DNA of 64,000 nucleotides, taken from positions 8,137,501-8,201,500 of the forward strand of contig NZ_CP063849.1 in the NCBI RefSeq assembly GCF_015277775.1, written 5' to 3'. The notes below the pieces were generated by a model that had not been told where the DNA came from, ran no database searches, and worked only from the letters and a program-made list of their open reading frames with translations. The position numbers and the translations under genes are program-made. Below are positions 1 to 64,000 of the stretch, one piece after another. Each line of letters opens with the position of its first letter. Positions within the stretch are counted from its first letter, which is position 1. The stretch comes from Paludibaculum fermentans (GTDB taxonomy: Bacteria > Acidobacteriota > Terriglobia > Bryobacterales > Bryobacteraceae).

Positions 1-132
1 GCGAGCCAACCGGAGATCCTGCGCATACAACTGACTCCAGCGCCCCGCTCGGGCCGGGGCAAACCGCCTCCTATTCTATTGAAAAGGGAGGCGGGCGGTG
101 AGGCCGCTTTGCCGGGTGCCGGCCCAACCGGG
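1..132. other. Non-coding stretch with inverted repeats
   Basis: I see no gene here. A perfect 8-base inverted repeat (CCGCCTCC at 64-71, GGAGGCGG at 87-94) could form a hairpin with a 15-base loop. A second, longer inverted repeat begins at 128 and pairs with 164-174 (11-base arms, CCGGGTCAGGC and its complement); it overlaps the end of the minus-strand coding remnant described next and may be that gene's old transcription terminator, although no T-run follows it. Confidence 0.3.
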
Positions 133-342
133 TCAGGCCGAAGGCCAGCCGGCGCCTGCCTCAGCCTGACCCGGCTTCCTCTCTACCCCGGTGGACTTCT
201 TCAGCACGGCGGTGAACGTCCCTGACGGAACTTCACTCGCCATGGTGCCGCGCATGCGGTTGGCGGCCCCCAGCGTGCCCTCATAGCGGACCGTCACCTC
301 AGGATGCTTCGGCGGACTGAGTGAGAACTGGATCCTGCCGCA
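133..342 (-). pseudogene. Tail fragment of an unidentified protein
   Basis: Read on the minus strand, one frame stays open from about 372 to a TGA at 133-135 and gives protein-like sequence (RIQFSLSPPKHPEVTVRYEG, later VPSGTFTAVLKK). It has no suitable start codon. The pattern resembles the last beta strands of an exported protein, but I cannot name a family. It follows, in a different frame, the truncated permease start at 299-385, so it looks like material joined by a deletion. The coding assignment rests only on amino-acid pattern and codon character. Confidence 0.3.
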
Positions 343-385
343 TCGCGTTGTAGGCGGCGCAGCTCCAACGGATCATCGGATTCAT
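299..385 (-). pseudogene. N-terminal stub of an ADOP-type permease
   Basis: A 28-codon minus-strand ORF starts with an ATG that overlaps the PadR-remnant stop codon as TGATG, the same arrangement seen at the intact permease near 8933. Its peptide begins MNPMIRWSCAAYNAMRQDP, which resembles the opening of acidobacterial permeases (a short Met-Ile-Arg-Trp stretch before the prefix domain). After about 19 residues the similarity stops and the frame ends at 299-301. I read it as the start of a deleted permease gene. The resemblance is short, so this is an inference. Confidence 0.35.
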
Positions 386-648
386 CAGCGCGGCTCCGCG
401 GTCCGGAGGCTCATCGACCTCGTTTTCGCCAAGGAGGCCGCCATGCGGTCCAACTCCAAGCGGAGGGCCGCGCTGCCGTCCGTTGTGACCCGGTGGTAGC
501 GCCTGCGGCTGTCGGCGTCGTCGGGACCTTCCACCTCCTCAGTCAGGCTGTGCTCCAGCAGCCGCTGAATGGTGGTGTAGAGCGTGGCCGGCACAGGGTT
601 GGCATCGAGTATCTGGGCGAGACGAGATGTTACAGTCTCTGCCCGGAA
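385..648 (-). pseudogene. PadR family regulator, 5'-truncated remnant
   Basis: The minus-strand frame ending at 385 contains the second half of a PadR-type winged helix: PATLYTTIQRLLEHSLTEE corresponds to the recognition helix and wing start (family form: GTLYRALxRLxxxGLIxE), followed by a SRRRYHRVTTDGSAALRLE stretch matching the usual RRRYYRLTxxGRxxL wing. The first helix of the domain, normally about 35 residues with an LxGTLDLLVLxxL or HGYGI motif, is missing. In its place the frame reads into a hydrophobic segment overlapping the blaI promoter region. The family normally controls an adjacent permease; here only a permease stub follows. I consider it non-functional. Confidence 0.6.
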
Positions 649-716
649 GGCCGCAGATTTCGATTGATCCAAAACAAACAGACGTAGTAGTATAACAAGC
701 AGAATTAGTAGGAAGC

Positions 717-1103
717 ATGCCGTCGCCAAAACTCACCAAGCTGGAACTTCGAATCATGGAAGCGCTCTGGAGACTCGGGCCTGTCTCCATTCGCGAGATT
801 CAGGAAGACTTCCCGGAAGATGACCGGCCCGCTTACACGACCATCCAGACTACGGTCTACCGCATGGAAGACAAGCAGGCCCTGCGGCGTGTCCGGAAGA
901 TCGGCAACGCGCATATCTTCGAGCCGATGGTGGAGCGCAAGTCGGCCCAGAAGAACCTGATCGACGAGTTGCTGAGACTGTTTGGCGGGCGGAGCCAGCT
1001 CATCATGTCGCACCTTATCGAATCGGGGAACCTGACGCTGGAAGACGTACACGAGGCGGAGAAGACGTTACTGAAGCTGGCAAAGAAGGACAAGACGAGA
1101 TGA
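717..1103 (+). CDS. BlaI/MecI/CopY family transcriptional repressor
   Basis: A 128-residue protein of the penicillinase-repressor family. Residues 4-55 form the winged helix (LTKLELRIMEALWRLGPVSI and later YTTIQTTVYRMEDKQAL, the conserved TVYTxLxRLxxKGxL element); the C-terminal half supplies the dimerisation helices. Family members repress their own operon and are cleaved or released when a membrane M56 protease partner senses a signal. The next gene is exactly such a partner and overlaps this one by four bases (ATGA), so the two are co-transcribed and translationally coupled. A GTAGTA half-site lies 30 bases upstream (684-689), but I could not define a full operator. No beta-lactamase is visible nearby, so the target is probably the downstream receptor/VWA genes (inference). 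Confidence 0.9.
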   Translation: MPSPKLTKLELRIMEALWRLGPVSIREIQEDFPEDDRPAYTTIQTTVYRMEDKQALRRVRKIGNAHIFEPMVERKSAQKNLIDELLRLFGGRSQLIMSHLIESGNLTLEDVHEAEKTLLKLAKKDKTR

Positions 1104-2905
1104 TCAGCGAAGTCCTGAACCTGACGAAGGGTGCGGCCTGGCCGGCCCTGGCGCATCACCTGTGGCAGTCGACGGCTTGCCTGGGACTGGCTGTGCTGCT
1201 GACTTCCGCGCTACGGCGGAATCGGGCTTACATCCGGTATTGGGTATGGCTGGCGGCCTCCGCGAAGTTTCTCCTGCCGTTCTCGGCGCTGGTCTATCTC
1301 GGAGAACGGCTGGGCTGGAGGTTGACTCCGGTGAGCTCGCCGTTGATCTACTGGTTCCTCGAAGAGAGCTCCGCTGGTGCCTCCTCGATGGTGCCGGCAT
1401 TGCCGCCCGCGCTGCAGGGGGCTGGTGCGCCGATCCTGCCGCTTGTGTTCACAGGGATCTGGCTGCTGGGCGCGGTCTGCGTGCTTGCCCGGTGGCGGTC
1501 TGAGTGGAGGCGGAGCCGGATGGTTGTTCGAGAGGCAGTCCTGTTGCGGACAGGGTCCGAGTGGGATGCCCTGCAGCGGTGCCGCTGCCTCACCTCCATG
1601 TCGCGGTCGGTTGAGCTCGCGATCAGCCGGTCGGCCATCGAGCCGGGCGTCTTTGGAATCCTGCGTCCAACGATCATCCTGCCGGAGGCGATTCTGCGGC
1701 GTCTGACGGTGGAGCAACTGGAGGCGATTCTCTCTCACGAGTTGGCGCACATCCGGCGCCGCGACAACCTGCTGGCCGCGATGCATCTGTCGGTGGAAGC
1801 GGTGTTCTGGTTCCACCCGCTGCTCTGGTGGGTGCGGACCAGGCTGCTGGTGGAGCGGGAACGCGCGTGTGACGAAGCGGTGCTGCAGTCCGGCCGCGAT
1901 CCGCAGGCCTATGCCGAGGCGATCCTTGTGGTCTGCCGGTTCTGCCTGGCTGCTCCGGCCGCCTGTGTGGCCGGCGTGACAAATGCCGATATCCGCCATC
2001 GCGTGGAGAGAATCATGAGCAACACGATTGGGGAAGGCTTGAACCTGGCCAGGAGGGCGATGCTCACGGCGACGGCTGCCGTTACGCTCCTTGCGCCGAT
2101 CGTCATTGGGCTGCTCACCGCACCACACAGCCGCGCTCAATTGCTGGCGGCCGATGCCTCCATCCTGCCTGCCTTTTCGTTCGCGACCATCAAGCCAAGC
2201 GGCCCGGAAACTCGCCTGAAAGTGGATTTCGGACCCGGCGGGCGGCTGGTGATCAGCCATGCCACGCTACGCTTCCTGATGAAGATCGCCTACGACGTGG
2301 GCGACAACCAGATTCTCGGCGGGCCGAAATGGCTGGAGTCGCGCAGGTTCGATCTGGAAGCCAAGCCGGTGCCGGCCCTTGGTGGGGATCCTCGCAACAT
2401 GACGGAGGATGAGCGCCGGGCCATGCACGAGCAGGTGCGGCTGAGGTTGCAGCGCCTGCTCTCAGATCGCTTTCATCTGCGGGTCAGGACCGAGGCGAAG
2501 GAGATGCCGATCTTCGCCCTGGTGGCGGCCAAGAGCGGTGCGAAGCTACGCGAGAGCCAGTCTGCCGGGCAGCCGGAGATGAAGTCCGGCCACGGGCAGT
2601 ATACGGGCATGCGGGTGAGTCTGGAGCAGTTTGCGCGGTTTCTGAGCGAAGGACAGACGGGCCGGCCGGTTGTCGACATGACGGACCTGAAAGGTGTGTT
2701 CGACATTCACCTGCAGTGGTCTCCCGATCCCGGGCAGTCGCTGTCTGCCCTGGATGCAACGAATGCCACGCCGCCGCCGGCCGATAGTGGCGGGGTCACC
2801 ATTTTCACGGCCCTGCAGCAGCAGTTGGGCCTGAAGCTGGAAGGCCGGAAGAGCCCGTCGGACTGCCTCTTCGTCGTCAGTGCCGATCTGCCATCCGAAA
2901 ACTAG
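1100..2905 (+). CDS. M56 family membrane metallopeptidase with TIGR03435 domain
   Basis: A 601-residue BlaR1-like sensor protease. The N-terminal half has several membrane helices and the zinc motif HELAH (His213, Glu214, His217) within AILSHELAHIRRRDN, typical of the M56 family. After a further membrane segment near residues 315-340, the C-terminal 240 residues (starting FSFATIKPSG, with FGPGGRLVISHATLRFLMKI) match the TIGR03435 family, which is largely confined to Acidobacteriota and probably lies outside the cytoplasmic membrane. The domain takes the position that a penicillin-binding sensor domain has in BlaR1. The start codon overlaps the BlaI stop. The likely job is sensing an external signal and inactivating the BlaI-like repressor by proteolysis (family knowledge); the signal is unknown. 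Confidence 0.85.
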   Translation: MISEVLNLTKGAAWPALAHHLWQSTACLGLAVLLTSALRRNRAYIRYWVWLAASAKFLLPFSALVYLGERLGWRLTPVSSPLIYWFLEESSAGASSMVPALPPALQGAGAPILPLVFTGIWLLGAVCVLARWRSEWRRSRMVVREAVLLRTGSEWDALQRCRCLTSMSRSVELAISRSAIEPGVFGILRPTIILPEAILRRLTVEQLEAILSHELAHIRRRDNLLAAMHLSVEAVFWFHPLLWWVRTRLLVERERACDEAVLQSGRDPQAYAEAILVVCRFCLAAPAACVAGVTNADIRHRVERIMSNTIGEGLNLARRAMLTATAAVTLLAPIVIGLLTAPHSRAQLLAADASILPAFSFATIKPSGPETRLKVDFGPGGRLVISHATLRFLMKIAYDVGDNQILGGPKWLESRRFDLEAKPVPALGGDPRNMTEDERRAMHEQVRLRLQRLLSDRFHLRVRTEAKEMPIFALVAAKSGAKLRESQSAGQPEMKSGHGQYTGMRVSLEQFARFLSEGQTGRPVVDMTDLKGVFDIHLQWSPDPGQSLSALDATNATPPPADSGGVTIFTALQQQLGLKLEGRKSPSDCLFVVSADLPSEN

Positions 2906-2951
2906 ACCGCTCTTCAATTGAACGGCCAGCATCCAGGAGTCCTCGCTTCCC

Positions 2952-5903
2952 ATGCCACACGTGTCGTTGCGCTATTGCCATTGCCTGGCGGGGCTGCTGG
3001 CGGCCTCATTGGAGCTCTTTGCCGGCGAGCACCGCGGGGTGGTTCGCATCGGCGGCACGGCAGTTCCAGGTGCGCAGGTGGTCCTCAGCCGCGACGGCCG
3101 AAGGGCAGTGGCTATGACGAACCTGAAAGGCGAGTACACCGTTGCCGATATCGGGGATGGGGTCTGGCTGGGGCGGGTCGAGATGCGCGGATTTGTGCTG
3201 CTGGAGCGCGAGGTGCGCGTGGCGGCGAATCAGGAGGCGAGCGTCTGGAGTCTCGAAATGTTGCCGCTCGCCGCGATTGTCGGCAAGCCAGTATCGCTTG
3301 TTGTTGCGGCGCCTGCGGCCGTTGCGGCGGATCCGGACAACGGCGGTACGACGGATGCGCCGTCTCCCATGGCTGCTGACCTGCTGATCACCGGTAGTGT
3401 CAACAACGGGGCCGCTTCGCAGTTCGGACAGTCCGCTGCCTTCGGCAATCACCGGTCGACGTTGCGTGCCGCGTATAACGGCAGCCTTGGACTCATCGCC
3501 GGGCATTCCGCCTTGGACGCCCGTCCTTTCTCGTTGACTGGGCAGGAAACGCCCATGCCCGCCTACAGTCACTGGAAAGGCATGGCTGCCTTCGGTGGTC
3601 CACTGAGGATCCCCCATCTGTTGTGGCAGAACGGCCCCAACTTCACGCTGAACTACCAATGGACGCGGGACAGAAGCGCCGATGTTCAGGCGGCGCGCGT
3701 GCCCAATCTGGCGGAACGGGCCGGCGACCTCTCTGGTTTGACGGACCGACCCTTCGACCCGGCCAATGGTGCGCCTTTTCCCGGTGGTGTCATTCCGGCG
3801 ACCCGCCTCAGCCCGCAGGCGCAGTCGTTGTTGCGCCTGTACCCCGAACCAAGCTCCGCGTCAGGCGCACGATACAACTTTCAGACGTTGACTCCCGGCG
3901 GGATGCAGGAAGACTCGTGGCAGTCTCGATTCACACAGTCCTTGAATCGCTCAAATCAGCTCGTGGGCTCCTTCTCCGGACAAAGCACGCGGGCCACTGC
4001 ATCGAATCTTTTCGGATTCCAGGATGGGACCGGCACGCTGGGGCTCAATGCCAGTGCAGCCTGGCGGCATCTCGTTTCCACGCGCCTCTCGATCGTGCTC
4101 GGGTATCAATATAGCCGGCTGTCCGCCCGGACCACGCCGTTCTTTGCGGGGCGCTCGAATGTCTCAGGAGACGCCGGCATTTCGGGCAACAACCAGGACG
4201 CCGCAAACTGGGGGCCGCCCAAGCTGAATTTCTCCGGAGCCACGCCCTCGCTGGTAGACGTGAACGCCTCGTTCACACGTAATCAGACCAGCGGCGCATC
4301 GTTCAGCGGACTCTGGAACCGCGAGCGGCACAACTTCGCGTTCGGCGGAGACGTGCGCCGCCAGCAGTTCAACCTGCTCGCCCAGCAGGATGCGCGCGGC
4401 ACGTTCGGCTTCACGGGTGCGGTGGCAGGGTCTGACCTGGCCGGGTTTCTACTGGGTTTGCCGGATACCAGTTCCATCGCGTTCGGCAACGCCGACAAGT
4501 ACCTTCGCGCCGGCCTGTACGACTGGTTCTTCACCGACGACTTTCGTGTCTCACCTGGCTTCACTCTGAATGTCGGCGTGCGCTGGGATTACGGTTCGCC
4601 CATCACCGAGAAGTACGGCCGGTTGGTGAACATGGAGGTGAGCCCTGGCTTCGGGTCCGGTGCGCCTGTGGTCTCTTCCAGGCCCGTCGGCTCGCTCACC
4701 GGGCGGAACTTTGGTGACTCGCTGCTTCGTCCTGACTATGCCGGGCTGCAATCGCGATTGGGTCTCTCCTGGCGGCCAGTAGCGGCATCCTCGCTGGTGA
4801 TCCGCGCCGGATCTGGAGTTTACGACAACACGGCGGTGTATCTGCCCATCGCCTCTGCCCTGAGCCAGCAGCCGCCGCTTTCGACGAACTTCAGCGTTCA
4901 GAGCACTCCCAGCGCGCCGCTGACCCTGGCTGACGGATTCCATGCTCCGGCTGGGGTGGCATCGAATACCTATGCCGCCGATCCGGATCTCCGCGTTGGC
5001 TACGCTCACGTCTGGAACATATCTCTGCAGCGGGATCTGCCGGCAGGGCTTGCGATGACCGCATCCTACCGGGGCATCAAAGGGACTCGAGGGCTGCAGC
5101 AGATCCTGCCGAATACCGTGCCCACGGGAGCCGCCAGCCCATGCCCTGGCTGCCCGGTTGGATTCGTGTACCTGGAATCGAACGGAAACTCGTCGCGGCA
5201 TGCGGGCCAGTTTGAGTTGCGCCGGCGGTTCCACGATGGACTCACTGCGCAACTGCAGTATGTCTACTCGAAGTCGCTCGACAACTCCGGGCTCGCCGGC
5301 GGTTTCCAAGGCGGCCAATCGATCGCGCAAAACTGGCTCGACCTGAAGTCGGAGCGCGGGCTCTCCAGTTTCGATCAGCGTCATCTGCTGAACCTGTCGG
5401 GCCAGTACACCACGGGCATGCGCAAGAGGCGCGCCGCCTGGCTGCCGGCGTGGGGCGATGCGCTGGCCAACGATTGGAATCTGGCGGCGCAGTTGAGTGC
5501 CGGCAGCGGGCTGCCCCAGACGCCAATCTACTTCGCGGCGGTCCAGGGCACCGGCGTAACCGGCAGCCTGCGGCCCGACTTCACAGGAATCCCCGCGACT
5601 CAGGCGGCGCCTGGCTTGTTCCTGAATCCCTCCTCGTTTCGTACGCCTGCCATTGGGCGATGGGGCAACGCCGGGAGGAACTCGATCACCGGCCCCGTGC
5701 AGTTCAGTATGAACGCGTCGCTTGGCCGGACCTTCCGCGTGGGCGAACGACTAAGTCTCGACCTGCGCATTGAGGCCGTGAACGCCCTCAATCACGTCAC
5801 CTTCACTGGTTGGAACACCACGGTGACCAGCCCGCAGTTCGGTTTGCCGTTGGCCGCCAATCCCATGCGCGCGGTCCAGACGACACTGCGGCTCAGGTTC
5901 TAG
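2952..5903 (+). CDS. TonB-dependent receptor-like outer membrane protein
   Basis: A 983-residue exported protein with an N-terminal signal peptide, then a carboxypeptidase-regulatory-like beta domain (about residues 28-105, with TNLKGEYTVADIGDG). The remainder is rich in alternating polar/aromatic strands and ends in ...LRLRF, a terminal phenylalanine typical of beta-barrels inserted by BAM. It resembles the Oar-like receptors common in Acidobacteriota. A recognisable plug domain is hard to see between residues 110 and 230, unlike in the receptor at 38350-41859. An AGGAG lies 12 bases before the ATG. It follows the M56 gene by 46 bases and precedes the VWA gene by 18, which suggests one operon under the BlaI-type repressor. 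The ligand cannot be inferred. Confidence 0.75.
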   Translation: MPHVSLRYCHCLAGLLAASLELFAGEHRGVVRIGGTAVPGAQVVLSRDGRRAVAMTNLKGEYTVADIGDGVWLGRVEMRGFVLLEREVRVAANQEASVWSLEMLPLAAIVGKPVSLVVAAPAAVAADPDNGGTTDAPSPMAADLLITGSVNNGAASQFGQSAAFGNHRSTLRAAYNGSLGLIAGHSALDARPFSLTGQETPMPAYSHWKGMAAFGGPLRIPHLLWQNGPNFTLNYQWTRDRSADVQAARVPNLAERAGDLSGLTDRPFDPANGAPFPGGVIPATRLSPQAQSLLRLYPEPSSASGARYNFQTLTPGGMQEDSWQSRFTQSLNRSNQLVGSFSGQSTRATASNLFGFQDGTGTLGLNASAAWRHLVSTRLSIVLGYQYSRLSARTTPFFAGRSNVSGDAGISGNNQDAANWGPPKLNFSGATPSLVDVNASFTRNQTSGASFSGLWNRERHNFAFGGDVRRQQFNLLAQQDARGTFGFTGAVAGSDLAGFLLGLPDTSSIAFGNADKYLRAGLYDWFFTDDFRVSPGFTLNVGVRWDYGSPITEKYGRLVNMEVSPGFGSGAPVVSSRPVGSLTGRNFGDSLLRPDYAGLQSRLGLSWRPVAASSLVIRAGSGVYDNTAVYLPIASALSQQPPLSTNFSVQSTPSAPLTLADGFHAPAGVASNTYAADPDLRVGYAHVWNISLQRDLPAGLAMTASYRGIKGTRGLQQILPNTVPTGAASPCPGCPVGFVYLESNGNSSRHAGQFELRRRFHDGLTAQLQYVYSKSLDNSGLAGGFQGGQSIAQNWLDLKSERGLSSFDQRHLLNLSGQYTTGMRKRRAAWLPAWGDALANDWNLAAQLSAGSGLPQTPIYFAAVQGTGVTGSLRPDFTGIPATQAAPGLFLNPSSFRTPAIGRWGNAGRNSITGPVQFSMNASLGRTFRVGERLSLDLRIEAVNALNHVTFTGWNTTVTSPQFGLPLAANPMRAVQTTLRLRF

Positions 5904-5921
5904 GACACGGAAGGACGCCCG

Positions 5922-7982
5922 ATGACACAGTTCCGCACCGGCCTTTGCCTCCTGCTGATGAGTTGCACCCTGGGCGCGCAGCAGTCGCCGGATGCAGCAC
6001 CCACCTTCACCAGCAGCGCGCAGCTTGTCGTGCGGACGGTCTTCGTCAAAGACAAGGCGGGCCGGCCGGTGCAGGGGCTCACCGCGAAAGACTTCACGAT
6101 CACGGAAGACGGTAAGCTTCAAACCGTGAGCCTATGTGAGTTCCAGACTCTTAGCGGCCCACCCGCGGGGACGGAGCCGGCGGCGCTGCCGCAACCCCGC
6201 CCGGGCGCCGCACACAGCGCGTTTTCGCAGCCCGCCGGATACTACCGAAACCGGCGGCTGCTGGCGATGTACTTCGACATGACGGCCATGTCCGTAGCCG
6301 ATCAACTGCGCGCCCTGACAGCGGCCCGCAAGTTCGTGGAATCCGGGATGGACCGCGCCGACCTAGTCGCTCTCATGAGCTTCGCCGGCGGCGCGGTGCG
6401 GATTGAGCAGGACTTCACGGACGACCGAGGGGTTTTGCTCAAGTCCATTCAATCCCTGGTCGTTGGGGAAGGGCAGGGCTTCCAGGGGGATCCAAACGAT
6501 GCCAGTTCGCCGGCCTCCGGCGCGGCCTTCGGGCAGAACGACGGCGAGTTCAACATCTTCAATACAGACCGGCAGTTGGCGGCGCTCCAGACAGTCACTT
6601 CGCTCATGGCGCACCTGCGCGAGCGGAAGTCGCTGCTGTATTTCGCTGGCGGGATCCGCATGGACGGCGTGAACAACCAGGCTCAACTCACGGCTACGAT
6701 CAACGCGGCCGTGCGGGCCGGCGTCGCGTTCTGGCCGATTGATGCGCGGGGCCTGCTCGCCCAGGCGCCGCTGGGGGATGCCTCAACGGCGGCGCCAGGC
6801 GGGACGGCGGTGTACACGGGAGCGGCCGCCCAGGCGGTTGCGGCCAACTTCGATCGCTCGCAAGACACGCTTTGGTCCCTGGCCGCCGATACTGGCGGTC
6901 AGGCGCTTCTTAACTACAACGACCTCTCGCGCGGAATCATTCAGGTCCAGCAAGCCATGTCGAGCTACTACGTTCTCGGCTACTACACCGCGAATCAGGC
7001 TCGGGATGGACGCTACCGGCGCGTTAGGATCGCAGTTGCTGCGCCTGCCGTGGCGAAAGTGGAATACGAGCCCGGCTACTATGCCGGCAAGGAATACAGG
7101 AATTTCACGCTGGCTGATAAGGAGCGCCAACTGGAGGAGGCCCTGATGGAGGCCGATCCGGTGACGGAACTTACTATGGCGCTGGAGGTGAACTTCTTCC
7201 AGTTGAATCGCGCGGAGTACTTTATCCCGGTCACGGCCAAGCTGCCCGTGCAGGAACTAGCCGCGGGGCGCGGCAGCGGTTCCAGCCGCCTGCTCATCGA
7301 CTTCATCGGCGAGGTCCGCGACGAGTTCGGGGCGACGATTGCGAATCTGCGCGACAAGGTGGAAGTGCGGCTGGCCGGCAGGGATGCGCCGGAGTTGGCC
7401 AATCGCTCGGTCAACTATGATGCGGGCTTCACGTTATTCCCTGGCCGGTACACGATCAAGATCCTGGCACGAGATGCTACCAGCGGCCGTATTGGAACCT
7501 ATCAGACGAAGTTCCTGGTGCCCGACCTCAACCAACCCGGTCCTGGAGTTCCCATCAGTTCCGTTGTGCTCAGCAGTCAATTGGCTGAGTTGGGCAGCGC
7601 CGCGTTCAATGCGAAAAAGGGCTCCAGTCCGGCTGCGGATCCGCTAGTGCAGGGTACGCGGAAACTCATCCCGAGTGTGACCCGCGTGTTCCATCGGCAG
7701 AGCCCGTTCTATGTCTATCTGCAGGCCTATGCGCGCCCAAGTGGGAACCTGCACCCTTTGGCCGGCTTCGTGACGCTTTATCGCGACCAGGCGAAGGTCT
7801 TCGAATCCAGCGCGATTGCGGCCTCCGAAGTCTCGACAGCGAACGGAAGGGCGATCCCCCTGCGCTTCGATCTGGCACTGGGCGCGCTTTCGCCGGGCCA
7901 GTACGACTGCCAGGTGACGGTGCTGGATCCCAGCCAGGGGACTGCTGCTTTCTGGCGGGCGCCCGTAATACTCGGGCCTTAG
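5922..7982 (+). CDS. VWA domain-containing protein (TIGR03436, acidobacterial VWFA-related)
   Basis: A 686-residue exported protein: signal peptide to about residue 22 (ends LGAQQS), a short beta region VRTVFVKDKAGRPVQGLTAKDF that opens the TIGR03436 family, then a von Willebrand A fold beginning at LLAMYFDMTAM (about residue 110). The metal-site DxSxS motif is degenerate (DMTAMS). The YYVLGYY element near residue 350 and the C-terminal beta-rich half (about 400-686) are usual for the family. GGAAGGA six bases before the ATG is a good ribosome site. It lies 18 bases after the receptor gene, so it is probably co-transcribed. The family is abundant in Acidobacteriota; its biochemical role is not established, though protein-protein binding in the periplasm or on the surface is plausible. 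Confidence 0.85.
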   Translation: MTQFRTGLCLLLMSCTLGAQQSPDAAPTFTSSAQLVVRTVFVKDKAGRPVQGLTAKDFTITEDGKLQTVSLCEFQTLSGPPAGTEPAALPQPRPGAAHSAFSQPAGYYRNRRLLAMYFDMTAMSVADQLRALTAARKFVESGMDRADLVALMSFAGGAVRIEQDFTDDRGVLLKSIQSLVVGEGQGFQGDPNDASSPASGAAFGQNDGEFNIFNTDRQLAALQTVTSLMAHLRERKSLLYFAGGIRMDGVNNQAQLTATINAAVRAGVAFWPIDARGLLAQAPLGDASTAAPGGTAVYTGAAAQAVAANFDRSQDTLWSLAADTGGQALLNYNDLSRGIIQVQQAMSSYYVLGYYTANQARDGRYRRVRIAVAAPAVAKVEYEPGYYAGKEYRNFTLADKERQLEEALMEADPVTELTMALEVNFFQLNRAEYFIPVTAKLPVQELAAGRGSGSSRLLIDFIGEVRDEFGATIANLRDKVEVRLAGRDAPELANRSVNYDAGFTLFPGRYTIKILARDATSGRIGTYQTKFLVPDLNQPGPGVPISSVVLSSQLAELGSAAFNAKKGSSPAADPLVQGTRKLIPSVTRVFHRQSPFYVYLQAYARPSGNLHPLAGFVTLYRDQAKVFESSAIAASEVSTANGRAIPLRFDLALGALSPGQYDCQVTVLDPSQGTAAFWRAPVILGP

Positions 7983-8084
7983 CCGCCCTGCGACGCTGTT
8001 TGCCAACCCACAACGGCCATTCTCGACAGCCTGCTGCTTCCTCCTCATCGACGCACGGTCAGTTCGCAGCATTTCCGGTGTCAA

Positions 8085-8615
8085 CTAATGCAGGATGAGG
8101 AACGACGTGGCGCTGATCACCGATCCGAGGGCGGCACTCGTGATGCCCGAATACCAGAAGAGATGCTTCCTGGTGAGAATCGCCAGCGATGAGAAGACGA
8201 TCGCCATCTCCAGGAAGATTTCGCCGATGTGGAGGCGCAACGCGCGGCGGCCGGACAGGGCACTCTCCTTGCTCAACTCCTGCGCCTTGTCCTTGATCTC
8301 TTCTCCCTCCTTCTCATAGCGGGTCAAATTGGATTCGTATTTGGCCGCCTCCGCCACTGCCCGGTCGCCCGGCGTCGCCTTCAAAATGTCCCGGGCAACC
8401 TCCGACTGATACCTCCGCAGGGACTTCGCCTGGAAGAACGCCCACTGGTCGGACGCTTTCTGCTGGGCCAACAGTTCCTCGGTCGTCATCAGGTGACCGT
8501 AGACCGCGACCACAGCCAGCAGTGCGGCGATGATCGCCATGCCCGCGCCTGCCTTGCGGCTGAAATCGTCGTGCGCGTGCTCGGCGTGCTCGCGGAGTTC
8601 TTCGTTGACTGACAT
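8085..8615 (-). CDS. DUF4337 domain-containing membrane protein
   Basis: A 176-residue protein: an acidic/basic N-terminus (MSVNEELREHAEHAHDDFSR), one membrane helix (AIIAALLAVVAVYG, about 25-45), a charged, probably coiled middle (about 50-125), and two C-terminal membrane helices (LEMAIVFSSLAIL and the last 25 residues). This matches the DUF4337 family in order and length. The start at 8615 is chosen because the family begins at MSVNEE; an upstream in-frame ATG at 8636 would add seven atypical residues. Function is unknown. It is convergent with the VWA gene (102 bases apart) and divergent from the permease gene. Confidence 0.8.
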   Translation of the reverse strand: MSVNEELREHAEHAHDDFSRKAGAGMAIIAALLAVVAVYGHLMTTEELLAQQKASDQWAFFQAKSLRRYQSEVARDILKATPGDRAVAEAAKYESNLTRYEKEGEEIKDKAQELSKESALSGRRALRLHIGEIFLEMAIVFSSLAILTRKHLFWYSGITSAALGSVISATSFLILH

Positions 8616-8789
8616 ATCTAGTTGGATGCGCCACACGGTGCAGCGTTGCGGCGCGGGTACCGCTCTTTCGCCTTGTATATTGGGCGGCCCACTTACGGAA
8701 CGAGGGGCCGGTGAGGAGCCGCGTCGAGGGATAGCTATCGAGGGTCCACGAATGTCCTGCGTCAGATGTTACAAGGTAGTCGCGGCTTT

Positions 8790-8842
8790 CTGTGGTGTTG
8801 CCACAGGAGTTATGACATTCTCATGTGTGAATACCACATGAG
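8790..8842 (+). promoter_or_regulatory. PadR-type operator region before the ADOP gene
   Basis: A perfect inverted repeat with 8-base arms, CTCATGTG (8820-8827) and CACATGAG (8835-8842), is separated by 7 bases. Its core reads ATGT-N9-ACAT, close to the ATGT/ACAT operators known for PadR regulators. The right arm contains the ATG of the PadR remnant (8838). A second inverted repeat, CTGTGG-N5-CCACAG, sits at 8790-8806. The position and symmetry suggest an autoregulatory operator that outlived its own regulator gene. Confidence 0.5.
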
Positions 8843-8933
8843 TGCCAAGCAACCCGACCGGCTAGGCCTGCTCCAGGGCACCCTGGATGTGATGGTCCGA
8901 GTGTTGATCCATGCCGCGGAGGAAGGAAAGTGA
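8838..8933 (+). pseudogene. PadR remnant reduced to 31 codons
   Basis: The ORF encodes 31 residues. Its first 20 or so (starting MSAKQPDRLGLLQGTLDVMV) are the characteristic opening of acidobacterial PadR regulators (family form: KQPDLLQGTLDLLVLK). It then runs straight into HAAEEGK and a stop, as PadR genes often end. A normal PadR is about 110 residues, so some 80 codons are absent, including the recognition helix. The stop overlaps the permease start (TGATG) and the GGAGGAAGG ribosome site for the permease lies within its last codons. The simplest reading is an internal in-frame deletion that kept operator, start and translational coupling. Confidence 0.55.
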
Positions 8934-11593
8934 TGCAGACGTTGCACGAGCTCATCGCACGCATCCGATCGGTTCTCCAACGGCGCAGCAGGGATGAAGA
9001 CTTCGACGCGGAGCTGAATCAGCATCTGGAACTGGCGATCGAGGACAACGTGCGTCAGGGAATGCCGCCTGATGAGGCGCGCCGGCTGGCACTGGTGCGA
9101 CTGGGTGGCCTCCAGCAAACGCGGGAGCTGCATCGGGAAAGCCGCGGACTGCCGCTGTTGGAGACTGTGCTACGGGACCTCCGCTACGCGCTTAGAACCA
9201 TGCGGCGCGATGCGGCTCTCACGACGTTCGCCATCCTCATCGTGGGCCTTGGCGTAGGGGCCAGCTCCACCGTTTTCTCGGTACTCGACACGCTGCTCCT
9301 GCGCCCGCTGCCCTTTTCCGATGCCGGACGCCTTGTCTGGATCGCCAATGGAGAATCCGCAAATCTTTCGGCTCAAACAGTTCAGGTGGACAACCTGCAG
9401 GATCTGCAGGCACAAACCCAGTCGCTCTCCGATGTGGCCGCCTACTCGCCCTTCTACGGCGCAGGCGACCTGCAACTGACGGGCGTGGGCGAACCGGAGC
9501 GCCTGACAGGTGTGCCCGTGACGGAAGACTTCTTCCGGTTGCTGGGCGTGCGGCCTCGGATGGGCCGGTCGTTCACGGCGGAGGAGTGCCGTTGGAATGT
9601 AGCTAAAACCGTTGTCCTGAGCCACGCTCTGTGGAAGCGCCGGTTCGCGACAGACCCGCATGTGGTCGGGCGCGCGATCACACTGGACGGGGCGCCTGCC
9701 ACCATCGTGGGCGTGCTGCCGAGTACCTTCGATTTCGCCGCAACCTTCGCGCCGGGCACCCGCGCCGATCTGTTTGTGCCTTTCCCGCTGAGTCCGGAAA
9801 CGAACCGGCGGGGTAATACGCTTGCGTTGATTGGACGTTTGAAGCCAGGAGTGGACCTGCGGACCGCACAGGCGGAGGCGGCCCTGATTGCAGAGCGCCT
9901 GATGGCGGGGCGTTCCAAAGATTCCCGCCGGAATGGCTTCCAGCCGCGCTTGAGCATGTTGCGCGACCACATCAGCGGCCGGTTCCGCTACGCCCTGTTG
10001 GTGCTGGCTGGATCCGTGGGCTTCCTGATGCTGCTGGTCTGCGCCAACCTCTCCAACCTGCTGCTGGCGCGTGCGTCGGCCCGGCGGAAGGAGATGGCAA
10101 TTCGAACGGCCCTGGGCGCGGGCCGCGGACACCTGATCCGGCAACTGCTGATCGAAAGTGTTGTGCTTTCCTGCTGCGGGGCGGTATTGGGTCTTATACT
10201 GGCTGTCGCCGGAACGAGCCTGATTGCGCAGGTGGAAGGCACCAGCATCCCCTTGCTGCAGGCCATCCGGGTGGACGCCGCCGCGCTGTCCTTCACTGCC
10301 GCGATGGCGGGATTGACCGGACTGCTGTTCGGGCTCGCTCCGGCGCTTCAGGCTTCCGCGCCGGCCCCGCAGAGTGCCTTGAAGGAGACCGGACGTGGAG
10401 CCACCGGAGGCCGGGAGCGCGGCTGGCTGCGAGATTCCCTGGTTGTGTGCGAAGTGGCGCTGGCGTGTGTCCTTCTGACCGGTGCCGGCCTGCTGGTGCG
10501 CAGCTTCGTGCGTGTGCTCGACGTGGAGCTCGGATTCGAAACGAACAACGTGCTGGCATTGCGGATCGATCCTGGCCGCGCCTACGAGACCTATCAGCGG
10601 AAGCTGAACTACTTCGACGGCGTGCTGGAGCGCGTGCGTTCCCTGCCTGGCGTCGAACAGGTGGGCCTCACGGATGCGTTGCCGCTGGGCGACAACTATG
10701 GCTGGCGCTTGTGGGGCGTGGGCGATGCCGCGCGCACCTACCAGATGGGCGAGCGGCCGACTGCGCTGGTCCGCATTGTCGATGATGGCTACCTGCCGGC
10801 GATGAAGATCGCTCTTCGTTCGGGGCGGGCCTTCACGGCTTCCGACAATTCCTCTTCGGAACAGGTGATCCTCATCAATGAAATGCTGGCGAGAACGCTC
10901 TGGCCGGGCCAGGATCCCGTCGGACGGCAGGTTCGAACTTTGGGGCCGAATCCCTGGCGAGTGATCGGGGTGGTGGGTGGCGTGCGGTACTTCGGACTCG
11001 AGACGGAGTTCGCCTCCGAGATGTACCTGCCCATCCGGCAGACAGGGGACTTCAGCTCAGTGGATCTTGTGGTGAGGGGATCGCGCTCGCCGGCGGAGCT
11101 CGCGCCGGAAGTGCGCAGGGCGCTGAGGGCTTTCGATCCCAGGATGCCGGCGGCGGAGTTCCGGACCATGCAGCAGTTGGTCGATCACTCGGTCTTCTCC
11201 CGGCGGTTCGTGGTGTTGCTGCTGGTGGGCTTCGCGGTGTTCGGATTGGTTCTGGCGTCGCTTGGCATTTACGGGGTGATTTCGTATTCGATCAGCCAGC
11301 GGCGGCAGGAGATTGGCATCCGGATGGCGCTGGGTGCCTCCGCCGGTAACTTGCAGTTGAGCATTCTGTGGCAGACCGTCAGGCTGGCGCTGGTGGGGCT
11401 GGCAATGGGGGTGCCGCTGTCCTGGGCGGCTGCTCGCACGATGCGAGGGCTGCTATTCGGAGTACCATTTGCGGATCCGCTCACATTTGGAGCGGTTCTT
11501 GTGTTGCTGGCCGCCGTAGCGGCCCTGGCGGGATATGGGCCTGCTCGAAGAGTTTCCAGACTAGATCCGAGTTGCGCGTTGCGGAGCGAATAG
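8933..11593 (+). CDS. ADOP-type ABC transporter permease (FtsX/MacB-like)
   Basis: An 886-residue protein with the layout of acidobacterial duplicated orphan permeases: an N-terminal permease prefix region (about 1-80, with DEDFDAELNQHLELAIEDN), a first membrane helix near 97-120, a MacB-like periplasmic core, three FtsX helices (around 340-470), a second periplasmic core (about 530-730) and three final helices ending near residue 880. The FtsX signature appears twice as RRKEMAIRTALGAGRGHLIR and RRQEIGIRMALGASAGNL. The start is ATG at 8933, immediately after GGAGGAAGG; a GTG at 8930 is less likely. No ATPase subunit is encoded nearby, normal for this orphan group. Substrate unknown. It is translationally coupled to the PadR remnant. 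Confidence 0.88.
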   Translation: MQTLHELIARIRSVLQRRSRDEDFDAELNQHLELAIEDNVRQGMPPDEARRLALVRLGGLQQTRELHRESRGLPLLETVLRDLRYALRTMRRDAALTTFAILIVGLGVGASSTVFSVLDTLLLRPLPFSDAGRLVWIANGESANLSAQTVQVDNLQDLQAQTQSLSDVAAYSPFYGAGDLQLTGVGEPERLTGVPVTEDFFRLLGVRPRMGRSFTAEECRWNVAKTVVLSHALWKRRFATDPHVVGRAITLDGAPATIVGVLPSTFDFAATFAPGTRADLFVPFPLSPETNRRGNTLALIGRLKPGVDLRTAQAEAALIAERLMAGRSKDSRRNGFQPRLSMLRDHISGRFRYALLVLAGSVGFLMLLVCANLSNLLLARASARRKEMAIRTALGAGRGHLIRQLLIESVVLSCCGAVLGLILAVAGTSLIAQVEGTSIPLLQAIRVDAAALSFTAAMAGLTGLLFGLAPALQASAPAPQSALKETGRGATGGRERGWLRDSLVVCEVALACVLLTGAGLLVRSFVRVLDVELGFETNNVLALRIDPGRAYETYQRKLNYFDGVLERVRSLPGVEQVGLTDALPLGDNYGWRLWGVGDAARTYQMGERPTALVRIVDDGYLPAMKIALRSGRAFTASDNSSSEQVILINEMLARTLWPGQDPVGRQVRTLGPNPWRVIGVVGGVRYFGLETEFASEMYLPIRQTGDFSSVDLVVRGSRSPAELAPEVRRALRAFDPRMPAAEFRTMQQLVDHSVFSRRFVVLLLVGFAVFGLVLASLGIYGVISYSISQRRQEIGIRMALGASAGNLQLSILWQTVRLALVGLAMGVPLSWAAARTMRGLLFGVPFADPLTFGAVLVLLAAVAALAGYGPARRVSRLDPSCALRSE

Positions 11594-11851
11594 CCGAGCG
11601 GGCAGGATAGCCGGTTCCTTCGTGCGGAGCCCCTTCGCAACGAGACTGGAAGTGCGTCCATTCGGTCAACTGAGGGGGAGGGTCCTGGCCTGAGGTGTCA
11701 ATGCACCGATGACCATTAGCGGTCAGATGACCGCGGCCCGTCTCATCCCAGCGCCAGCCCGCCGCTGTTACCGGGCGATCCATCCCAGCGAGTGACCTTC
11801 GAGTGGCTCCCGGCGGCCGCAATTGCGGACGAGCCCTGACTTCACTTGGGT
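11594..11851. other. Gap after the ADOP gene, no gene seen
   Basis: Between the permease stop and the sigma-54-like promoter I see no convincing coding sequence on either strand; the open frames crossing it are shadows with poor residue composition. No T-tailed terminator follows the permease gene. Confidence 0.4.
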
Positions 11852-11868
11852 TTGGCACGCCGAGTGCA
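11852..11868 (+). promoter_or_regulatory. Putative sigma-54 promoter
   Basis: TTGGCACGCCGAGTGCA fits the -24/-12 pattern: GG at 11854-11855, exactly ten bases, then GC at 11866-11867, with the conserved TGGCACG block intact. The -12 element has G in place of the usual T before TGC. Transcription would begin around 11879, 19-43 bases before the two possible starts of the following gene. I see no adjacent enhancer-binding regulator. Confidence 0.45.
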
Positions 11869-11921
11869 CGAGAGAGGGGAGGCCAGCGGAAAACCCGATG
11901 GCCGAAGGAGCAACCAGGACC

Positions 11922-12338
11922 ATGATGGAAACAGCATCGCCTCTCGGCGGGAAACTACAGGACACGCTGGAGCAGGTTGGTTCGCTGCGCCGTGCGGCGG
12001 GCAGGAAGTTCACGGACGCCCGGCGCGAAACGGCGAACGCGATCAAAGACTCGGCATCTTCCGTTCGGGAAGCTGGAGAAGCCCTGGATGAACTGGCTGA
12101 GCAGGCAGCTGCCCGGCTCGACCGCAGCGCAGCCTATGTCCGCAATTACGATCTGAACGGCTTGGTTCCGAACCTGCGGCAGGCCATTCGCCGCCATCCG
12201 GCCGGCTTCGTGGCCGGGGCCATCGCGGGCGGACTACTCATCGGGTTGGTGATCCGGGGGAAGGCCGGCAGTTGCAGTATCTGTGGGAAACAGCGGGATG
12301 CGGCCGGCCGCAAGTTTGCCGAGGAAGTCGAGGCATAG
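11922..12338 (+). CDS. Small membrane-anchored coiled-coil protein
   Basis: About 138 residues from the start chosen here. The first 85 residues are charged and helical (DTLEQVGSLRRAAGRKF, RETANAIKDSASSVREAGEA), suggesting a coiled coil or amphipathic stalk. A glycine-rich membrane helix follows (FVAGAIAGGLLIGLVI, about residues 95-115). The layout recalls DUF883/ElaB/YtxH-like envelope or stress proteins, but I cannot assign it firmly. The C-terminus carries an unusual CSIC pair. AAGGAG at 11905-11910 favours ATG 11922; ATG 11898 (146 residues) is also possible. A sigma-54-like promoter lies just upstream, which would fit stress or nitrogen control. Confidence 0.6.
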   Translation: MMETASPLGGKLQDTLEQVGSLRRAAGRKFTDARRETANAIKDSASSVREAGEALDELAEQAAARLDRSAAYVRNYDLNGLVPNLRQAIRRHPAGFVAGAIAGGLLIGLVIRGKAGSCSICGKQRDAAGRKFAEEVEA

Positions 12339-12464
12339 AGAGTGCTTCGAGATGATGCGGCTGGCGTTCAGATTCAGCAGTGTCCAGACTGAGCCCGGAA
12401 TCGAAGCCGCCAGCGTATTCACGCGGGGCTCGCGCTCGGAGCCACCTGGCTTTCCAAGTCCTCC

Positions 12465-13367
12465 ATGAGATGCTTCCGGCAAGTGTACAGCCTCCCCTCG
12501 GGGGAACTCGCAGCCCTGATTGGGGCAACCTTCCGTAGTTGGCAGGAAGACCGCGCCCCGCGGATGGGCGCGGCCCTTGCCTACTACCTGGCCATTTCCC
12601 TCGCCCCGACGGTGGTCATCATCCTGGCGGTCGCCGGCTGGGCGTTTGGATCGCAGGCCGCGGAAGGCCGCCTGGTGTGGCAAATACAAGATCTGGTGGG
12701 GCTGGAGGGCGCCAAGGTCATTCAATCGATGATCGATGGAGCTCACCAGCCGCTACGCGGGGTGACGGCCTCCCTGCTTGGACTCATCACCCTTTTCTTC
12801 GGAGCCACGGCCGTCGTCAGTGAACTGCGGGATTCCCTCAATACCATCTGGAAAGTGCCCGACGATGCCACCTTCAGCACAGGCCGCACGTTGCTGGAGT
12901 TCCTGAAAGCGCGCATGGTCTCGTTTGTCATGGTTCTGGGGGCCGGACTCTTTTTGCTGGCGTCCCTGATCCTGAACGTCTGGATCTCCTTCGCCGGTGA
13001 GTATCTGCGTTCCGTCGCCGCGCCGCCTCCGGCGCTGATTCGAATCGCCGACTGGGTTATCAGCTTCACCGTGATCACTGCGCTGCTGGCTTTCATTTTC
13101 AAGGTGCTGCCGAATGTGCAGTTGGAATGGTCCGATGTCGCCGTCGGCGCGGTGCTGACGTCGCTGCTTTTCGCCGCGGGGCGTTTCCTCTTGAGCGTCT
13201 ACCTGACCAAGGCGGGCTTCAAGGACAGTTATGGAGCCGCCGGGTCGCTGGTGGTCCTGCTCGTCTGGGTTTACTACTCCGCCCAGGTGCTCTACCTGGG
13301 AGCAGAGTTCACTCGCGCCTACGCTCGCCGCTATGGGTCGATGGTGGTCACGGGTTTCCAATCCTGA
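12465..13367 (+). CDS. YihY/BrkB family inner membrane protein
   Basis: A 300-residue polytopic protein. The family signature appears as RAPRMGAALAYYLAISLAPT (about residues 30-49), followed by roughly six membrane helices, a central LRDSLNTIWKVP motif (about residue 125) and the C-terminal YGAAGSLVVLLVWVYYSAQ (about 252-270) preceding GAEFTRAYARRYG. The BrkB/YihY family was once labelled ribonuclease BN in error; its members are membrane proteins of uncertain transport function. It stands 126 bases after the coiled-coil gene, possibly in the same transcript. Confidence 0.9.
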   Translation: MRCFRQVYSLPSGELAALIGATFRSWQEDRAPRMGAALAYYLAISLAPTVVIILAVAGWAFGSQAAEGRLVWQIQDLVGLEGAKVIQSMIDGAHQPLRGVTASLLGLITLFFGATAVVSELRDSLNTIWKVPDDATFSTGRTLLEFLKARMVSFVMVLGAGLFLLASLILNVWISFAGEYLRSVAAPPPALIRIADWVISFTVITALLAFIFKVLPNVQLEWSDVAVGAVLTSLLFAAGRFLLSVYLTKAGFKDSYGAAGSLVVLLVWVYYSAQVLYLGAEFTRAYARRYGSMVVTGFQS

Positions 13368-13450
13368 ACAGCGCGGTTCGTTGGAATGGCCCCTCCCCTC
13401 GCTTCCCGCCTCACTCTGACCTCTCCGCCTCCGTGGGATATCATCACCCA

Positions 13451-15109
13451 ATGCCGATTTCCCGCCGCCATCTGCTTTCCTCTGCCGGTCTGCTCGCCTT
13501 CGCCGGCTCCACTTCCGCGCAAACACGCATTGGCACGGCGCGGCGGGCCGCCGAGTGGCAGTTCTCTTCCGGTAAACAGTACCTGGATCCCTTCCCGGTC
13601 GATGTCGATGTGGTCTTCGTGGACAAGGCAGGCAAGCAATCTGTGGTGCCCGCGTTCTGGTCTGGTGACCAGACGTGGCGTGTTCGTTTCGCGGCTCCCA
13701 GTGAGGGCCGTTACCAATGGCGCACGGTCTGTTCCGATACCGCTGACCAGGATCTGCATGGTGTACGCGGCACCCTCGACGTCGAGCCGTATCGCGGCGG
13801 CAATGCGTTGTTGAAACACGGCGCCATTGGCGTCGGGCCCGACCGCAAGCACCTCCAGCACGCCGACGGCACGCCCTTCTTCTGGCTCGGCGACACCTGG
13901 TGGATGGGGCTCACCAGCCGCCTGCGCTACCCCGAGGATTTCCAGGCTCTCGCCGTTGACCGGCGCCAGAAGGGGTTCAATGTCGTCCAGATCGTCGCCG
14001 GCCTCTATCCCGACATGCCGAGCTTCGACCCACGCGGATTCAACGAGGCCGGCTCCGCCTGGGAGCCCGAGTTTCGTTCCATCCGCCCCGCCTACTTCGA
14101 CATGGCGGACGTCCGCATCCAGCACCTGGTGGACTCAGGGATCGTGCCCTGCATCGTTGGCTGCTGGGGCTACTTCCTGCCGCAGATGGGCATGCAGAAG
14201 ATGAAGCAGCATTGGCGCTACCTGGTTGCCCGCTGGGGTGCGCTGCCTGTCGTCTGGTGTCTCGCCGGCGAAGGGACGATGCCCTATTACCTTTCAAAGA
14301 CGCCCAAAGAGGATACGGTCGCGCAACGGTCCGGCTGGACCGAGATCGCGCGGTATGTCCGCCAGGTCGACCCGTATCACCGCATGGTGACCATTCATCC
14401 CAGTTCCACCGCGCGCAACTCCGTCGACGACCCGGCGGTGCTCGATTTCGACATGCTGCAGACCGGACATGGTGATCGAGACAGCATTCCGAACACCGTG
14501 GATAAAGTGACGGAGTCGGTCGCCCGCACGCCTCTGATGCCTGTGATCAATGGCGAGGTCTGCTACGAGGGGATATTGGAAGCGAGCCGGCAGGAGATCC
14601 AGCGCTTCATGTTCTGGAGTTACGTCCTCAGCGGCGCGGCGGGACACACGTACGGCGCGAACGGCGTCTGGCAGGTGAATACGCGCGAGACGCCCTACGG
14701 GCCCTCGCCGCATGGCCGTTCCTGGGGTGATACGCCCTGGGATGTCGCTGCTCAACTTCCGGGCTCGCGGCAACTCGGCCTGAGCAAGCAGTTCCTGATG
14801 CAGTACCCGTGGCATCGCCTGGAGCCGCACCAGGAGTGGGTGGAGCCGCACTCGGCCAAACCGAACTACATGCGGCCGTACGCGGCGGGCATTCCCGGTG
14901 AGCTGCGCATCGTCTTCATGCCGCCCATGTGGAACCCGCCGAAGGTGAAGCTGCTGGAATCCGGCAAGGCGTACAGCGCGCTCTTCTTCAATCCCAGCGA
15001 TGGCCGTGTGCACAAGCTGGGCGAAGTGAAGCCTTCCGCGGAGGGGGAATGGCCGGTGCCCAATCCGCCCACCTTCCAGGATTGGGTGCTGGTGCTGCAG
15101 GCGGTGTGA
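13451..15109 (+). CDS. Tat-exported DUF4038 glycoside hydrolase-like protein
   Basis: A 552-residue protein. The N-terminus has a twin-arginine signal (SRRHLLSSAGLLAFAG) ending near residue 22. Residues about 28-110 look like the DUF5060 beta-sandwich (EWQFSSGKQYLDPFPVDVDV). The DUF4038 barrel begins with HADGTPFFWLGDTWWMGLT (about 137-155) and runs to about residue 440; the C-terminal 90 residues match the collagen-binding-like domain often attached. Apiosidase and related activities are known in this fold. The start is ATG 13451, because the frame upstream lacks family features. The enzyme probably acts on plant polysaccharide side chains in the periplasm or outside. No operon partner is obvious. 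Confidence 0.8.
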   Translation: MPISRRHLLSSAGLLAFAGSTSAQTRIGTARRAAEWQFSSGKQYLDPFPVDVDVVFVDKAGKQSVVPAFWSGDQTWRVRFAAPSEGRYQWRTVCSDTADQDLHGVRGTLDVEPYRGGNALLKHGAIGVGPDRKHLQHADGTPFFWLGDTWWMGLTSRLRYPEDFQALAVDRRQKGFNVVQIVAGLYPDMPSFDPRGFNEAGSAWEPEFRSIRPAYFDMADVRIQHLVDSGIVPCIVGCWGYFLPQMGMQKMKQHWRYLVARWGALPVVWCLAGEGTMPYYLSKTPKEDTVAQRSGWTEIARYVRQVDPYHRMVTIHPSSTARNSVDDPAVLDFDMLQTGHGDRDSIPNTVDKVTESVARTPLMPVINGEVCYEGILEASRQEIQRFMFWSYVLSGAAGHTYGANGVWQVNTRETPYGPSPHGRSWGDTPWDVAAQLPGSRQLGLSKQFLMQYPWHRLEPHQEWVEPHSAKPNYMRPYAAGIPGELRIVFMPPMWNPPKVKLLESGKAYSALFFNPSDGRVHKLGEVKPSAEGEWPVPNPPTFQDWVLVLQAV

Positions 15110-15293
15110 GCGGCTTGGCTGCTACGTCCGCCCGCCGCCTCTGGAGATATTGAGGTAAAGGCGGGTTTGAAGGCGCGAAAGGGTTTCTGGTTTCAGGCCT
15201 TCGCCGCACGGGGTTACGGGGAAATACGGATCGACTGCCGGGGTTGCAGCCGGAATATAATTCTGGCAGATGCATCGTGGGAGTGCGAAATCA

Positions 15294-16025
15294 ATGCTGA
15301 GAAGAATGGCAGAGGGTGCCCTTCTGCTCGCATTCGCTGCCGGGACGGGTTCCTGCTTCGCGGGGAGCCTCGCGATCTCCTTGATCGATCAGTCGGGCGC
15401 TTCGATTGCGGACGCAATTGTGCTCCTGCAGTCGGAATCGGACTCGAGCCGCCGGTACCTCGGCCGGACAAATGGAGTTGGAACCTACAAATTCCTCAAT
15501 CTCCCGGAGGATACCTATCGGCTTGATACGATCACCAGCATGTTCCGAGACCGGCCCATTCGCGCCCTCCACATTTCTGCCGAAGAAGAGAGGGCACTGG
15601 CGCCCCTTGAGTTGGAGGCTGGACTATCCGCTGGCTGCGATGCTCTCTCGCTCGATCTGCGGGATGGAATCCTTCTGGCCGCCGGAACGGAGGCCGGAGC
15701 TCTCGCCGGTGCAGTCGTGAACAGAAAAGACAAACCCATCGCAAACGTTGCCGTTGAACTGTCATGCGAGGAAGATCGGATCTGTGGACAGACGAGGACG
15801 AATGCCAAAGGGGAGTTTCTCTTTCGCGGCCTCAAACCCGGCCACTACTCTGTGATCGCGAAAGGGGCCCGCCATTACTCATTGACCAAGGAAGGCTTTG
15901 TAGTCCGGGCCGGTCTGCGGTTGGTCTACGGCTCCATCGAACTGGAGTCGTGTGGATGGGGTGACTGCAATCCGGCTCACCGGCGCAAGGACCCGAAGTT
16001 CCTGGGGCAAATCTGCGAAGACTGA
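15294..16025 (+). CDS. Exported protein with two regulatory-like (CarbReg) repeats
   Basis: A 243-residue protein with a signal peptide (MLRRMAEGALLLAFAAG). It has two copies of a carboxypeptidase-regulatory-like beta fold: the first about residues 25-80 (AISLIDQSGASIADAIVLL ... GTYKFLNLPEDTYRLDT), the second about 140-205 (AGAVVNRKDKPIANVAVELS ... GEFLFRGLKPGHYSVIAKG). The C-terminus is cysteine-containing (CGWGDC). ATG 15294 is preferred over 15270 because a signal peptide begins there. The fold is common in extracytoplasmic acidobacterial proteins and often carries no enzyme activity. It is 184 bases downstream of the DUF4038 gene; function unknown. Confidence 0.65.
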   Translation: MLRRMAEGALLLAFAAGTGSCFAGSLAISLIDQSGASIADAIVLLQSESDSSRRYLGRTNGVGTYKFLNLPEDTYRLDTITSMFRDRPIRALHISAEEERALAPLELEAGLSAGCDALSLDLRDGILLAAGTEAGALAGAVVNRKDKPIANVAVELSCEEDRICGQTRTNAKGEFLFRGLKPGHYSVIAKGARHYSLTKEGFVVRAGLRLVYGSIELESCGWGDCNPAHRRKDPKFLGQICED

Positions 16026-16491
16026 AAAGATTCCCATCCTGGCGCCGGTGCTTGCGGAAGGATGGCCCATGGCGGTCGAAGCCTGACGGCGTCGATCCCG
16101 CGGCGCGATGTCGGAGGATTCCGGTTCCAGCGGCTGCCCGCGCGTTGTGAAGGAATACGAGCGATTCATCCTCAGATCCACTGACATCCAATTGGTAAAA
16201 CTTTCCGGTTGCCTGAAAAGAGTTCCGATATTCCGGGCCGGCCCGGGGTTCAAGCCGGCCGGAGATGGTGTTGCTCCAGGGGGCCAAGCTCCAGCCGCGG
16301 CCCCTGGTGCACCCCCACTGGCATTCACGCCTTTGGCCCCGGTACTGCTTTCGTTGCGGAGCTGGTTGCCGACTCGCTGGTGAACTCGTGCCAGGCATCG
16401 GCCTGGGTCAAAAGGCGAAAGTCAGGGCGAGAGTGTGTCAACACTGGCATTTCCCGCCAGTGGAAGCCCAAATGCAGCCCAAGTGGTCACA
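16026..16491. other. 466-base gap before the transketolase gene
   Basis: No gene is supported here. Overlapping open frames on both strands give proline/arginine-rich peptides typical of shadow frames in high-GC DNA. GC-rich stretches around 16232-16265 (GGCCGGCCCGG and CCGGCCGG) could fold. A GTG at 16435 could extend the transketolase by 19 residues, but those residues do not look like the family. Confidence 0.4.
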
Positions 16492-18408
16492 ATGTCCACC
16501 GAAAAGGTTGCAGCCGAATCAACCAGCGAGCAAATCCACTTGCTCATCCGGAAAGCCGCCGCTCTCCGCATCGACTCTGTCCGGGCTACTACCGCCGCGG
16601 GCAGCGGCCATCCCACAAGTTGCGCCTCGGCCGCCGAAATCGTTTCCACGCTCTTCTTCGCGGTCATGCGGTTCGATCCCAAAAACCCGCAGGCCGAGCA
16701 GAACGACGTCTTCATCCTCTCGAAAGGTCATGCCGCACCGCTGCTGTATGCGGCTTGGGCTGAGGCCGGCGCATTCCCTCGGGAGCGGCTGTGGACGTTG
16801 CGCAAGTTTGGTTCTGAACTCGAAGGCCATCCGACGCCGCGTCTCCCCTTTGTGCCGGTGGCTACCGGTTCCCTCGGCCAGGGACTGCCCGCCGCCGCCG
16901 GCATCGCCTACAACGCAAAACATCTGGAGCAGACGGGTCAACGAATCTACGTCCTGTTGGGTGACGGTGAGGCGGCTGAGGGCTCCGTCTGGGAGGCTGC
17001 TGCATGGTCGGCCTTCCACCAGTTGGACAACCTCTGTGTCACGGTCGACGTAAACTGCCTGGGCCAAAGCCAGCCGACGATGCTGCGGCACAACATGGAT
17101 GCGCACGCGGCACGCTGGTCCGCCTTCGGGTGGCACGTGGCGGTGGTCGATGGGCACAGCCCCAGCCAGCTTCTGGGCGCGTACCGGGCGGCGCTCAAAA
17201 CCCGAGGCCGTCCCACGGTGGTGCTGGCTCGCACCATCAAAGGTAAAGGCCTACCGGGTATCGAGGGTGACGAGCATTGGCATGGACGCGCACTCGACTC
17301 TGCCAGGGCGGAGAAGGTGATCCACGAACTCACCCGCCAGATGGGCGACTCATTGGCTGAGTGGGAGCCCAGCATCCGGATTGAGGCGCAAGCCACCGTG
17401 CCGCCACCTGTCCGCACCCTCCGGCCGGACGTGTACACGCCGCCTTACGATCCGAGACTTGACTCTGTCTCCACGCGCCAGGGTTTCGGCAGCGCGCTGG
17501 CCGCCATCGGCGCGCGGAACAAAGCGATCGTCGTGGTCGATGGAGACGTCAAGAACTCCACGTACACAGAGGAGTTCGAGAAGCTGGCGCAGCTCCGCTT
17601 TCTGCAGGGTTACATCGCGGAGCAGAACATGGTTGGCATCGCGATGGGCCTGGCCGCCCGCCGCAAGGTTCCGTTTGTGGCGACATTCGCCTGTTTCCTG
17701 ACACGCGCGTTTGACTTCATACGCATGGCCGCGATCAGCGGCCTCAATATCAAAATTGTCGGCACCCATGCGGGCGTTTCCATTGGAGAGGATGGCCCCT
17801 CCCAGATGGGCCTGGAGGACCTGGCCATGATGTGCGCGGAGCCTGGTTTCACCGTCCTCTATCCTTCTGACGCCACCAGCGCCTGGCGGGCGACCGCTTT
17901 GATTGCCGCCCATGACGGACCGTGCTACCTGCGGCTGGGCCGTCCGGCTGTCCCCGTTCTCTATGGTGAACAAGAGCCTTTTGCCATCGGACGGTGCAAG
18001 GTCCTGAGGAAGAGTGATCAGGACCGTGCGTTGATTGTGGCGGCGGGCATCACTGTTTTCGAGGCCCTGGCCGCCTATGAGCAGCTTCAGGCAGAGGGCC
18101 TCATCGTCCGCGTCATCGATCTCTTCAGCATCCATCCCATTGACGGGGAGGAACTCGTCGCGTCGGCCAGGGATTCAGGTGGAATTGTCGTTACAGTGGA
18201 GGACCACTACCGCCATGGTGGGCTCGGCGACGCAGTGCTTTCCGCGTTGGCACGCCATGAAATGCGCGTCTGCAAGCTGGCTGTGTCGGAGATCCCGCGC
18301 AGTGGCACCAGCCGGGAACTCCTGGCCGAAGCCGGCATCTCGGCTGGCGATATCCGTGATGCGGTTAGATCGGCGCTCAATGAGTTCCACTCGCATGATG
18401 CCCAATGA
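16492..18408 (+). CDS. tkt: Transketolase
   Basis: A 638-residue thiamine-diphosphate enzyme transferring two-carbon units between sugar phosphates in the non-oxidative pentose phosphate pathway. The N-terminal domain has SGHPTSCASAAEI, LSKGHAAPLLYAAWAE, TGSLGQGLPAAAGIA and the ThDP/metal motif starting GDGEAAEGSVWEAA at about residue 157. The pyrimidine-binding domain follows (about 325-490, with YIAEQNMVGIAMGLAARRK and the glutamate that activates ThDP), then the C-terminal domain. Both halves are present in one chain. ATG 16492 gives the family-like N-terminus. It stands alone between two gene-free gaps, so it is probably monocistronic. Confidence 0.93.
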   Translation: MSTEKVAAESTSEQIHLLIRKAAALRIDSVRATTAAGSGHPTSCASAAEIVSTLFFAVMRFDPKNPQAEQNDVFILSKGHAAPLLYAAWAEAGAFPRERLWTLRKFGSELEGHPTPRLPFVPVATGSLGQGLPAAAGIAYNAKHLEQTGQRIYVLLGDGEAAEGSVWEAAAWSAFHQLDNLCVTVDVNCLGQSQPTMLRHNMDAHAARWSAFGWHVAVVDGHSPSQLLGAYRAALKTRGRPTVVLARTIKGKGLPGIEGDEHWHGRALDSARAEKVIHELTRQMGDSLAEWEPSIRIEAQATVPPPVRTLRPDVYTPPYDPRLDSVSTRQGFGSALAAIGARNKAIVVVDGDVKNSTYTEEFEKLAQLRFLQGYIAEQNMVGIAMGLAARRKVPFVATFACFLTRAFDFIRMAAISGLNIKIVGTHAGVSIGEDGPSQMGLEDLAMMCAEPGFTVLYPSDATSAWRATALIAAHDGPCYLRLGRPAVPVLYGEQEPFAIGRCKVLRKSDQDRALIVAAGITVFEALAAYEQLQAEGLIVRVIDLFSIHPIDGEELVASARDSGGIVVTVEDHYRHGGLGDAVLSALARHEMRVCKLAVSEIPRSGTSRELLAEAGISAGDIRDAVRSALNEFHSHDAQ

Positions 18409-18781
18409 GAATAGTGTGCACCCCGCCTTCCGGGCTCAAACCGGGCCGCAAGACTCAGTGCCGCCCTGTAGGCACACTCGCCGTTCAGCGGCGAGCGATA
18501 CCCAGGCCGCCAACGGTTCCAAGGGCGACAGTTGGCAGTCCACCTGAGCGACTGCTTCGCCAAACTACCAGCAGCGGGAGTTCCGGCCCAGGGGCGCGGA
18601 AATGGAGCCTGCGCGTGGTTCGCGGCCGGGCGAGTTCTCCCACCAACCGGCCCATATGCCTCGTCACCATCGCCTCCGTGTTCGAGAGGAGAGACAGGGG
18701 CCAACTGGCACTGGCATTCAATGCCAGGATGGGCGGCTCCGTTGCTCGATCAGGACACCCAGCTGTTTGCAGGCATCTCCG
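18409..18781. other. 373-base gap after transketolase
   Basis: I see no supported gene. A plus-strand frame (18405-18785, 126 codons) begins ATGA over the transketolase stop, but its residues are proline/arginine/serine-rich and show no fold pattern. No T-tailed hairpin was found. Confidence 0.4.
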
Positions 18782-19123
18782 TTAGCTGCCCTTCACATGG
18801 CACTTGTTGTTGGTGCAGTTGCCCTCGGATGCAAACGCGGCGCCATCAGCCCGGTGGCAGGCTCCGCAGGACGCTTTGGCATCCTCGCGTTTTTTGTGAG
18901 GTGACGAGAACTCGATGGGCGCCTTTCGATCTCGGGTGAACAGCCTGGGATGACAGATGAGGCAAGCATTCATCTCCCGCTTTGCGTGCCCGGCGTGGTC
19001 GTAATTGACATCTCCCGCCGTCGTTTGAATCACCAGTCTGGATGGCGGTTTCTTATCCTCGCCCAATAGCAGGCTCGACCCCAAGAGCGAGAAGAGAAGC
19101 AAACCAAAAAGAGGTTGTCGCAT
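18782..19123 (-). CDS. Small triheme c(7)-type cytochrome
   Basis: A 113-residue exported protein with a signal peptide (LFGLLLFSLLGSSLLLG). Three haem c attachment sites are visible: CLICH (54-58), CGACH (86-90) and CTNNKCH (103-109, four residues between the cysteines). Distal histidines are supplied by YDHAGH (41-46) and SPHKK (74-78). The order GDVNYDHAGH...CLICHPRLF...SPHKK...CGACH fits the c(7)-type cytochrome triheme family found in bacteria with extracellular or periplasmic electron transfer. Location: periplasm. No oxidoreductase gene lies beside it, so its partner is unknown. Confidence 0.82.
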   Translation of the reverse strand: MRQPLFGLLLFSLLGSSLLLGEDKKPPSRLVIQTTAGDVNYDHAGHAKREMNACLICHPRLFTRDRKAPIEFSSPHKKREDAKASCGACHRADGAAFASEGNCTNNKCHVKGS

Positions 19124-19893
19124 CTCAATACCCTAATACAAAATTGTCTGCGATGCAGCGGTCTGCCCTGCCCGGATGGGACTGTGAGTTTGCCTAAGCG
19201 ACAAGGAGTTGGGCCTTAAGTTACACGGTGGAAACTGCTGTTTTGCACCCGCCCGGCCGATCAGGAATCGCGGAGCGGAAATACTAGTTTTGAGATGGAA
19301 CAAAGAAGAGAGGAGGCCCTTCTTGTGATTCCAGAGGGTCCGGATGGGCGATTGTACTGTGCGAGTCAGTAGTTGAGCATGGACCCGAGCTTCACAACAT
19401 GGCTCATGCAGGCCGGGCGATCTGGGCGGCCGGGACTGCTGCGGATACGGGTTTGGCGCGCGCCCGGGCCATCCTCAGTCCTGCCGGCCAACCGTTCTCC
19501 GCAGTGCGATTGGCAGGAGAGATTGAACTGTCGTGGCCATCGCCATCTGCTGAGAAGTGTGTATCCGAATGAGCTTCTGAATCCGCCAGCATTGAAGAGC
19601 CGCCAGCCGGATTCATAAAAGATCCTTAACAGAGCGTATACTTCGCTCTGTCGAATATCGATGTAGATTCTTTCATTTATTTCCGAAGAACCGACTGGCT
19701 GAGGCTGCACGTGCGATGATGCTGCCAGATTAAGAGATCATCATGATCGAAGAGGTTTCCGTCGCTTTCCGGGCGCGCGCAACTCCGAATATCAAGTCCC
19801 GCCATTTAGTCTTACCTGTCGGGCTGTCAATTAGGCGGGGAGGATGATAGGGTTCCACTGAGCTGACACGGCGGGTGATCGCAACGTGATTTA
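19124..19893. other. 800-base gap with short ORFs and one inverted repeat
   Basis: No gene is firmly supported. It is locally AT-richer than its surroundings. Two short plus-strand frames have protein-like residues: a 25-codon ORF ending near 19373 (...VIPEGPDGRLYCASQ) and one from ATG 19399 to about 19572 (57 residues, ending SWPSPSAEKCVSE). Neither has a good ribosome site. A perfect inverted repeat lies at 19629-19651 (ACAGAGCG, 7 bases, CGCTCTGT), suitable as an operator or hairpin. The stretch probably carries the promoter of the triheme cytochrome at its left end. Confidence 0.35.
19629..19651. repeat. Perfect 8-base inverted repeat
   Basis: ACAGAGCG and CGCTCTGT flank a 7-base spacer (TATACTT). 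Arm length and spacing are typical of a dimeric regulator site, but no regulator gene is adjacent and no start codon lies close by. It could equally be an RNA hairpin; no T-run follows on either strand. Confidence 0.4.
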
Positions 19894-19920
19894 GGCTGGC
19901 CGCGGTGCGCGCGGCCAGCC
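19894..19920 (-). terminator. Strong hairpin after the hypothetical gene
   Basis: A perfect 11-base inverted repeat (GGCTGGCCGCG / CGCGGCCAGCC, 5-base loop) begins one base past the stop codon of the minus-strand gene at 19922. It has no T-run, so it may stabilise the 3' end or act as an imperfect terminator. Confidence 0.5.
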
Positions 19921-19921
19921 C

Positions 19922-20320
19922 TCAGGCCACCAGCCACTTCTGCGCCAGCTCTTGCGGATCCGCGCTTAGGTCCACAGGCTCCGTACAGACCTCTTCGCCA
20001 CCCTCTACCCACACAGCTTGGATGCCATCGGCTTCCGGACGTAACTCCAGCCGCCGTCCCTTTGCCTCCAGCACCAGCGTCGTTCCAGACCAGCGGAAGT
20101 CCACAAAGGTTCGCTGCCCGTGCCCGATTGTCCGGCAAGCCGTCAGGAATTTCTGCGTGTAGGGACTCGTTTTCAGCGCGTCCGCATGCGGAGCCGCCCT
20201 CAGCGCAGCCTCCCGCTCCGCCGCTTTGGCGTCCAGTTCCCGTTTGATCTTCTCCGGATCCCGCTCTTCCCGCGACTCCAGCGCTTTGAGATTATTCTCC
20301 AGATTGTCCAGATAGCTCAT
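19922..20320 (-). CDS. Conserved-looking hypothetical protein
   Basis: A 132-residue soluble protein with no signal peptide or membrane helix. The first 45 residues are highly charged and helical (LENNLKALESREERDPEKIK), followed by a compact alpha/beta part (TFVDFRWSGTTLVLEAKGRR, about 70-92) and a C-terminal helix (PQELAQKWLVA). I do not recognise the family. Codon character and residue balance support a real gene. It is transcribed divergently from the DUF1549 gene; 110 bases between them must hold both promoters. Confidence 0.65.
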   Translation of the reverse strand: MSYLDNLENNLKALESREERDPEKIKRELDAKAAEREAALRAAPHADALKTSPYTQKFLTACRTIGHGQRTFVDFRWSGTTLVLEAKGRRLELRPEADGIQAVWVEGGEEVCTEPVDLSADPQELAQKWLVA

Positions 20321-20430
20321 TCCCTCCAGGATAGCGGAGCCTCGCTCTATCAGGCCCGCGGGCTGGCCGTTGTATAATTGCCCTCATCTGGATGGCGCGA
20401 TCCTGCGCCCGTGTTCGCTGGGGCGATGCA

Positions 20431-22596
20431 ATGAAACTATGGGCCTTTCTGGCCGTCGCTGGACTCCTGGCCGCCGCCGAATACCACGGCGACACCGACA
20501 AGGACCGCGCGCGCATCCTCGCCCGCCGCAACTGGTGGTCGTTCCAGAAAGTGGTCCGCCCGGATCCGCCCAAACTCAATAATCCCTGGGTCCGCACGCC
20601 CATCGACGCATTCCTCCTGGAGGCGCTCCAGGCCAAGTCCCTTAAGCCCTCGCCCGAAGAGAGCAAACTGCGCCTGCTGCGCCGCGTCACGCTGGATGTT
20701 ACCGGCCTGCCGCCCAAGCCTGAAGAGGCTGCCGCCTTCCTGAATGACAAACGGGCCGACGCCTACGACCGCCTGGTCGACCGCCTCATGGCCTCCACTC
20801 AATACGGCGAACGCTGGGCCCAACGCTGGCTCGATGTCGCCCGCTACGCCGACACCAACGGCTTCGAGCACGATCTGGAGCGGACCCATGCCTGGCGCTA
20901 CCGCGATTACGTGGTCCGCAGCTTCAATGCAGGCAAGCCGTACGACGTTTTTCTAAAGGAACAGATTGCTGGTGACGAGCTCTGGCCCGGCCAGCCGGAC
21001 CCGGTGATTGCCGTTGGCTTCAACCGCGCAGGTCCGGAGCACCTCACCGGCGGCAACCAGGACGTCGAGCTGAACCGGCAGGAGGTTCTGGTGGAGATGA
21101 CCGCGGGCGTCAGCAACGTCTTCCTCGGTCTGACCATGAACTGTGCGCGCTGCCACAACCACAAGTTCGACCCCATCCTGCAGACCGACTACTACCGGCT
21201 GCAGGCCGTGTTCGGCGGTACTGAGGGCAAGGACGTGCCGCTCGCCAGCGCCGACGAAAAAGCCCGCTACGATGCGGCTCGCAAGGCGTACGAAGCGCGG
21301 CTGAAACCCGTTCAGGACCAGATCACGGCCATCGAGAAGCCCTACAAAGAGGCCCTCATCGCCGAGCGCCGCGCCAAGCTGGAGCCGGCTGTCCAGGCTC
21401 TGCTCGATGTCCCCAAGGACAAGCTCTCCGAAGCCGACCGCGAGAAGCAGAAGAACGCCAAGGACCAGATTTCGCCTTCCTGGGATGAAGTGCTGGCTCG
21501 CGTCCCCAAGCCCGAATTGGAGCGCCGCTCGGGCCTCCGCCGCCAGTTGCACGCCATTGAACTGGACGAGCCCGCCCCGCCCGCCGCGGCTTACGCGGTG
21601 GTGAATCGCGAGAAGCCCGAAGACACTAACGTCCTCAAGGTCGGCGACCATCGCATGAAGCTCGGCACGGTGCCGCCGGGCCTGCCGCTGGTGCTCACGG
21701 CCAACACGGCCAGGCCGGTTCCGCTGGAAGCCGCCGGCCGCCGCACGGTGCTGGCCGAGTGGCTCGCCCAACCAGAGCACCCGCTCACCGCGCGCGTCAT
21801 GGTCAATCGCATCTGGCAGTTCCGCATGGGGCGCGGCATCGTCGGGACGCCCAACGATTTCGGTATGATGGGCGAACGGCCCACGCATCCCAAACTCCTC
21901 GACTGGCTGGCCGCGGAATTCGTCTCGAGTGGTTGGAACGTCAAGGCCATCGACCGGCTGATCCTGACCTCCAGTGCTTACCGCCAGGCCTCCGCCCGCG
22001 ATGCGGCCGGCGAAGCCGTGGATCCAGAGAACAAGCTCTACTGGCGCATGAACCGCCGCCGGCTGGAAGGCGAGGCGATCCGCGACTCCGTCCTGTCGGT
22101 CAGCGGCATGCTGAACCTGGAAGTGGGCGGGCCGCCCATCCGGGTCCCCATCGAGAAGGAAGTCTACGACTCCATCTTTACCGAGTATGAGAACGACAAC
22201 CTGTGGCCGCTGCCCAAGGATCGCGCCCAGATCTATCGCCGCTCCCTGTACCTGCTGAACAAGCGCACGGTGCGGCTGCCGATGCTGGCGAACTTCGACC
22301 AGCCCGACGCGATGACCTCCTGCGCTTACCGTCCTGTCTCCACGCATGCGCTGCAGGCGCTCTCGCTCATCAATAGCGACTTCATGGCCGAGCAGTCGGC
22401 CGCGTTTGCCAGGCGCGTCGAACAGGCTGGAACGGGCGTTCCTGTCCGCGTCCAGCGTGCGTATCAGCTCGCGCTGGCCCGTCCGCCGAAGCCCGCCGAA
22501 ATCACCATGGCCCGGGACTTTTTCACCAAGGGAGGCACGCTCCAGGAATTCTGCCTGGCGCTGTTGAACCGCAATGAGTTCATCTACATCCCCTGA
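20431..22596 (+). CDS. DUF1549 and DUF1553 domain-containing protein
   Basis: A 721-residue exported protein. Signal peptide [17 protein letters not shown], then the DUF1549 region (about 45-255, with [50 protein letters not shown] and a conserved CARCH motif in [14 protein letters not shown]). A charged linker with coiled-coil character follows (about 270-385), then DUF1553 (about 430-700, with [20 protein letters not shown] and SSAYRQ). The family (also called PSCyt2/PSD1) is abundant in Planctomycetes and Acidobacteria beside DUF1501 genes; the role is unproven. The haem-binding PSCyt1 domain often fused at the N-terminus is absent. ATG 20431 gives the signal peptide. It overlaps the next gene by 23 bases. 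Confidence 0.88.
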
Positions 22597-24019
22597 TCCT
22601 CGCGGTCATATCCCTGTCGCGCGAACGCGCCGCAACGTGCTGCTCGACGCGGCCCATGGCTTCGGCGCGATCGCCTTGCAGAGCCTGCTTGCCCGCGAAG
22701 GGAAGGCCGCGCCGCGCATCAATCCGCTAGCGGCCAAGCCGCCGCACTTTCCCGCGAAGGCTAAGTCCGTCATTTTCCTGTTCATGGTGGGCGCGCCCAG
22801 CCAGATCGATACCTTTGATCCCAAGCCGGGCTTGAAGAAGTACGATGGCCAGCGGCTGCCCGAGAGTTACGGCAAGATCCAAAGCCAGTTCACCGATGGC
22901 AGCACGCCGCTGCTCTCGTCGCCTTGGGCCTTTCAACAGCATGGCCAGTCCGGCGCGTGGGTCTCGACCCTGATGCCGAACCTCGCGCGCTGCGTCGACG
23001 ACCTGTGCTTCGTGCGCAGCTTTCATACCGACAGCGTCGTGCACGCGCCGGCGATGTATCACGTGCACTCCGGCCGTATCCTGATGGGCTACCCGTCCCT
23101 GGGCGCGTGGGTCACTTATGGGTTGGGCACCGAGTCCGACAACCTGCCTGCCTATGTCGTGCTGCCGCAGCCTGAGGGTACTCCCGAAGGTGGGACGCCC
23201 TGCTGGGGCGCCGGCTTCCTGCCGGCCGTGCACCAGGGGACCGTACTGCGGCCGGGCGCGACGCCCATTCTGAATCTGCAGCCTCCCCCGGGCGTCACCC
23301 AGCAACGTCAGCGCGCCACGCTCGATCTGCTGCAGAAGATGAACGACCTGGATACAGATCCGACTGATTCGGAAATGGGCGCCCGAATCGCCTCTTATGA
23401 GCTGGCGTTCCGCATGCAGCGCTACGCGCCGGAGGCGGTGGATCTCTCGAAGGAGCCCGAACATGTGCGCAAGCTCTACGGGCTGGATCAGAAGCGCACC
23501 GCCGACTTTGGTTCCCGCTGCCTGCTGGCCCGCCGCATGGTGGAGCGCGGTGTCCGGTTCGTCCAGCTCTACTCCGGCGGGGGCCCCGTTTCCACGCAGT
23601 GGGACGCGCACAAGGATCTGGTCGAGAATCACGAGAAGATGTGCGGCATGACGGACCAGCCTATTGCCGCCCTGCTCACCGATCTCAAACAGCGCGGGTT
23701 GCTGGATTCCACCCTGGTCATCTGGGGTAGCGAATTCGGGCGTCTGCCCATGACGCAATCCGGCAACGGCCGCGATCACAATCCGCACGGCTTCACCATG
23801 TGGTTTGCCGGCGGGGGCGTGAAGGCCGGGCGCACCATTGGTTCGACCGACGAATTCGGGTTGCGCGCGCAGGACGACCCGTATTCCATGCGCGACTTCC
23901 ACGCCACGATCCTCCACCTGTTGGGCCTCGACCAGAATCAGCTCTGGTATCTCCACAACGGGCGTCAGGAGAAGTTGACCGACTTCGGCGGCAACGTCAT
24001 CCAGCGCGTGGTGGCGTGA
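22574..24019 (+). CDS. DUF1501 domain-containing protein (sulfatase-like fold)
   Basis: A 481-residue protein, probably exported through the Tat route ([20 protein letters not shown] near residues 17-36). DUF1501 motifs include [20 protein letters not shown] (about 64-83), a conserved His-containing [20 protein letters not shown], and [12 protein letters not shown]...GRDHNPHGF near residues 385-415, then a final [11 protein letters not shown]. The fold is related to alkaline-phosphatase/sulfatase enzymes; substrates are unknown. It almost always pairs with a DUF1549/DUF1553 gene, as here, and the 23-base overlap indicates coupled expression. Confidence 0.9.
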
Positions 24020-24817
24020 TCAGGCATACCCGCCCGTGGCGCGATGCGCCCGCAGCAGTTCATCCAGCACCGACTCCGGCGAGCCCGTGAAACCGGGTGG
24101 CAGTTCATTGGACGCCTGGACCTTCAAGAAAATCTGGTGCGCCATCTGACTGCGCAGGTCGGCTGGCAGGTCGGAACGCCGCGCCACAAACGTCTCGATG
24201 AGGGTGGCGTGGGTCGGTGACAGGCGGTATCCGGCGAAGGCGCCGCCCGCCGGAGCGGACTCCTCGATCTCCTGCCACATCGACTCCTGCTTCCGTTCCC
24301 TGATTACGATGGACCCGGCCACAAAGTCGCCCAGCCGCTTGCTCTGCGCATTGAACAGTGCGGTGAGGATGCCCACGGCGTAGATGCCCGGCAGTTGATC
24401 CACAATCCGCAGAAGGTTCCGTCCGATCGTCTCCGCCGGTGCCAACGGCCGCCCGCTCTCTTTGATCACACGGATCCCGATGATGCGCTTGCCCGGAGTC
24501 TGGCCGCGCCAGGCGATCTCGAAGATTGTGAAGTAGCCGTAGTACAGGACGAAATTGAAGCCGATCACTACGGCGGTCCACCACTGCTGGGGCACAAAAG
24601 CAAACACCATAAACAGCCGCGCCCCGGTGACGGCTAAAATAAGGAGCCCGGCCAGGAACGCCACAAATTGGATTGTGGTATCGATGGCCAGGGCCAGAAA
24701 ACGGCTCCCGATGCCGGCGAGCTGGAAATGAAGGCGCGTCTGTTCCGGCGTCTCGATGGAATGCACGTCGATCAGCGCGGGAGCCGGCGGCATCGGATTG
24801 GATGGAGTGGGCGACAT
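24020..24817 (-). CDS. RDD family membrane protein
   Basis: A 265-residue protein. Around residue 35 the RDD signature begins (AGIGSRFLALAIDTTIQF, with conserved Arg and Asp), followed by three to four membrane helices (AFLAGLLILAVTGARLF, WTAVVIGFNFVLYYGYF, and one near 140-160) and the motif RGQTPGKRIIGIRVI. The C-terminal 75 residues are soluble and helical. RDD proteins are envelope proteins, some shown to affect ion exchange. The ATG at 24817 shares two bases with the start of the divergent SpoIIM-like gene; ATG 24793 would avoid this. RDD, SpoIIM-like, DUF58 and MoxR genes recur together in Acidobacteria. Confidence 0.85.
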   Translation of the reverse strand: MSPTPSNPMPPAPALIDVHSIETPEQTRLHFQLAGIGSRFLALAIDTTIQFVAFLAGLLILAVTGARLFMVFAFVPQQWWTAVVIGFNFVLYYGYFTIFEIAWRGQTPGKRIIGIRVIKESGRPLAPAETIGRNLLRIVDQLPGIYAVGILTALFNAQSKRLGDFVAGSIVIRERKQESMWQEIEESAPAGGAFAGYRLSPTHATLIETFVARRSDLPADLRSQMAHQIFLKVQASNELPPGFTGSPESVLDELLRAHRATGGYA

Positions 24818-25790
24818 GGTTTCTACTGCCTGGATCAAAAAGCGGCAACCTCACTGGAAACGGCTGGAACGGCTTGTCGAAGTTGCATCGGGCGGACTCT
24901 CCAAACTCAATCATGCCGAACTGCGGGAATTCGGGCTGCTTTACCGGCAAACCGCGGCTGACCTCTCGACCGTAGTCGAAGATGCCTCCAGCTCGCAACT
25001 ATCCAATTATCTCAACCATCTGCTGGGGCGAGGCCACAATCTTCTCTACATGGGGCAGCGGCCGAAGATCTCGGGTATTTTTGACTTTTTTTCGTCGACC
25101 TACCCTTCCATCTTCCGCCAGACCCTGCCCATGACCGCCCTCGCCACGGCCATTTTCTGCCTGGCGGCGATTGTGGGCTGGGTGGTCACCGCGTACGACC
25201 CTTCCTTTGCGCACAGGATTCTCGGACCGCAGATGATGGTCAGCATCGAGCGCCATGAGATGTGGACTCATTCCGTGGTGGCCATGAAGCCGGTGGCCGC
25301 CTCGGAGATCACTACGAACAATCTCAGTGTGGCGTTCGCTGCCTGTGCCGGCGGCATCACCGTGCTGGGGCCGGTCTACCTGATGGTCTTTAACGGTTTG
25401 CTGCTGGGCGTGGTTGGCGCTGCCACGCAGGCCGCCGGAATGGCCCTGCCGCTGTGGAGCTTCGTGGCGCCGCACGGCGTGCTGGAACTCCCGGCCATCT
25501 TCATCGCCGGAGGAGCCGGGCTGGAGATCACGCGCGGGCTGCTCTTTCCAGGGTTGCTGCCACGCCGCGCCTCGTTAGCCCAGGCCGGCGCACGTGCGAT
25601 TCGACTGATGTTGGGGGCGGTGCCGATGCTTCTGGTGGCCGGGTCCATCGAAGGGTTCTTCTCGGCTACCAGCACACCCGTCGCGATGAAGTTCCTACTG
25701 GCCGGTGTGCTGTTTGCCTGCCTGCTTGTCTATCTGTTCGGCTCCTGGTCTACAAAAGGCTCCGGTCCTTCACCCGCAAATACTCGTTGA
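24816..25790 (+). CDS. Stage II sporulation protein M-like (DUF95) membrane protein
   Basis: A 324-residue polytopic protein. A soluble helical N-terminus (about 1-95; ELREFGLLYRQTAADLSTV) is followed by about five membrane helices, including MTALATAIFCLAAIVGWVV (about 107-125) and the conserved GPVYLMVFNGLLLGVVGA and SFVAPHGVLELPAIFIAGGAG (about 215-235) that mark the SpoIIM/DUF95 family. The organism need not sporulate; the family is widespread in non-sporulating bacteria with MoxR modules. Starts at ATG 24816, as the frame upstream is a shadow of the RDD gene. Its 3' end overlaps the convergent DUF58 gene by 41 bases. Confidence 0.87.
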   Translation: MVSTAWIKKRQPHWKRLERLVEVASGGLSKLNHAELREFGLLYRQTAADLSTVVEDASSSQLSNYLNHLLGRGHNLLYMGQRPKISGIFDFFSSTYPSIFRQTLPMTALATAIFCLAAIVGWVVTAYDPSFAHRILGPQMMVSIERHEMWTHSVVAMKPVAASEITTNNLSVAFAACAGGITVLGPVYLMVFNGLLLGVVGAATQAAGMALPLWSFVAPHGVLELPAIFIAGGAGLEITRGLLFPGLLPRRASLAQAGARAIRLMLGAVPMLLVAGSIEGFFSATSTPVAMKFLLAGVLFACLLVYLFGSWSTKGSGPSPANTR

Positions 25791-27141
25791 GCAGGGACGT
25801 CGACAGATTGCCCGGATGGAGGTCCAGCGCCAGGATTCCCCGTTGACGCAGTGAGCGCATCATCACCTCACGCCGCTGTACGATTTCGAGCGCCGCGGTG
25901 TGGCGGTACATCTCCTGTCTGGTCTGGGGCGTCTGCGCCGCCAGCATGGCGAGGTCGGGCTGGCTGAGCGCGGCGAACACGACCAGGTGCCGCTGGCTGA
26001 GCTGGATCGCATGCTCGATGACGTCGGGCGTGCCGGGTGTCTCAGCGAAGTCTGTGATCCAGACGACCAGCGAGCGGCGGCTCTGGGCCTTCAACAAGGC
26101 GCGGGCCGCGCGGCCGTGCTGGGCTTCCAGCGCTTCGGCTCGGACTTCGGCGATGGATTCCACCAGCGCGCGCAAGTGCAAGGGGCCCCGGCTGGGCGCG
26201 ATGGATTTCTGCACGGTGCGGCCGTAGGCGAGCAGCCCCACTTTGTCGCCGCACTGGCTGGCGAGTACGGCCAAAGTGAGGGCGGCGTTGGCCGCATGGT
26301 CTAGTTTTGTCAGCCGCAATGAGGTGCCCGGCTGCTCCACCAGGGTTCTTGATAACCGCCCTGCGTCGAGCACCAGCCAGATCGTTTGGCTGCGCTCCGC
26401 TGTATAGGTGCGTGTCACCAGATGATGCCGGCGGGCCGTGGCCGTCCAGCAGATATCGCGCAGGTCGTCGCCTTGCCGGTATTCGCGCAGGGTCTCGAAC
26501 TCCCGCCCGAGCCCGCGCAACTGGCGGCGGCGCTGCTCGACTTCCACCTGCTTGTGGCGGATCACGATGAGGGCTTCGGAGCGCGCCAGGGGCAGGTCCG
26601 GCAGCACCCGCACAGTCTGCGTCAGAGGAGCCGCGGCCCAGCGTTCGGCGAGTCCGAGCGGCGATTGGTAGCGAAGGTAGACATCGCCGGCTGCGTGGTC
26701 GCCGCGAGCCCGGCCCACGACACCGTATTCCGCCGAGGCAGTCCGCGCCGGCGCGGTTTCGATCTCGAATCGCGAGACGTCTTCCGCCAGGCCGGGCGGC
26801 ACGACATCCACGAGTTTTGCCCGCACCGTGCAGTTGCTGGTGTTCTCCAATGTTATGGTGACCTTGGCGCCGTGGGCGAGGAAGAGCGGGCCCTCCCAGG
26901 AGCGGGTGAGCCGCAGTTGTCCGGGCGCTGGCAGCCGCAGGAGATCGTAGAGCCACGCGGCCACGATCAGGGCGTCCCAGATCCAGAGTCCGGCCACGGC
27001 GCCGGGCCAACGCCATGCGGGCACCAGCCAGAGCAGGCCCGGCAACAGGGCCAGGAAGAAGCGTTGGCCGAAGCCGAAAGGCAGGCGCCGCCGCGGCTCT
27101 GCTGGAGCCTGGATGGCCGGCGGTGCAAGCGAGCCTGTCAT
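25750..27141 (-). CDS. DUF58 domain-containing protein
   Basis: A 463-residue protein with two N-terminal membrane helices (FFLALLPGLLWLVPAWRW and the following segment, about 27-68), a beta-rich extracytoplasmic part (about 70-190) and the DUF58 core with REFETLREYRQGDDLRDICW (about 225-245). The part after 255 is a VWA-like fold (IWLVLDAGRLSRTLVE). DUF58 proteins work with MoxR ATPases, and the MoxR gene directly upstream overlaps by four bases. MoxR/DUF58 pairs are thought to assemble or activate other proteins; no client is proven here. Confidence 0.88.
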   Translation of the reverse strand: MTGSLAPPAIQAPAEPRRRLPFGFGQRFFLALLPGLLWLVPAWRWPGAVAGLWIWDALIVAAWLYDLLRLPAPGQLRLTRSWEGPLFLAHGAKVTITLENTSNCTVRAKLVDVVPPGLAEDVSRFEIETAPARTASAEYGVVGRARGDHAAGDVYLRYQSPLGLAERWAAAPLTQTVRVLPDLPLARSEALIVIRHKQVEVEQRRRQLRGLGREFETLREYRQGDDLRDICWTATARRHHLVTRTYTAERSQTIWLVLDAGRLSRTLVEQPGTSLRLTKLDHAANAALTLAVLASQCGDKVGLLAYGRTVQKSIAPSRGPLHLRALVESIAEVRAEALEAQHGRAARALLKAQSRRSLVVWITDFAETPGTPDVIEHAIQLSQRHLVVFAALSQPDLAMLAAQTPQTRQEMYRHTAALEIVQRREVMMRSLRQRGILALDLHPGNLSTSLLNEYLRVKDRSLL

Positions 27142-28097
27142 TTCTTATAGACCTGGGGGATGTCGACGGATGAGAGCACCTGCTGAACCACCAGATCCGG
27201 GGTGAGCCCGTCGAGGGTGGCGTCCGGCTTCAGCATCAGCCTGTGCCGGAGCACCGGCAGTGCCGCAGTCTTGATGTCATCCGGCAGCATGTAATCGCGG
27301 CCGTCCATGGCCGCCAGGGCGCGGGCCACGAAGAAGAGCCCGATCGCGGCGCGGGGACTCGCGCCTAAGGCAATGGCCGGCCAGTCGCGTGTGCGGCGAA
27401 CGATGGAGACCGCGTAGGAGCACAGCGTTGGTTCGACTTTCACTTCCGCCACCTCGGCGCGCGCCGCCGATAGCAACCCTTCCGGCAGCACTTCCAGCGG
27501 CATCGACTGCAGGCGCCGCGGATCGAAGCCCTGGTCGTAGCGCGAGAGGATCTCGACCTCCTGCGCCTCGGACGGGTATTGAATGCGGATCTTGAGCAGG
27601 AAGCGGTCGAGCTGCGCTTCGGGCAGAGGGTAAGTGCCCTCGAACTCGATCGGGTTCTGCGTAGCCAGCACGGTGAAGCTGGGCGGCAGGTGGTGGCAGA
27701 CGCCATCGATGCTGGCCTGGCCCTCTTCCATGGCTTCGAGCAGCGCGGACTGTGTCCTGGGCGGGGTACGGTTGATCTCGTCCACCAGGAGGAGATCCGT
27801 AAAGATGGGCCCCCTGTGCAGGTCGAAGCTGTTGGTGCCGAGGTTGAACACGTTGGTTCCGGTGATGTCGGCCGGCATGAGATCGGGCGTGCATTGCACA
27901 CGGCGGAACTCCAGGCCGCAAACGCGCGCCAGCGCCTTCACCGCGAGGGTCTTGGCGAGGCCCGGCTCGCCTTCGATCAAAGCGTGACCGCTGCAGGCCA
28001 GTACGAGGAGCAGTTGGTCGACCACTTCCGCCTGGCCGATCAGGACTTTGGACAGTTCGCCGCGGACATGGGTGCAGAGATTGGAAAAGTGCTGCAA
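27138..28097 (-). CDS. MoxR family AAA+ ATPase
   Basis: A 319-residue cytoplasmic ATPase with chaperone-like function. Walker A is GEPGLAKT (43-50), Walker B LLLVDEINR (102-110), followed by ALLEAMEEGQASIDG and sensor 1 TQNP in VLATQNPIEFEGTYPLPEA. The lid domain has GASPRAAIGLFFVARALAAMDGR (about 250-272). The start is a TTG at 28097: GGAGG lies ten bases upstream, the DUF4350 stop ends two bases before it, and the resulting length is the family norm. Reading to the upstream ATG at 28739 would translate a shadow of DUF4350. It is flanked by DUF58 and DUF4350/DUF4129 genes in a minus-strand operon. Confidence 0.92.
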   Translation of the reverse strand: MQHFSNLCTHVRGELSKVLIGQAEVVDQLLLVLACSGHALIEGEPGLAKTLAVKALARVCGLEFRRVQCTPDLMPADITGTNVFNLGTNSFDLHRGPIFTDLLLVDEINRTPPRTQSALLEAMEEGQASIDGVCHHLPPSFTVLATQNPIEFEGTYPLPEAQLDRFLLKIRIQYPSEAQEVEILSRYDQGFDPRRLQSMPLEVLPEGLLSAARAEVAEVKVEPTLCSYAVSIVRRTRDWPAIALGASPRAAIGLFFVARALAAMDGRDYMLPDDIKTAALPVLRHRLMLKPDATLDGLTPDLVVQQVLSSVDIPQVYKK

Positions 28098-28099
28098 GG

Positions 28100-29290
28100 C
28101 TATCGGGCCTCCAAAGTAAGTTTCGTACGGGCGCTGAGGCGCCGGCTGTAATCTTCCAGTTGCTGGACCAGTGCCAGCGCTTCGCGCGGCTCCAGGCGCT
28201 CGATGTGCCGCGTCTCGGCGGCATGCCGCAACGCCGCGGCCAATTCCGACTGGCTCCAGCCCAGGCGTCGCGCGGCGGCTTCCGCCAGGCGGGCATCCTC
28301 GATGGTGCCCGGCAAGGCCAGCCGCTGGGTGAGTTGCAGGCGCAGTTGCCGGTAGGCGGCGCCGACACCGAGCGAAGCCGCGCCCGCGCGTTCGTACAGC
28401 GCACCGAGGGTGTCGACGAACTCCAGCGGAGAAAGCCTGGATTCGATGATGGGCTGCACCACCGGACCCGAGCGGCGGCTGAAGGCGAGCAGGGCGACGA
28501 GGGCCGCAAACGCACACTGCCAGAGCACCCAGCGGGCCGGGGTGCGTTCCACATAGCTCCAGAGCGACCCGTGCTGGCCATGGAAATACTCGTCCCAATA
28601 AATGCGTGGTTTGCCGGTGCCATCGGACGGCGCGACGGCGTTCAGGAACACGCGCAGGTTGGAGGCTCTGAGGATGCCGTCGTTCGTCAGTGGTGTGGCG
28701 GCGGACCACCAGACAATCTCTCCGCGCCCGGCGCGCCACGCTACGGCGACAGGCTCCTGTGCCGATCCATACAAGACGACGACCGGCTTGTCGAGCGCCT
28801 CGAGTTTTGCCCGCCGTTCCAGTTCGACGGTGGGTGCGCCTTGCGTGTAGCGGCCTGGCCAGGCGGCGTGAAAAGGGCGTGGGACCAGGGACCAGTCGAG
28901 CTTGGTTGCGGGCGCGCCTGGGAGGAAGCCTTCCGCGCCGCGTCCGCAGAAGAGAACGCGTCCGCCGGTTTCAACGAATCGGGCGAGCGCCGCGCGGTCG
29001 GCAGCGGTGGGCGTCTCGGAGGGTTCCGCCAGGATAAGGACGGAGCCCTCTCCCGGCGCCTGGAGACGTTCCAAGGGCTCTTCCCTTCGCTCGACGCGAT
29101 GGCCGAGATCCTGCAGTAGCAGGTAGGCCGCCTGGGCACCGCCGGGCAAGGTGGAATAGGTGGTTGGGATGGCGCTGCTGCCTTGTGCTTCCTGCGGTTC
29201 CAGGATGGAGATGGCGATGGTTGACACCACCGCGATGACGCCGCAGGCGATGAGCAGGCGGCGGTCCGTCCGGCTTAATCCACTGCGCAT
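28100..29290 (-). CDS. DUF4350 domain-containing membrane protein
   Basis: A 396-residue protein with an N-terminal membrane helix (LLIACGVIAVVSTIAISIL, about 12-30), a DUF4350 domain facing outward (about 40-235, with TTYSTLPGGAQAAYLLLQDL and RFVETGGRVLFCGRG, a glutamine-amidotransferase-like fold without an obvious catalytic triad), a second membrane helix (RWVLWQCAFAALVALLAF, about 255-272) and a helical cytoplasmic tail. Family members sit in MoxR operons, as here. It overlaps the DUF4129 gene by 16 bases and leads directly into the MoxR TTG start. Confidence 0.8.
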   Translation of the reverse strand: MRSGLSRTDRRLLIACGVIAVVSTIAISILEPQEAQGSSAIPTTYSTLPGGAQAAYLLLQDLGHRVERREEPLERLQAPGEGSVLILAEPSETPTAADRAALARFVETGGRVLFCGRGAEGFLPGAPATKLDWSLVPRPFHAAWPGRYTQGAPTVELERRAKLEALDKPVVVLYGSAQEPVAVAWRAGRGEIVWWSAATPLTNDGILRASNLRVFLNAVAPSDGTGKPRIYWDEYFHGQHGSLWSYVERTPARWVLWQCAFAALVALLAFSRRSGPVVQPIIESRLSPLEFVDTLGALYERAGAASLGVGAAYRQLRLQLTQRLALPGTIEDARLAEAAARRLGWSQSELAAALRHAAETRHIERLEPREALALVQQLEDYSRRLSARTKLTLEAR

Positions 29291-30177
29291 CCGAGTTCCT
29301 TCAGGGCGCCAAAGCAGGTGGTGAGATCCTGATCGTCAGGCGTGGCGCGGGCGTACCAGCAGCGCTCCAGGCGAGTGCAGAGGATACTCAGCGCGGCCCT
29401 CAACTCCTGCTGGCCGGCCAGCAAACGGAGGTGTTCGCGCGGTGTGTGGGCGAAGTGCGGCGGCAGGGTCCCCGCCTCCTGCAGGTGTGTAACGCCCGCC
29501 CAATAGCAGCACTGGATGGACCCTGCGATGTCGCCCTTGCGCCGGGCGGATTGGGCGGCGGCGATCCACGCTTCTGAGTTCAGGGAGGGATCCGGCAGTC
29601 GTCCCGGAGAGAGGGGGCTCGCCCGCGTTTCGTGGCGCCACGTGTGCATCAGCAGGTAGACGAGCACGCCGCTGGCGCCGACCAGCAGGGCCCACAGAAA
29701 CAGTTGGATGCTGCCGGGGTGCCTGCCGGTAAAGCCGAAGAGTTTGTCCAGGAGTGCTTCGACCCAACGTCCAAATTCCTTCCAGAACAGCTCCCACTCG
29801 CTGGGCGGATTGGGCGGCCGGAATTCGGGGCGTGCGAGGATGCGTTTCAGCTTGACGGCGGCGGAAGGGTCGGACTCGGCCGTTGTGCCGGAGTCCAGGG
29901 AGGCCGCCAACAGCTCGAGCCACGCGCGAACCTCCGCGCCCTGCTGCTTCTTGGGTCCGGACTGGAAGTATGCTCTCAGCGGCGCCGTGGAGATGGTAAA
30001 TGTCTCGTCCGAGACGTCAACCGACCACTCCGCCGGAAGGGTAGCCGCGTCGACGGTTGTGCCTGCTTCCATCGTGGCGCTCCACCGCCGTAGCTCGGCC
30101 GCGAGATCGGCCGGCCTCTGCTGGGCCGGCAGTACCGTCACAGCAAGCAGCAACCAGAGGTGGGACCACGGCCGCAT
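29275..30177 (-). CDS. DUF4129 domain-containing membrane protein
   Basis: A 300-residue protein with a signal peptide (LWLLLAVTVLPAQQ), an extracytoplasmic helical region (about 20-150), one membrane helix (IQLFLWALLVGASGVLVYLL, about 157-176) and a cytoplasmic DUF4129 domain (about 195-300, with EAWIAAAQSARRKGDIAGSI and HTPREHLRLL). DUF4129 proteins accompany MoxR/DUF58 modules and are sometimes fused to transglutaminases. It is flanked directly by the membrane protein gene upstream (stop codon abutting the next start) and the DUF4350 gene downstream. Confidence 0.8.
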   Translation of the reverse strand: MRPWSHLWLLLAVTVLPAQQRPADLAAELRRWSATMEAGTTVDAATLPAEWSVDVSDETFTISTAPLRAYFQSGPKKQQGAEVRAWLELLAASLDSGTTAESDPSAAVKLKRILARPEFRPPNPPSEWELFWKEFGRWVEALLDKLFGFTGRHPGSIQLFLWALLVGASGVLVYLLMHTWRHETRASPLSPGRLPDPSLNSEAWIAAAQSARRKGDIAGSIQCCYWAGVTHLQEAGTLPPHFAHTPREHLRLLAGQQELRAALSILCTRLERCWYARATPDDQDLTTCFGALKELGCAVD

Positions 30178-31029
30178 CTAAGGAAGAAGGGAGAGTCCGC
30201 GATCGGATGGGGTGGACCGCTCGCTGTCGGGATTCATCATGAATTGCAGGTCGAAGCCTTCCTTGCGGACTCGCAGGTCGAAATAGAAAACAGAAATGGC
30301 AATCGCCAGGATGGGCGTTGCGATGGATCCAATCACGAAGCCGCCCAATTGGAGCAGAATTGTCGCCAACCGCATGGTGGCCGGATCCTTGCTGACCAGG
30401 CCCGGCCCGGCGGCAACCAGAATCGCCATGCCGATCCAGAGGCTATAAGTAATGACGATGTAGAGCAGCAGAATGATGAAGCTCCGGCCGGCGAAGCCGC
30501 TGGTGAGGTTCTTGCTGCGGGTGATGGAGTCGCCTGGACCTCGCTTCTCGATCAGGCCCGCCGGCAGGCAAACGAGCAACCGGCAGGCGAAATAGATCCC
30601 CGGAATTACCAGAAGAACCACGCCCAGTAAGACCGCCAGGCCATTCAGCCACACAATGCCGACGACACTCCAAAACTCGGAGAGTACGTGCCTGACAGAT
30701 TGAGCCATGGAAGTGGCGCGGCCGAGATGAAGATCCGCGACGGCATAGACGATGCCGGCCATGGCAACGGTGTAAGACAGGGACGACAGGACGTAGGAGA
30801 CGAACGCCGAGAGTCCCCACATTGCTGCCGCAAGAGGCGACTGCGCAACGGTCGCGCCGGCCACGAATGGGTTGGGTAATAGCACCGATCGCGCCAGCTC
30901 AAAGACCAGGACGATCGCGCTGGGAATGGCCGAAATGCCCGCAAAGAGCAGAAACTGCCGCCGGTAGAGGGAAAAGGTCCGATCGAGAATCTCCCCTAGC
31001 GAGAGCGGCCGCAATTCCAATCCGTTCAC
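30178..31029 (-). CDS. Polytopic membrane protein, first gene of the MoxR operon
   Basis: About 283 residues with roughly six membrane helices. It opens with LELRPLSLGEILDRTFSLYR, a conserved beginning of membrane proteins found ahead of DUF4129 genes and in glycerophosphoryl diester phosphodiesterase membrane-domain families. A GTG at 31029 gives this N-terminus and has a TTGGGG ribosome-like site; the open frame continues to 31233 but the extra 68 residues are not family-like. It ends right where the DUF4129 gene begins, so it probably leads the five-gene minus-strand operon down to DUF58. Function unknown. Confidence 0.7.
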   Translation of the reverse strand: MNGLELRPLSLGEILDRTFSLYRRQFLLFAGISAIPSAIVLVFELARSVLLPNPFVAGATVAQSPLAAAMWGLSAFVSYVLSSLSYTVAMAGIVYAVADLHLGRATSMAQSVRHVLSEFWSVVGIVWLNGLAVLLGVVLLVIPGIYFACRLLVCLPAGLIEKRGPGDSITRSKNLTSGFAGRSFIILLLYIVITYSLWIGMAILVAAGPGLVSKDPATMRLATILLQLGGFVIGSIATPILAIAISVFYFDLRVRKEGFDLQFMMNPDSERSTPSDRGLSLLP

Positions 31030-31214
31030 AATAAACCCCAAAAGAGCTGAGAAATAACCGGTAAGCCCGCAATCATAGCAGACCTGCATGGAGGATGGAT
31101 GAAAGCCGCGGCGGCGGCTCGCCCTGGAAAGGCAATGCCGAAGACTTGCAGCGCCTCCAACTGATATGATCCGGACGATTGAGCAGGCCGGGCGCCTGCC
31201 TGGAGGCTTCATCC

Positions 31215-32891
31215 ATGACTCAGCGCACCCCATTTCTATTGATGTTCGCTTGTCTCGCCCTATCGCAGGCTCATGCCCAGAGCATCGTAATTCAAGTGGA
31301 TGCGGGCAAGCCGGCAGGGCCTCTGAAGCCTGTGTGGAGCTTCCTGGGTTACGACGAACCGAACTACACCTACATGAAGGACGGCCGGAAGTTGCTGTCG
31401 GAGTTTGCCGCCGCCAGTTCAGTGCCGGTTTATGTGCGCGCTCACAGCTTGCTGGTGACCGGCGATGGCGTGGCCGCGCTGAAGTGGGGTTCCACGAACG
31501 CTTATACAGAGGATGCCAACGGCAAGCCCGTCTACGATTGGACGATTGTCGACCGCATCATCGACACCTACCTGGAACGCAAGATGAAGCCGCTGGTGCA
31601 GATCGGCTTCATGCCGCAGGCGCTCTCCACCAGGCCGGAGCCGTACAAGCACAACTGGAAGCCGGGCGATAACTACAACGACATCTATCTGGGTTGGGCT
31701 TATCCCCCGAAAGACTATGCCAAGTGGGCGGAGTTGGTCTATCAGTGGGTGCGGCACTCCGTGCAGAAGTACGGCAAGTCCGAAGTCGATACCTGGCTGT
31801 GGGAGGTGTGGAACGAGCCTGACATCAGCTACTGGAAGGGCACGCCGGAGGAGTATCACAAGCTCTATGACTATTCGGCCGATGCCGTGAAGCGCGCGTT
31901 GCCCAGCGCCAGGATCGGCGGCGCCGATTCCACTGGGCCTGGCAATGATCGGGCCAGCAAGTGGATGCGCGACTTCCTGACGCACGTGGTCCACGGCAAG
32001 AACTATTTCACCGGCAAGGTGGGTTCACCCATCGACTTCCTCAGCTTTCACGCGAAGGGCCGCCCCAGGTTCGTGGAGGGCGGCGTGGTGATGGGGATCG
32101 AGAATCAACTGCGAGACCTGGACAAGGGCTTCGAGATTATTGCCTCCTTTCCTGAGTTGAAGGGCAAGCCGATCGTGATCGGCGAGTCGGACCCGGAAGG
32201 CTGCGCCGCGTGCTCTTCGCGCGTATATGCAAACAACTCATACAGGAATGGTGTGATGTATTCGAGCTACACGGCAACGGTGATGCCGCGGCACCTCGAG
32301 TTGGCCGCCAAGCACGGCGTCAACCTGTTGGGCGCCGTGACGTGGGCCTTCGAGTTCGAGGATCAACCCTATTTTGACGGGTTCCGCGATCTGGCTACGA
32401 ACGGCATCGACAAGCCGGTGCTGAATGTCTTCCGGATGCTGGGCATGATGACGGGGCAACGAGTCGCCGTCACGAATCCGGCGGCGGCCTCGTTGGCTTC
32501 GATGCTGGCCAGCGGCGTGAAGACCACGCCCGACGTGCATGCCTTTGCCAGCCGGGACACGAACTCGGTCACCATCCTGGTCTCGAACTATCACGACTCC
32601 GAGAAACCCGGTCCGGCGGCGCAGATCGACTTGAATATCACGGGTCTGCCTGCCGGACGCATCCAGATGCAGCACTACCGTGTGGACGACGAGTTCAGTA
32701 ATTCGTTCGAGGCCTGGAAGAAGATGGGGTCTCCACAGCAGCCGACCCCGGAGCAGTACACGAAACTGGAGCGGTCAGGACAACTGCACTTACTGGAGTC
32801 GCCGAAGTGGATCCAGGCGAAGGCGGGCAAAGCGCAGCTGGAATTTGGCCTCCCACTGCACGGCGTCTCTCTGATCCGGCTCACCTGGTAG
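31215..32891 (+). CDS. Secreted GH39-like glycosidase
   Basis: A 558-residue exported enzyme. Signal peptide to about residue 22 (FLLMFACLALSQAHAQS). The (beta/alpha)8 barrel resembles glycoside hydrolase family 39 (beta-xylosidase/alpha-iduronidase): FLGYDEPNYTYM near residue 43, the acid/base region WEVWNEPDISYWKG with Glu201, and a candidate nucleophile Glu324 in VIGESDPEG. A beta-sandwich follows the barrel (about 420-558). GGAGG eight bases before ATG 31215 sets the start. Likely role: releasing xylose, arabinose or uronic acid residues outside the cytoplasm. It is followed, 18 bases on, by an MFS sugar-acid transporter gene. Confidence 0.8.
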   Translation: MTQRTPFLLMFACLALSQAHAQSIVIQVDAGKPAGPLKPVWSFLGYDEPNYTYMKDGRKLLSEFAAASSVPVYVRAHSLLVTGDGVAALKWGSTNAYTEDANGKPVYDWTIVDRIIDTYLERKMKPLVQIGFMPQALSTRPEPYKHNWKPGDNYNDIYLGWAYPPKDYAKWAELVYQWVRHSVQKYGKSEVDTWLWEVWNEPDISYWKGTPEEYHKLYDYSADAVKRALPSARIGGADSTGPGNDRASKWMRDFLTHVVHGKNYFTGKVGSPIDFLSFHAKGRPRFVEGGVVMGIENQLRDLDKGFEIIASFPELKGKPIVIGESDPEGCAACSSRVYANNSYRNGVMYSSYTATVMPRHLELAAKHGVNLLGAVTWAFEFEDQPYFDGFRDLATNGIDKPVLNVFRMLGMMTGQRVAVTNPAAASLASMLASGVKTTPDVHAFASRDTNSVTILVSNYHDSEKPGPAAQIDLNITGLPAGRIQMQHYRVDDEFSNSFEAWKKMGSPQQPTPEQYTKLERSGQLHLLESPKWIQAKAGKAQLEFGLPLHGVSLIRLTW

Positions 32892-32909
32892 TGGCGAGGC
32901 AGATTTCCA

Positions 32910-34139
32910 GTGCCGGTGCAGGAGGTCCGTATCCAACCGAACCTGTGGCGGATCGCGCTGCTGATTGCGGTGGCGATCGCCATCAGCTATTTGGATCGTC
33001 AGACGCTACCGGTGGCAATCGCCGCCATCCAGCGGGATATTCCCATCTCGAATACGCAGTTCTCGCAACTGCAGGCCGCGTTTCTTGTGGCCTACGCAGT
33101 GATGTATGCGGGTGGCGGCAAGCTGATCGATGTGCTGGGCACGCGGCGCGGCTTCGTCTGGATCATGACGACATGGTCCCTCGCCTGCGCGAGCCACGGC
33201 TTTGCGACGGGCTTCCGGTCGCTGGCGGTCAGCCGGTTCCTGCTCGGGCTGGGCGAAGGCGGTGGGTTTCCGGCTGCTACCAAGGCGATTGCCGAGCGTT
33301 TCCCGGTGGCGCAGCGATCGACGGCTATGGGCATTATCAACTCCGGCACGGCCGTGGGTGCAATGGTCGCTCCGCCGGCGATTGCGGCGATTCTCGGGGC
33401 GACGTCGTGGCGCTGGGTCTTCTTTGTCACCAGTCTCCTGGGCCTCCTTTGGACGCTGTGGTGGCTGCGGGACTATACGCCGGTTGGGGCGGTGCAACAC
33501 GGTCCGGCGGAGCCTCCGATCCCGTGGTTGAGGCTGCTGACGTTTCGCGAAACATGGGGGCTGGTGATGGCCAAGTTCATCAGCGACGCCGCCTGGTATT
33601 TCTATCTGTTCTGGCTGCCGAAGTACCTCTACGATGTGCGCGGGTTCGATACGAAGAGCGTGGGCTACTATGCCTGGATCCCCTATGCGCTGGCGGGTGT
33701 GGGGAGTCTGACAGGCGGATGGTTTTCCAGCCGGTTGTTGACGGCCGGCAAGTCGTTGAATTTCTCGCGTAAGCTTACGCTCGGCTTGAGCGCGGCACTG
33801 ATGCCGATTGTCGCCCTGGTGAGCAGTTCCCCGGTGGAGATGGCGATCGCGCTGTTCAGCGTGGCGTTCTTCGGGCAGCAGTCGTGGTCGACGCTGGTGA
33901 TGATCCTGCCGGCGGACCTGTTCCCGCGTGGCGCTGTGGGTTCGGTGGCGGGGCTGGTGGGCTTCGGTGGATCCATGGGCGGAGTGGTCTTCAACCTGGC
34001 TACCGGATTCCTGTTGGATCACGGCTTCGGATACGGCTTCGTGCTTGGACTGGTGAGCACGTTCCACATTGTGGCGTTCCTGATTATCCTGCTGACCGTT
34101 CGCGATGTGAAACCGCTGGCTGTCGAGCGAAAGCACTGA
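32910..34139 (+). CDS. MFS transporter, anion:cation symporter type (hexuronate-like)
   Basis: A 409-residue protein with about twelve membrane helices. The N-terminus (ISYLDRQTLPVAIAAIQRD, about 25-43), GGKLIDVLGTRRGF, and LGLGEGGGFPAATKAIAERFP (about 110-130) match the ACS subfamily that includes hexuronate (ExuT) and glucarate transporters. The second half starts near residue 215 (LMA-type motif WGLVMAKFISDAAWYFYLFW). The annotated start is GTG 32910; a second GTG at 32916 is possible and no clear ribosome site decides. Its place between a GH39-like enzyme and an AraD1-type dehydratase suggests uptake of the released sugar acid. Confidence 0.85.
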   Translation: MPVQEVRIQPNLWRIALLIAVAIAISYLDRQTLPVAIAAIQRDIPISNTQFSQLQAAFLVAYAVMYAGGGKLIDVLGTRRGFVWIMTTWSLACASHGFATGFRSLAVSRFLLGLGEGGGFPAATKAIAERFPVAQRSTAMGIINSGTAVGAMVAPPAIAAILGATSWRWVFFVTSLLGLLWTLWWLRDYTPVGAVQHGPAEPPIPWLRLLTFRETWGLVMAKFISDAAWYFYLFWLPKYLYDVRGFDTKSVGYYAWIPYALAGVGSLTGGWFSSRLLTAGKSLNFSRKLTLGLSAALMPIVALVSSSPVEMAIALFSVAFFGQQSWSTLVMILPADLFPRGAVGSVAGLVGFGGSMGGVVFNLATGFLLDHGFGYGFVLGLVSTFHIVAFLIILLTVRDVKPLAVERKH

Positions 34140-34161
34140 TGCGGCGAAGGGTTTGGGGTTG

Positions 34162-34206
34162 ATGATGGAGAAGCACTCGCACAAGTTATGGGAGGTGATG
34201 GAGTGA
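34162..34206 (+). CDS. Possible 14-codon leader ORF before the AraD1 gene
   Basis: ATG 34162 opens a 14-codon frame (MMEKHSHKLWEVME) whose TGA overlaps the GTG start of the AraD1-type gene as GTGA. Its last codons contain the GGGAGGTGAT ribosome site of that gene. It may be a coupling leader or chance; no homology can be judged at this length. Confidence 0.25.
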   Translation: MMEKHSHKLWEVME

Positions 34207-35201
34207 GCATTCGACTGGTGCAATTGGAATCGGGCGGCGGCCGTTGTGTCGCGCTGGTGGAGGGAAACCACCTTCAGGTATTGCGGGGCTTCGCCTCGGT
34301 CTACGAACTGGCCCAGGCCGCCATCGGGCGCGGAATGCGGCTGGGCGCGCTGGCTGCGGAGAGCGTCTCCGGGCGGACTGAAGACTATGATGCCGTTTAC
34401 GCTGGGCGCTCGGACTGGCGGTTGCTGCCCGCGGGCGATCATCCCACGGAACCGGCGCGCTGCCTGGTTTCGGGGACTGGACTGACGCACCTGGCGAGCG
34501 CGAGCCGCCGGGATGCGATGCACGCAAATACGGCGCAACTCACCGACAGCATGCGCATGTATCTGTGGGGCGAGGAGGGTGGACGGCCAACAGCGGGTCA
34601 AGCGGGCGTGGCTCCGGAGTGGTTCTACAAAGGCAATGGCACCATTCTCAGGGCGCACAACCAGCCGCTGCTGGTGCCGCGATTTGGCGAGGATGGCGGC
34701 GAAGAGCCGGAAATCGCGGGTGTCTATCTCATCGATGCGGAGGGTGTGCCCCGCCGGCTCGGTCTGACGATGGGCAACGAATTCTCCGATCACAAGCATG
34801 AGCGGCGCAACTATCTGTACCTCGCTTCGTCGAAGCTGCGGACCTGTTCCATCGGGCCGGAACTGGTGGTGGATGCTGAATTTGGAGCGGTGGCGGGTCA
34901 GGTGTCGATTCTGCGCGGGGATCAAGTTTTGTGGCGGCACGACATCGGCTCGGGTGAGGCGCGGATGTCGCACACGCTGGCTAACCTGGAGCACCATCAC
35001 TTCAAGTACGAGCAACATCGCCGGCCGGGCGACGTGCATATCCATTATTTCGGAGCGGATGCCTTCAGCTTTGGCGATGGCCTTGAACTGGCGGAGGGCG
35101 ACGTGATGCAGGTTCAATTTGAGGGATTCGGGCGGCCGTTGCGAAATCCGGTTCACATCGACCGGTCCCCGGACGCACTGGTGGCGGTAATGCCTTGCTA
35201 G
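34203..35201 (+). CDS. AraD1/FAH-superfamily sugar-acid dehydratase
   Basis: A 332-residue cytoplasmic enzyme. It has the AraD1/GguC form of the fumarylacetoacetate-hydrolase fold: SGTGLTHLASASRRDAMH (about 97-114), PEWFYKGNGTILRAHNQPL (about 138-156), the metal-binding acidic region EEPEIAGVYLIDAEG, GNEFSDHKHERRNYLYLASSK and RPGDVHIHYFGAD near residue 275. Family members act in oxidative pentose or uronate breakdown, for example as 2-keto-3-deoxy-arabinonate dehydratase; the exact substrate is inferred only from neighbours. GTG 34203 is chosen since it follows a near-perfect GGGAGGTGAT; ATG 34188 would put that site inside the gene. Confidence 0.8.
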   Translation: MSIRLVQLESGGGRCVALVEGNHLQVLRGFASVYELAQAAIGRGMRLGALAAESVSGRTEDYDAVYAGRSDWRLLPAGDHPTEPARCLVSGTGLTHLASASRRDAMHANTAQLTDSMRMYLWGEEGGRPTAGQAGVAPEWFYKGNGTILRAHNQPLLVPRFGEDGGEEPEIAGVYLIDAEGVPRRLGLTMGNEFSDHKHERRNYLYLASSKLRTCSIGPELVVDAEFGAVAGQVSILRGDQVLWRHDIGSGEARMSHTLANLEHHHFKYEQHRRPGDVHIHYFGADAFSFGDGLELAEGDVMQVQFEGFGRPLRNPVHIDRSPDALVAVMPC

Positions 35202-35258
35202 GCCGGCACTGCGGCAAGTCGAAGAAGGATTTGAATGCGTGCGGGCCGCGCGGACAGG

Positions 35259-36464
35259 CTACGGTTTGGCGGGCTTGCGGGCCGACCTGGCTTTGCCCTG
35301 GCCACCGAACTCCACAGGCGCCTGCTCGAGAGCGTCGTTCAGGGCGGCTGTGATTTTTGGATCTCCGGGCGCTAGTTTCAACGCCTCGCGCAACTGGTCG
35401 AGCCCTTCCACCCAGCGTCCCAGGCGGAGCGCAGCGACCGCGTAGTTGACGCGAATGCCGACGTGGCTGGGGTCCAGGGCCACCGCCGCCTGGTACTTGC
35501 TCACTGCTTCGGGAAGCTTTCCGGACTTTTCCAGCTCGGCGCCCTCATTGTTGAGGCGCAGCGCATTGAAGGCGTTCTGGCTCTCCCCGTCGATGCCGTG
35601 CAGCACCTCGGTCAGGCGCTGCTTGACGCGCTGGGCTTCTTCGGCCTGGCCGTCCTGGCGCAGGGCCAGTTGCAAGCTGTTCAAGGTCGCCTGGTCGTTC
35701 GGCTTGAGCCGGTCAGCTATTTTAAGAGGCGCGACCGCTTCGTGCGGGTGGCCTTGCCGCAGGTACTCTGAGCCGAGGCGGAGCTGGGCGATCGCGTTCT
35801 CCGAGTCGATGGCGACAGATTTCTGGAAGGCAGCCAGGGCGCCGGGCTCGTCCAGCAGCGTCTTGCGGGTCTGGCCGAGGTCGGACCACGCTTCAGCGAA
35901 TTGCGGCTGCAGGGCGACCGCCTCCTGCAGCAGCGCCGCGGCTTTCTGCGTCTCGGTGTTCTCGGTGTGGATCTTGGCGCGCAGGTAGCGAGGGAAGGCG
36001 GAATCGGGCTTACGGCCCAGCAGCACGATCGCCCGGTCGAGGTGGACCGCGGCGCCCTTGAAGTCGTTGGACTCCAATAAGACAAGGCCGAGGTCGATGC
36101 GGGCCTGGGCGAAGTTGGGGTTGAGCGTGACGGCCCGCAGAAACTCGACCCGCGCTGGTTCCGGCTGGCCGAAGTTCTTCAGCGCCTCGCCCAGGGCATG
36201 ATGGGCTTCCGCGGATTGGGGCCGGAGTTTCACCCCCTGCCGGAGATGCTCGAGCGCTTCAGCCGGCTTGCCCTCCTCAGCGAGCAGGCTGCCTAGCATC
36301 AGGTGGGCGTCCGCATTGGCGGGGGTCGACTTCAGAACTGCTTCGAGGATACGGGTGGCGCCGGCCCTGTCGCCTTTGGCGATGAGATCCCAGGCCTGAT
36401 CCAGCGGCTGGCGCTGCGCGAACAGCAGCGAGGAGAGGACCAGAAGTGGAAGCAGTTTCGACAT
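35259..36464 (-). CDS. Tetratricopeptide repeat protein, exported
   Basis: A 401-residue protein with a signal peptide (MSKLLPLLVLSSLLFAQ) and about nine to ten TPR units from residue 20 to 385, for example ANADAHLMLGSLLAEEGKPA, SAEAHHALGEALKNFGQPEP and HVGIRVNYAVAALRLGRW. The C-terminus is basic (KARSARKPAKP). TPR units bind proteins; location is probably periplasmic. It starts three bases after the stop of the CRTAC1 gene, so the two are co-transcribed, and the same pairing is common in Acidobacteria. Confidence 0.85.
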   Translation of the reverse strand: MSKLLPLLVLSSLLFAQRQPLDQAWDLIAKGDRAGATRILEAVLKSTPANADAHLMLGSLLAEEGKPAEALEHLRQGVKLRPQSAEAHHALGEALKNFGQPEPARVEFLRAVTLNPNFAQARIDLGLVLLESNDFKGAAVHLDRAIVLLGRKPDSAFPRYLRAKIHTENTETQKAAALLQEAVALQPQFAEAWSDLGQTRKTLLDEPGALAAFQKSVAIDSENAIAQLRLGSEYLRQGHPHEAVAPLKIADRLKPNDQATLNSLQLALRQDGQAEEAQRVKQRLTEVLHGIDGESQNAFNALRLNNEGAELEKSGKLPEAVSKYQAAVALDPSHVGIRVNYAVAALRLGRWVEGLDQLREALKLAPGDPKITAALNDALEQAPVEFGGQGKARSARKPAKP

Positions 36465-36467
36465 GGA

Positions 36468-38228
36468 TCAGCCTTGCTTGAACTTCTGGGTACGAGTGAT
36501 GCCTGAGCCCTCGGTGACGTGGATCAGTTGGTCGCAGGGCACGGCGGCGAGCTTCTCTACGAGGCCGAGCGGCCAGCGAATCTCAAGGTCCACGGTCTGC
36601 GCCGGGCCGAGTCCGAAATGAAGCCTCGTGTCATTCACAGACAGGTAGGACGATTGGCTCAGCACCTCCTGCACCTGGACCTTGCCTCCATAGCGGGCCG
36701 TCACCCGGGCTCCGATCGCGCTGCGGTTCGACTTCACGCCCGTCAGCTTCACCTTCAACCAATGATGGCCGCTGGTGACGTCGTTGCGAAGCAGGGACGG
36801 CGGCTCGTTCTGATTGACGATCAGGATGTCCATGTCGCCGTCGTTGTCGAAATCCCCGAAAGCGCAGCCGCGGCTGGCGTGAAGGGCGGCGACCCCGGGT
36901 CCCGCTTCCGCGAAGAGTTCCTCGAACTGGCCCTGGCCGAGGTTGCGGAAGAGGACTCGCGGGGTCTTCAGCGGTACGTTCGGGAACTTCTTTTCGACTT
37001 CGGGATAGATGCTGCCGGTCACCCAGAAAATGTCGGGCAGGCCGTCGTTGTCGAAGTCGACCAGGCCCGTGCCCCAACTGACGTATTGCGTCTCGACACC
37101 AAGTCCGGCTTTCAGCGTGACATCGCGGAAGTTGCCCTTGCCGTCGTTCTGGTAAAGAGCGGGCGTGTCCTCGCGAAAGTGCATCTTGAGGATGTCGAGA
37201 TGGCCGTCCAGGTTGTAGTCGCCGATGCCGAGGCCCATGCCGGCCTGTTCCATGCCGTCCTCGCTGAGGGCGGCTCCGCAGTCGAGGCCCTGTTCGGTGA
37301 AGGTGCCGTCGTGGTTGTTGCGGAACAGCAGGCTGGGCGTGGAGTCGCAGGCGACGTAGATGTCGGGCCAGCCGTCGTTGTCGAAGTCCGCCGCGACCAC
37401 GGTCAGGCCGAAGCCCCCGGCCACCTTCGAGATTCCGGCCTCCGCTGTGACGTCTGTGAACGTGCCGTCGCCGTTGTTGCGATAGAGCAGGTGATGGCCA
37501 TAAGGCAGCCCTCGAGGGCCGCAGTTCACGGCAACATTCATGTAGTTGCAGGCGCCGGTGTCGGTGGGGCGCGGCACGGTCTTCATGTCGAATTCGAGGT
37601 AGTTGGCGACAAAGAGGTCCAGGCGGCCGTCCCGGTTATAGTCGACAAAGGCGCAGCCCGAGCCGAAGCGGGGCGTGGGGCTCAGCAGCCCGGCTTCCTT
37701 TGTGACATCCGTGAACGTGCCGTCCCCATTGTTGCGGTAGAGGACATTCTGGCCGTAGTAGGTGAGGAAGAGATCCTCGAAGCCATCGTTGTTGTAGTCG
37801 CCGACAGTGACGCCTTGCGCGTAGCCTGTGCGCAGCAGACCGGCCTTCTCGGTGACATCGGTGAAGGTGCCGTTGCGGTTGTTCCTGTAGAGGCGATTGG
37901 AGGCGGCTGGCGGCGGGTCTGCGGTTCGGGATCCGCAAAGGACCAGGATGTCGAGCCAACCATCGTTGTCGTAGTCGAAAAACGCGCAGCCGGCGCTCAT
38001 CACCTCCACAATATAGTCGGCGCGGTCGCGGTGGCCCGCGACGGTGATGTGCGTGAGTCCGGCCTGGGGTGCAACGTCAGTAAATCGGGCAGGGAAGGGG
38101 AGGCCGGAGGGTTTCCGCCGCGGCGAGGCTTTGACGCCGCGGGAGGCCATGCCCTGGATCTGGGCGCGTACATTGGAGGCGGACAGCGAGAGCAGGCTCA
38201 AGGCGGCCCGGCGGGTGAGAGAGGCCAT
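36468..38228 (-). CDS. CRTAC1-type FG-GAP/ASPIC repeat protein, Tat-exported
   Basis: A 586-residue protein. The start at 38228 gives a twin-arginine signal (MASLTRRAALSLLSLSASNV). Seven calcium-binding repeats of the form D-[YF]-[DN]-x-D-G-x-x-D-[IL] are visible, including DYDNDGWLDILV, DYNNDGFEDLFL, DYNRDGRLDLFV, DFDNDGWPDIYV and DFDNDGDMDILI, each followed by LYRNNGDGTFTDVT-like strands; together they suggest a beta-propeller. The C-terminal 75 residues are the ASPIC/UnbV module (RSAIGARVTARYGGKVQVQE, LHFGLGPAQTVDLEIRWP). Probable role is extracellular or periplasmic binding of protein or glycan; unproven. A T-tailed terminator separates it from the receptor gene upstream. Confidence 0.88.
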   Translation of the reverse strand: MASLTRRAALSLLSLSASNVRAQIQGMASRGVKASPRRKPSGLPFPARFTDVAPQAGLTHITVAGHRDRADYIVEVMSAGCAFFDYDNDGWLDILVLCGSRTADPPPAASNRLYRNNRNGTFTDVTEKAGLLRTGYAQGVTVGDYNNDGFEDLFLTYYGQNVLYRNNGDGTFTDVTKEAGLLSPTPRFGSGCAFVDYNRDGRLDLFVANYLEFDMKTVPRPTDTGACNYMNVAVNCGPRGLPYGHHLLYRNNGDGTFTDVTAEAGISKVAGGFGLTVVAADFDNDGWPDIYVACDSTPSLLFRNNHDGTFTEQGLDCGAALSEDGMEQAGMGLGIGDYNLDGHLDILKMHFREDTPALYQNDGKGNFRDVTLKAGLGVETQYVSWGTGLVDFDNDGLPDIFWVTGSIYPEVEKKFPNVPLKTPRVLFRNLGQGQFEELFAEAGPGVAALHASRGCAFGDFDNDGDMDILIVNQNEPPSLLRNDVTSGHHWLKVKLTGVKSNRSAIGARVTARYGGKVQVQEVLSQSSYLSVNDTRLHFGLGPAQTVDLEIRWPLGLVEKLAAVPCDQLIHVTEGSGITRTQKFKQG

Positions 38229-38270
38229 GTCGGGTGCTAGCTGTGATCCAGTATATCGGTGGCGGGCAGG

Positions 38271-38318
38271 AAAAACCCGCGCGGAGTGCCGAAGTTGAGC
38301 TTCGACACCCTGCGCGGG
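38271..38318 (-). terminator. Rho-independent terminator of the receptor gene
   Basis: On the minus strand, about 30 bases past the receptor stop codon, a long hairpin forms between CCCGCGC (38312-38318) and GCGCGGG (38276-38282), with an inner CGAAG/CTTCG stem, and is followed directly by TTTTT (38275-38271). This is a textbook intrinsic terminator and the best in the window. Confidence 0.85.
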
Positions 38319-38349
38319 ACAGGGGGCCAATGGAATTGGCGTGAGAGGG

Positions 38350-41300
38350 CTAGAAGATGATCTTCAAGCCGACTTCCACCTGGCGGCCGGACACGTTGCC
38401 GAGTTCCTGGGTCTGGGGTCCGAACTGTGCCGCGGGGGTGCCTTGGTACAGAGCCTGGCCAAACTGCGAGCTGGTGACATCCGTGTTGGGGTTGCCGAGG
38501 TTCAGGCGGTTGATGGCGTTATAGGCGGCCATCTTGAGCTGCACACGGACGCGCTCAGTGATGTTGACGTCCTTGGTGAGGGTGGCGTCCAACATGTAGT
38601 ACGCGGGACCGGTGAGGTTGTCGAACTGCAGCGGATTGGCCCGGATCACGTAGGTGCCGGACGGAATCGCTGAGAAGGCCGAGGTATTGAACCACTTGTT
38701 CATGCCCGGATTCGAGATCGTCGGATCCGTGCCGTTGTAGTTCATCTTGCCGAAGCGCAGGATGGCGCCGGTGGAGTAGGTGGAGATGCCCGTCAACTTC
38801 CAGCCGCCTGCGATGTAGTTGCCGATCTTGCTCTCGCCCAGGAAGGGCTTGCCCTTGCCGAAAGGCAGGTCATAGCTGCCGGCCATCGTGACGCGATGGC
38901 GCGGCTGATTGCTGTTCTGGTAAGTCAGGCTGTTTGTGAATGTGTCGAGTTCATTGAACAGCTGCTCGGTCTTTTCACGAATGAACACATAGGCGAACAG
39001 GAAGTGGTAGCCGTGGCTGTAAGCTTTCTGGGCCTTCAGTTCGAGGGAGTGATAACGTTCGGCTGCGCCGCGCGTGCCCACTTCGTAGAGCCCGCCGTAC
39101 TGCGGGTAGGGCGCGAGGAGGCTGGACAGTGTCACAGTCTTCTGATTCCGGAGCGAACCCGGGAAGAGGGTCGGCGTGAGGTAGTTGTAGAACGGGTTGT
39201 CCACGTTCACGTTGATAGCGCCCTGCTGGGCGACCTGGATGCGGGGATCCCAATTGTTGAGAGCCTTGGTGTAGTGCTGGTTGCCAAGGTTCAGGAAGTA
39301 GGTGGCCGAAACCATGACCTGACCAGGCATCTGGCGCTGGAAGTTGACGTTGAAACGGTCGTTGTAGGCCTTTTCGAACTTCCGGGGGTACCAGAGCAAT
39401 GACGTGCCGCCACGGCCCAGGTTGGTGCCATATGCTTTACCGTTGATCGGCAGCAAGGGGTTGCTGGCCGGATAGGGATCGGAAATCGTCTGCTGCGGGA
39501 TGCCCTGCAGCAGGCCGGCCGTATTCTGGTAGCCCTTGACGCCGAAGTAAGGCGGCTCCAGGAAGCTGACCGTTTCAAAGCCGGACACGGGAGCCTGGCT
39601 GAGGTTCATTTCCGTCGGGATGACGTAGCGGGCGTAGCCGACACGAAGTACGGTGAGGTCGTCGATCTTGAAGGCGGCGCCGGCGCGAGGTGCGAGGGCG
39701 AGCTTCGGTGCATCCCACATGCCGGGATGATCGCTGGAGGTCCAGAGCCACTGGCCTTTGTTCTGGTAGTAGTTATTCCCCACCAGGGCGAGAGCGGAGG
39801 CCGGCATGGCGGCCGGGCTGGCTACCATTTCCGGTACGGGAGCTGACATGTCCAGGCCCTGCGACATGAAGTGATTCGGGTCCGACCAGGCAGACTCGTA
39901 CTCATTGCGGAGGCCAAGGTTGAGGGTGAGGCGGCGGCTGACCTTCCAGTCATCCTGGAAGTACATGCCCCAGAACTGGACATGCGGATCGGGGGCGGGA
40001 CCGCCGATCATCTGGGAGGAGCCGTCCAGTGAGCCAAGCAGGAAAGTAGCAAAGCCGTTGCCATAGTGCTTGGTGTCCGGGTTGTTATAGGTCTCAGCCG
40101 TGACGTTGGCCGGGAAGTAGAAGTTCGAGGTGTTGCCCACGAACGACACGCCATAACCGCGACGGGTTTCGACGCCGGCCTTCAGGTAGTGAGAGCCGCG
40201 CTGCTGGGCGATCTTGGCGCTGTACGCCATGCCTTCGGGGCGCTGATCCCAATAGAAGCCGCGGCCGCCGAAGCCGTTGCCGCCGATGTTCAGGCCGGGG
40301 AAGTAGACGGGCACTCCGGGGGAGGCGTCCATATAGGTCTTGTACCAGGAGTTGCCGGGCCAGAGCTTGCCCCAGCCTTCCGAACCCATGCTCGTGGAGA
40401 CGTAGGCGTCAATTACCTTGTGCCAGTCGCCGTGGAAGTTGACCACGGTGGTTGGGGTAGCGGTCCAGATGGCGTCGCCGGAGAGCTGATGAGCGGCTCT
40501 CAGTGTGCCGGTGGGGGTATAGAGCTGCGACTGGTTCGGGGTGGCGTTCGGCGAAAGGTCGTCGGTGTGATACCGGCCGAAGCGGCCATAGACCTTCCAC
40601 TTGTCGTTGATGTTGTAGTCGACGCGGTCAGAGAAGTTGTAATACGTGTAGTTCTCGACGTAGCCGGCCTTGAAGTTGTTGACACCAGTGATGTTGTCAC
40701 CACCGCTGTTCGCATCCCAGAAGTTGCCCATCAGGCTGGAGGCCAGGGGGTCGAAGCGGCTTTTGGGGATGACGTTGCCGGCGAAGGGCGTGCGGGTCAC
40801 GACACCCGCTGCATTCTGGACCGTGGTGTAGGGATCGAAAACGGTACGCAGGCCGCCGTCGATATTGAGCGATTTGGAGAAGTCGCCGCCGCGTTCCAAT
40901 GCCGTCGGGACAGTGGTGGTGTAGCTGCTGGGGTAGCCGACCTTCCAATACTCGAGAGAGAAGAAGTTGAACAACTTGTTCTTAATGATCGCGTTGCCGA
41001 GCGTGCCGCCCAGCATGTGCTGGCGGGTGGCGTTCTTGGTGAAACGGGTGCGGTCTGCTTCCGCGTTCAGCCAAGGGTAGCGGCCCAGGTAGAAACCAGT
41101 GCCGTGATACTCGTTGGTGCCCGACTTCAGCGTCATGGAGATGAGGCCGCCGGCGCTGTGGCCGGATTCCGCGTCCACGCTGTTCTGCGAGACGACGACT
41201 TCCTGCACCGCGTCGGTGTTCGGGGGATAGCTGTTCTTCTGCCCCATGCCGATGGGGCTGCCGTCGACCTGGAGGTCATTCTTCAGGTTCGTGCCGCCGC

Positions 41301-41859
41301 CGAGGTCGACGCTGTTCGCGGCCCAGGAGTGATAGGGGGCCATCTCACCGCGTGTGTTAACGGCCGAGGGAGCGAGGAGGGTTAACTTGAATGGGTTGCG
41401 GTCGATACGGGGGATGTCCGCGGTCAGCTTAGAGTCCAGCGTGAAGTCCTTGTTACTGGAGTTAAACTGGACGGCCACGGGTGTTTCCGAGACTGTGATG
41501 CTCTCCTGGACGGCGCCGGGCTTGAGGCTGGCGTCGATAGTCACGTCGCCGCGCATCTGGACCGTGATGTTTTCCTGGCTGTATTTGCCGAAGCCAGCCG
41601 CTTCGACGGAGATCGTGTAGGTGCCAGGATCCACTAAATCAAAGAGATAAAGACCTGTATCGCTGGTTTTGCGAGTTGCCTTGACGCCGGTGGCGACATT
41701 CAGCAGGGTAACGCTGGCACCCGCGATGACAGCCTGGGTCTGATCGGTCACTACGCCTTGGACTCGGCCGCGATAGCTCTGGGCAAAGGCGCTAAAACAA
41801 AGGATTGAAATCAACAGGAACGCTGTTGCGATGCGGATCGCAGATCGGTGCAATCTCAT
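38350..41859 (-). CDS. TonB-dependent receptor, Oar-like with CarbReg domain
   Basis: An 1169-residue outer-membrane protein. Signal peptide (about 1-26, ending FSAFAQ), a carboxypeptidase-regulatory-like domain (about 30-115: GVVTDQTQAVIAGASVTLLN ... GLYLFDLVDPGTYTISVEA), a plug-like region (about 125-255, with DLQVDGSPIGMGQKNSYPP and GGLISMTLKSGTNEYHGTG), and a long beta-barrel to a terminal phenylalanine (VGLKIIF). The layout matches the Oar-like receptors that dominate acidobacterial outer membranes. The substrate is unknown. Divergent from it, 392 bases away, is a ToxR-like regulator; the terminator after the receptor suggests a single-gene transcript. Confidence 0.9.
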   Translation of the reverse strand: MRLHRSAIRIATAFLLISILCFSAFAQSYRGRVQGVVTDQTQAVIAGASVTLLNVATGVKATRKTSDTGLYLFDLVDPGTYTISVEAAGFGKYSQENITVQMRGDVTIDASLKPGAVQESITVSETPVAVQFNSSNKDFTLDSKLTADIPRIDRNPFKLTLLAPSAVNTRGEMAPYHSWAANSVDLGGGTNLKNDLQVDGSPIGMGQKNSYPPNTDAVQEVVVSQNSVDAESGHSAGGLISMTLKSGTNEYHGTGFYLGRYPWLNAEADRTRFTKNATRQHMLGGTLGNAIIKNKLFNFFSLEYWKVGYPSSYTTTVPTALERGGDFSKSLNIDGGLRTVFDPYTTVQNAAGVVTRTPFAGNVIPKSRFDPLASSLMGNFWDANSGGDNITGVNNFKAGYVENYTYYNFSDRVDYNINDKWKVYGRFGRYHTDDLSPNATPNQSQLYTPTGTLRAAHQLSGDAIWTATPTTVVNFHGDWHKVIDAYVSTSMGSEGWGKLWPGNSWYKTYMDASPGVPVYFPGLNIGGNGFGGRGFYWDQRPEGMAYSAKIAQQRGSHYLKAGVETRRGYGVSFVGNTSNFYFPANVTAETYNNPDTKHYGNGFATFLLGSLDGSSQMIGGPAPDPHVQFWGMYFQDDWKVSRRLTLNLGLRNEYESAWSDPNHFMSQGLDMSAPVPEMVASPAAMPASALALVGNNYYQNKGQWLWTSSDHPGMWDAPKLALAPRAGAAFKIDDLTVLRVGYARYVIPTEMNLSQAPVSGFETVSFLEPPYFGVKGYQNTAGLLQGIPQQTISDPYPASNPLLPINGKAYGTNLGRGGTSLLWYPRKFEKAYNDRFNVNFQRQMPGQVMVSATYFLNLGNQHYTKALNNWDPRIQVAQQGAINVNVDNPFYNYLTPTLFPGSLRNQKTVTLSSLLAPYPQYGGLYEVGTRGAAERYHSLELKAQKAYSHGYHFLFAYVFIREKTEQLFNELDTFTNSLTYQNSNQPRHRVTMAGSYDLPFGKGKPFLGESKIGNYIAGGWKLTGISTYSTGAILRFGKMNYNGTDPTISNPGMNKWFNTSAFSAIPSGTYVIRANPLQFDNLTGPAYYMLDATLTKDVNITERVRVQLKMAAYNAINRLNLGNPNTDVTSSQFGQALYQGTPAAQFGPQTQELGNVSGRQVEVGLKIIF

Positions 41860-42193
41860 TCATGAACCTCCCAACAATATGACTACTAGCGAGACGTTGA
41901 ACGGGGTTGGCTGCAGGCAGAGAAGTCACCGGGCTGGGGACGGCCCGCGCGAGCGGGACCGGGATTTGCCTGGTGTTCGCCGAGGGTGTCCGATCTGGCC
42001 GATCTATCGCGGCTTGTGGATCAGGACAACCGCCCTGCAGTTCCCTTAGGACCTAGGACTCCTTACGGCGCAAACACCGGTGGGATCACGCGGGATTCCG
42101 GCGCGCCAGTTCATCCATGCTTTGATATACTACCGGTCGGTGAACTTGATTAATATTGTCCGACTACCGTACTAGGAGATCAAGGTAAGTCAT
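41860..42193. other. Divergent intergenic region between receptor and regulator
   Basis: No gene seen. The region must hold the receptor promoter (minus strand). The receptor-proximal part is GC-rich; 42115-42180 is AT-richer (TTTGATATACTACC, TTGATTAATATTG) and is the likelier promoter zone for the regulator gene. No riboswitch-like fold was recognised. Confidence 0.4.
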
Positions 42194-42231
42194 AGTGAAT
42201 TCACTCGCCGGTTCACTAGTGAACGAGTGAA
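42194..42231 (+). promoter_or_regulatory. AGTGAA/TTCACT operator array
   Basis: Five copies of one hexamer lie within 38 bases directly before the regulator gene: AGTGAA at 42194, TTCACT at 42200 (together a perfect 12-base palindrome), TTCACT at 42212 and AGTGAA at 42218 (inside the perfect palindrome GTTCACTAGTGAAC, 42211-42224), and AGTGAA at 42226. The regular units suggest cooperative dimer binding, most likely by the adjacent winged-helix regulator. Confidence 0.6.
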
Positions 42232-42251
42232 AGTAACACACTCGGTCGAGT

Positions 42252-43586
42252 ATGAGCGAAAGTCACTCCATGCTGGTGGCGGCTAACGAAAAGCAACTCG
42301 CAGGCGATGCTCGCTGGGCTCTGGCCCTGCGGGTTGCGAGCAGCAAAGGGTTCGCGAAAGCGGCCCACCTGCGGGAACTGCTGCTCTACCTGGTGAAGCG
42401 CACCCTCACGGCGCCCGGTGTCGAAATTACCGAGCAGGAAATTGGCTGCCAGGTGCTGGGGCGCCGGCAGGATTACGATACCCAATCGGACAATATAGTA
42501 AGGGTTCAAATCCGCCACCTTCGGCAGAAATTGGAAGAGTATTTCGCGACCGAAGGCGGCACCGAGCCGCTGGTGCTCACGGTGCCCAAAGGCAGCCGGG
42601 TTCCCCACTTCGAGATACGTTCGGAACCCGAAGTAAAGACAGTCCATTCCGATCCCGCGGTGGTGGTGGAGACGGCGCCGGCCAGAAGCCTGCGATCCCG
42701 CATCCCACGGTTCGTCCAGGTGGCGTTGCCAGGGTCTGTACTGGTGCTTGCGGCCTTCCTGATAGGGCGGGTTTCGGTCCGTCAGGATGCCGCGAACCAG
42801 GCCCTGGCAAATCCAGGCTCCAACAGTCCGCTGTGGAGCCGCCTGTTTACCCCAGCCGAACTGACGACCATCGTGATCGCCGACAGCAGCTTCGCCCTGC
42901 TTCAGGACACGCTGCGCAGTGCTTTGACTCTGGACGAGTACACAAAGGGTGGATTACGGAAGCTGATCGAGGCGGAGCCGGACGAGCGGCTCAAGACTAT
43001 ACTGCGGGATATGTCGACCCGGCAGCACACCAGCCTCGCGGACGCCACAATCTCCAGCAAGCTAAGGGTGATCGGGAAGCAGGCCGGCGGCAGGGTTACC
43101 GTGCGTTACTCCCGCCACATGGGCGTGAGGGACTTTGCAGCGGGTAACTTCATTATCATTGGTAGCAAGCGCGGAGTGCCGTGGGTGGAGCTGTTCGAGC
43201 AGGATCTCAATTTCCGCCTGAAGCACATTGGACCGGATTGGCGGTTCGGGTTCGCCAACCTGAACCCGCAGGCTGGCGAAAGTGCCAGCTACTCCACCAT
43301 GGTGCCCCCCAACACGCCCACTGAAAGCTACGCGACGGTCGCCTTTGTTCCGAATACGGCTCGGACAGGTGATGTGCTGCTGCTCGACGGGCTGATGATG
43401 GAAGCGACCGAGGCCGCCGGCGAGTTCTGCATGGGCGGCGGTCTGAACAGACTGCTGGCTGAGAAACTGCACTTCACTACGAGCGACAAGCTTCCGTACT
43501 TTGAGGTCCTGCTTAAGATCCGGGTCGTCTCCGGCGCGCCGCACAACGTGGAAGTCGTGGCCTGGCGCCGGCCGGCGATCCTTTAA
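42252..43586 (+). CDS. ToxR-like membrane regulator with extracytoplasmic sensor domain
   Basis: A 444-residue protein. Residues about 35-121 look like a winged-helix DNA-binding domain (HLRELLLYLVKRTL, ITEQEIGCQVLGRRQDYD, NIVRVQIRHLRQKLEEYF, LTVPKGSRVPHFE). A basic stretch precedes one membrane helix (about 154-175), so the rest should be outside the cytoplasmic membrane. The sensor part (about 190-444) has conserved-looking motifs such as NFIIIGSKRGVPWVELFE and ESYATVAFVPN. Similar proteins recur in Acidobacteria, but I know no studied member. Divergent from the receptor gene, with the AGTGAA/TTCACT array in between, it probably controls that receptor and itself (inference). Confidence 0.65.
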   Translation: MSESHSMLVAANEKQLAGDARWALALRVASSKGFAKAAHLRELLLYLVKRTLTAPGVEITEQEIGCQVLGRRQDYDTQSDNIVRVQIRHLRQKLEEYFATEGGTEPLVLTVPKGSRVPHFEIRSEPEVKTVHSDPAVVVETAPARSLRSRIPRFVQVALPGSVLVLAAFLIGRVSVRQDAANQALANPGSNSPLWSRLFTPAELTTIVIADSSFALLQDTLRSALTLDEYTKGGLRKLIEAEPDERLKTILRDMSTRQHTSLADATISSKLRVIGKQAGGRVTVRYSRHMGVRDFAAGNFIIIGSKRGVPWVELFEQDLNFRLKHIGPDWRFGFANLNPQAGESASYSTMVPPNTPTESYATVAFVPNTARTGDVLLLDGLMMEATEAAGEFCMGGGLNRLLAEKLHFTTSDKLPYFEVLLKIRVVSGAPHNVEVVAWRRPAIL

Positions 43587-44029
43587 TCGTCCAACCTTCT
43601 GTTCTTTGAGCCGGTATGCCTGCCGCCCGATGCATGAGAAAAGGAGCGCCGGGCCCAACCGGGAAGGCCGCCGCTTGCCTGTCACGGCCGGCGAGGTAGA
43701 ATCCGCCCGCCAACGCGCTGGCGCCTGAGTCGTGCGAGCACTGCCCGGCGCTCACCCGCGCGGCCCGCGATCAGGAGCCAGGCATTGCTGTTCTGTAGCG
43801 AGTGATGAGTCAGCGGGCTGCATCCCTGATTGCGAAACGAAATCAGCCAGGTACCCTGCATAACTATCGGCGGATGGACGCCGCGAAGAGATAGCGAGAT
43901 TAGTGATGGTTCATGAAGATTCGTTAAACATTATCATTCTTGAAAGTTTATTATCCAGCGGACAGCCATAATGAAATTCTTACGGTTTTGGTACCATTAG
44001 GGCCAGATACATAAAGAGCGCCCGCCTCC
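43587..44029. other. 443-base gap before the hybrid kinase gene
   Basis: No supported gene. The first 300 bases are GC-rich without coding pattern. From about 43900 the sequence becomes distinctly AT-rich (for example TTAAACATTATCATTCTTGA), which marks the probable promoter zone of the sensor kinase; TTGAAA near 43941 and CATAAT near 43968 are promoter-like but too far apart to be convincing. Confidence 0.4.
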
Positions 44030-47000
44030 ATGGTTGCCTTTCAAAATCGATTGACCCCTTGGCGGTCACTACTGCTGGCGTTCTTCTCTATCTCCCTGTC
44101 CGCGCAAACCGGCCCAAGCTGGCGATTCTGGTCCTCACTGGACGGAATGCCCGAATCGTGGAGCTTTGACGTGACCCGCGGGCCTTCCGGTCGAATTATT
44201 GTCACGCACGGAGATGTTAAGAATCTTTCAGTTCTTGATGGGTACAAATTCCAGCAGTTGCCATCTCCCGGCGTAAATCTAACCGTTCGTGAAAGTCCAG
44301 ACTTACGCCTTTGGGCATTATTGCCTTCGCTCGACGGGTTTCAGCGCCTGGAAAAAAATGGCTGGGTCGCTTATCCGCTGCGCGGCGTAAGTATTCTGGC
44401 CGACCATGATCATCGCAGCTATTTTCTCCCCTGGACCTCCGCGCAGATAGTCTTTCTGGCCCGTGATGGACTATATGAATATGACGCGGATCGAGCCGCG
44501 GCCCGCGTACTGAAGCGGGACGCCGACGCCGGGTTGGGGCCGCTGACGGTGCTGGTGCCCTCTAGCAATGGAGGCGCGTGGGTATGCGGACGGGAGGGCG
44601 TGGGGCGAGTCAGCAGAGTCTCGTCGGGATCAATCGATTGGTCGGTTCTGCGTTTTCCCCAGTCGGCCGGTGAATGCCGGTCGGTGCTGGAAGGCGAGCA
44701 CGGCGAGTTGTTTGTGTCCACGCTGGCCGGCACCACCGGGGGGCAGCGGCTGTTGCACTACGACGGGGCGGCTTGGACGACCTTGGCCACTTCCGAGTCG
44801 GGTCGTTCCCTGGTTGGATGGCCGGCCGGTGACGGCAGCGCCTGGGTGGCCGAGATCAGCCGCACTACTTTTGAATTGAGATCGGGCACCGGCAGCCGCG
44901 AGAGCCGGTCTAGAGCGCTGTCCGGACGGTTCCTATCTGTTCTCTATGAGGGCAGGGGTTGCTTCTGGGTGGCAACCTCTCTAGGGCTGGCACGGTTTGC
45001 GCCGCCCGTTTGGAGAACGCCCGGGGCGCTATTGGACAAAACCGGCCAGGCGTCTGCCATTCTGCGCACCAGGGCGGGCGGCCTTTACCTGATCCACGGC
45101 AGTGAGTTGCTGGAGAGAAAAGGCGGTCGCTGGTCCACATTCCTGCTGCCTGGAGGATTTGACCCCGATCCGTCAACCCACTCCCTCGTGGAGTTGCCGG
45201 ACGGGCGATTAGCCCTGGCCAGCGGCCCGGGCCTGCTTGTATTCGATCCCATCCGGTCGTCGTTTACCACCATCCGGCACCCGGACGGCAGGAATGTCTC
45301 CGTGCTCGGCCCGGGCCGGAATGGCACGGCTTGGGTTCTGGCCTCGAAGGATGGCCGGAGCCACCGTCTGGAACGGTTCGATGGCAACTCCTTCTCCATT
45401 CAGTACGACGCCGCCGAACGTTGGGGCGAGACAATTCCCCGGGCTGTCCAGGAGACAGGCGACGGGACGCTATACATCGTTCCACAGCCGCAGGGGATTG
45501 GCGTCCTGAAAGACGGGCACTACCACTCATTGGGTGCTGAGCAGGGCTATCCGGGCCGGAGCCCGCTGGCCGTGGCGGAAGTGGCTCCGGGTAAGCTATG
45601 GTTCGGCGACCGCAACAGTGTCGTGGAGTATGACGGCCGCGGTTTTGTGACGATTCGGGACAATCTGCAGACCGTCCGCTCCATTCTAAAGGCGGGCGAC
45701 GGTTCCATCTGGGTGGCTTCCGGCCGGGGCCTCAGCCGGTTTTGGAACGGAGAGTGGATCAACATTGCCAACACCGAGGGGCTGCCGGATGCCGCCGTGT
45801 ACGGAGTTGCGGAAGATGCCGAGGGCCGCATCTGGGCTACTACCACCGCGGGGATCTCCCGAAGCGACCCTGGCGCCGACACGGAGCCCCCTCAAACCCT
45901 GCTCGACATGGACGCCAATCCGCGCCACGTTCCGCCGTCCGGAGAGGCGCGCTTCGTCTTCTCCGGCATGGATAAGTGGAAGTACACGCCGGAAGCCCGT
46001 CTCCTCTATTCGTGGCGGCTGGATGGCGGGCCATGGTCCAGGTTCGCCGCGTCGGATTCGGCCGAGTTCCAGCATCTGGAGCGTGGAAAGAGCCACGTTC
46101 TGGAAGTGCGCGCGGTCGACCGGAACGGGAATGTGGATCCCGATCCTTCCTCGCTTGCCTTTGACGTTCTGCTTCCGTGGTACCTGGAGCCCGGGTTCCT
46201 GGCCTCCTGTTTTCTGGGTTTGTTCGCATTGACCGGGGCCGGAGTGCTGACGCTGGTGCGGCAGAGGCAATTGGCCACACTGGTGGAACGGAGAACGTCG
46301 GCGCTGGCCGCCCGCAACAAGCAGTTCCAACAGGTTGCGGCCGCCGTGCCGGGCGTCCTCTACTCTTTCCGAATGACGCCCGAGGGGCAGTTCTCCGTCC
46401 CGTATGCCAATCAGCGAATCTTCGAAATGGCCGGCGTCAGAGCCGAGGATCTCGTGGCGGAGGCCGGACCGCTGTTTGACACGATTCATCCTGACGACAT
46501 GAGGAGGGTGAGTGAATCGATTGCCGCGTCAGCCGCCTCGCTGACCCTGTGGCATGACGAATTCCGTGTGGTGCGGGCGGGGCAGCCGGTTGTCTGGATC
46601 GAAGGACGCTCCATCCCCTCAAGGGAACCGGGCGGAAGCATCCTGTGGCACGGCTTCATGTCGGATGTCACGGAGAGGAAGCGGTTGGAGGAGGCGGCGC
46701 GCCGGGAGACGGAACGAGAGATGGTTCTCCTGCAGACCCTGGTTGCGGAGGCGCCCTACGGCTTGGCCATGCTCGATCGCGGATTGCGCCAGATCCAGGC
46801 CAGCGAGCGTTGGCTGGCCGGTATTGGGCTCAGCCGCGAACAGTCGAGCGGACGCACGATCAGCGAACTGCTCCCCACGCTGGAGGATCGTTGGATGGAT
46901 GCCTGCCGGCGCGGCCTCAGGGGTGAAGTTGTGTCCGAACAGGATGATCATTTCACGCGTGCGGACGGTTCCGAACGCTGGGTCAACTGGACGGTTTGTC

Positions 47001-49009
47001 CGTGGGGCGACTCGGGTGAGGAGACCGGTGGCATCATCATCTATACAGAAGACATAACTGAGAGGAAGCAGGCGGAAGAATCGGCCAGGGAGACGGAGAT
47101 CCGGTTCAGCGAACTCTTCGTACACATGAGTGAAGTGCTGATCTATGGCCGCATGCTGTATGCAGACGGTGTCCCGTACGACTTTGAGTACCTTGCCGTA
47201 AACGAAAGTTACCGGCGATTGAATCCTGCGCGCCCTGCGGTGGTGGGGAAGCTTGTCTCCGAGGTTCTTCCGGGCCTGCGGCAATCGGATCCCGCTGTAC
47301 TTGAGTTCTACGGGCGGGTGGCTTCGACGGGCAAACCGGAAAGCACTGAGCTGTTCGTCCAGGCAACGAAATCGTGGTACTCCATCTCCTCCTACAGCCC
47401 CAAGCCCGGCGAATTTGTCGGCATCTTCAGTGTGATTACTGGCCGCAAGCGGGCGGAAGAGGAGTTGCGGCGCAGCCAGGCGATGCTGCATTCCATCATT
47501 AACTCCGCGCTCGACGGACTCATCGCCATCGACGGCGAAGGCCGGACTGTTCTGTGGAACCCTGCAGCGGAACGGATTTTCGGATACACTGCCGCAGAGG
47601 TGGCGTCGGAGCCGCTGCACAAGCTGATCGGGTCTACAGGCATCAGTGAACTGTTCTCGCAGGGGTTCGAACTGATCGGGGCATCTGGCCAGACACCGTT
47701 CGTCGGCCGGACAGTGGAGATGACGGCCGTGCGCAAGGACGGGACGGAGTTCCCGGTGGAACTGAGCGTGGCGCCCGTCCACATGTCGGATTCGTTCCGC
47801 GCCGTTGGCGTCGTACGGGATGTGACGGCCCGCAAGTTGGCGGAAGCTGAAAGGGAGCGGCTGCAGAATCAGTTCCTGCAGGCGCAGAAAATGGAGACGG
47901 TCGGCCGGCTGGCCGGCGGGATCGCCCACGACTTCAACAACCTCCTGACCGTGATCGGCGGCTATTCCCAGATGGCGATCGATCAGTTGCCGAAGGAGAG
48001 CCCGGCCCGTCCCAAAATCGATGAGGTTGTCAGGGCGGGCGAACGTGCCACGGGGCTGGTCCGTCAATTACTCGTATTCAGCCGCAAGGAGGTTCCCAGA
48101 TTGGAGGTAGTAGATGTCAACTCAACTATTGCCGAGATGGAAAAGACGATCTTCTACCTGGTTGGGGAGGACATCAGTATCGTTACCAGCCTGGCGTCTG
48201 AGCGCGTGTTGGTGGCGGCAGACCGGCACCAGTTCGGCCAGGTGCTGATGAACCTCATAGTCAACGCGCGCGATGCGATGCCGGGAGGCGGATCCATCAC
48301 GATCACCACCCGTGTCGCGGACGCCGGTGATGCGGCCGCGGTGAGTGCCGGCATTCCGCCGGACATTGGCACCGTTTGCGTGAGTGTTTCGGACACCGGT
48401 ACTGGCATGGACGAGGAGACCAAGCAGCATCTGTTTGAGCCATTCTTTACCACCAAGCCGGCGGGGAAGGGCACCGGCCTGGGCCTGTCGGTGGTTCACG
48501 GCATCGTTTCGTCGTGTGGCGGCCGGGTGGCGGTTGAGACTGTGCCGGGCTCCGGCTCGGCGTTTCACGTCTACCTGCCGGCGGTCACGGCGGAGGTGCC
48601 CGGAGACACGCCGGCCGCCCGGCGGGTGTCTGGCGGGTTGGAGACAGTCCTGCTCGCTGAGGATGAGCCTGAGGTCCGGCGCTATGTTTCCGCCGTCCTG
48701 GCTCACTTCCACTACCAGGTTATTGAATGTCAGGATGCCGAGGACGCCCTGGAGATGCTCAAGACCCAGAGGGTGGATCTATTGTTGACCGACGTTATCA
48801 TGCCGCGCATGAGCGGCCGGGAACTGGTGCTGCGCGCCCGGACTTTGAATCCTGATTTGAGGGTGCTCTTTATGTCGGGCTATCCGGGTGACGCCCTGGA
48901 TGGACTGGAGGACATCATCGGAACCAGCGCTTTCATCCAGAAGCCGTTCAGCCCGAAAGACCTGGCTGCCCGGATCCGTGAATTGCTGAGCAAGCCGGGC
49001 CGGTCCTAA
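44030..49009 (+). CDS. Hybrid sensor histidine kinase with propeller, Y_Y_Y, PAS and receiver domains
   Basis: A 1659-residue inner-membrane sensor. Signal peptide (LLLAFFSISLSAQTG), a periplasmic beta-propeller of two-component-regulator type (about 30-620; e.g. AVYGVAEDAEGRIWATTTAG), a Y_Y_Y domain (about 630-705), one membrane helix (FLASCFLGLFALTGAGVLTL, about 724-743), then about four PAS-like domains starting near 765, 903, 1023 and 1151. The kinase core has GRLAGGIAHDFNNLLTVIGG with His1300, N-box NLIVNARDAMPGGG, and DTGTGMDEETK with GTGLGLSVVHGI. A C-terminal receiver has Asp1588 (TDVIMPRMSG). It resembles SusR-type hybrids but ends in the receiver with no DNA-binding domain, so a separate regulator is needed. 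Confidence 0.93.
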   Translation: MVAFQNRLTPWRSLLLAFFSISLSAQTGPSWRFWSSLDGMPESWSFDVTRGPSGRIIVTHGDVKNLSVLDGYKFQQLPSPGVNLTVRESPDLRLWALLPSLDGFQRLEKNGWVAYPLRGVSILADHDHRSYFLPWTSAQIVFLARDGLYEYDADRAAARVLKRDADAGLGPLTVLVPSSNGGAWVCGREGVGRVSRVSSGSIDWSVLRFPQSAGECRSVLEGEHGELFVSTLAGTTGGQRLLHYDGAAWTTLATSESGRSLVGWPAGDGSAWVAEISRTTFELRSGTGSRESRSRALSGRFLSVLYEGRGCFWVATSLGLARFAPPVWRTPGALLDKTGQASAILRTRAGGLYLIHGSELLERKGGRWSTFLLPGGFDPDPSTHSLVELPDGRLALASGPGLLVFDPIRSSFTTIRHPDGRNVSVLGPGRNGTAWVLASKDGRSHRLERFDGNSFSIQYDAAERWGETIPRAVQETGDGTLYIVPQPQGIGVLKDGHYHSLGAEQGYPGRSPLAVAEVAPGKLWFGDRNSVVEYDGRGFVTIRDNLQTVRSILKAGDGSIWVASGRGLSRFWNGEWINIANTEGLPDAAVYGVAEDAEGRIWATTTAGISRSDPGADTEPPQTLLDMDANPRHVPPSGEARFVFSGMDKWKYTPEARLLYSWRLDGGPWSRFAASDSAEFQHLERGKSHVLEVRAVDRNGNVDPDPSSLAFDVLLPWYLEPGFLASCFLGLFALTGAGVLTLVRQRQLATLVERRTSALAARNKQFQQVAAAVPGVLYSFRMTPEGQFSVPYANQRIFEMAGVRAEDLVAEAGPLFDTIHPDDMRRVSESIAASAASLTLWHDEFRVVRAGQPVVWIEGRSIPSREPGGSILWHGFMSDVTERKRLEEAARRETEREMVLLQTLVAEAPYGLAMLDRGLRQIQASERWLAGIGLSREQSSGRTISELLPTLEDRWMDACRRGLRGEVVSEQDDHFTRADGSERWVNWTVCPWGDSGEETGGIIIYTEDITERKQAEESARETEIRFSELFVHMSEVLIYGRMLYADGVPYDFEYLAVNESYRRLNPARPAVVGKLVSEVLPGLRQSDPAVLEFYGRVASTGKPESTELFVQATKSWYSISSYSPKPGEFVGIFSVITGRKRAEEELRRSQAMLHSIINSALDGLIAIDGEGRTVLWNPAAERIFGYTAAEVASEPLHKLIGSTGISELFSQGFELIGASGQTPFVGRTVEMTAVRKDGTEFPVELSVAPVHMSDSFRAVGVVRDVTARKLAEAERERLQNQFLQAQKMETVGRLAGGIAHDFNNLLTVIGGYSQMAIDQLPKESPARPKIDEVVRAGERATGLVRQLLVFSRKEVPRLEVVDVNSTIAEMEKTIFYLVGEDISIVTSLASERVLVAADRHQFGQVLMNLIVNARDAMPGGGSITITTRVADAGDAAAVSAGIPPDIGTVCVSVSDTGTGMDEETKQHLFEPFFTTKPAGKGTGLGLSVVHGIVSSCGGRVAVETVPGSGSAFHVYLPAVTAEVPGDTPAARRVSGGLETVLLAEDEPEVRRYVSAVLAHFHYQVIECQDAEDALEMLKTQRVDLLLTDVIMPRMSGRELVLRARTLNPDLRVLFMSGYPGDALDGLEDIIGTSAFIQKPFSPKDLAARIRELLSKPGRS

Positions 49010-49045
49010 GGGCGAGGCTGCGCAATCGCTGTGGCGGTGCCGGAA

Positions 49046-49078
49046 ACGCCAGGGGATGAAATGTGATCCCCCTGGCGT
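49046..49078 (+). terminator. Hairpin after the hybrid kinase gene
   Basis: Nearly perfect 12-base arms (ACGCCAGGGGAT and its complement with one extra C) around an 8-base loop, 37 bases past the kinase stop codon. No T-run follows, so termination is likely but not certain. Confidence 0.45.
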
Positions 49079-49257
49079 GGATCGGATTGCGGCGTATAAG
49101 GCACAATACATGGAGAGTCGACTGGGGCCGCCGGTAGTTGGGCGGGAATCCTTGCGAACTTCGAGGGGAAGATGCCCGGAAACCGCGAGTTTGCCGCAAG
49201 ATTCTACAACTGTGGCCGCCTGCCGCCTGAGCTCTGCGGAATAGCGGAGGGTGCGCG

Positions 49258-51792
49258 GTGACGGCTGAACGCTGGGCGCGGGTGAAGGCCATTTTCGGAC
49301 ACGCCCTGGAGATACCGCCGGCTGAGCGGAGCGCCTACATCGAGGAGTCGAGCGAGGACCCCGAAATCCGCGAGGAGGTCGAGTCCCTGCTGGCTGCAGC
49401 GGACGAAGCCGGCGCCTTCATCGAGCAACCCGCGCTGGCGCCGCCGGCGGCATCCGCAACGGAATTCCCGGCTCCGGGTGATCGGGTGGGCATCTATTCC
49501 ATTATCCAGAAGGTCGGCGAAGGCGGCATGGGCTCGGTCTTCCAGGCCCTGCGTGACGACGGTGAGTTCCGCCGCCTGGTGGCGGTGAAGATCCTCAAGC
49601 GCGGCATGGACACTGACCATGTGCTGCGCCGCTTTGAGAACGAGAAGCAGATTCTCGCCCACTTCGACCATCCGCACATTGCAAAGGTGCTGGATGCGGG
49701 TGTTACCCCCGATCAGCGGCCGTTCTTTGTGATGGAGTTCTATGCGGCGCAGCCCATCGACACCTACTGCCACGAGAAGCGGCTCTCCATCGATCAAAGG
49801 CTGGAACTCTTTCAAAAGGTCTGCGGCGCGGTGGAGTACGCCCATCGCAACCTGATCGTCCATCGCGACCTGAAGCCGGGCAACATCCTGGTGACCGCCG
49901 AGGGCGAGCCGCGGCTGCTGGACTTCGGCATCGCCAAGGTTCTCACCGACGAGGGCAAGATGACACGGGCCGGCGTTCACCTGATGACGCCGGAATATGC
50001 CAGTCCCGAGCAGATTAAGGGCGATCCGGTAAACACGGCCACTGATATCTACTCTCTCGGCGTGATGCTGTATGAGATTCTGACCGGCGCCCATCCGTTC
50101 CCGGGACGGCGCAATGGGACCTTCCCGCTTGCCCCGGCCGATTTGGACCAGCCGCCCAGGGCGCCCAGTACGAGAGTGAAGACCCATGCCGGCCGGGCAC
50201 ACGACGAACAGGCCGAACCGCCGGCGCTGCCCGGAGGCATGTCTTCGATCCAGCGTTGGAGCGGCTCGCTTCGAGGGGATCTCGACAACATAGTTCTTAA
50301 AGCGCTGGATCCGGATGTTTCGCGCCGCTACCCTTCGGTAGAGCAGCTTTCGGCCGATATCGACCGCTATCTGCACGGCCTACCGGTGAGCGCCGCCGGC
50401 GACAGCTTCCTGTATCTGATGCGGAAATTCGCGCGGCGGAACTGGCTGGCGGTGAGCTCGGCGGCACTGGTCGTGCTGGCGCTCGCCATCGGCCTGACCG
50501 TGGCCAGCTATCAGGCCCGTGTGGCCCGTCGGGAGAGGGCTCGGGCCGAGCAACGGGAAGGGGAAGTCCGCCAGCTTGCCCAGACGCTCATCTTCGATTT
50601 GCACGACGCCATCAGGAACCTGCCCGGCGCGACGCCCGTCCGGCAGGAGCTGCTGAAGAAGGCGACGCGCGCCCTGGACAGCCTGGCCAAGGGCGCGACG
50701 AACAGCCTGGATCTGCGGCTGGAGCTGTCGGATGCTTACGTGCGGCTGGGTAGTGTGGAAGGCTCGCCCAGCGAGTCCAACCTCGGCGATAGCCGCGCGG
50801 CGCTGCAAGGCTACCTCAAAGCCAAGGAACTGCTGGATGCGATCCCGGAGAAGGACCGCAACCCCGAAGTGCTGGGCCGGCTGGCCGATGTCTACGACCG
50901 CATTGGCGAGGTATTGCGGAATGTAGGTGAGCGGGCGAACGGAAATGATCACTCGGCCCGCTCGATCGCTTTTCGGGAGAAGGCAGCGGCGCTGCAGCCC
51001 ACCAGCATTCCGGCGCAGCGCTCCCTGGCCATCGCCTACTTCACCGGCAGCCGGCTGGCCGTCGACACAGGTCAATACGAGGAAGCCGAACGCCTCGCCC
51101 AACAGGCCCTCAAGACATTTCAGGTGGTCTACGATTCCAACCGCGCCAGCGAGCGGGGCCGTTACAATCTGGCCTTGTCGCTGAAGTCGCTGGCCGCGCT
51201 ACGGTCGCACGCCCAGAATCCCCAGGGCGCGCTGGAGCTCTCTAAACGCGCGATCGAGCTGGATAAGTTGCAGGTGCAGGCCAAACCAAACGACTTGTCG
51301 GCGAAGCTGGACCTGGCGATCGACTATAGCGAACTGGCCGAGGCGGAGGCCAAGCTGGGACAGAACGAGCAGGCCGTGCGCGACTACGAGCAGTCGCGGA
51401 CCCTCCGCGAAGAGCTGCTGAAGCGCGATGTGAAGAACGCCCGCCTCAAGGACCGGACCGCGTTCATCAACAGGCAGGAAGGGCTGCTCCTCATCGATCT
51501 CAATCGGCGGCCCGAGGCCTTCAAACTGCTGCAGCGGGCGCTGGCCTTGCAGTTGGAACTGATGGCGACTTCGAACGATGTGGAGGGCCGCACCCGGCTG
51601 GCCGAGTCCAGGGGCGCTCTCGGCATGTGGTACTGCGCCGATGGCCAGAAGGCAGAGGGCCTGCCGATGCTGAAGGGCGCTGTAGCGGAGTTCCAGGCGG
51701 TGGACCAGTCGCAGCAACTCTCCTCGCCCGATCAAGCCATGCGGCGCCATCTGGAGGAGCGGCTGGCCAACTGCTCCAAATCCGGCAAATAG
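49258..51792 (+). CDS. Serine/threonine protein kinase with TPR-like repeats
   Basis: An 844-residue membrane kinase. Residues 1-65 are a helical leader common in acidobacterial kinases (MTAERWARVKAIFGHALEIP). The kinase domain (about 80-370) has the glycine loop GEGGMG from Gly87, Lys111 in VAVKILK, HRDLKPGN with catalytic Asp204, and DFGIAK. One membrane helix lies near 397-420 (AALVVLALAIGLTVASYQA). The outer part (about 440-840) contains TPR-like helical repeats. GTG 49258 is preceded by GGAGG at seven bases. Members are often next to an ECF sigma-factor gene; none is adjacent on this strand here. The sensed signal and substrates are unknown. Confidence 0.9.
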   Translation: MTAERWARVKAIFGHALEIPPAERSAYIEESSEDPEIREEVESLLAAADEAGAFIEQPALAPPAASATEFPAPGDRVGIYSIIQKVGEGGMGSVFQALRDDGEFRRLVAVKILKRGMDTDHVLRRFENEKQILAHFDHPHIAKVLDAGVTPDQRPFFVMEFYAAQPIDTYCHEKRLSIDQRLELFQKVCGAVEYAHRNLIVHRDLKPGNILVTAEGEPRLLDFGIAKVLTDEGKMTRAGVHLMTPEYASPEQIKGDPVNTATDIYSLGVMLYEILTGAHPFPGRRNGTFPLAPADLDQPPRAPSTRVKTHAGRAHDEQAEPPALPGGMSSIQRWSGSLRGDLDNIVLKALDPDVSRRYPSVEQLSADIDRYLHGLPVSAAGDSFLYLMRKFARRNWLAVSSAALVVLALAIGLTVASYQARVARRERARAEQREGEVRQLAQTLIFDLHDAIRNLPGATPVRQELLKKATRALDSLAKGATNSLDLRLELSDAYVRLGSVEGSPSESNLGDSRAALQGYLKAKELLDAIPEKDRNPEVLGRLADVYDRIGEVLRNVGERANGNDHSARSIAFREKAAALQPTSIPAQRSLAIAYFTGSRLAVDTGQYEEAERLAQQALKTFQVVYDSNRASERGRYNLALSLKSLAALRSHAQNPQGALELSKRAIELDKLQVQAKPNDLSAKLDLAIDYSELAEAEAKLGQNEQAVRDYEQSRTLREELLKRDVKNARLKDRTAFINRQEGLLLIDLNRRPEAFKLLQRALALQLELMATSNDVEGRTRLAESRGALGMWYCADGQKAEGLPMLKGAVAEFQAVDQSQQLSSPDQAMRRHLEERLANCSKSGK

Positions 51793-51795
51793 CCG

Positions 51796-52641
51796 TCAGG
51801 CGGATGGTAGTTTGTCGGGATTGGCGACGATGTAGATCTCCGAGATGAGATCCCCTTCCAGCCGCACCTGCGCCATGTAGACCAGCTGGTCTCCGGCATA
51901 GCCCAGGACGGCGGGCTGCCCATTCACACTCTTGATGCGGACGGTCACGCCGGGCTGCCCCTTCCCTCTAACCCCCAGGAAGAACCGGCTGATGGCATCC
52001 GCTCCGTGAATAGGGTTCAATGCCGCGCGCACCTTGCCGCCTCCGTCACTGTACATTTTTGCGTCGCGCACCAGCATGGCCGAAATGGAGTGGAGATCGC
52101 CGTCCGCGCAGGCCTGGGCGAACGAGCTGAGAAGGGCCTGGTGGCGCTGCTCGGGGATCGGGAAACGCGGCCGCCGCGCGTCGATATGGGTTCGCGCGCG
52201 CTTCAATAACTGGCGGCAATTGGCCTCGGTAGTCTCCAGCATGCCAGCGATGTCGACGTACTCGTAGTCGAAGACTTCGCGCAGCAGGAAGACGGCGCGC
52301 TCCGCCGGAGAGAGGGTCTCCAGGACGACCAGGAAGGCGAACGAGAGGGATTCCGCCTCGATGGCAGTGTCGGCAGGAGTGGAGGTGAGGACGGGTTCCG
52401 GCAGCCAGGGTCCGGCGTACTCTTCACGCCGGACCCTGGCCGATTTCAGTGTGTCCAGGCACAACCTGGCCGTGATCGTCATCAGGTAGGGTTTGAGCGA
52501 CAGGATAGGCGCGGTCTCCTCGGCATAGCGCAGGTAGGCCTCCTGCACGATGTCTTCCGCCTCATGCGCCGAGCCCAGCATCCGGTAAGCCAGGCCGAAG
52601 AGTGCGGACCGGTGCTGCTCGAAATCAGACGCCGGGTGCAT
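51796..52641 (-). CDS. ECF41-type sigma factor with SnoaL-like domain (SigJ-like)
   Basis: A 281-residue sigma factor. Region 2 spans about residues 7-75 (LFGLAYRMLGSAHEAEDIVQ), region 4 about 110-160 (LSPAERAVFLLREVFDYEYV, TEANCRQLLKRAR). The C-terminal extension (about 170-281) is a SnoaL-like fold with the DGGGKV and NPDKLP motifs characteristic of group ECF41, where it modulates polymerase binding instead of an anti-sigma factor. The downstream end converges closely with the kinase gene (three bases apart). It overlaps the carboxymuconolactone-decarboxylase-like gene by 17 bases; that enzyme family is a hallmark ECF41 partner. Confidence 0.92.
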   Translation of the reverse strand: MHPASDFEQHRSALFGLAYRMLGSAHEAEDIVQEAYLRYAEETAPILSLKPYLMTITARLCLDTLKSARVRREEYAGPWLPEPVLTSTPADTAIEAESLSFAFLVVLETLSPAERAVFLLREVFDYEYVDIAGMLETTEANCRQLLKRARTHIDARRPRFPIPEQRHQALLSSFAQACADGDLHSISAMLVRDAKMYSDGGGKVRAALNPIHGADAISRFFLGVRGKGQPGVTVRIKSVNGQPAVLGYAGDQLVYMAQVRLEGDLISEIYIVANPDKLPSA

Positions 52642-53236
52642 GTACCGATGATTGTACCCGGGCCGGCAGCAGGCAGTAAGCGCCCTCGCTGAAGCCCTGC
52701 GGCTCCAGTTCCAGTGCGTGGTTGAAGCGCGCGCGGTTGTTCTCCCAGGCGATCGCCGCGGTCAACTCCACGATCTGGGCCGGCTTGAAGTGCCGGCGCA
52801 CGGCGGCGAAGACCTCGCCGGTCACCCGGATCGGCGTCGAACACATGGCCACGCTGTAGCGGATGGCGGCGCGTTCCACATCGCTGAACGCCGTGCTGGT
52901 CTCGAAATCCATCAGCTCCAGGATCTGGCGTTCCGGCACGCCCTGAAGGCGGGCGACGGCCGGGCCAATGTCGATGCAGTAGGCGCAGCCGATGGTGCGC
53001 GCCGCGGCCATGGAAGCCAGGCACTTCAGGTTCTGCGGCACAGACCGGCAGGACGAAAGCGCCTGCTCCATTCCGGCGGTGCCGAATAGGAGTTTGGGCT
53101 GCAGGGCCGCCACGGTAATGGGCTCCGGCAGGACGGCGGAGCCGGTGATCTTGCCAGTGATCTTCACCGCCAGGCGGTAGATGAGGCGCAGGAAGAATCC
53201 GGCGCGTTGGGGGGCAATGCCTTCGATTCTGCTCAT
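52625..53236 (-). CDS. Carboxymuconolactone decarboxylase family protein (AhpD-like)
   Basis: A 203-residue helical protein of the CMD/AhpD family. The redox motif CAYC (Cys84, Cys87) with a following Asp (CAYCIDIG) points to a peroxidase or disulphide-reductase-type role and not to true decarboxylation. ELMDFETSTAFSDVERAAIR (about 104-123) and NNRARFNHALE are family-like. ATG 53236 is used; the longer open frame up to 53434 reads across the promoter of the divergent cytochrome gene. It is the first gene of a two-gene operon with the ECF41 sigma factor, which probably controls it. Confidence 0.88.
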   Translation of the reverse strand: MSRIEGIAPQRAGFFLRLIYRLAVKITGKITGSAVLPEPITVAALQPKLLFGTAGMEQALSSCRSVPQNLKCLASMAAARTIGCAYCIDIGPAVARLQGVPERQILELMDFETSTAFSDVERAAIRYSVAMCSTPIRVTGEVFAAVRRHFKPAQIVELTAAIAWENNRARFNHALELEPQGFSEGAYCLLPARVQSSVHAPGV

Positions 53237-53370
53237 GGTGTTCACTCGCCCGGTGAGACGAGGCAGCGAGCCACCCTGTGACAGCCGGTGTAAACAAACT
53301 GTCTTTCGTTGGGATTGATCCGCTTTTCCGGATTGCTGCGCGTGAAGTGAGTGAAGGAAGAGGAAACACC

Positions 53371-54366
53371 ATGAAAACCTGGACCAGGATCGTCTCAGCA
53401 ATCGCCTCGGTGTCCGCCGTCGTGGCGGGTACAACCGCGCTTTACTATGGACTCTATCTGCCGCGCAGCACGCAGCCGCGCGCCGGCAGCGTTACGATGA
53501 GTGCCGACCGCATCGCCCGCGGCAAGTATCTCTTTGAAGTGGTTGCCGACTGCGACGGCTGCCACTCTGAGCGCGACTATTCGCGGTTCGGCGGGCCCGT
53601 CGTTGTGTCAGGCCGGGGCAAGGGGCAGATTATCCCGGAGAAGGGTCCGGTGAGTCCGCTGGTCACCGCCAACATTACGCCCGACAAGGAGACGGGACTC
53701 GGCAACTGGACGGACGGGGAAAAGATCCGCGCCATCCGCGAAGGCATCAGCCGCGACGGCCGGACTCTGTTCCCCATGATGCCGTACAAGAACTTCAGCA
53801 AAATGAGCGACTACGACGTCGAGTCCCTGGTGGCTTACATGAATACGCTCGCTCCGGTGAAGAGCAACCTGCCAAAGATGAAGATCCCGTTCCCCATCAA
53901 CGTCCTGATGAAGACCTATCCGGAGCCGGTGGCGAGGGTGCAGTCACCCGACCGCGGGCGCAATGCCGAGTACGGAGCCTATCTGGCGACCCTGGGCCAT
54001 TGCATGGATTGCCACACGCCCGCCGACGGGCATAATTTGGACGAAAGCATGAAGTTTGCAGGCGGACGCGTCTTCGATACGCCGCTGGGCAAGGTGGTGA
54101 GCGCCAACATCACGCCGGACCCGGATACCGGAATCGGCCGCTGGTCGGAAGACTACTTCGTCCAGCGTTTCACGCTGCAGCGCACCTACGCCGTCAACGG
54201 AGCCCCCAAGTTGCAGCCGGGCCAGTTCACGCTGATGCCCTGGCTGAACCTCTCACAGATGGATCCTGACGATCTTTCGGCGATCTACCGCTACCTGCAG
54301 ACACAGTCCACCATCCCTAATAAGGTGGACAAGCATCCCGGCGCGACGCAGACGGCGGGCTTCTGA
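53371..54366 (+). CDS. Exported diheme cytochrome c
   Basis: A 331-residue protein with an N-terminal membrane helix or signal peptide (IVSAIASVSAVVAGTTALYYG, about 7-28) and two class I cytochrome c domains. Haem sites are CDGCH (61-65) and CMDCH (211-215). Both domains repeat the pattern SANITPDxxTGIGxW (TANITPDKETGLGNWTDGEK, SANITPDPDTGIGRWSEDYF). This layout is shared with cytochrome subunits of periplasmic dehydrogenases. GGAAGAGG just before ATG 53371 fixes the start. It is divergent from the CMD/ECF41 operon (134 bases between) and its stop overlaps the next start (TGATG). Confidence 0.88.
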   Translation: MKTWTRIVSAIASVSAVVAGTTALYYGLYLPRSTQPRAGSVTMSADRIARGKYLFEVVADCDGCHSERDYSRFGGPVVVSGRGKGQIIPEKGPVSPLVTANITPDKETGLGNWTDGEKIRAIREGISRDGRTLFPMMPYKNFSKMSDYDVESLVAYMNTLAPVKSNLPKMKIPFPINVLMKTYPEPVARVQSPDRGRNAEYGAYLATLGHCMDCHTPADGHNLDESMKFAGGRVFDTPLGKVVSANITPDPDTGIGRWSEDYFVQRFTLQRTYAVNGAPKLQPGQFTLMPWLNLSQMDPDDLSAIYRYLQTQSTIPNKVDKHPGATQTAGF

Positions 54367-54767
54367 TGGGCTGGTTTTCTCTCAACAAGGCGGAAGACTG
54401 CCGGGGCGTTCGCTTCGCCCGGGCCGTCTTCCTCGGCGCCGGCATCTGGGGTCTGCTGCTGCTCACCCCGATGTACTTCACCGAACTGCTGGTGAGTCCG
54501 GCGGAATCGCCGGCCCAGAGTCATCCGGAGTTCTTTTACGGGTTTGTCGGCGTCGGGCTGGCCTGGCAGGTGGCGTTTCTGGTCATCTCGCGTGATCCGA
54601 AGCGCTACCGGGCGCTTATTCCGGCGGCGCTCATCGAGAAGTTCTCCTTCGGGCTGGCGGTGTTGGTTCTGGGCGTGTACGGGCGTGTGCCGGCCTCGGC
54701 GATCGGATTCGGGTTGATTGACCTCTTGCTGGGCGTTTTGTTCGCGATCAGCTACCAGGGGTTATAG
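54366..54767 (+). CDS. Small membrane protein coupled to the cytochrome c gene
   Basis: A 133-residue protein with about four membrane helices (FLGAGIWGLLLLTPMYF, FVGVGLAWQVAFLVI, FSFGLAVLVLGVYG, IGFGLIDLLLGVLFAI). I do not recognise a named family. The one-base stop/start overlap with the diheme cytochrome (TGATG) shows coupled translation, so it may anchor or serve that cytochrome; this is an inference. Confidence 0.65.
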   Translation: MGWFSLNKAEDCRGVRFARAVFLGAGIWGLLLLTPMYFTELLVSPAESPAQSHPEFFYGFVGVGLAWQVAFLVISRDPKRYRALIPAALIEKFSFGLAVLVLGVYGRVPASAIGFGLIDLLLGVLFAISYQGL

Positions 54768-54814
54768 CCGTCCGGCGGACGCATGGCGGCGGGATGGGAT
54801 AAGCTTGCCTAGTA

Positions 54815-54829
54815 GGCAGAAAGTCTGCC
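54815..54829 (+). terminator. Short hairpin after the cytochrome operon
   Basis: GGCAGA-AAG-TCTGCC, a perfect 6-base stem, 47 bases after the membrane-protein stop. No T-run, and an alternative stem (GCCTAGTAGGC) overlaps it, so this is only a weak candidate. Confidence 0.3.
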
Positions 54830-54940
54830 GGATGGCGATGGGGCGGCGAGCCGCGACGCAAATGGACGGCCAAACGCGCGGTTCGGATGCGGAACTGGCC
54901 GTGCCCGCTCCAAAAAAACTCTCCGGCTAGAGTAAATTCT

Positions 54941-54967
54941 GGAACTTAACCCAAGTCCGACCGTTAT
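54941..54967 (+). promoter_or_regulatory. Possible ECF-type promoter of the TolC pair
   Basis: GGAACTT (54941-54947) followed after 14 bases by CGTTAT (54962-54967) resembles ECF sigma -35/-10 elements. Transcription would start within a few bases of ATG 54976, implying a very short leader. I cannot see a ribosome site before that ATG, which agrees with a near-leaderless transcript. Confidence 0.25.
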
Positions 54968-54975
54968 AAAAATAG

Positions 54976-56889
54976 ATGAAGGTTCTACACGCTCGCGGTG
55001 AGGCCCCACGCCTCCTCTCAGTATTCCTGTGCGCATCGCTGCTTGTCGCCCAATCCGCTACGGCCCAGACGGCAGTGAGAATCGACCCTGCCACTGGACG
55101 ATTCGGGCGGCTCATGGATCCATACCGGACCCGCGATGTGCCCGCCATCAACTTGGCGAATTCGTCCAGGTTGGACAGCCTGGTGCGGGCGGGGAACCTC
55201 TACCTCACGGCGCAGGACGTAGTCGCGCTGGCGATCGAAAACAATATTGACGTGGAAGTACAGCGCTACGCGCCGCTTCTGGCACGGGAAGTCCTGAAGC
55301 GCGCCCAGGGCGGCGGCGTTCTCCGCGCGGTGGGTTCGGGCGTGGCGGCGGGACCGCAGAGCGTAAGCCTGCAGGGCGTCAGCCTGACCGGTGGAAGTGC
55401 CGGATCGGCCGGCAGCGGCGTCAGTTCCGGCGGCGGCATCCTCACCCAGTTGGGGCCGAGCATCCCGACCCTGGACCCGACCATCTCTGCTTTCGCAAAC
55501 TTCCAACACACGACGTCTCCCCAGAGCAATACAGTTCTCACTGGTACGAATGCCTTCGTTGCTGACACGCGGACCTACCAGGCCTCCTACTCGCAGAACT
55601 GGCTGTTTGGCCTGGGTGCCACCATGAGCTACTCCAGCCAGTACACCAAGGTGAACAGCAACTTCTACACCTTGAATCCTTACACCTCCGGCAATCTGGA
55701 TCTGCAGTTAACTCAGAACCTGCTGCAAGGGTTCGGTTCCGCGGTGAACGGACGCAACATCCGCGTCCAGAAGAACAATCTAAAGGTCACAGACCTGCAA
55801 TTCAAGCTGCAGCTCATCACCACCATCTCGGCGGTGCTGAACCTGTATTGGGACCTGGTCAGCTTCCAGCAGGACGTCCAGGCGCGCGAGCAGGCGGTGA
55901 AGACGGCCCAGCAGTTGTACGACGACAACAAGCGGATGGTCGAAGTCGGCACGCTGGCTGAGATCGAAGTGACGCGCGCGGAATCGCAACTCTATGCCGC
56001 CAAGCAGGATCTCGTGATCTCCCGCACCAACCTGCTGCAACAGGAGACGGTGTTGAAGAACGCACTCAGCCGCTCCGGCGTAGCGAGTGCGGAGCTGGCC
56101 TCGGTTCATATCGTTGCTCTCGACCGCATCGCGCCGCCTGACGCGGCTGAGATCGGGGAACTCGAGAAGCTGGTTGCCGAAGCCGCGGAAAAGCGGCCCG
56201 AGATTCAGCAGAGCCGGATCAACCTGGAGAGCAACAACCTGAACCTGGTGGGCATCAAGAATTCGCTCAAACCCACACTGCAGGCTTTTGCCGAGCTGAC
56301 CAACAACGGCTTGACCGGCGACCTGACGGCGCTCGGGCTGGCGGCCGGTGCCGCCGGTTCACCCCTGGTGGGCGGTTACGGCAACCTGTTGGGCCAGATC
56401 GCGCGGCGCAACTATCCTAACTACTCGGCCGGGTTCTCCCTGAACATTCCGTTGCGCAATCGTGCCGCCCAGTCGGATTACGTCACCAGCCTTATTGAAA
56501 TCCGCCAGAACGAGCTGAACCTGCAGAAGACCCTGAATCAGGTGCGGGTGGATGTCCAGAACGCCATGATCGGTCTCGAACAGGCCAAGGCCCGCTACGA
56601 TGCGGCCAGGACGTCGCGTACGCTGGCGTTGCAGACGCTGGAAGCCGATCAGAAGAAGTTCTCGCTGGGCGCCTCCACTTCCTTCCAGGTAGTGCAGGAC
56701 CAGCGCGACCTCGCCAACGCGCAGAGTTCGGAAGTGCAGGCGATGGCGAACTACACGCACGCCCGCATCTCTCTCGAGCAGGCGTTGGGCCGCACCCTGG
56801 ATGTCAATCACGTGTCGGTGGAAGAAGCCATGCGCGGCAACGGCGGGCCGGCTTCCAAAGGGCCCGATGCGGGGCAGGTGAAGCAATGA
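54976..56889 (+). CDS. TolC-like outer membrane efflux protein, first of a tandem pair
   Basis: A 637-residue exported protein. Signal peptide ending near residue 31 (LLVAQSATAQT), then LYLTAQDVVALAIENNIDVE (about 75-95), the usual start of the TolC helical repeat. A glycine/serine-rich insert (about 112-158, SLTGGSAGSAGSGVSSGGG) is unusual. Two TolC/OEP halves follow: long helices (EQAVKTAQQLYDDNKRMVEV, about 311-330; and VRVDVQNAMIGLEQAKARYD, about 523-542) and beta strands (QASYSQNWLFGLGATMSYS). TolC proteins form trimeric outer-membrane ducts for tripartite pumps. The next gene is a paralogue overlapping by four bases (ATGA). No pump or adaptor gene is nearby. Confidence 0.85.
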   Translation: MKVLHARGEAPRLLSVFLCASLLVAQSATAQTAVRIDPATGRFGRLMDPYRTRDVPAINLANSSRLDSLVRAGNLYLTAQDVVALAIENNIDVEVQRYAPLLAREVLKRAQGGGVLRAVGSGVAAGPQSVSLQGVSLTGGSAGSAGSGVSSGGGILTQLGPSIPTLDPTISAFANFQHTTSPQSNTVLTGTNAFVADTRTYQASYSQNWLFGLGATMSYSSQYTKVNSNFYTLNPYTSGNLDLQLTQNLLQGFGSAVNGRNIRVQKNNLKVTDLQFKLQLITTISAVLNLYWDLVSFQQDVQAREQAVKTAQQLYDDNKRMVEVGTLAEIEVTRAESQLYAAKQDLVISRTNLLQQETVLKNALSRSGVASAELASVHIVALDRIAPPDAAEIGELEKLVAEAAEKRPEIQQSRINLESNNLNLVGIKNSLKPTLQAFAELTNNGLTGDLTALGLAAGAAGSPLVGGYGNLLGQIARRNYPNYSAGFSLNIPLRNRAAQSDYVTSLIEIRQNELNLQKTLNQVRVDVQNAMIGLEQAKARYDAARTSRTLALQTLEADQKKFSLGASTSFQVVQDQRDLANAQSSEVQAMANYTHARISLEQALGRTLDVNHVSVEEAMRGNGGPASKGPDAGQVKQ

Positions 56890-58808
56890 ACGCTCGCATG
56901 GCCGGCAGATTCTTCGCGATCCGCCGCTACCTGGCGGCGGGCTTGTGTGTCCTTTCCCCGGTGACGCCCATGCTGGCGCAGCAGCCCATTGCGCCGGTCC
57001 GGTCGACGGCGGCCTGGGGCATCCGTACCTATTCCACTCCAACCGTGCCTCCGGTGCGGCTCAGCAATTCCGACCGCCTGGCCAGCATGGTGCGCGCCGG
57101 CAAGCTCTATCTGACGGTGCAGGACGCCATCGCCCTCGCCCTCGAAAACAGCATCGATCTGGAAGTGGCCCGCTATGGCCCACTCATGGCGGAGTGGCAG
57201 TTGAACCGCGCGAAAGCCGGCGGAACGCTGCCGGGTGTCCCCAGCGGTGCGTCTCAGTCGCAGTCCGTGGCGAGCGGCCAGGGTGTCCTGGGCAGCCAGG
57301 CGGCGGCCGGCGTCAGCGGCGGCAACAGTGGAGCCACCAGTCGCGGCGGCGGCAACGCCACCATCAGCCAGGTGGGCCCGGTCACGCAGAACCTCGATCC
57401 GACGATCAAGGGCGCCTTCACCTACAGCCACCGCTCCATACCGCAGCCCAACAGCGTTCAGAGCATCACGTCGGTGCTCGTCCAGGATCAGCGCGTCTAC
57501 AACGCGTCGATCCAGCAGGGCCTGCTCAGCGGCGGCAGCGTCACACTGAGCTACAACAGCAACTACCTGAATGAGAACTCGCCCAGCAACGTCCTGAACC
57601 CGTCCGTGGCGCCGCGCCTGGCGCTGCAGTTCCAGCACAACCTGCTGCGTGGTTTTGGAGTCGCGGTGAACTCGCGCAATATCACCGTGGCCCAGAACGG
57701 CGTGAAGAACTCCTCTCTCACGTTCCGGAGCCAGGTGACGGCAGTCGTGGTCCGGGTGTTGAATTCCTACTACGCCCTGGTGGGCAATCACGAGACACTC
57801 AAGTCGACAACGGCCGCCCTGGATGTGGCCGAACGGCTGGTCACCGACGGCAAACGCAAGATCGAAGTCGGAACCTTGTCGGAAGGCGACCTGATTCCGG
57901 TGCAGGCGCAGGCCGCCACCGCCCGCCTCGACCTGGTGAACGCGCAGACTGCGCTGCAGCAGCAGGAGTTGCAGTTGAAGAGCCTGCTCAGCCGCAACGG
58001 CGTCCGGGATCCGATTCTGGCCTCCGCGCAAATCATCCCCGTCGACAGGCTGGTCGCGCCCGATCAGGCTGCCCTGCCGCCGCTCCAGGAAATGGTGGAG
58101 AAGGCGATCGCCCAGCGCCCGGATATCGCGCTGGAGAAGGCGAATCTGGTCAACTCGGAAATCAACAACCTGGGTACGAAGAATGGGGTGCTCCCGTCGC
58201 TCCAGGTGTTCGGCAGCACGACGAACTCCGGCTTGGCCGGTACGGCCCGCAATGTTCCGGGCAGCGCTCCGCCTGACGCATATTTCGAAGGCGGCCTGGG
58301 GACAGCCGTGGGCCAGGTGTTCCGGCGGAACTTCCCTTCGCAGGCTATCGGCGCCTTCGTTCAGTTGCCCATCTACAACCGGCAGGCTCAGGCCGATTCC
58401 AACATCGGCAATCTGCAGATCCGGCAGAGCCAGCTGGCGCTGCAGAAGGACGTGAAGCAGTTGCAGGTGGACATCATGAACGCCACGGTGGCGCTGGAGC
58501 AGTCCAAGGCCCGCTATGAAGCAGCCCTGAAGAGCAAGTCCCTGGCGGAAGAGCTGCTGAAAGGCGAACAGCGCAAGTTCGAGTTGGGCGCTTCGACACC
58601 CACCGACGTGGTCCGCCAGCAACGGGATCTGACCACGGCCCAGACGGCCGAGGTTTCCTCGCTGATCAACTACACCAACGCCCGCGTGCTGATGGACCAG
58701 ACGTTGGGCTCGGTGCTCGAGGCCAACCACGTGCAGTTGGCGGAGGTCAGTGCCGGCAAGTTGACCGCGGCGCCGTCCGTGCCGCCGGTCTCCTCGGATC
58801 AGAAATAG
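56886..58808 (+). CDS. TolC-like outer membrane efflux protein, second of a tandem pair
   Basis: A 640-residue paralogue of the preceding gene. It shares the opening region (LSNSDRLASMVRAGKLYLTV, DAIALALENSIDLEVARYGP), a glycine/serine-rich insert (about 118-160, AGVSGGNSGATSRGGGNA), beta strands (GSVTLSYNSNYLNENS), and the two helical halves, including VDIMNATVALEQSKARYEAA (about 524-543) and the following KFELGASTPTDVVRQQRDL. The signal peptide is long (about residues 1-36, ending PMLAQQ). The ATGA overlap with the first gene implies coupled, near-equal synthesis, so a mixed trimer is conceivable. Confidence 0.85.
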   Translation: MNARMAGRFFAIRRYLAAGLCVLSPVTPMLAQQPIAPVRSTAAWGIRTYSTPTVPPVRLSNSDRLASMVRAGKLYLTVQDAIALALENSIDLEVARYGPLMAEWQLNRAKAGGTLPGVPSGASQSQSVASGQGVLGSQAAAGVSGGNSGATSRGGGNATISQVGPVTQNLDPTIKGAFTYSHRSIPQPNSVQSITSVLVQDQRVYNASIQQGLLSGGSVTLSYNSNYLNENSPSNVLNPSVAPRLALQFQHNLLRGFGVAVNSRNITVAQNGVKNSSLTFRSQVTAVVVRVLNSYYALVGNHETLKSTTAALDVAERLVTDGKRKIEVGTLSEGDLIPVQAQAATARLDLVNAQTALQQQELQLKSLLSRNGVRDPILASAQIIPVDRLVAPDQAALPPLQEMVEKAIAQRPDIALEKANLVNSEINNLGTKNGVLPSLQVFGSTTNSGLAGTARNVPGSAPPDAYFEGGLGTAVGQVFRRNFPSQAIGAFVQLPIYNRQAQADSNIGNLQIRQSQLALQKDVKQLQVDIMNATVALEQSKARYEAALKSKSLAEELLKGEQRKFELGASTPTDVVRQQRDLTTAQTAEVSSLINYTNARVLMDQTLGSVLEANHVQLAEVSAGKLTAAPSVPPVSSDQK

Positions 58809-58829
58809 GGCCGCTTCCCAGTCCCCGGC

Positions 58830-59525
58830 TTAGTCGTTCTCTGAGTTGTACAGCACTTCCTCGCCGAAGCCGCCGTTGTGCGTAGGCTCGTGGTTCACCG
58901 AGGCGGGGGAGCGCAGGACGCGGATGGGCCGCGCTCCGGCCTGGATCGAATCGCGAATGTCGCCATCGGAGTCGCCGTAGCTCACCTGCGCCTTGATGTC
59001 CTTGAACGCCTTGGTCTTCGGCTGGCGGCTGGTGAAGATCACGGCCGGAGAGTCGGCGGGCAAGCCGAATTCGCTGCGCAGCAGACCGGTCAGCTTCTCG
59101 CTGCCGGTGTAGATCCGCTTCGTGACGAAATAGATCCTGTCCCCGCGCGACTTGTGCAAGGCGATCAACTCGCTCGCGATCCACTTCTTCACGCTGTACT
59201 GGTCGAGCTCGTTGTTCATCTTCGTCCAGAACTCGCGGTACTTGCGGCGGTCTTCATCGGACGGCAGGTCTTCCTCGCGTACTGAGACGCCGGCCGAGAC
59301 GATCTGCGGGCCGTAGGTGCGGGAACCCCACTGGAACCCCGGCGAGGTGAAGAGCACCGTATCATCGACGTCGAAAACGACGTTGATGGGCTCCTTGGGC
59401 AGGCTGCGGGCCAGCTCCTCCAACGTAATGGTGCGCGGCGTTTCCGCCAGTGCGCACGGTGCGAGGCACGAAACAAGCAGGGCGGAAACGGTCAGGGCAA
59501 ATCGGGAGATGCGGTGGATGTGCAT
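58830..59525 (-). CDS. aphA: Class B acid phosphatase (AphA-like, HAD superfamily)
   Basis: A 231-residue periplasmic enzyme. Signal peptide about 1-27 (FALTVSALLVSCLAPCALAE). HAD motif I FDVDDTVLFTSPGFQWG (Asp52, Asp54) is the AphA form; FVTKR (motif II region) and SYGDSDGDIRDS (motif IV acidic residues) follow in order. TITLEELARSLPKEPINVVF just before motif I is also typical of AphA. These enzymes dephosphorylate nucleotides and other organic phosphates outside the cytoplasm. It is convergent with the TolC pair, 21 bases apart, and is monocistronic. Confidence 0.9.
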   Translation of the reverse strand: MHIHRISRFALTVSALLVSCLAPCALAETPRTITLEELARSLPKEPINVVFDVDDTVLFTSPGFQWGSRTYGPQIVSAGVSVREEDLPSDEDRRKYREFWTKMNNELDQYSVKKWIASELIALHKSRGDRIYFVTKRIYTGSEKLTGLLRSEFGLPADSPAVIFTSRQPKTKAFKDIKAQVSYGDSDGDIRDSIQAGARPIRVLRSPASVNHEPTHNGGFGEEVLYNSEND

Positions 59526-59637
59526 AGGGGGTCTGTAGTCAGGGGGCTTCTGGTTCTTCGTGAGGGCGTAACTGGCCCCAACTGATTAAGGCGCAATTTG
59601 GTCCTGAATACGATCACCGGCTGCGATCGATGACCAG

Positions 59638-60735
59638 TTACGGCTCCGCATCTCCGCCGATGAGGCCCTTGGAGAAGAACTCCGCTTTCAGCTTCTCTGC
59701 TTCCACAATCGCGCTTCGCAACTCCGTCAACAGTGGGTTCCCGTCGCCTGGGTAGGACTTCCACAGGTTGAGCCCATGGATGCTGAAGAAATAGACATCC
59801 TCACGGTCGGTCATCTCTTCGACCAGGCCGGGTAGCAGGTCCTGCGGAATCAGCCCGCCGCCGCGCCCCTGGTTGTTCTGCCACCAGTACTTGTTTTGAA
59901 TGAACTTGAAACTAGTGAGCGGGCCCTTCAGTTCAAACGCGCCATCCGGCATGCGCATATGGTTGACCGGCAGCACCAGTTGGAACTGCTGCGGCCGGCC
60001 GTTGTCGATGGTGTAGCGCCAGGTGCCGTGGCGGGTCCATTGGCCCACAGTGGCGGGCGGAAACCCGAGTTCCTTCAGCGCGGCCGACAGGAGTTCCAGG
60101 TTGCGGGCCGCCTCGGCAGTCCGGCTGTTCGTCTTGTAATCCCGCAGCTTCTCGAAGTACGCGGCCCGCGTCGGCGCAACTGTGATAGTGCTTCGCAGGT
60201 ACTTCAGGTTGGCCCGCGCCTGCTCGACGGTGTACTGCTTCTGGTAGCCGAGCCAGGTGATGACGATCCCGGCCTCCGCGTCGGTAAGCCGCAGGTAGTG
60301 CGCCGGTTCCTTCACGGGGTCGCGTTCGTAGACCGTCTGGAAGATCTCCCATTGCAGCGGCCCTTCCGTGCTGGTCGCCCCGGTGCCTGACGCCTTCGTC
60401 ACATCGAAGAGGCCTTGCCGGCGTTGGGCCTCGAAGGTCGCGCGGTCCAGGTCCGGCGCGGCGATGGTGATCACCATCGTCTCCGCGTACGAGGTCTGGC
60501 CGTTCAGGTGGGTGTCATTGACGCGCCGGAACTGGAATTGCGCCGTATCTCCGCTGCGTTGCACGGGTTCGGCGTCGTAGCGCAGGTCGCTTGGGACTTT
60601 CACGGTGGCCAGGCCGTCGAGGTCGACGGTGGTCTGTTTCAGGTCCGCCCAGTTGCGCGCTTTGCGAAACAGAAAACACGCCGAGGTTCCCAATGCGACG
60701 GCGAAGATAAGGCTAACCAGGAGAGCTGGTTTCAT
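59638..60735 (-). CDS. Probable lipoprotein of unknown function
   Basis: A 365-residue protein with an N-terminal hydrophobic stretch and cysteine (LIFAVALGTSACFL, Cys20), consistent with a lipoprotein signal though the lipobox is not ideal. The mature part is alpha/beta mixed with motifs FQFRRVNDTHLNGQTSYAET, QWEIFQTVYERDPVKEPAHY and KFIQNKYWWQNNQGRGGG. I do not recognise a family. It is divergent from the nitrilase-like gene (139 bases between) and 112 bases from the acid phosphatase on the same strand. Confidence 0.65.
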   Translation of the reverse strand: MKPALLVSLIFAVALGTSACFLFRKARNWADLKQTTVDLDGLATVKVPSDLRYDAEPVQRSGDTAQFQFRRVNDTHLNGQTSYAETMVITIAAPDLDRATFEAQRRQGLFDVTKASGTGATSTEGPLQWEIFQTVYERDPVKEPAHYLRLTDAEAGIVITWLGYQKQYTVEQARANLKYLRSTITVAPTRAAYFEKLRDYKTNSRTAEAARNLELLSAALKELGFPPATVGQWTRHGTWRYTIDNGRPQQFQLVLPVNHMRMPDGAFELKGPLTSFKFIQNKYWWQNNQGRGGGLIPQDLLPGLVEEMTDREDVYFFSIHGLNLWKSYPGDGNPLLTELRSAIVEAEKLKAEFFSKGLIGGDAEP

Positions 60736-60874
60736 GCAATTTTTCGATTATCGCAGAGAGATCCTCTGTTCGCCTCTTTCGGTTCCCGAAAAACGCGCTG
60801 GATCCAGAGGGTTGGAGATTTCCCGCACACCGCGGGCTCAGGACCCGGCGTTCCGGAGTAAGCTCGGAACTGAG

Positions 60875-62113
60875 ATGCGGCAAATTACCTGTGCGGTGAT
60901 CGTCCTCGCGGCCGGTTTGGCGGTCCGGGGACAGGAGTGGCGGCAGTGGTCGCCGCGGCCCGAAGTGGCTCCGAAGTACAGCCGGACCGGCGCGGAACTC
61001 ACCTTGGAAGGGGCAGGGAACCCCGGAGTCTTCGGCGGCTGGGAGCAGGTGCTGCCCGCTATTCAGCCCGGCCAATGGTACCGGCTCACCGGCCAATACC
61101 GCGCCGCCGGATTGGGTTACGAGCCTCTGCAGGTGCCCGTGAAGTTGGACTGGCAGAACGCCCAGGGCCATAGGGCCGGCCAGCCGGACTACGCCTGGCG
61201 TGTCGAAAGTTCAGGTGAATGGCGGTCGGTTTCGCTGGAAGCTCCGGCTCCGGAAGGCGCCGTGTCCGCCCGGCTCCAACTGCTGCTGCAGAATGCCCCA
61301 CAGGGGCGCGTGTCCTGGAAAGACTGGAAGCTCGAACCCATCGCCGCGCCCAAGGCCAGGCCGGTCAAAGTGGTGGCGGTTCGCCTGAAACCGCGCGGGC
61401 CGGACCCGGTCGCGCGTTTCGTGGAGATGTCCGGCGCAAAGGCTCCGGCGGGGACCGACGTGATCCTGCTGCCCGAAGGCATCACCGTGGTCGGCACGGG
61501 CAAGACCTACGCAGACGTGGCGGAGCCGGTGCCGGGTCCGACCACGAAACGGCTGGGCGAACTGGCGAAACGCAAAAGTTCCTGGGTCGTGGCCGGCCTC
61601 TACGAGCGGGAAGGCGCCCTCATCTACAACACGGCAGTGCTGATCGACCGCACCGGCAAATACGTCGGCCGCTACCGTAAGGTCTACATCCCCCGTGAAG
61701 AACTGGAAGGCGGCATCACGCCCGGCAGCGACTTCCCCGTCTTCCAGGCCGACTTCGGCAAGGTCGGCATGATGATCTGCTGGGACGTGCAATACGCCGA
61801 TCCGGCGCGCGGCCTGGCGCTGCGCGGAGCGGAACTGATCCTCATGCCCATCTGGGGCGGCAATGAGACCCTGGCCAAGGCCCGCGCGATCGAGAACCAC
61901 CTCTTCCTCGCGTCCTCGGGCTACGATTTTCCCTCGCTGATCATCGACCCGGCCGGCGAAACCCTGGCGCGTACTGAGGACGACGGCACCGTGGCCCTGT
62001 CCACCATCGACCTGAACCGCCGCTATCTCGATCCCTGGCTGGGCGACATGAAAGCGCGCTATTTCCGCGAGTTGCGCGGCGATGTGACCGTCGATCCCGT
62101 GGGCCGCAAGTAG
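60875..62113 (+). CDS. Secreted carbon-nitrogen hydrolase (nitrilase superfamily)
   Basis: A 412-residue protein with a signal peptide (ITCAVIVLAAGLAVRGQ). Residues about 20-165 form a beta-sandwich-like domain (VFGGWEQVLPAIQPGQWYRL, RVSWKDWKLEPI) resembling carbohydrate-binding folds. The catalytic domain (about 175-405) has the nitrilase triad: Glu201 in LLPEGITVVG, Lys269 in RYRKVYIPREE and Cys302 in MMICWDVQYADP. Most relatives are cytoplasmic amidases; export plus an added beta domain is unusual but occurs in Planctomycetes and Acidobacteria. ATG 60875 gives the signal peptide. The substrate, presumably an amide or nitrile on an extracellular compound, is unknown. Confidence 0.85.
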   Translation: MRQITCAVIVLAAGLAVRGQEWRQWSPRPEVAPKYSRTGAELTLEGAGNPGVFGGWEQVLPAIQPGQWYRLTGQYRAAGLGYEPLQVPVKLDWQNAQGHRAGQPDYAWRVESSGEWRSVSLEAPAPEGAVSARLQLLLQNAPQGRVSWKDWKLEPIAAPKARPVKVVAVRLKPRGPDPVARFVEMSGAKAPAGTDVILLPEGITVVGTGKTYADVAEPVPGPTTKRLGELAKRKSSWVVAGLYEREGALIYNTAVLIDRTGKYVGRYRKVYIPREELEGGITPGSDFPVFQADFGKVGMMICWDVQYADPARGLALRGAELILMPIWGGNETLAKARAIENHLFLASSGYDFPSLIIDPAGETLARTEDDGTVALSTIDLNRRYLDPWLGDMKARYFRELRGDVTVDPVGRK

Positions 62114-62154
62114 CGCGCCCGCGCCGTGCTGTATGCTCGGTGAAGCGAGCACTT

Positions 62155-63483
62155 ATGTACGATCCCTCACAGACCAACCGGCGAGCCTTCCTGCGCCAGG
62201 CCGCTGCCGGCTTAACGGCTCCATTTTTCATCCCTAACCTCCTTTCCGCTCCGCGCGACGGCCTCCGCCTGGCCAGTTTCGGAGCGGCCAACATGGCTTT
62301 CGCCACTCTGGATGGCATAGCCACGCACCCCAAGGTCAAACTCGTCTGTGTTGCCGAGGTGGATTCCGCCCTTCTGGGCGGCGTGAAGAAGAAGTATCCC
62401 GATGCCAAGGTCTATGTGGACTGGCGCGAGATGCTCGACAAAGAGCACAAGAACCTGGACGCCGTCTGCGTCGGCACGCCCGACCACATGCATGCGCCCA
62501 TGGCCGTCAGCTCCATGCAGCACGGCTTGCATGTCTACGGGCAGAAGCCGCTGGCCCACGACCTCTATGAAGTCCGCAAGATGACCGAAATGGCGCGCAA
62601 GAAGAAACTGGTGACCCAAATGGGCATCCAGATTCACTCCGCCACCGAATACAAAACGGCCGTGCAACTGATCCAGGGCGGCACCATCGGCAAGGTCAAG
62701 GAAGTCTACGCCTGGAGCGGCAAGAAGTGGGGCGATCCCGAGCCCCGGCCCGACCGCACCGATCAGGTTCCATCCACGCTGAATTGGGATCAGTGGCTCG
62801 GCGTGTCGGCCGAACGCCCCTATCTGAAGGGCTACTACCATCCCGGCGAGTGGCGCAAACGCATCGATTTCGGCACCGCCACCTTCGGCGACATGGGCTG
62901 CCATATCTACGACCCCATCTTCTCGGCCCTGCAACTGACGTCGCCCATCTCCGTCCGGTCGGAAGGCGCGGCGCCCAACGCCCACAACTGGTCCGTCAAC
63001 GCGGTCATCCACTACGTCTTCCCGGGGACCCGCTTTACCAGCGACAAGACCGTCAACGTGACGTGGTACGACGGCGACGAACGTCCTCCGCGGGAGATTC
63101 AGGCCATGGTCGGCGGCCAGCGGCTGCCCGGCACCGGCTGTATCTTCATCGGGACCAACGGCGTGATGCTGCTGCCGCACATCAAGATGCCTCTGCTGTT
63201 CCCGCAGGCTCAGTTCAAAGACTTCCAGATGACCAAGGTCGAGGGCGTGGATCACTACCACGAGTGGGTGGACGCGATCCTCGGCAAGGGCAGCACCTCG
63301 ACGCCCTTCAGTTACTCCGGACCTCTCACCGAAGCGGTCCTGCTCGGTCCCCTGGCCACGTTCTTCCCCAAGACGACGCTGGAGTGGAATGCGAAGAAGC
63401 TGAAGTTCAAGAACTCCCCCGAGGCGAATGGCCATGTGCGGCGGGCCTATCGCGCGGGTTGGAAAGTGAAGGGCCTCAGCTAA
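62155..63483 (+). CDS. Tat-exported Gfo/Idh/MocA family oxidoreductase
   Basis: A 442-residue NAD(P)-dependent sugar oxidoreductase-like protein. A twin-arginine signal (NRRAFLRQAAAGLTAPFF, residues 8-25) indicates folded export with cofactor. The Rossmann region begins at residue 39 (LASFGAANMAFATLDG). The catalytic EKP motif reads QKP (Lys131 in HVYGQKPLAHDLYEV), a variant frequent in exported members of Planctomycetes and Acidobacteria. The C-terminal domain has WLGVSAERPYLKGYYHPGEW and TFGDMGCHIYDPIFSAL. ATG 62155 is chosen; GTG 62140 would add five residues. It follows the nitrilase-like gene by 41 bases and may share its transcript. Confidence 0.85.
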   Translation: MYDPSQTNRRAFLRQAAAGLTAPFFIPNLLSAPRDGLRLASFGAANMAFATLDGIATHPKVKLVCVAEVDSALLGGVKKKYPDAKVYVDWREMLDKEHKNLDAVCVGTPDHMHAPMAVSSMQHGLHVYGQKPLAHDLYEVRKMTEMARKKKLVTQMGIQIHSATEYKTAVQLIQGGTIGKVKEVYAWSGKKWGDPEPRPDRTDQVPSTLNWDQWLGVSAERPYLKGYYHPGEWRKRIDFGTATFGDMGCHIYDPIFSALQLTSPISVRSEGAAPNAHNWSVNAVIHYVFPGTRFTSDKTVNVTWYDGDERPPREIQAMVGGQRLPGTGCIFIGTNGVMLLPHIKMPLLFPQAQFKDFQMTKVEGVDHYHEWVDAILGKGSTSTPFSYSGPLTEAVLLGPLATFFPKTTLEWNAKKLKFKNSPEANGHVRRAYRAGWKVKGLS

Positions 63484-64000
63484 ACGCCCGGAGCTCGGGC
63501 AATCAGGCCAGCGGCTTCCCGCCCGTCCAAAGTGAGGTCGGGCGGGAGGTCAGCGGGTTGGAACATCCAGGAGCGCTCCACGATCAGGCCGGAATTCGTG
63601 GCCGCGCGCGCCAGAATCTGATCGTCCAGCAGGTGGACCGCGGGTGGCATCTGGCCCAGTTTACGGTGCTGGGAGTAGACGCTCACCTTGGGAATCCAGC
63701 CCGGCCACCTTACCCCCTCCTGCAGCCGCCTCTCATACTCCGTCCGGAACAATTGGAACGGCGCCAGGTAGGGCGTCACGACTTGAGCGAAAAGCCGGCC
63801 GCCTGGTTTCAGCCAGCGGGCAATGGCCCGCAGGCCGCGCTCCAGTTCGCGCCCACTCAGAAAATGCAGGACGTTGCAGGCATGCACGGCGCTCAGGCTT
63901 TGATCCGGGAAGTGGATGACGCGGGGAAAGTGGCCCGCCCGCAGGGTTAACCGGTGCCGGTCTTCCGGCCGGGCTGACGCTTCCGCTTCGTCGAGATGAC
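63480..64000 (-). CDS. Class I SAM-dependent methyltransferase, partial
   Basis: The minus-strand frame stays open from the TAG at 63480-63482 to the window edge, so the N-terminus lies beyond 64000. About 173 residues are visible, including the FPDQSLSAVHACNVLHFLSG segment (motif region IV, substrate side), WLKPGGRLFAQVVTPYLAPF (the LKPGG motif typical of Rossmann methyltransferases) and a C-terminal hydrophobic strand with WMFQPADLPP. An ORF starting at a GTG at 63887 would truncate the fold, so the upstream reading is preferred. The acceptor cannot be guessed. It converges with the Gfo/Idh/MocA gene with a three-base overlap. Confidence 0.75.
   Translation of the reverse strand, partial: HLDEAEASARPEDRHRLTLRAGHFPRVIHFPDQSLSAVHACNVLHFLSGRELERGLRAIARWLKPGGRLFAQVVTPYLAPFQLFRTEYERRLQEGVRWPGWIPKVSVYSQHRKLGQMPPAVHLLDDQILARAATNSGLIVERSWMFQPADLPPDLTLDGREAAGLIARAPGV

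Follow-up and report, generated by a model that had tools for sequence, protein, structure and literature searches.

The window, that is the whole 64-kb stretch of DNA analysed, holds the gene of a ToxR/CadC-like membrane regulator with a new sensor domain which is predicted to control cassettes of receptor genes in Acidobacteriota, a reading whose probability we put at roughly three in four. Given its membrane-switch architecture, the recurrence of a divergent receptor gene beside it and a DNA signal shared between the loci, the regulator probably switches the uptake of particular nutrients on or off. The earlier note on this DNA had proposed that the protein monitors the extracytoplasmic space and controls expression of the receptor, and we infer the same from the results below.

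The regulator and receptor genes diverge across a gap of exactly 392 bp (41860–42251), and both open reading frames, as read in the earlier note, were confirmed (Table 1). Same-genus relatives of the regulator frame are 84%, 76% and 55% identical over nearly the whole length, thus it is not a chance frame. The spacing of the UnbV_ASPIC and TPR genes behind the receptor suggests that they are possibly co-transcribed with it.

Table 1. Features of the regulator/receptor locus, in window coordinates.
Feature	Position	Strand	Basis
Membrane-bound regulator, 444 aa	42252..43586	+	ORF with ATG start; same-genus relatives; AlphaFold2 model
OmpR/PhoB-type winged-helix DNA-binding domain, residues about 20-122	42309..42617	+	VIA alignment; weak Pfam Trans_reg_C
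Single transmembrane helix, residues about 154-175	42711..42776	+	Hydropathy; predicted helix; arginine-rich just before
BcsB/GH67-N-like fold domain, probably extracytoplasmic, residues about 193-440	42828..43571	+	AlphaFold2; VIA
Divergent Oar-like receptor, 1169 aa, CarboxypepD_reg + OMP_b-brl_4	38350..41859	-	Pfam
Candidate operator, match to family element GTGAATTCnCnGnnAA	42187..42205	.	Best match in the 64-kb window
Palindrome AGTGAATTCACT, inside candidate operator	42194-42205	.	Sequence
Second perfect palindrome GTTCACTAGTGAAC	42211..42224	.	Same-genus conservation; composite unique in genome
TGATATACT, -10-like, weak	42123..42131	+	Kept in four same-genus genomes (alignment)
FG-GAP/UnbV_ASPIC protein, 19 bp behind receptor	36468..38330	-	ORF; Pfam
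TPR protein, 3 bp behind UnbV_ASPIC gene	35259..36464	-	Pfam

The regulator, its domains and its family

The regulator was modelled with AlphaFold2 on 37 sequences, giving a mean pLDDT of 86.6 over the whole protein. The winged-helix-like domain described earlier was found by structure alignment to have an OmpR-type fold: model residues 19–122 aligned in VIA to the OmpR-type DNA-binding domains of PrrA (Z 7.5), SaeR (7.0), PhoB (6.3) and CadC (5.4). Pfam Trans_reg_C scored 20.9 bits on the regulator, under its cut-off of 26.2, and matched 11 of the 37 relatives at E ≤ 0.01, while no NCBIfam family was found for the regulator. A single-sequence search of the PDB with the winged helix returned STING chains throughout, with a best E of 0.17, and these were taken as chance matches.

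The single membrane helix was likewise supported, by a hydropathy of 2.15 over 19 residues from 154 and by a predicted helix at 153–182 in the model. The N-terminus is probably cytoplasmic because an arginine-rich stretch lies immediately N-terminal to this helix, and the C-terminal domain is predicted to be periplasmic.

The earlier note could name no family for this outer domain, and in terms of sequence that statement stood. No Pfam family was found for the domain, a family profile gave 0 matches among PDB sequences at E ≤ 10, and a second profile gave only three (E 0.38–1.6), one of them the S-layer protein 9fsa (E 0.49). Pfam hints were weak, namely S_layer_C in 3 of 36 domains (best E 0.017) and BcsB in one of the 36 (0.036). 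The fold, on the other hand, could be recognised. Modelled alone, the domain gave a confident prediction (pLDDT 91.9, pTM 0.91), and among the structures on the VIA list its top match was residues 534–725 of BcsB (6yg8_A; Z 10.4, rmsd 3.4, 165 aligned residues, about 10% identity). Further matches were BcsB 215–351 (Z 9.3), the Methanococcus S-layer anchor 9fsa (9.1), which thus turned up in both the weak sequence search and the fold search, and the N-terminal domains of the glycosidases GH67 (9.1), GH115 (9.1 to 7.3) and GH84 (8.1 and 7.6). The next unrelated fold dropped to Z 4.8. Foldseek E-values were modest, the best being 3.5e-3. The matched domains of BcsB are labelled flavodoxin-like, and BcsB, the glycosidase N-terminal domains and the S-layer anchor are all extracytoplasmic. 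The predicted fold is thus recognisable as BcsB/GH67-N-like (Z 7.3–10.4); the likeness is one of fold, and common descent is no more than possible.

Nine residues of the outer domain, D211, R288, G304, S305, R307, P310, W311, E343 and G380, are invariant in the 37 relatives. The named loci were collected with the peptide pattern [LI][LIV]GS[RKF]R[GAS][NVI]PW, so that the way of collection itself accounts for part of the conservation that alignments A3 and A5 show at G304, S305, R307, P310 and W311, and only D211, R288, E343 and G380 are free observations.

This conservation bears on a rather unlikely alternative, that the outer domain is an envelope anchor or oligomerisation module and not a ligand sensor, the signal entering elsewhere through the state of the membrane or a partner protein. 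Among the best fold matches are a cellulose-synthase subunit that forms oligomers and a domain that serves as a cell-wall anchor, and both BcsB and the archaeal S-layer anchor may act in this way. Moreover, the identity of D211, R288 and E343 in all 37 relatives, whose loci differ in cargo, would be odd for a specificity pocket. However, strictly kept polar residues would fit a binding site equally well and a shared fold shows no function, and in the 36 domains gathered without the pattern G304, F321 and G380 alone reach 90%, so that conservation says little either way.

In the window genome (9.5 Mb) 37 matches to the regulator correspond to 36 genes, two matches being pieces of one ORF. Eighteen regulators carry the same C-terminal domain, and 18 other winged-helix paralogues (within L042–L068, about 200–760 aa) have different C-termini. 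Regulator matches were present in 43 of the 61 genomes searched, its own included, some of these to the winged helix only. A profile of the C-terminal domain matched 33 of 297 genomes sampled evenly across the phylum; 25 of these belong to the same class as the window, and in the other 8 the match is only partial. In family f8 the domain was present in 22 of 30 genomes. Among the 38 named loci, which encode close relatives of the C-terminal domain, 37 are labelled as acidobacterial, many as Bryobacterales and one as Paludibaculum, and L132 is labelled just 'bacterium'. Cultured genera that carry the family include Terriglobus, Edaphobacter and Granulicella. Because a peptide pattern was used, the collection may lack relatives that are more distant or come from outside the Acidobacteriota.

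Loss of the DNA-binding fold or of the membrane helix is not the rule among homologues. Of the 60 f8 relatives, 58 keep the winged helix and 58 have a hydrophobic segment above 1.5. The winged helix is kept in 37 of the 38 named loci, partially in L102 at a contig end, whereas the fragment L136 lacks it. Pieces of the C-terminal domain that have no winged helix in the same frame were seen at L136:7119-7628, L110:1031-1405 and L186:6495-7034 and are either decaying copies or assembly errors.

Pairing with Oar-like receptor genes

The window receptor matched PF25183 with 448.6 bits and CarboxypepD_reg with 66.2 bits in Pfam, and its layout of CarboxypepD_reg plus OMP_b-brl_4 is one that we take to be Oar-like. 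Pfam Plug did not match it at E ≤ 0.01, though present on 5 of 18 paired receptors, so the label 'TonB-type' is an assumption that follows from the Oar-like layout. The window genome has at least 65 Oar-like PF25183 receptors (65 scored, 142 candidate places), a very large number for a single genome.

Neighbourhoods were surveyed with a profile built from the window receptor and its matches. In the window genome a receptor lay within 1 kb of 14 of the 18 regulators, 11 divergent and 3 on the same strand; one of the others has a receptor 1.9 kb off and three have none within the stretch examined. For the named loci a receptor lay within 1 kb in 25 of 38 cases (nearest receptor divergent in 21, same-strand in 3, convergent in 1), and the other 13 comprise 8 with a receptor further off, 4 with none in stretches under 9 kb and one gene fragment. 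The f8 loci, which are the 60 best-scoring profile matches outside the window genome after removal of the contig-edge row G261:C21, had a receptor within 1 kb in 39 cases (28 divergent, 8 same-strand, 3 convergent), while 15 of the remaining 21 had one further off and 6 had none. The named and f8 sets overlap, L120 and L219 being apparently the same locus, and for this reason were not summed. A receptor within 1 kb was found for none of 34 random genes in the window genome and for 4 of 35 in the f8 genomes, and for none of the 69 was it divergent. The divergent Oar-like receptor is therefore recurrent among homologues (11/18, 21/38 and 28/60 against 0/69), as the earlier note had expected. In the window genome the same method placed a receptor within 1 kb of 14 of the 18 domain carriers but of only 2 of the 18 paralogues with different C-termini, one of these two divergent, which indicates that in this genome pairing follows the sensor domain more than the winged helix. 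No conserved third gene was found at the divergent pairs, no neighbour cluster occurring in more than 4 of 55 pairs.

In at least 35 of 55 divergent pairs the receptor is followed, within 400 bp and on its own strand, by an ORF of 140 codons or more; some stretches end at that point. This cargo differs from locus to locus and includes many hydrolases. In Pfam 9 of the 35 genes are carbohydrate-related (a sulfatase, GH27, GH92, GH88, a heparinase/alginate-lyase type, two GH106, GH95 and a chitobiase C-terminal domain) and 7 are phosphoesterases. GH106 enzymes act on glycans containing rhamnose, GH95 on fucosylated glycans and GH88 on uronides. Four are UnbV_ASPIC proteins (window included), three universal stress proteins and two DUF218; a GDSL hydrolase, a second receptor, DUF5054 and an ABC transporter are single cases, and 6 gave no match. 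Taken by themselves, the carbohydrate-related genes show no clear excess over background, with 7 of 20 behind receptors in f8 compared with 2 of 20 random f8 genes, both glycosidases. The UnbV_ASPIC gene of the window locus has counterparts behind the receptors of L099, L101 and L111, and such cargo may thus mark one branch of the family.

The tight pairing could also reflect signalling coupled to the receptor, in which the periplasmic domain touches the N-terminal domain of the receptor and transport itself is the signal, much as in FecA/FecR with a winged-helix protein. In FecA/FecR, transport-coupled signalling runs through the receptor, an anti-sigma factor and a sigma factor. CarboxypepD_reg was found on all 18 paired receptors scanned, and across genomes the nearest neighbour of a regulator and that of its receptor agreed in 19–22 of 55 pairs, depending on the parts compared, against permutation means of 1.0–1.2 and maxima of 5–7. 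(L108, a near-copy of the window locus, was kept in this comparison, although the observed count did not admit it as the neighbour of the window.) However, permutation also breaks kinship, so that the agreement is explained by common descent of whole loci and reflects a pair inherited together rather than co-evolution at the molecular level. Within the window genome a Mantel test on 11 regulator/receptor pairs showed no correlation of distances, either for the C-terminal domain (Spearman −0.19 to −0.13, p 0.7–0.8) or for the winged helix (−0.36 to −0.19, p 0.85–0.99). STN was absent from the 13 families that matched any of the 18 paired receptors at E ≤ 0.01, a result that counts against signalling of the FecA type. 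Receptor-coupled signalling thus appears very unlikely. The regulator resembles the FecA/FecR/FecI system and FoxA-type receptor signalling (for FoxA see PMC11658791) in having a periplasmic part, which is predicted here, and standing beside an outer-membrane receptor. It differs from FecA/FecR/FecI in that a DNA-binding domain replaces the anti-sigma/sigma pair and in the lack of STN on the receptors scanned.

A DNA element shared by the divergent gaps

A DNA element shared by about half of the gaps between the genes adds sequence-based evidence for regulation. Of 56 divergent pairs 51 gaps made up the motif set, after L226 (the same pair as L200), L108 (the near-copy of the window) and L037, L109 and L181 (gaps under 30 bp) were left out. 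The top hexamer, ATTCAC/GTGAAT, occurred in 26 of the 51 gaps against 5.7 in shuffles, and in controls it was seen in 4 of 42 divergent gaps and 35 of 306 upstream regions. The six best of 120 random-start runs of motif finding converged on GTGAATTCnCnGnnAA. Motifs trained on one half of the loci separated the unseen half from controls with AUC values of 0.83 and 0.82 (p 9e-8 and 8e-8), 9 of 25 and 14 of 26 unseen loci lying above the 95th control percentile. Training on control regions gave unrelated sequences with likelihoods of 63 and 63, compared with 143 and 87. Inverted repeats upstream of all the regulators barely exceeded shuffles (mean score 6.2 versus 5.5, Wilcoxon p 4e-4), hence the case for a shared element is made by the motif search and not by symmetry.

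When the window genome was left out of the matrix, the best match in the window was at 42187–42204 with 16.0 bits, the next elsewhere scoring 10.6; a matrix from f8 alone gave 42188–42205 with 14.6 and 11.5 for the next. In four same-genus genomes conservation within the gap peaks over 30 bp at 42195–42225, where 77% of positions are invariant, as against 36% over the whole gap. A composite of the two palindromes in Table 1 occurs exactly once in the 9.5 Mb genome, with one more place at two mismatches. A sigma-70 promoter scan of the 392-bp gap found no site. The element lies about 47–65 bp before the regulator's own start, which makes autoregulation likely.

The picture was less sharp across the loci in the window's own genome. 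At only 6 of 11 of them (5 of 11 with a narrower training set) did the gap contain the best site of the entire stretch scanned, and 5 of 10 held-out pairs were above the element threshold. The same threshold was exceeded at 5 of 20 unpaired receptors, with scores of 8.6–11.7 against 11.1–19.8 for pairs. An element-like site is also present at the winged-helix paralogues L044, L049, L055, L065 and L068, in keeping with recognition of the site by the winged helix.

The sites at unpaired receptors and other paralogues also suit an alternative of linkage without regulation, in which whole cassettes are duplicated and transferred together while the main targets of the regulator are its own gene or genes far away. 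About a third of the loci have no close receptor, and in the window the candidate operator is nearer to the regulator start than to the receptor start, both of which would suit that alternative. On the other side, divergent orientation is much more frequent than at random genes and rare among the remaining winged-helix paralogues, and the single occurrence of the composite site in the genome argues for a local target. Linkage without regulation is thus held to be highly improbable.

Mode of action and relation to known systems

Control of the divergent receptor by the regulator would work as follows. A one-component transcription regulator tethered in the inner membrane would act like ToxR or CadC, with its single helix as the putative anchor. 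The cytoplasmic winged helix would bind the GTGAATTCnCnGnnAA element in the promoter region shared by the two genes, and would hold the GTGAATTC element of that promoter. The periplasmic domain would respond to a signal, for which the likeliest candidate is a product released when the substrate imported by the paired receptor is broken down, and the signal would cross via the membrane helix, probably by altered oligomerisation. The divergent receptor gene would then be switched, its transcription being raised or lowered. The ligand of the outer domain may be a carbohydrate. A wider claim, possible but somewhat doubtful, makes the family a general foraging switch of Acidobacteriota. On this view oligosaccharides, or other products of the paired hydrolase, would be the ligands of the periplasmic BcsB/GH67-N-like domain, and an operator common to the whole family would put a dedicated Oar-type receptor under the control of each regulator. 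If this claim were true, the family would constitute a form of receptor control distinct from the sigma/anti-sigma and HTCS systems and a sensor class new to signalling.

In mode of action the regulator probably belongs with the ToxR/CadC-like transmembrane transcription regulators (TTRs). The sensor folds of CadC and ToxR differ from the BcsB/GH67-N-like fold, and it is in this domain that the regulator departs from them. With the ToxR/CadC TTRs, as presented in the parts of a 2023 survey drawn on here (PMC10269533), it shares an N-terminal OmpR-type winged helix, one membrane helix and a C-terminal domain that is extracytoplasmic in the TTRs and probably so here; the same parts report TTRs to be numerous and somewhat more so in Acidobacteriae. 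In those parts no standing partnership of TTRs with outer-membrane receptors appears, and 'TonB' and 'BcsB' occur 0 times in the main text of the survey. The C-terminal domain has the fold of BcsB, of the GH67, GH115 and GH84 N-termini and of the S-layer anchor 9fsa, but unlike BcsB and the glycosidase relatives it is fused via a membrane helix to a DNA-binding domain. A full-text literature search, with results in the form of titles and abstract openings and with subscription papers outside its scope, found no description of the regulator/receptor pairing. As far as that search shows, the class of sensor domain, the standing partnership with an Oar-like receptor and the candidate operator are new.

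The arrangement also recalls a system of another phylum. The SusC/SusD polysaccharide utilisation loci of Bacteroidota have SusR or HTCS regulators. As in those loci, each cassette has a regulator, a receptor and sometimes hydrolases, and there are several cassettes per genome; the differences are the Oar-like receptor, the one-component winged-helix regulator and the absence of a Pfam SusD match in the 35 genes directly behind receptors. The family may be a module of receptor and regulator to which different cargo genes are joined, and in its logic it would correspond, within the Acidobacteriota, to the SusC/HTCS loci.

Acidobacteriota form a major group among the bacteria of soil. The repeated regulator-receptor pair and its predicted operator provide a handle on the many Oar-like receptors of the window genome: from each regulator one is led to a receptor, and in many cases to a hydrolase as well, so that classes of substrate can be guessed locus by locus. 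A fold from cellulose synthesis and glycosidases also joins the possible signal-sensing domains of bacteria.

Two further groups of genes in the window were observed near the pair. Downstream of the regulator, 44030–49009 (+) encodes a hybrid histidine kinase of 1659 aa that combines Reg_prop propeller repeats with several PAS domains and a receiver; Pfam matched no DNA-binding domain in it, and it resembles the sensor part of HTCS proteins. On the other side, 31179–35201 (+) encodes a GH39 glycosidase, an MFS transporter and a 337-aa protein without a Pfam match at E ≤ 1e-4, possibly a sugar-use cluster converging on the receptor operon.
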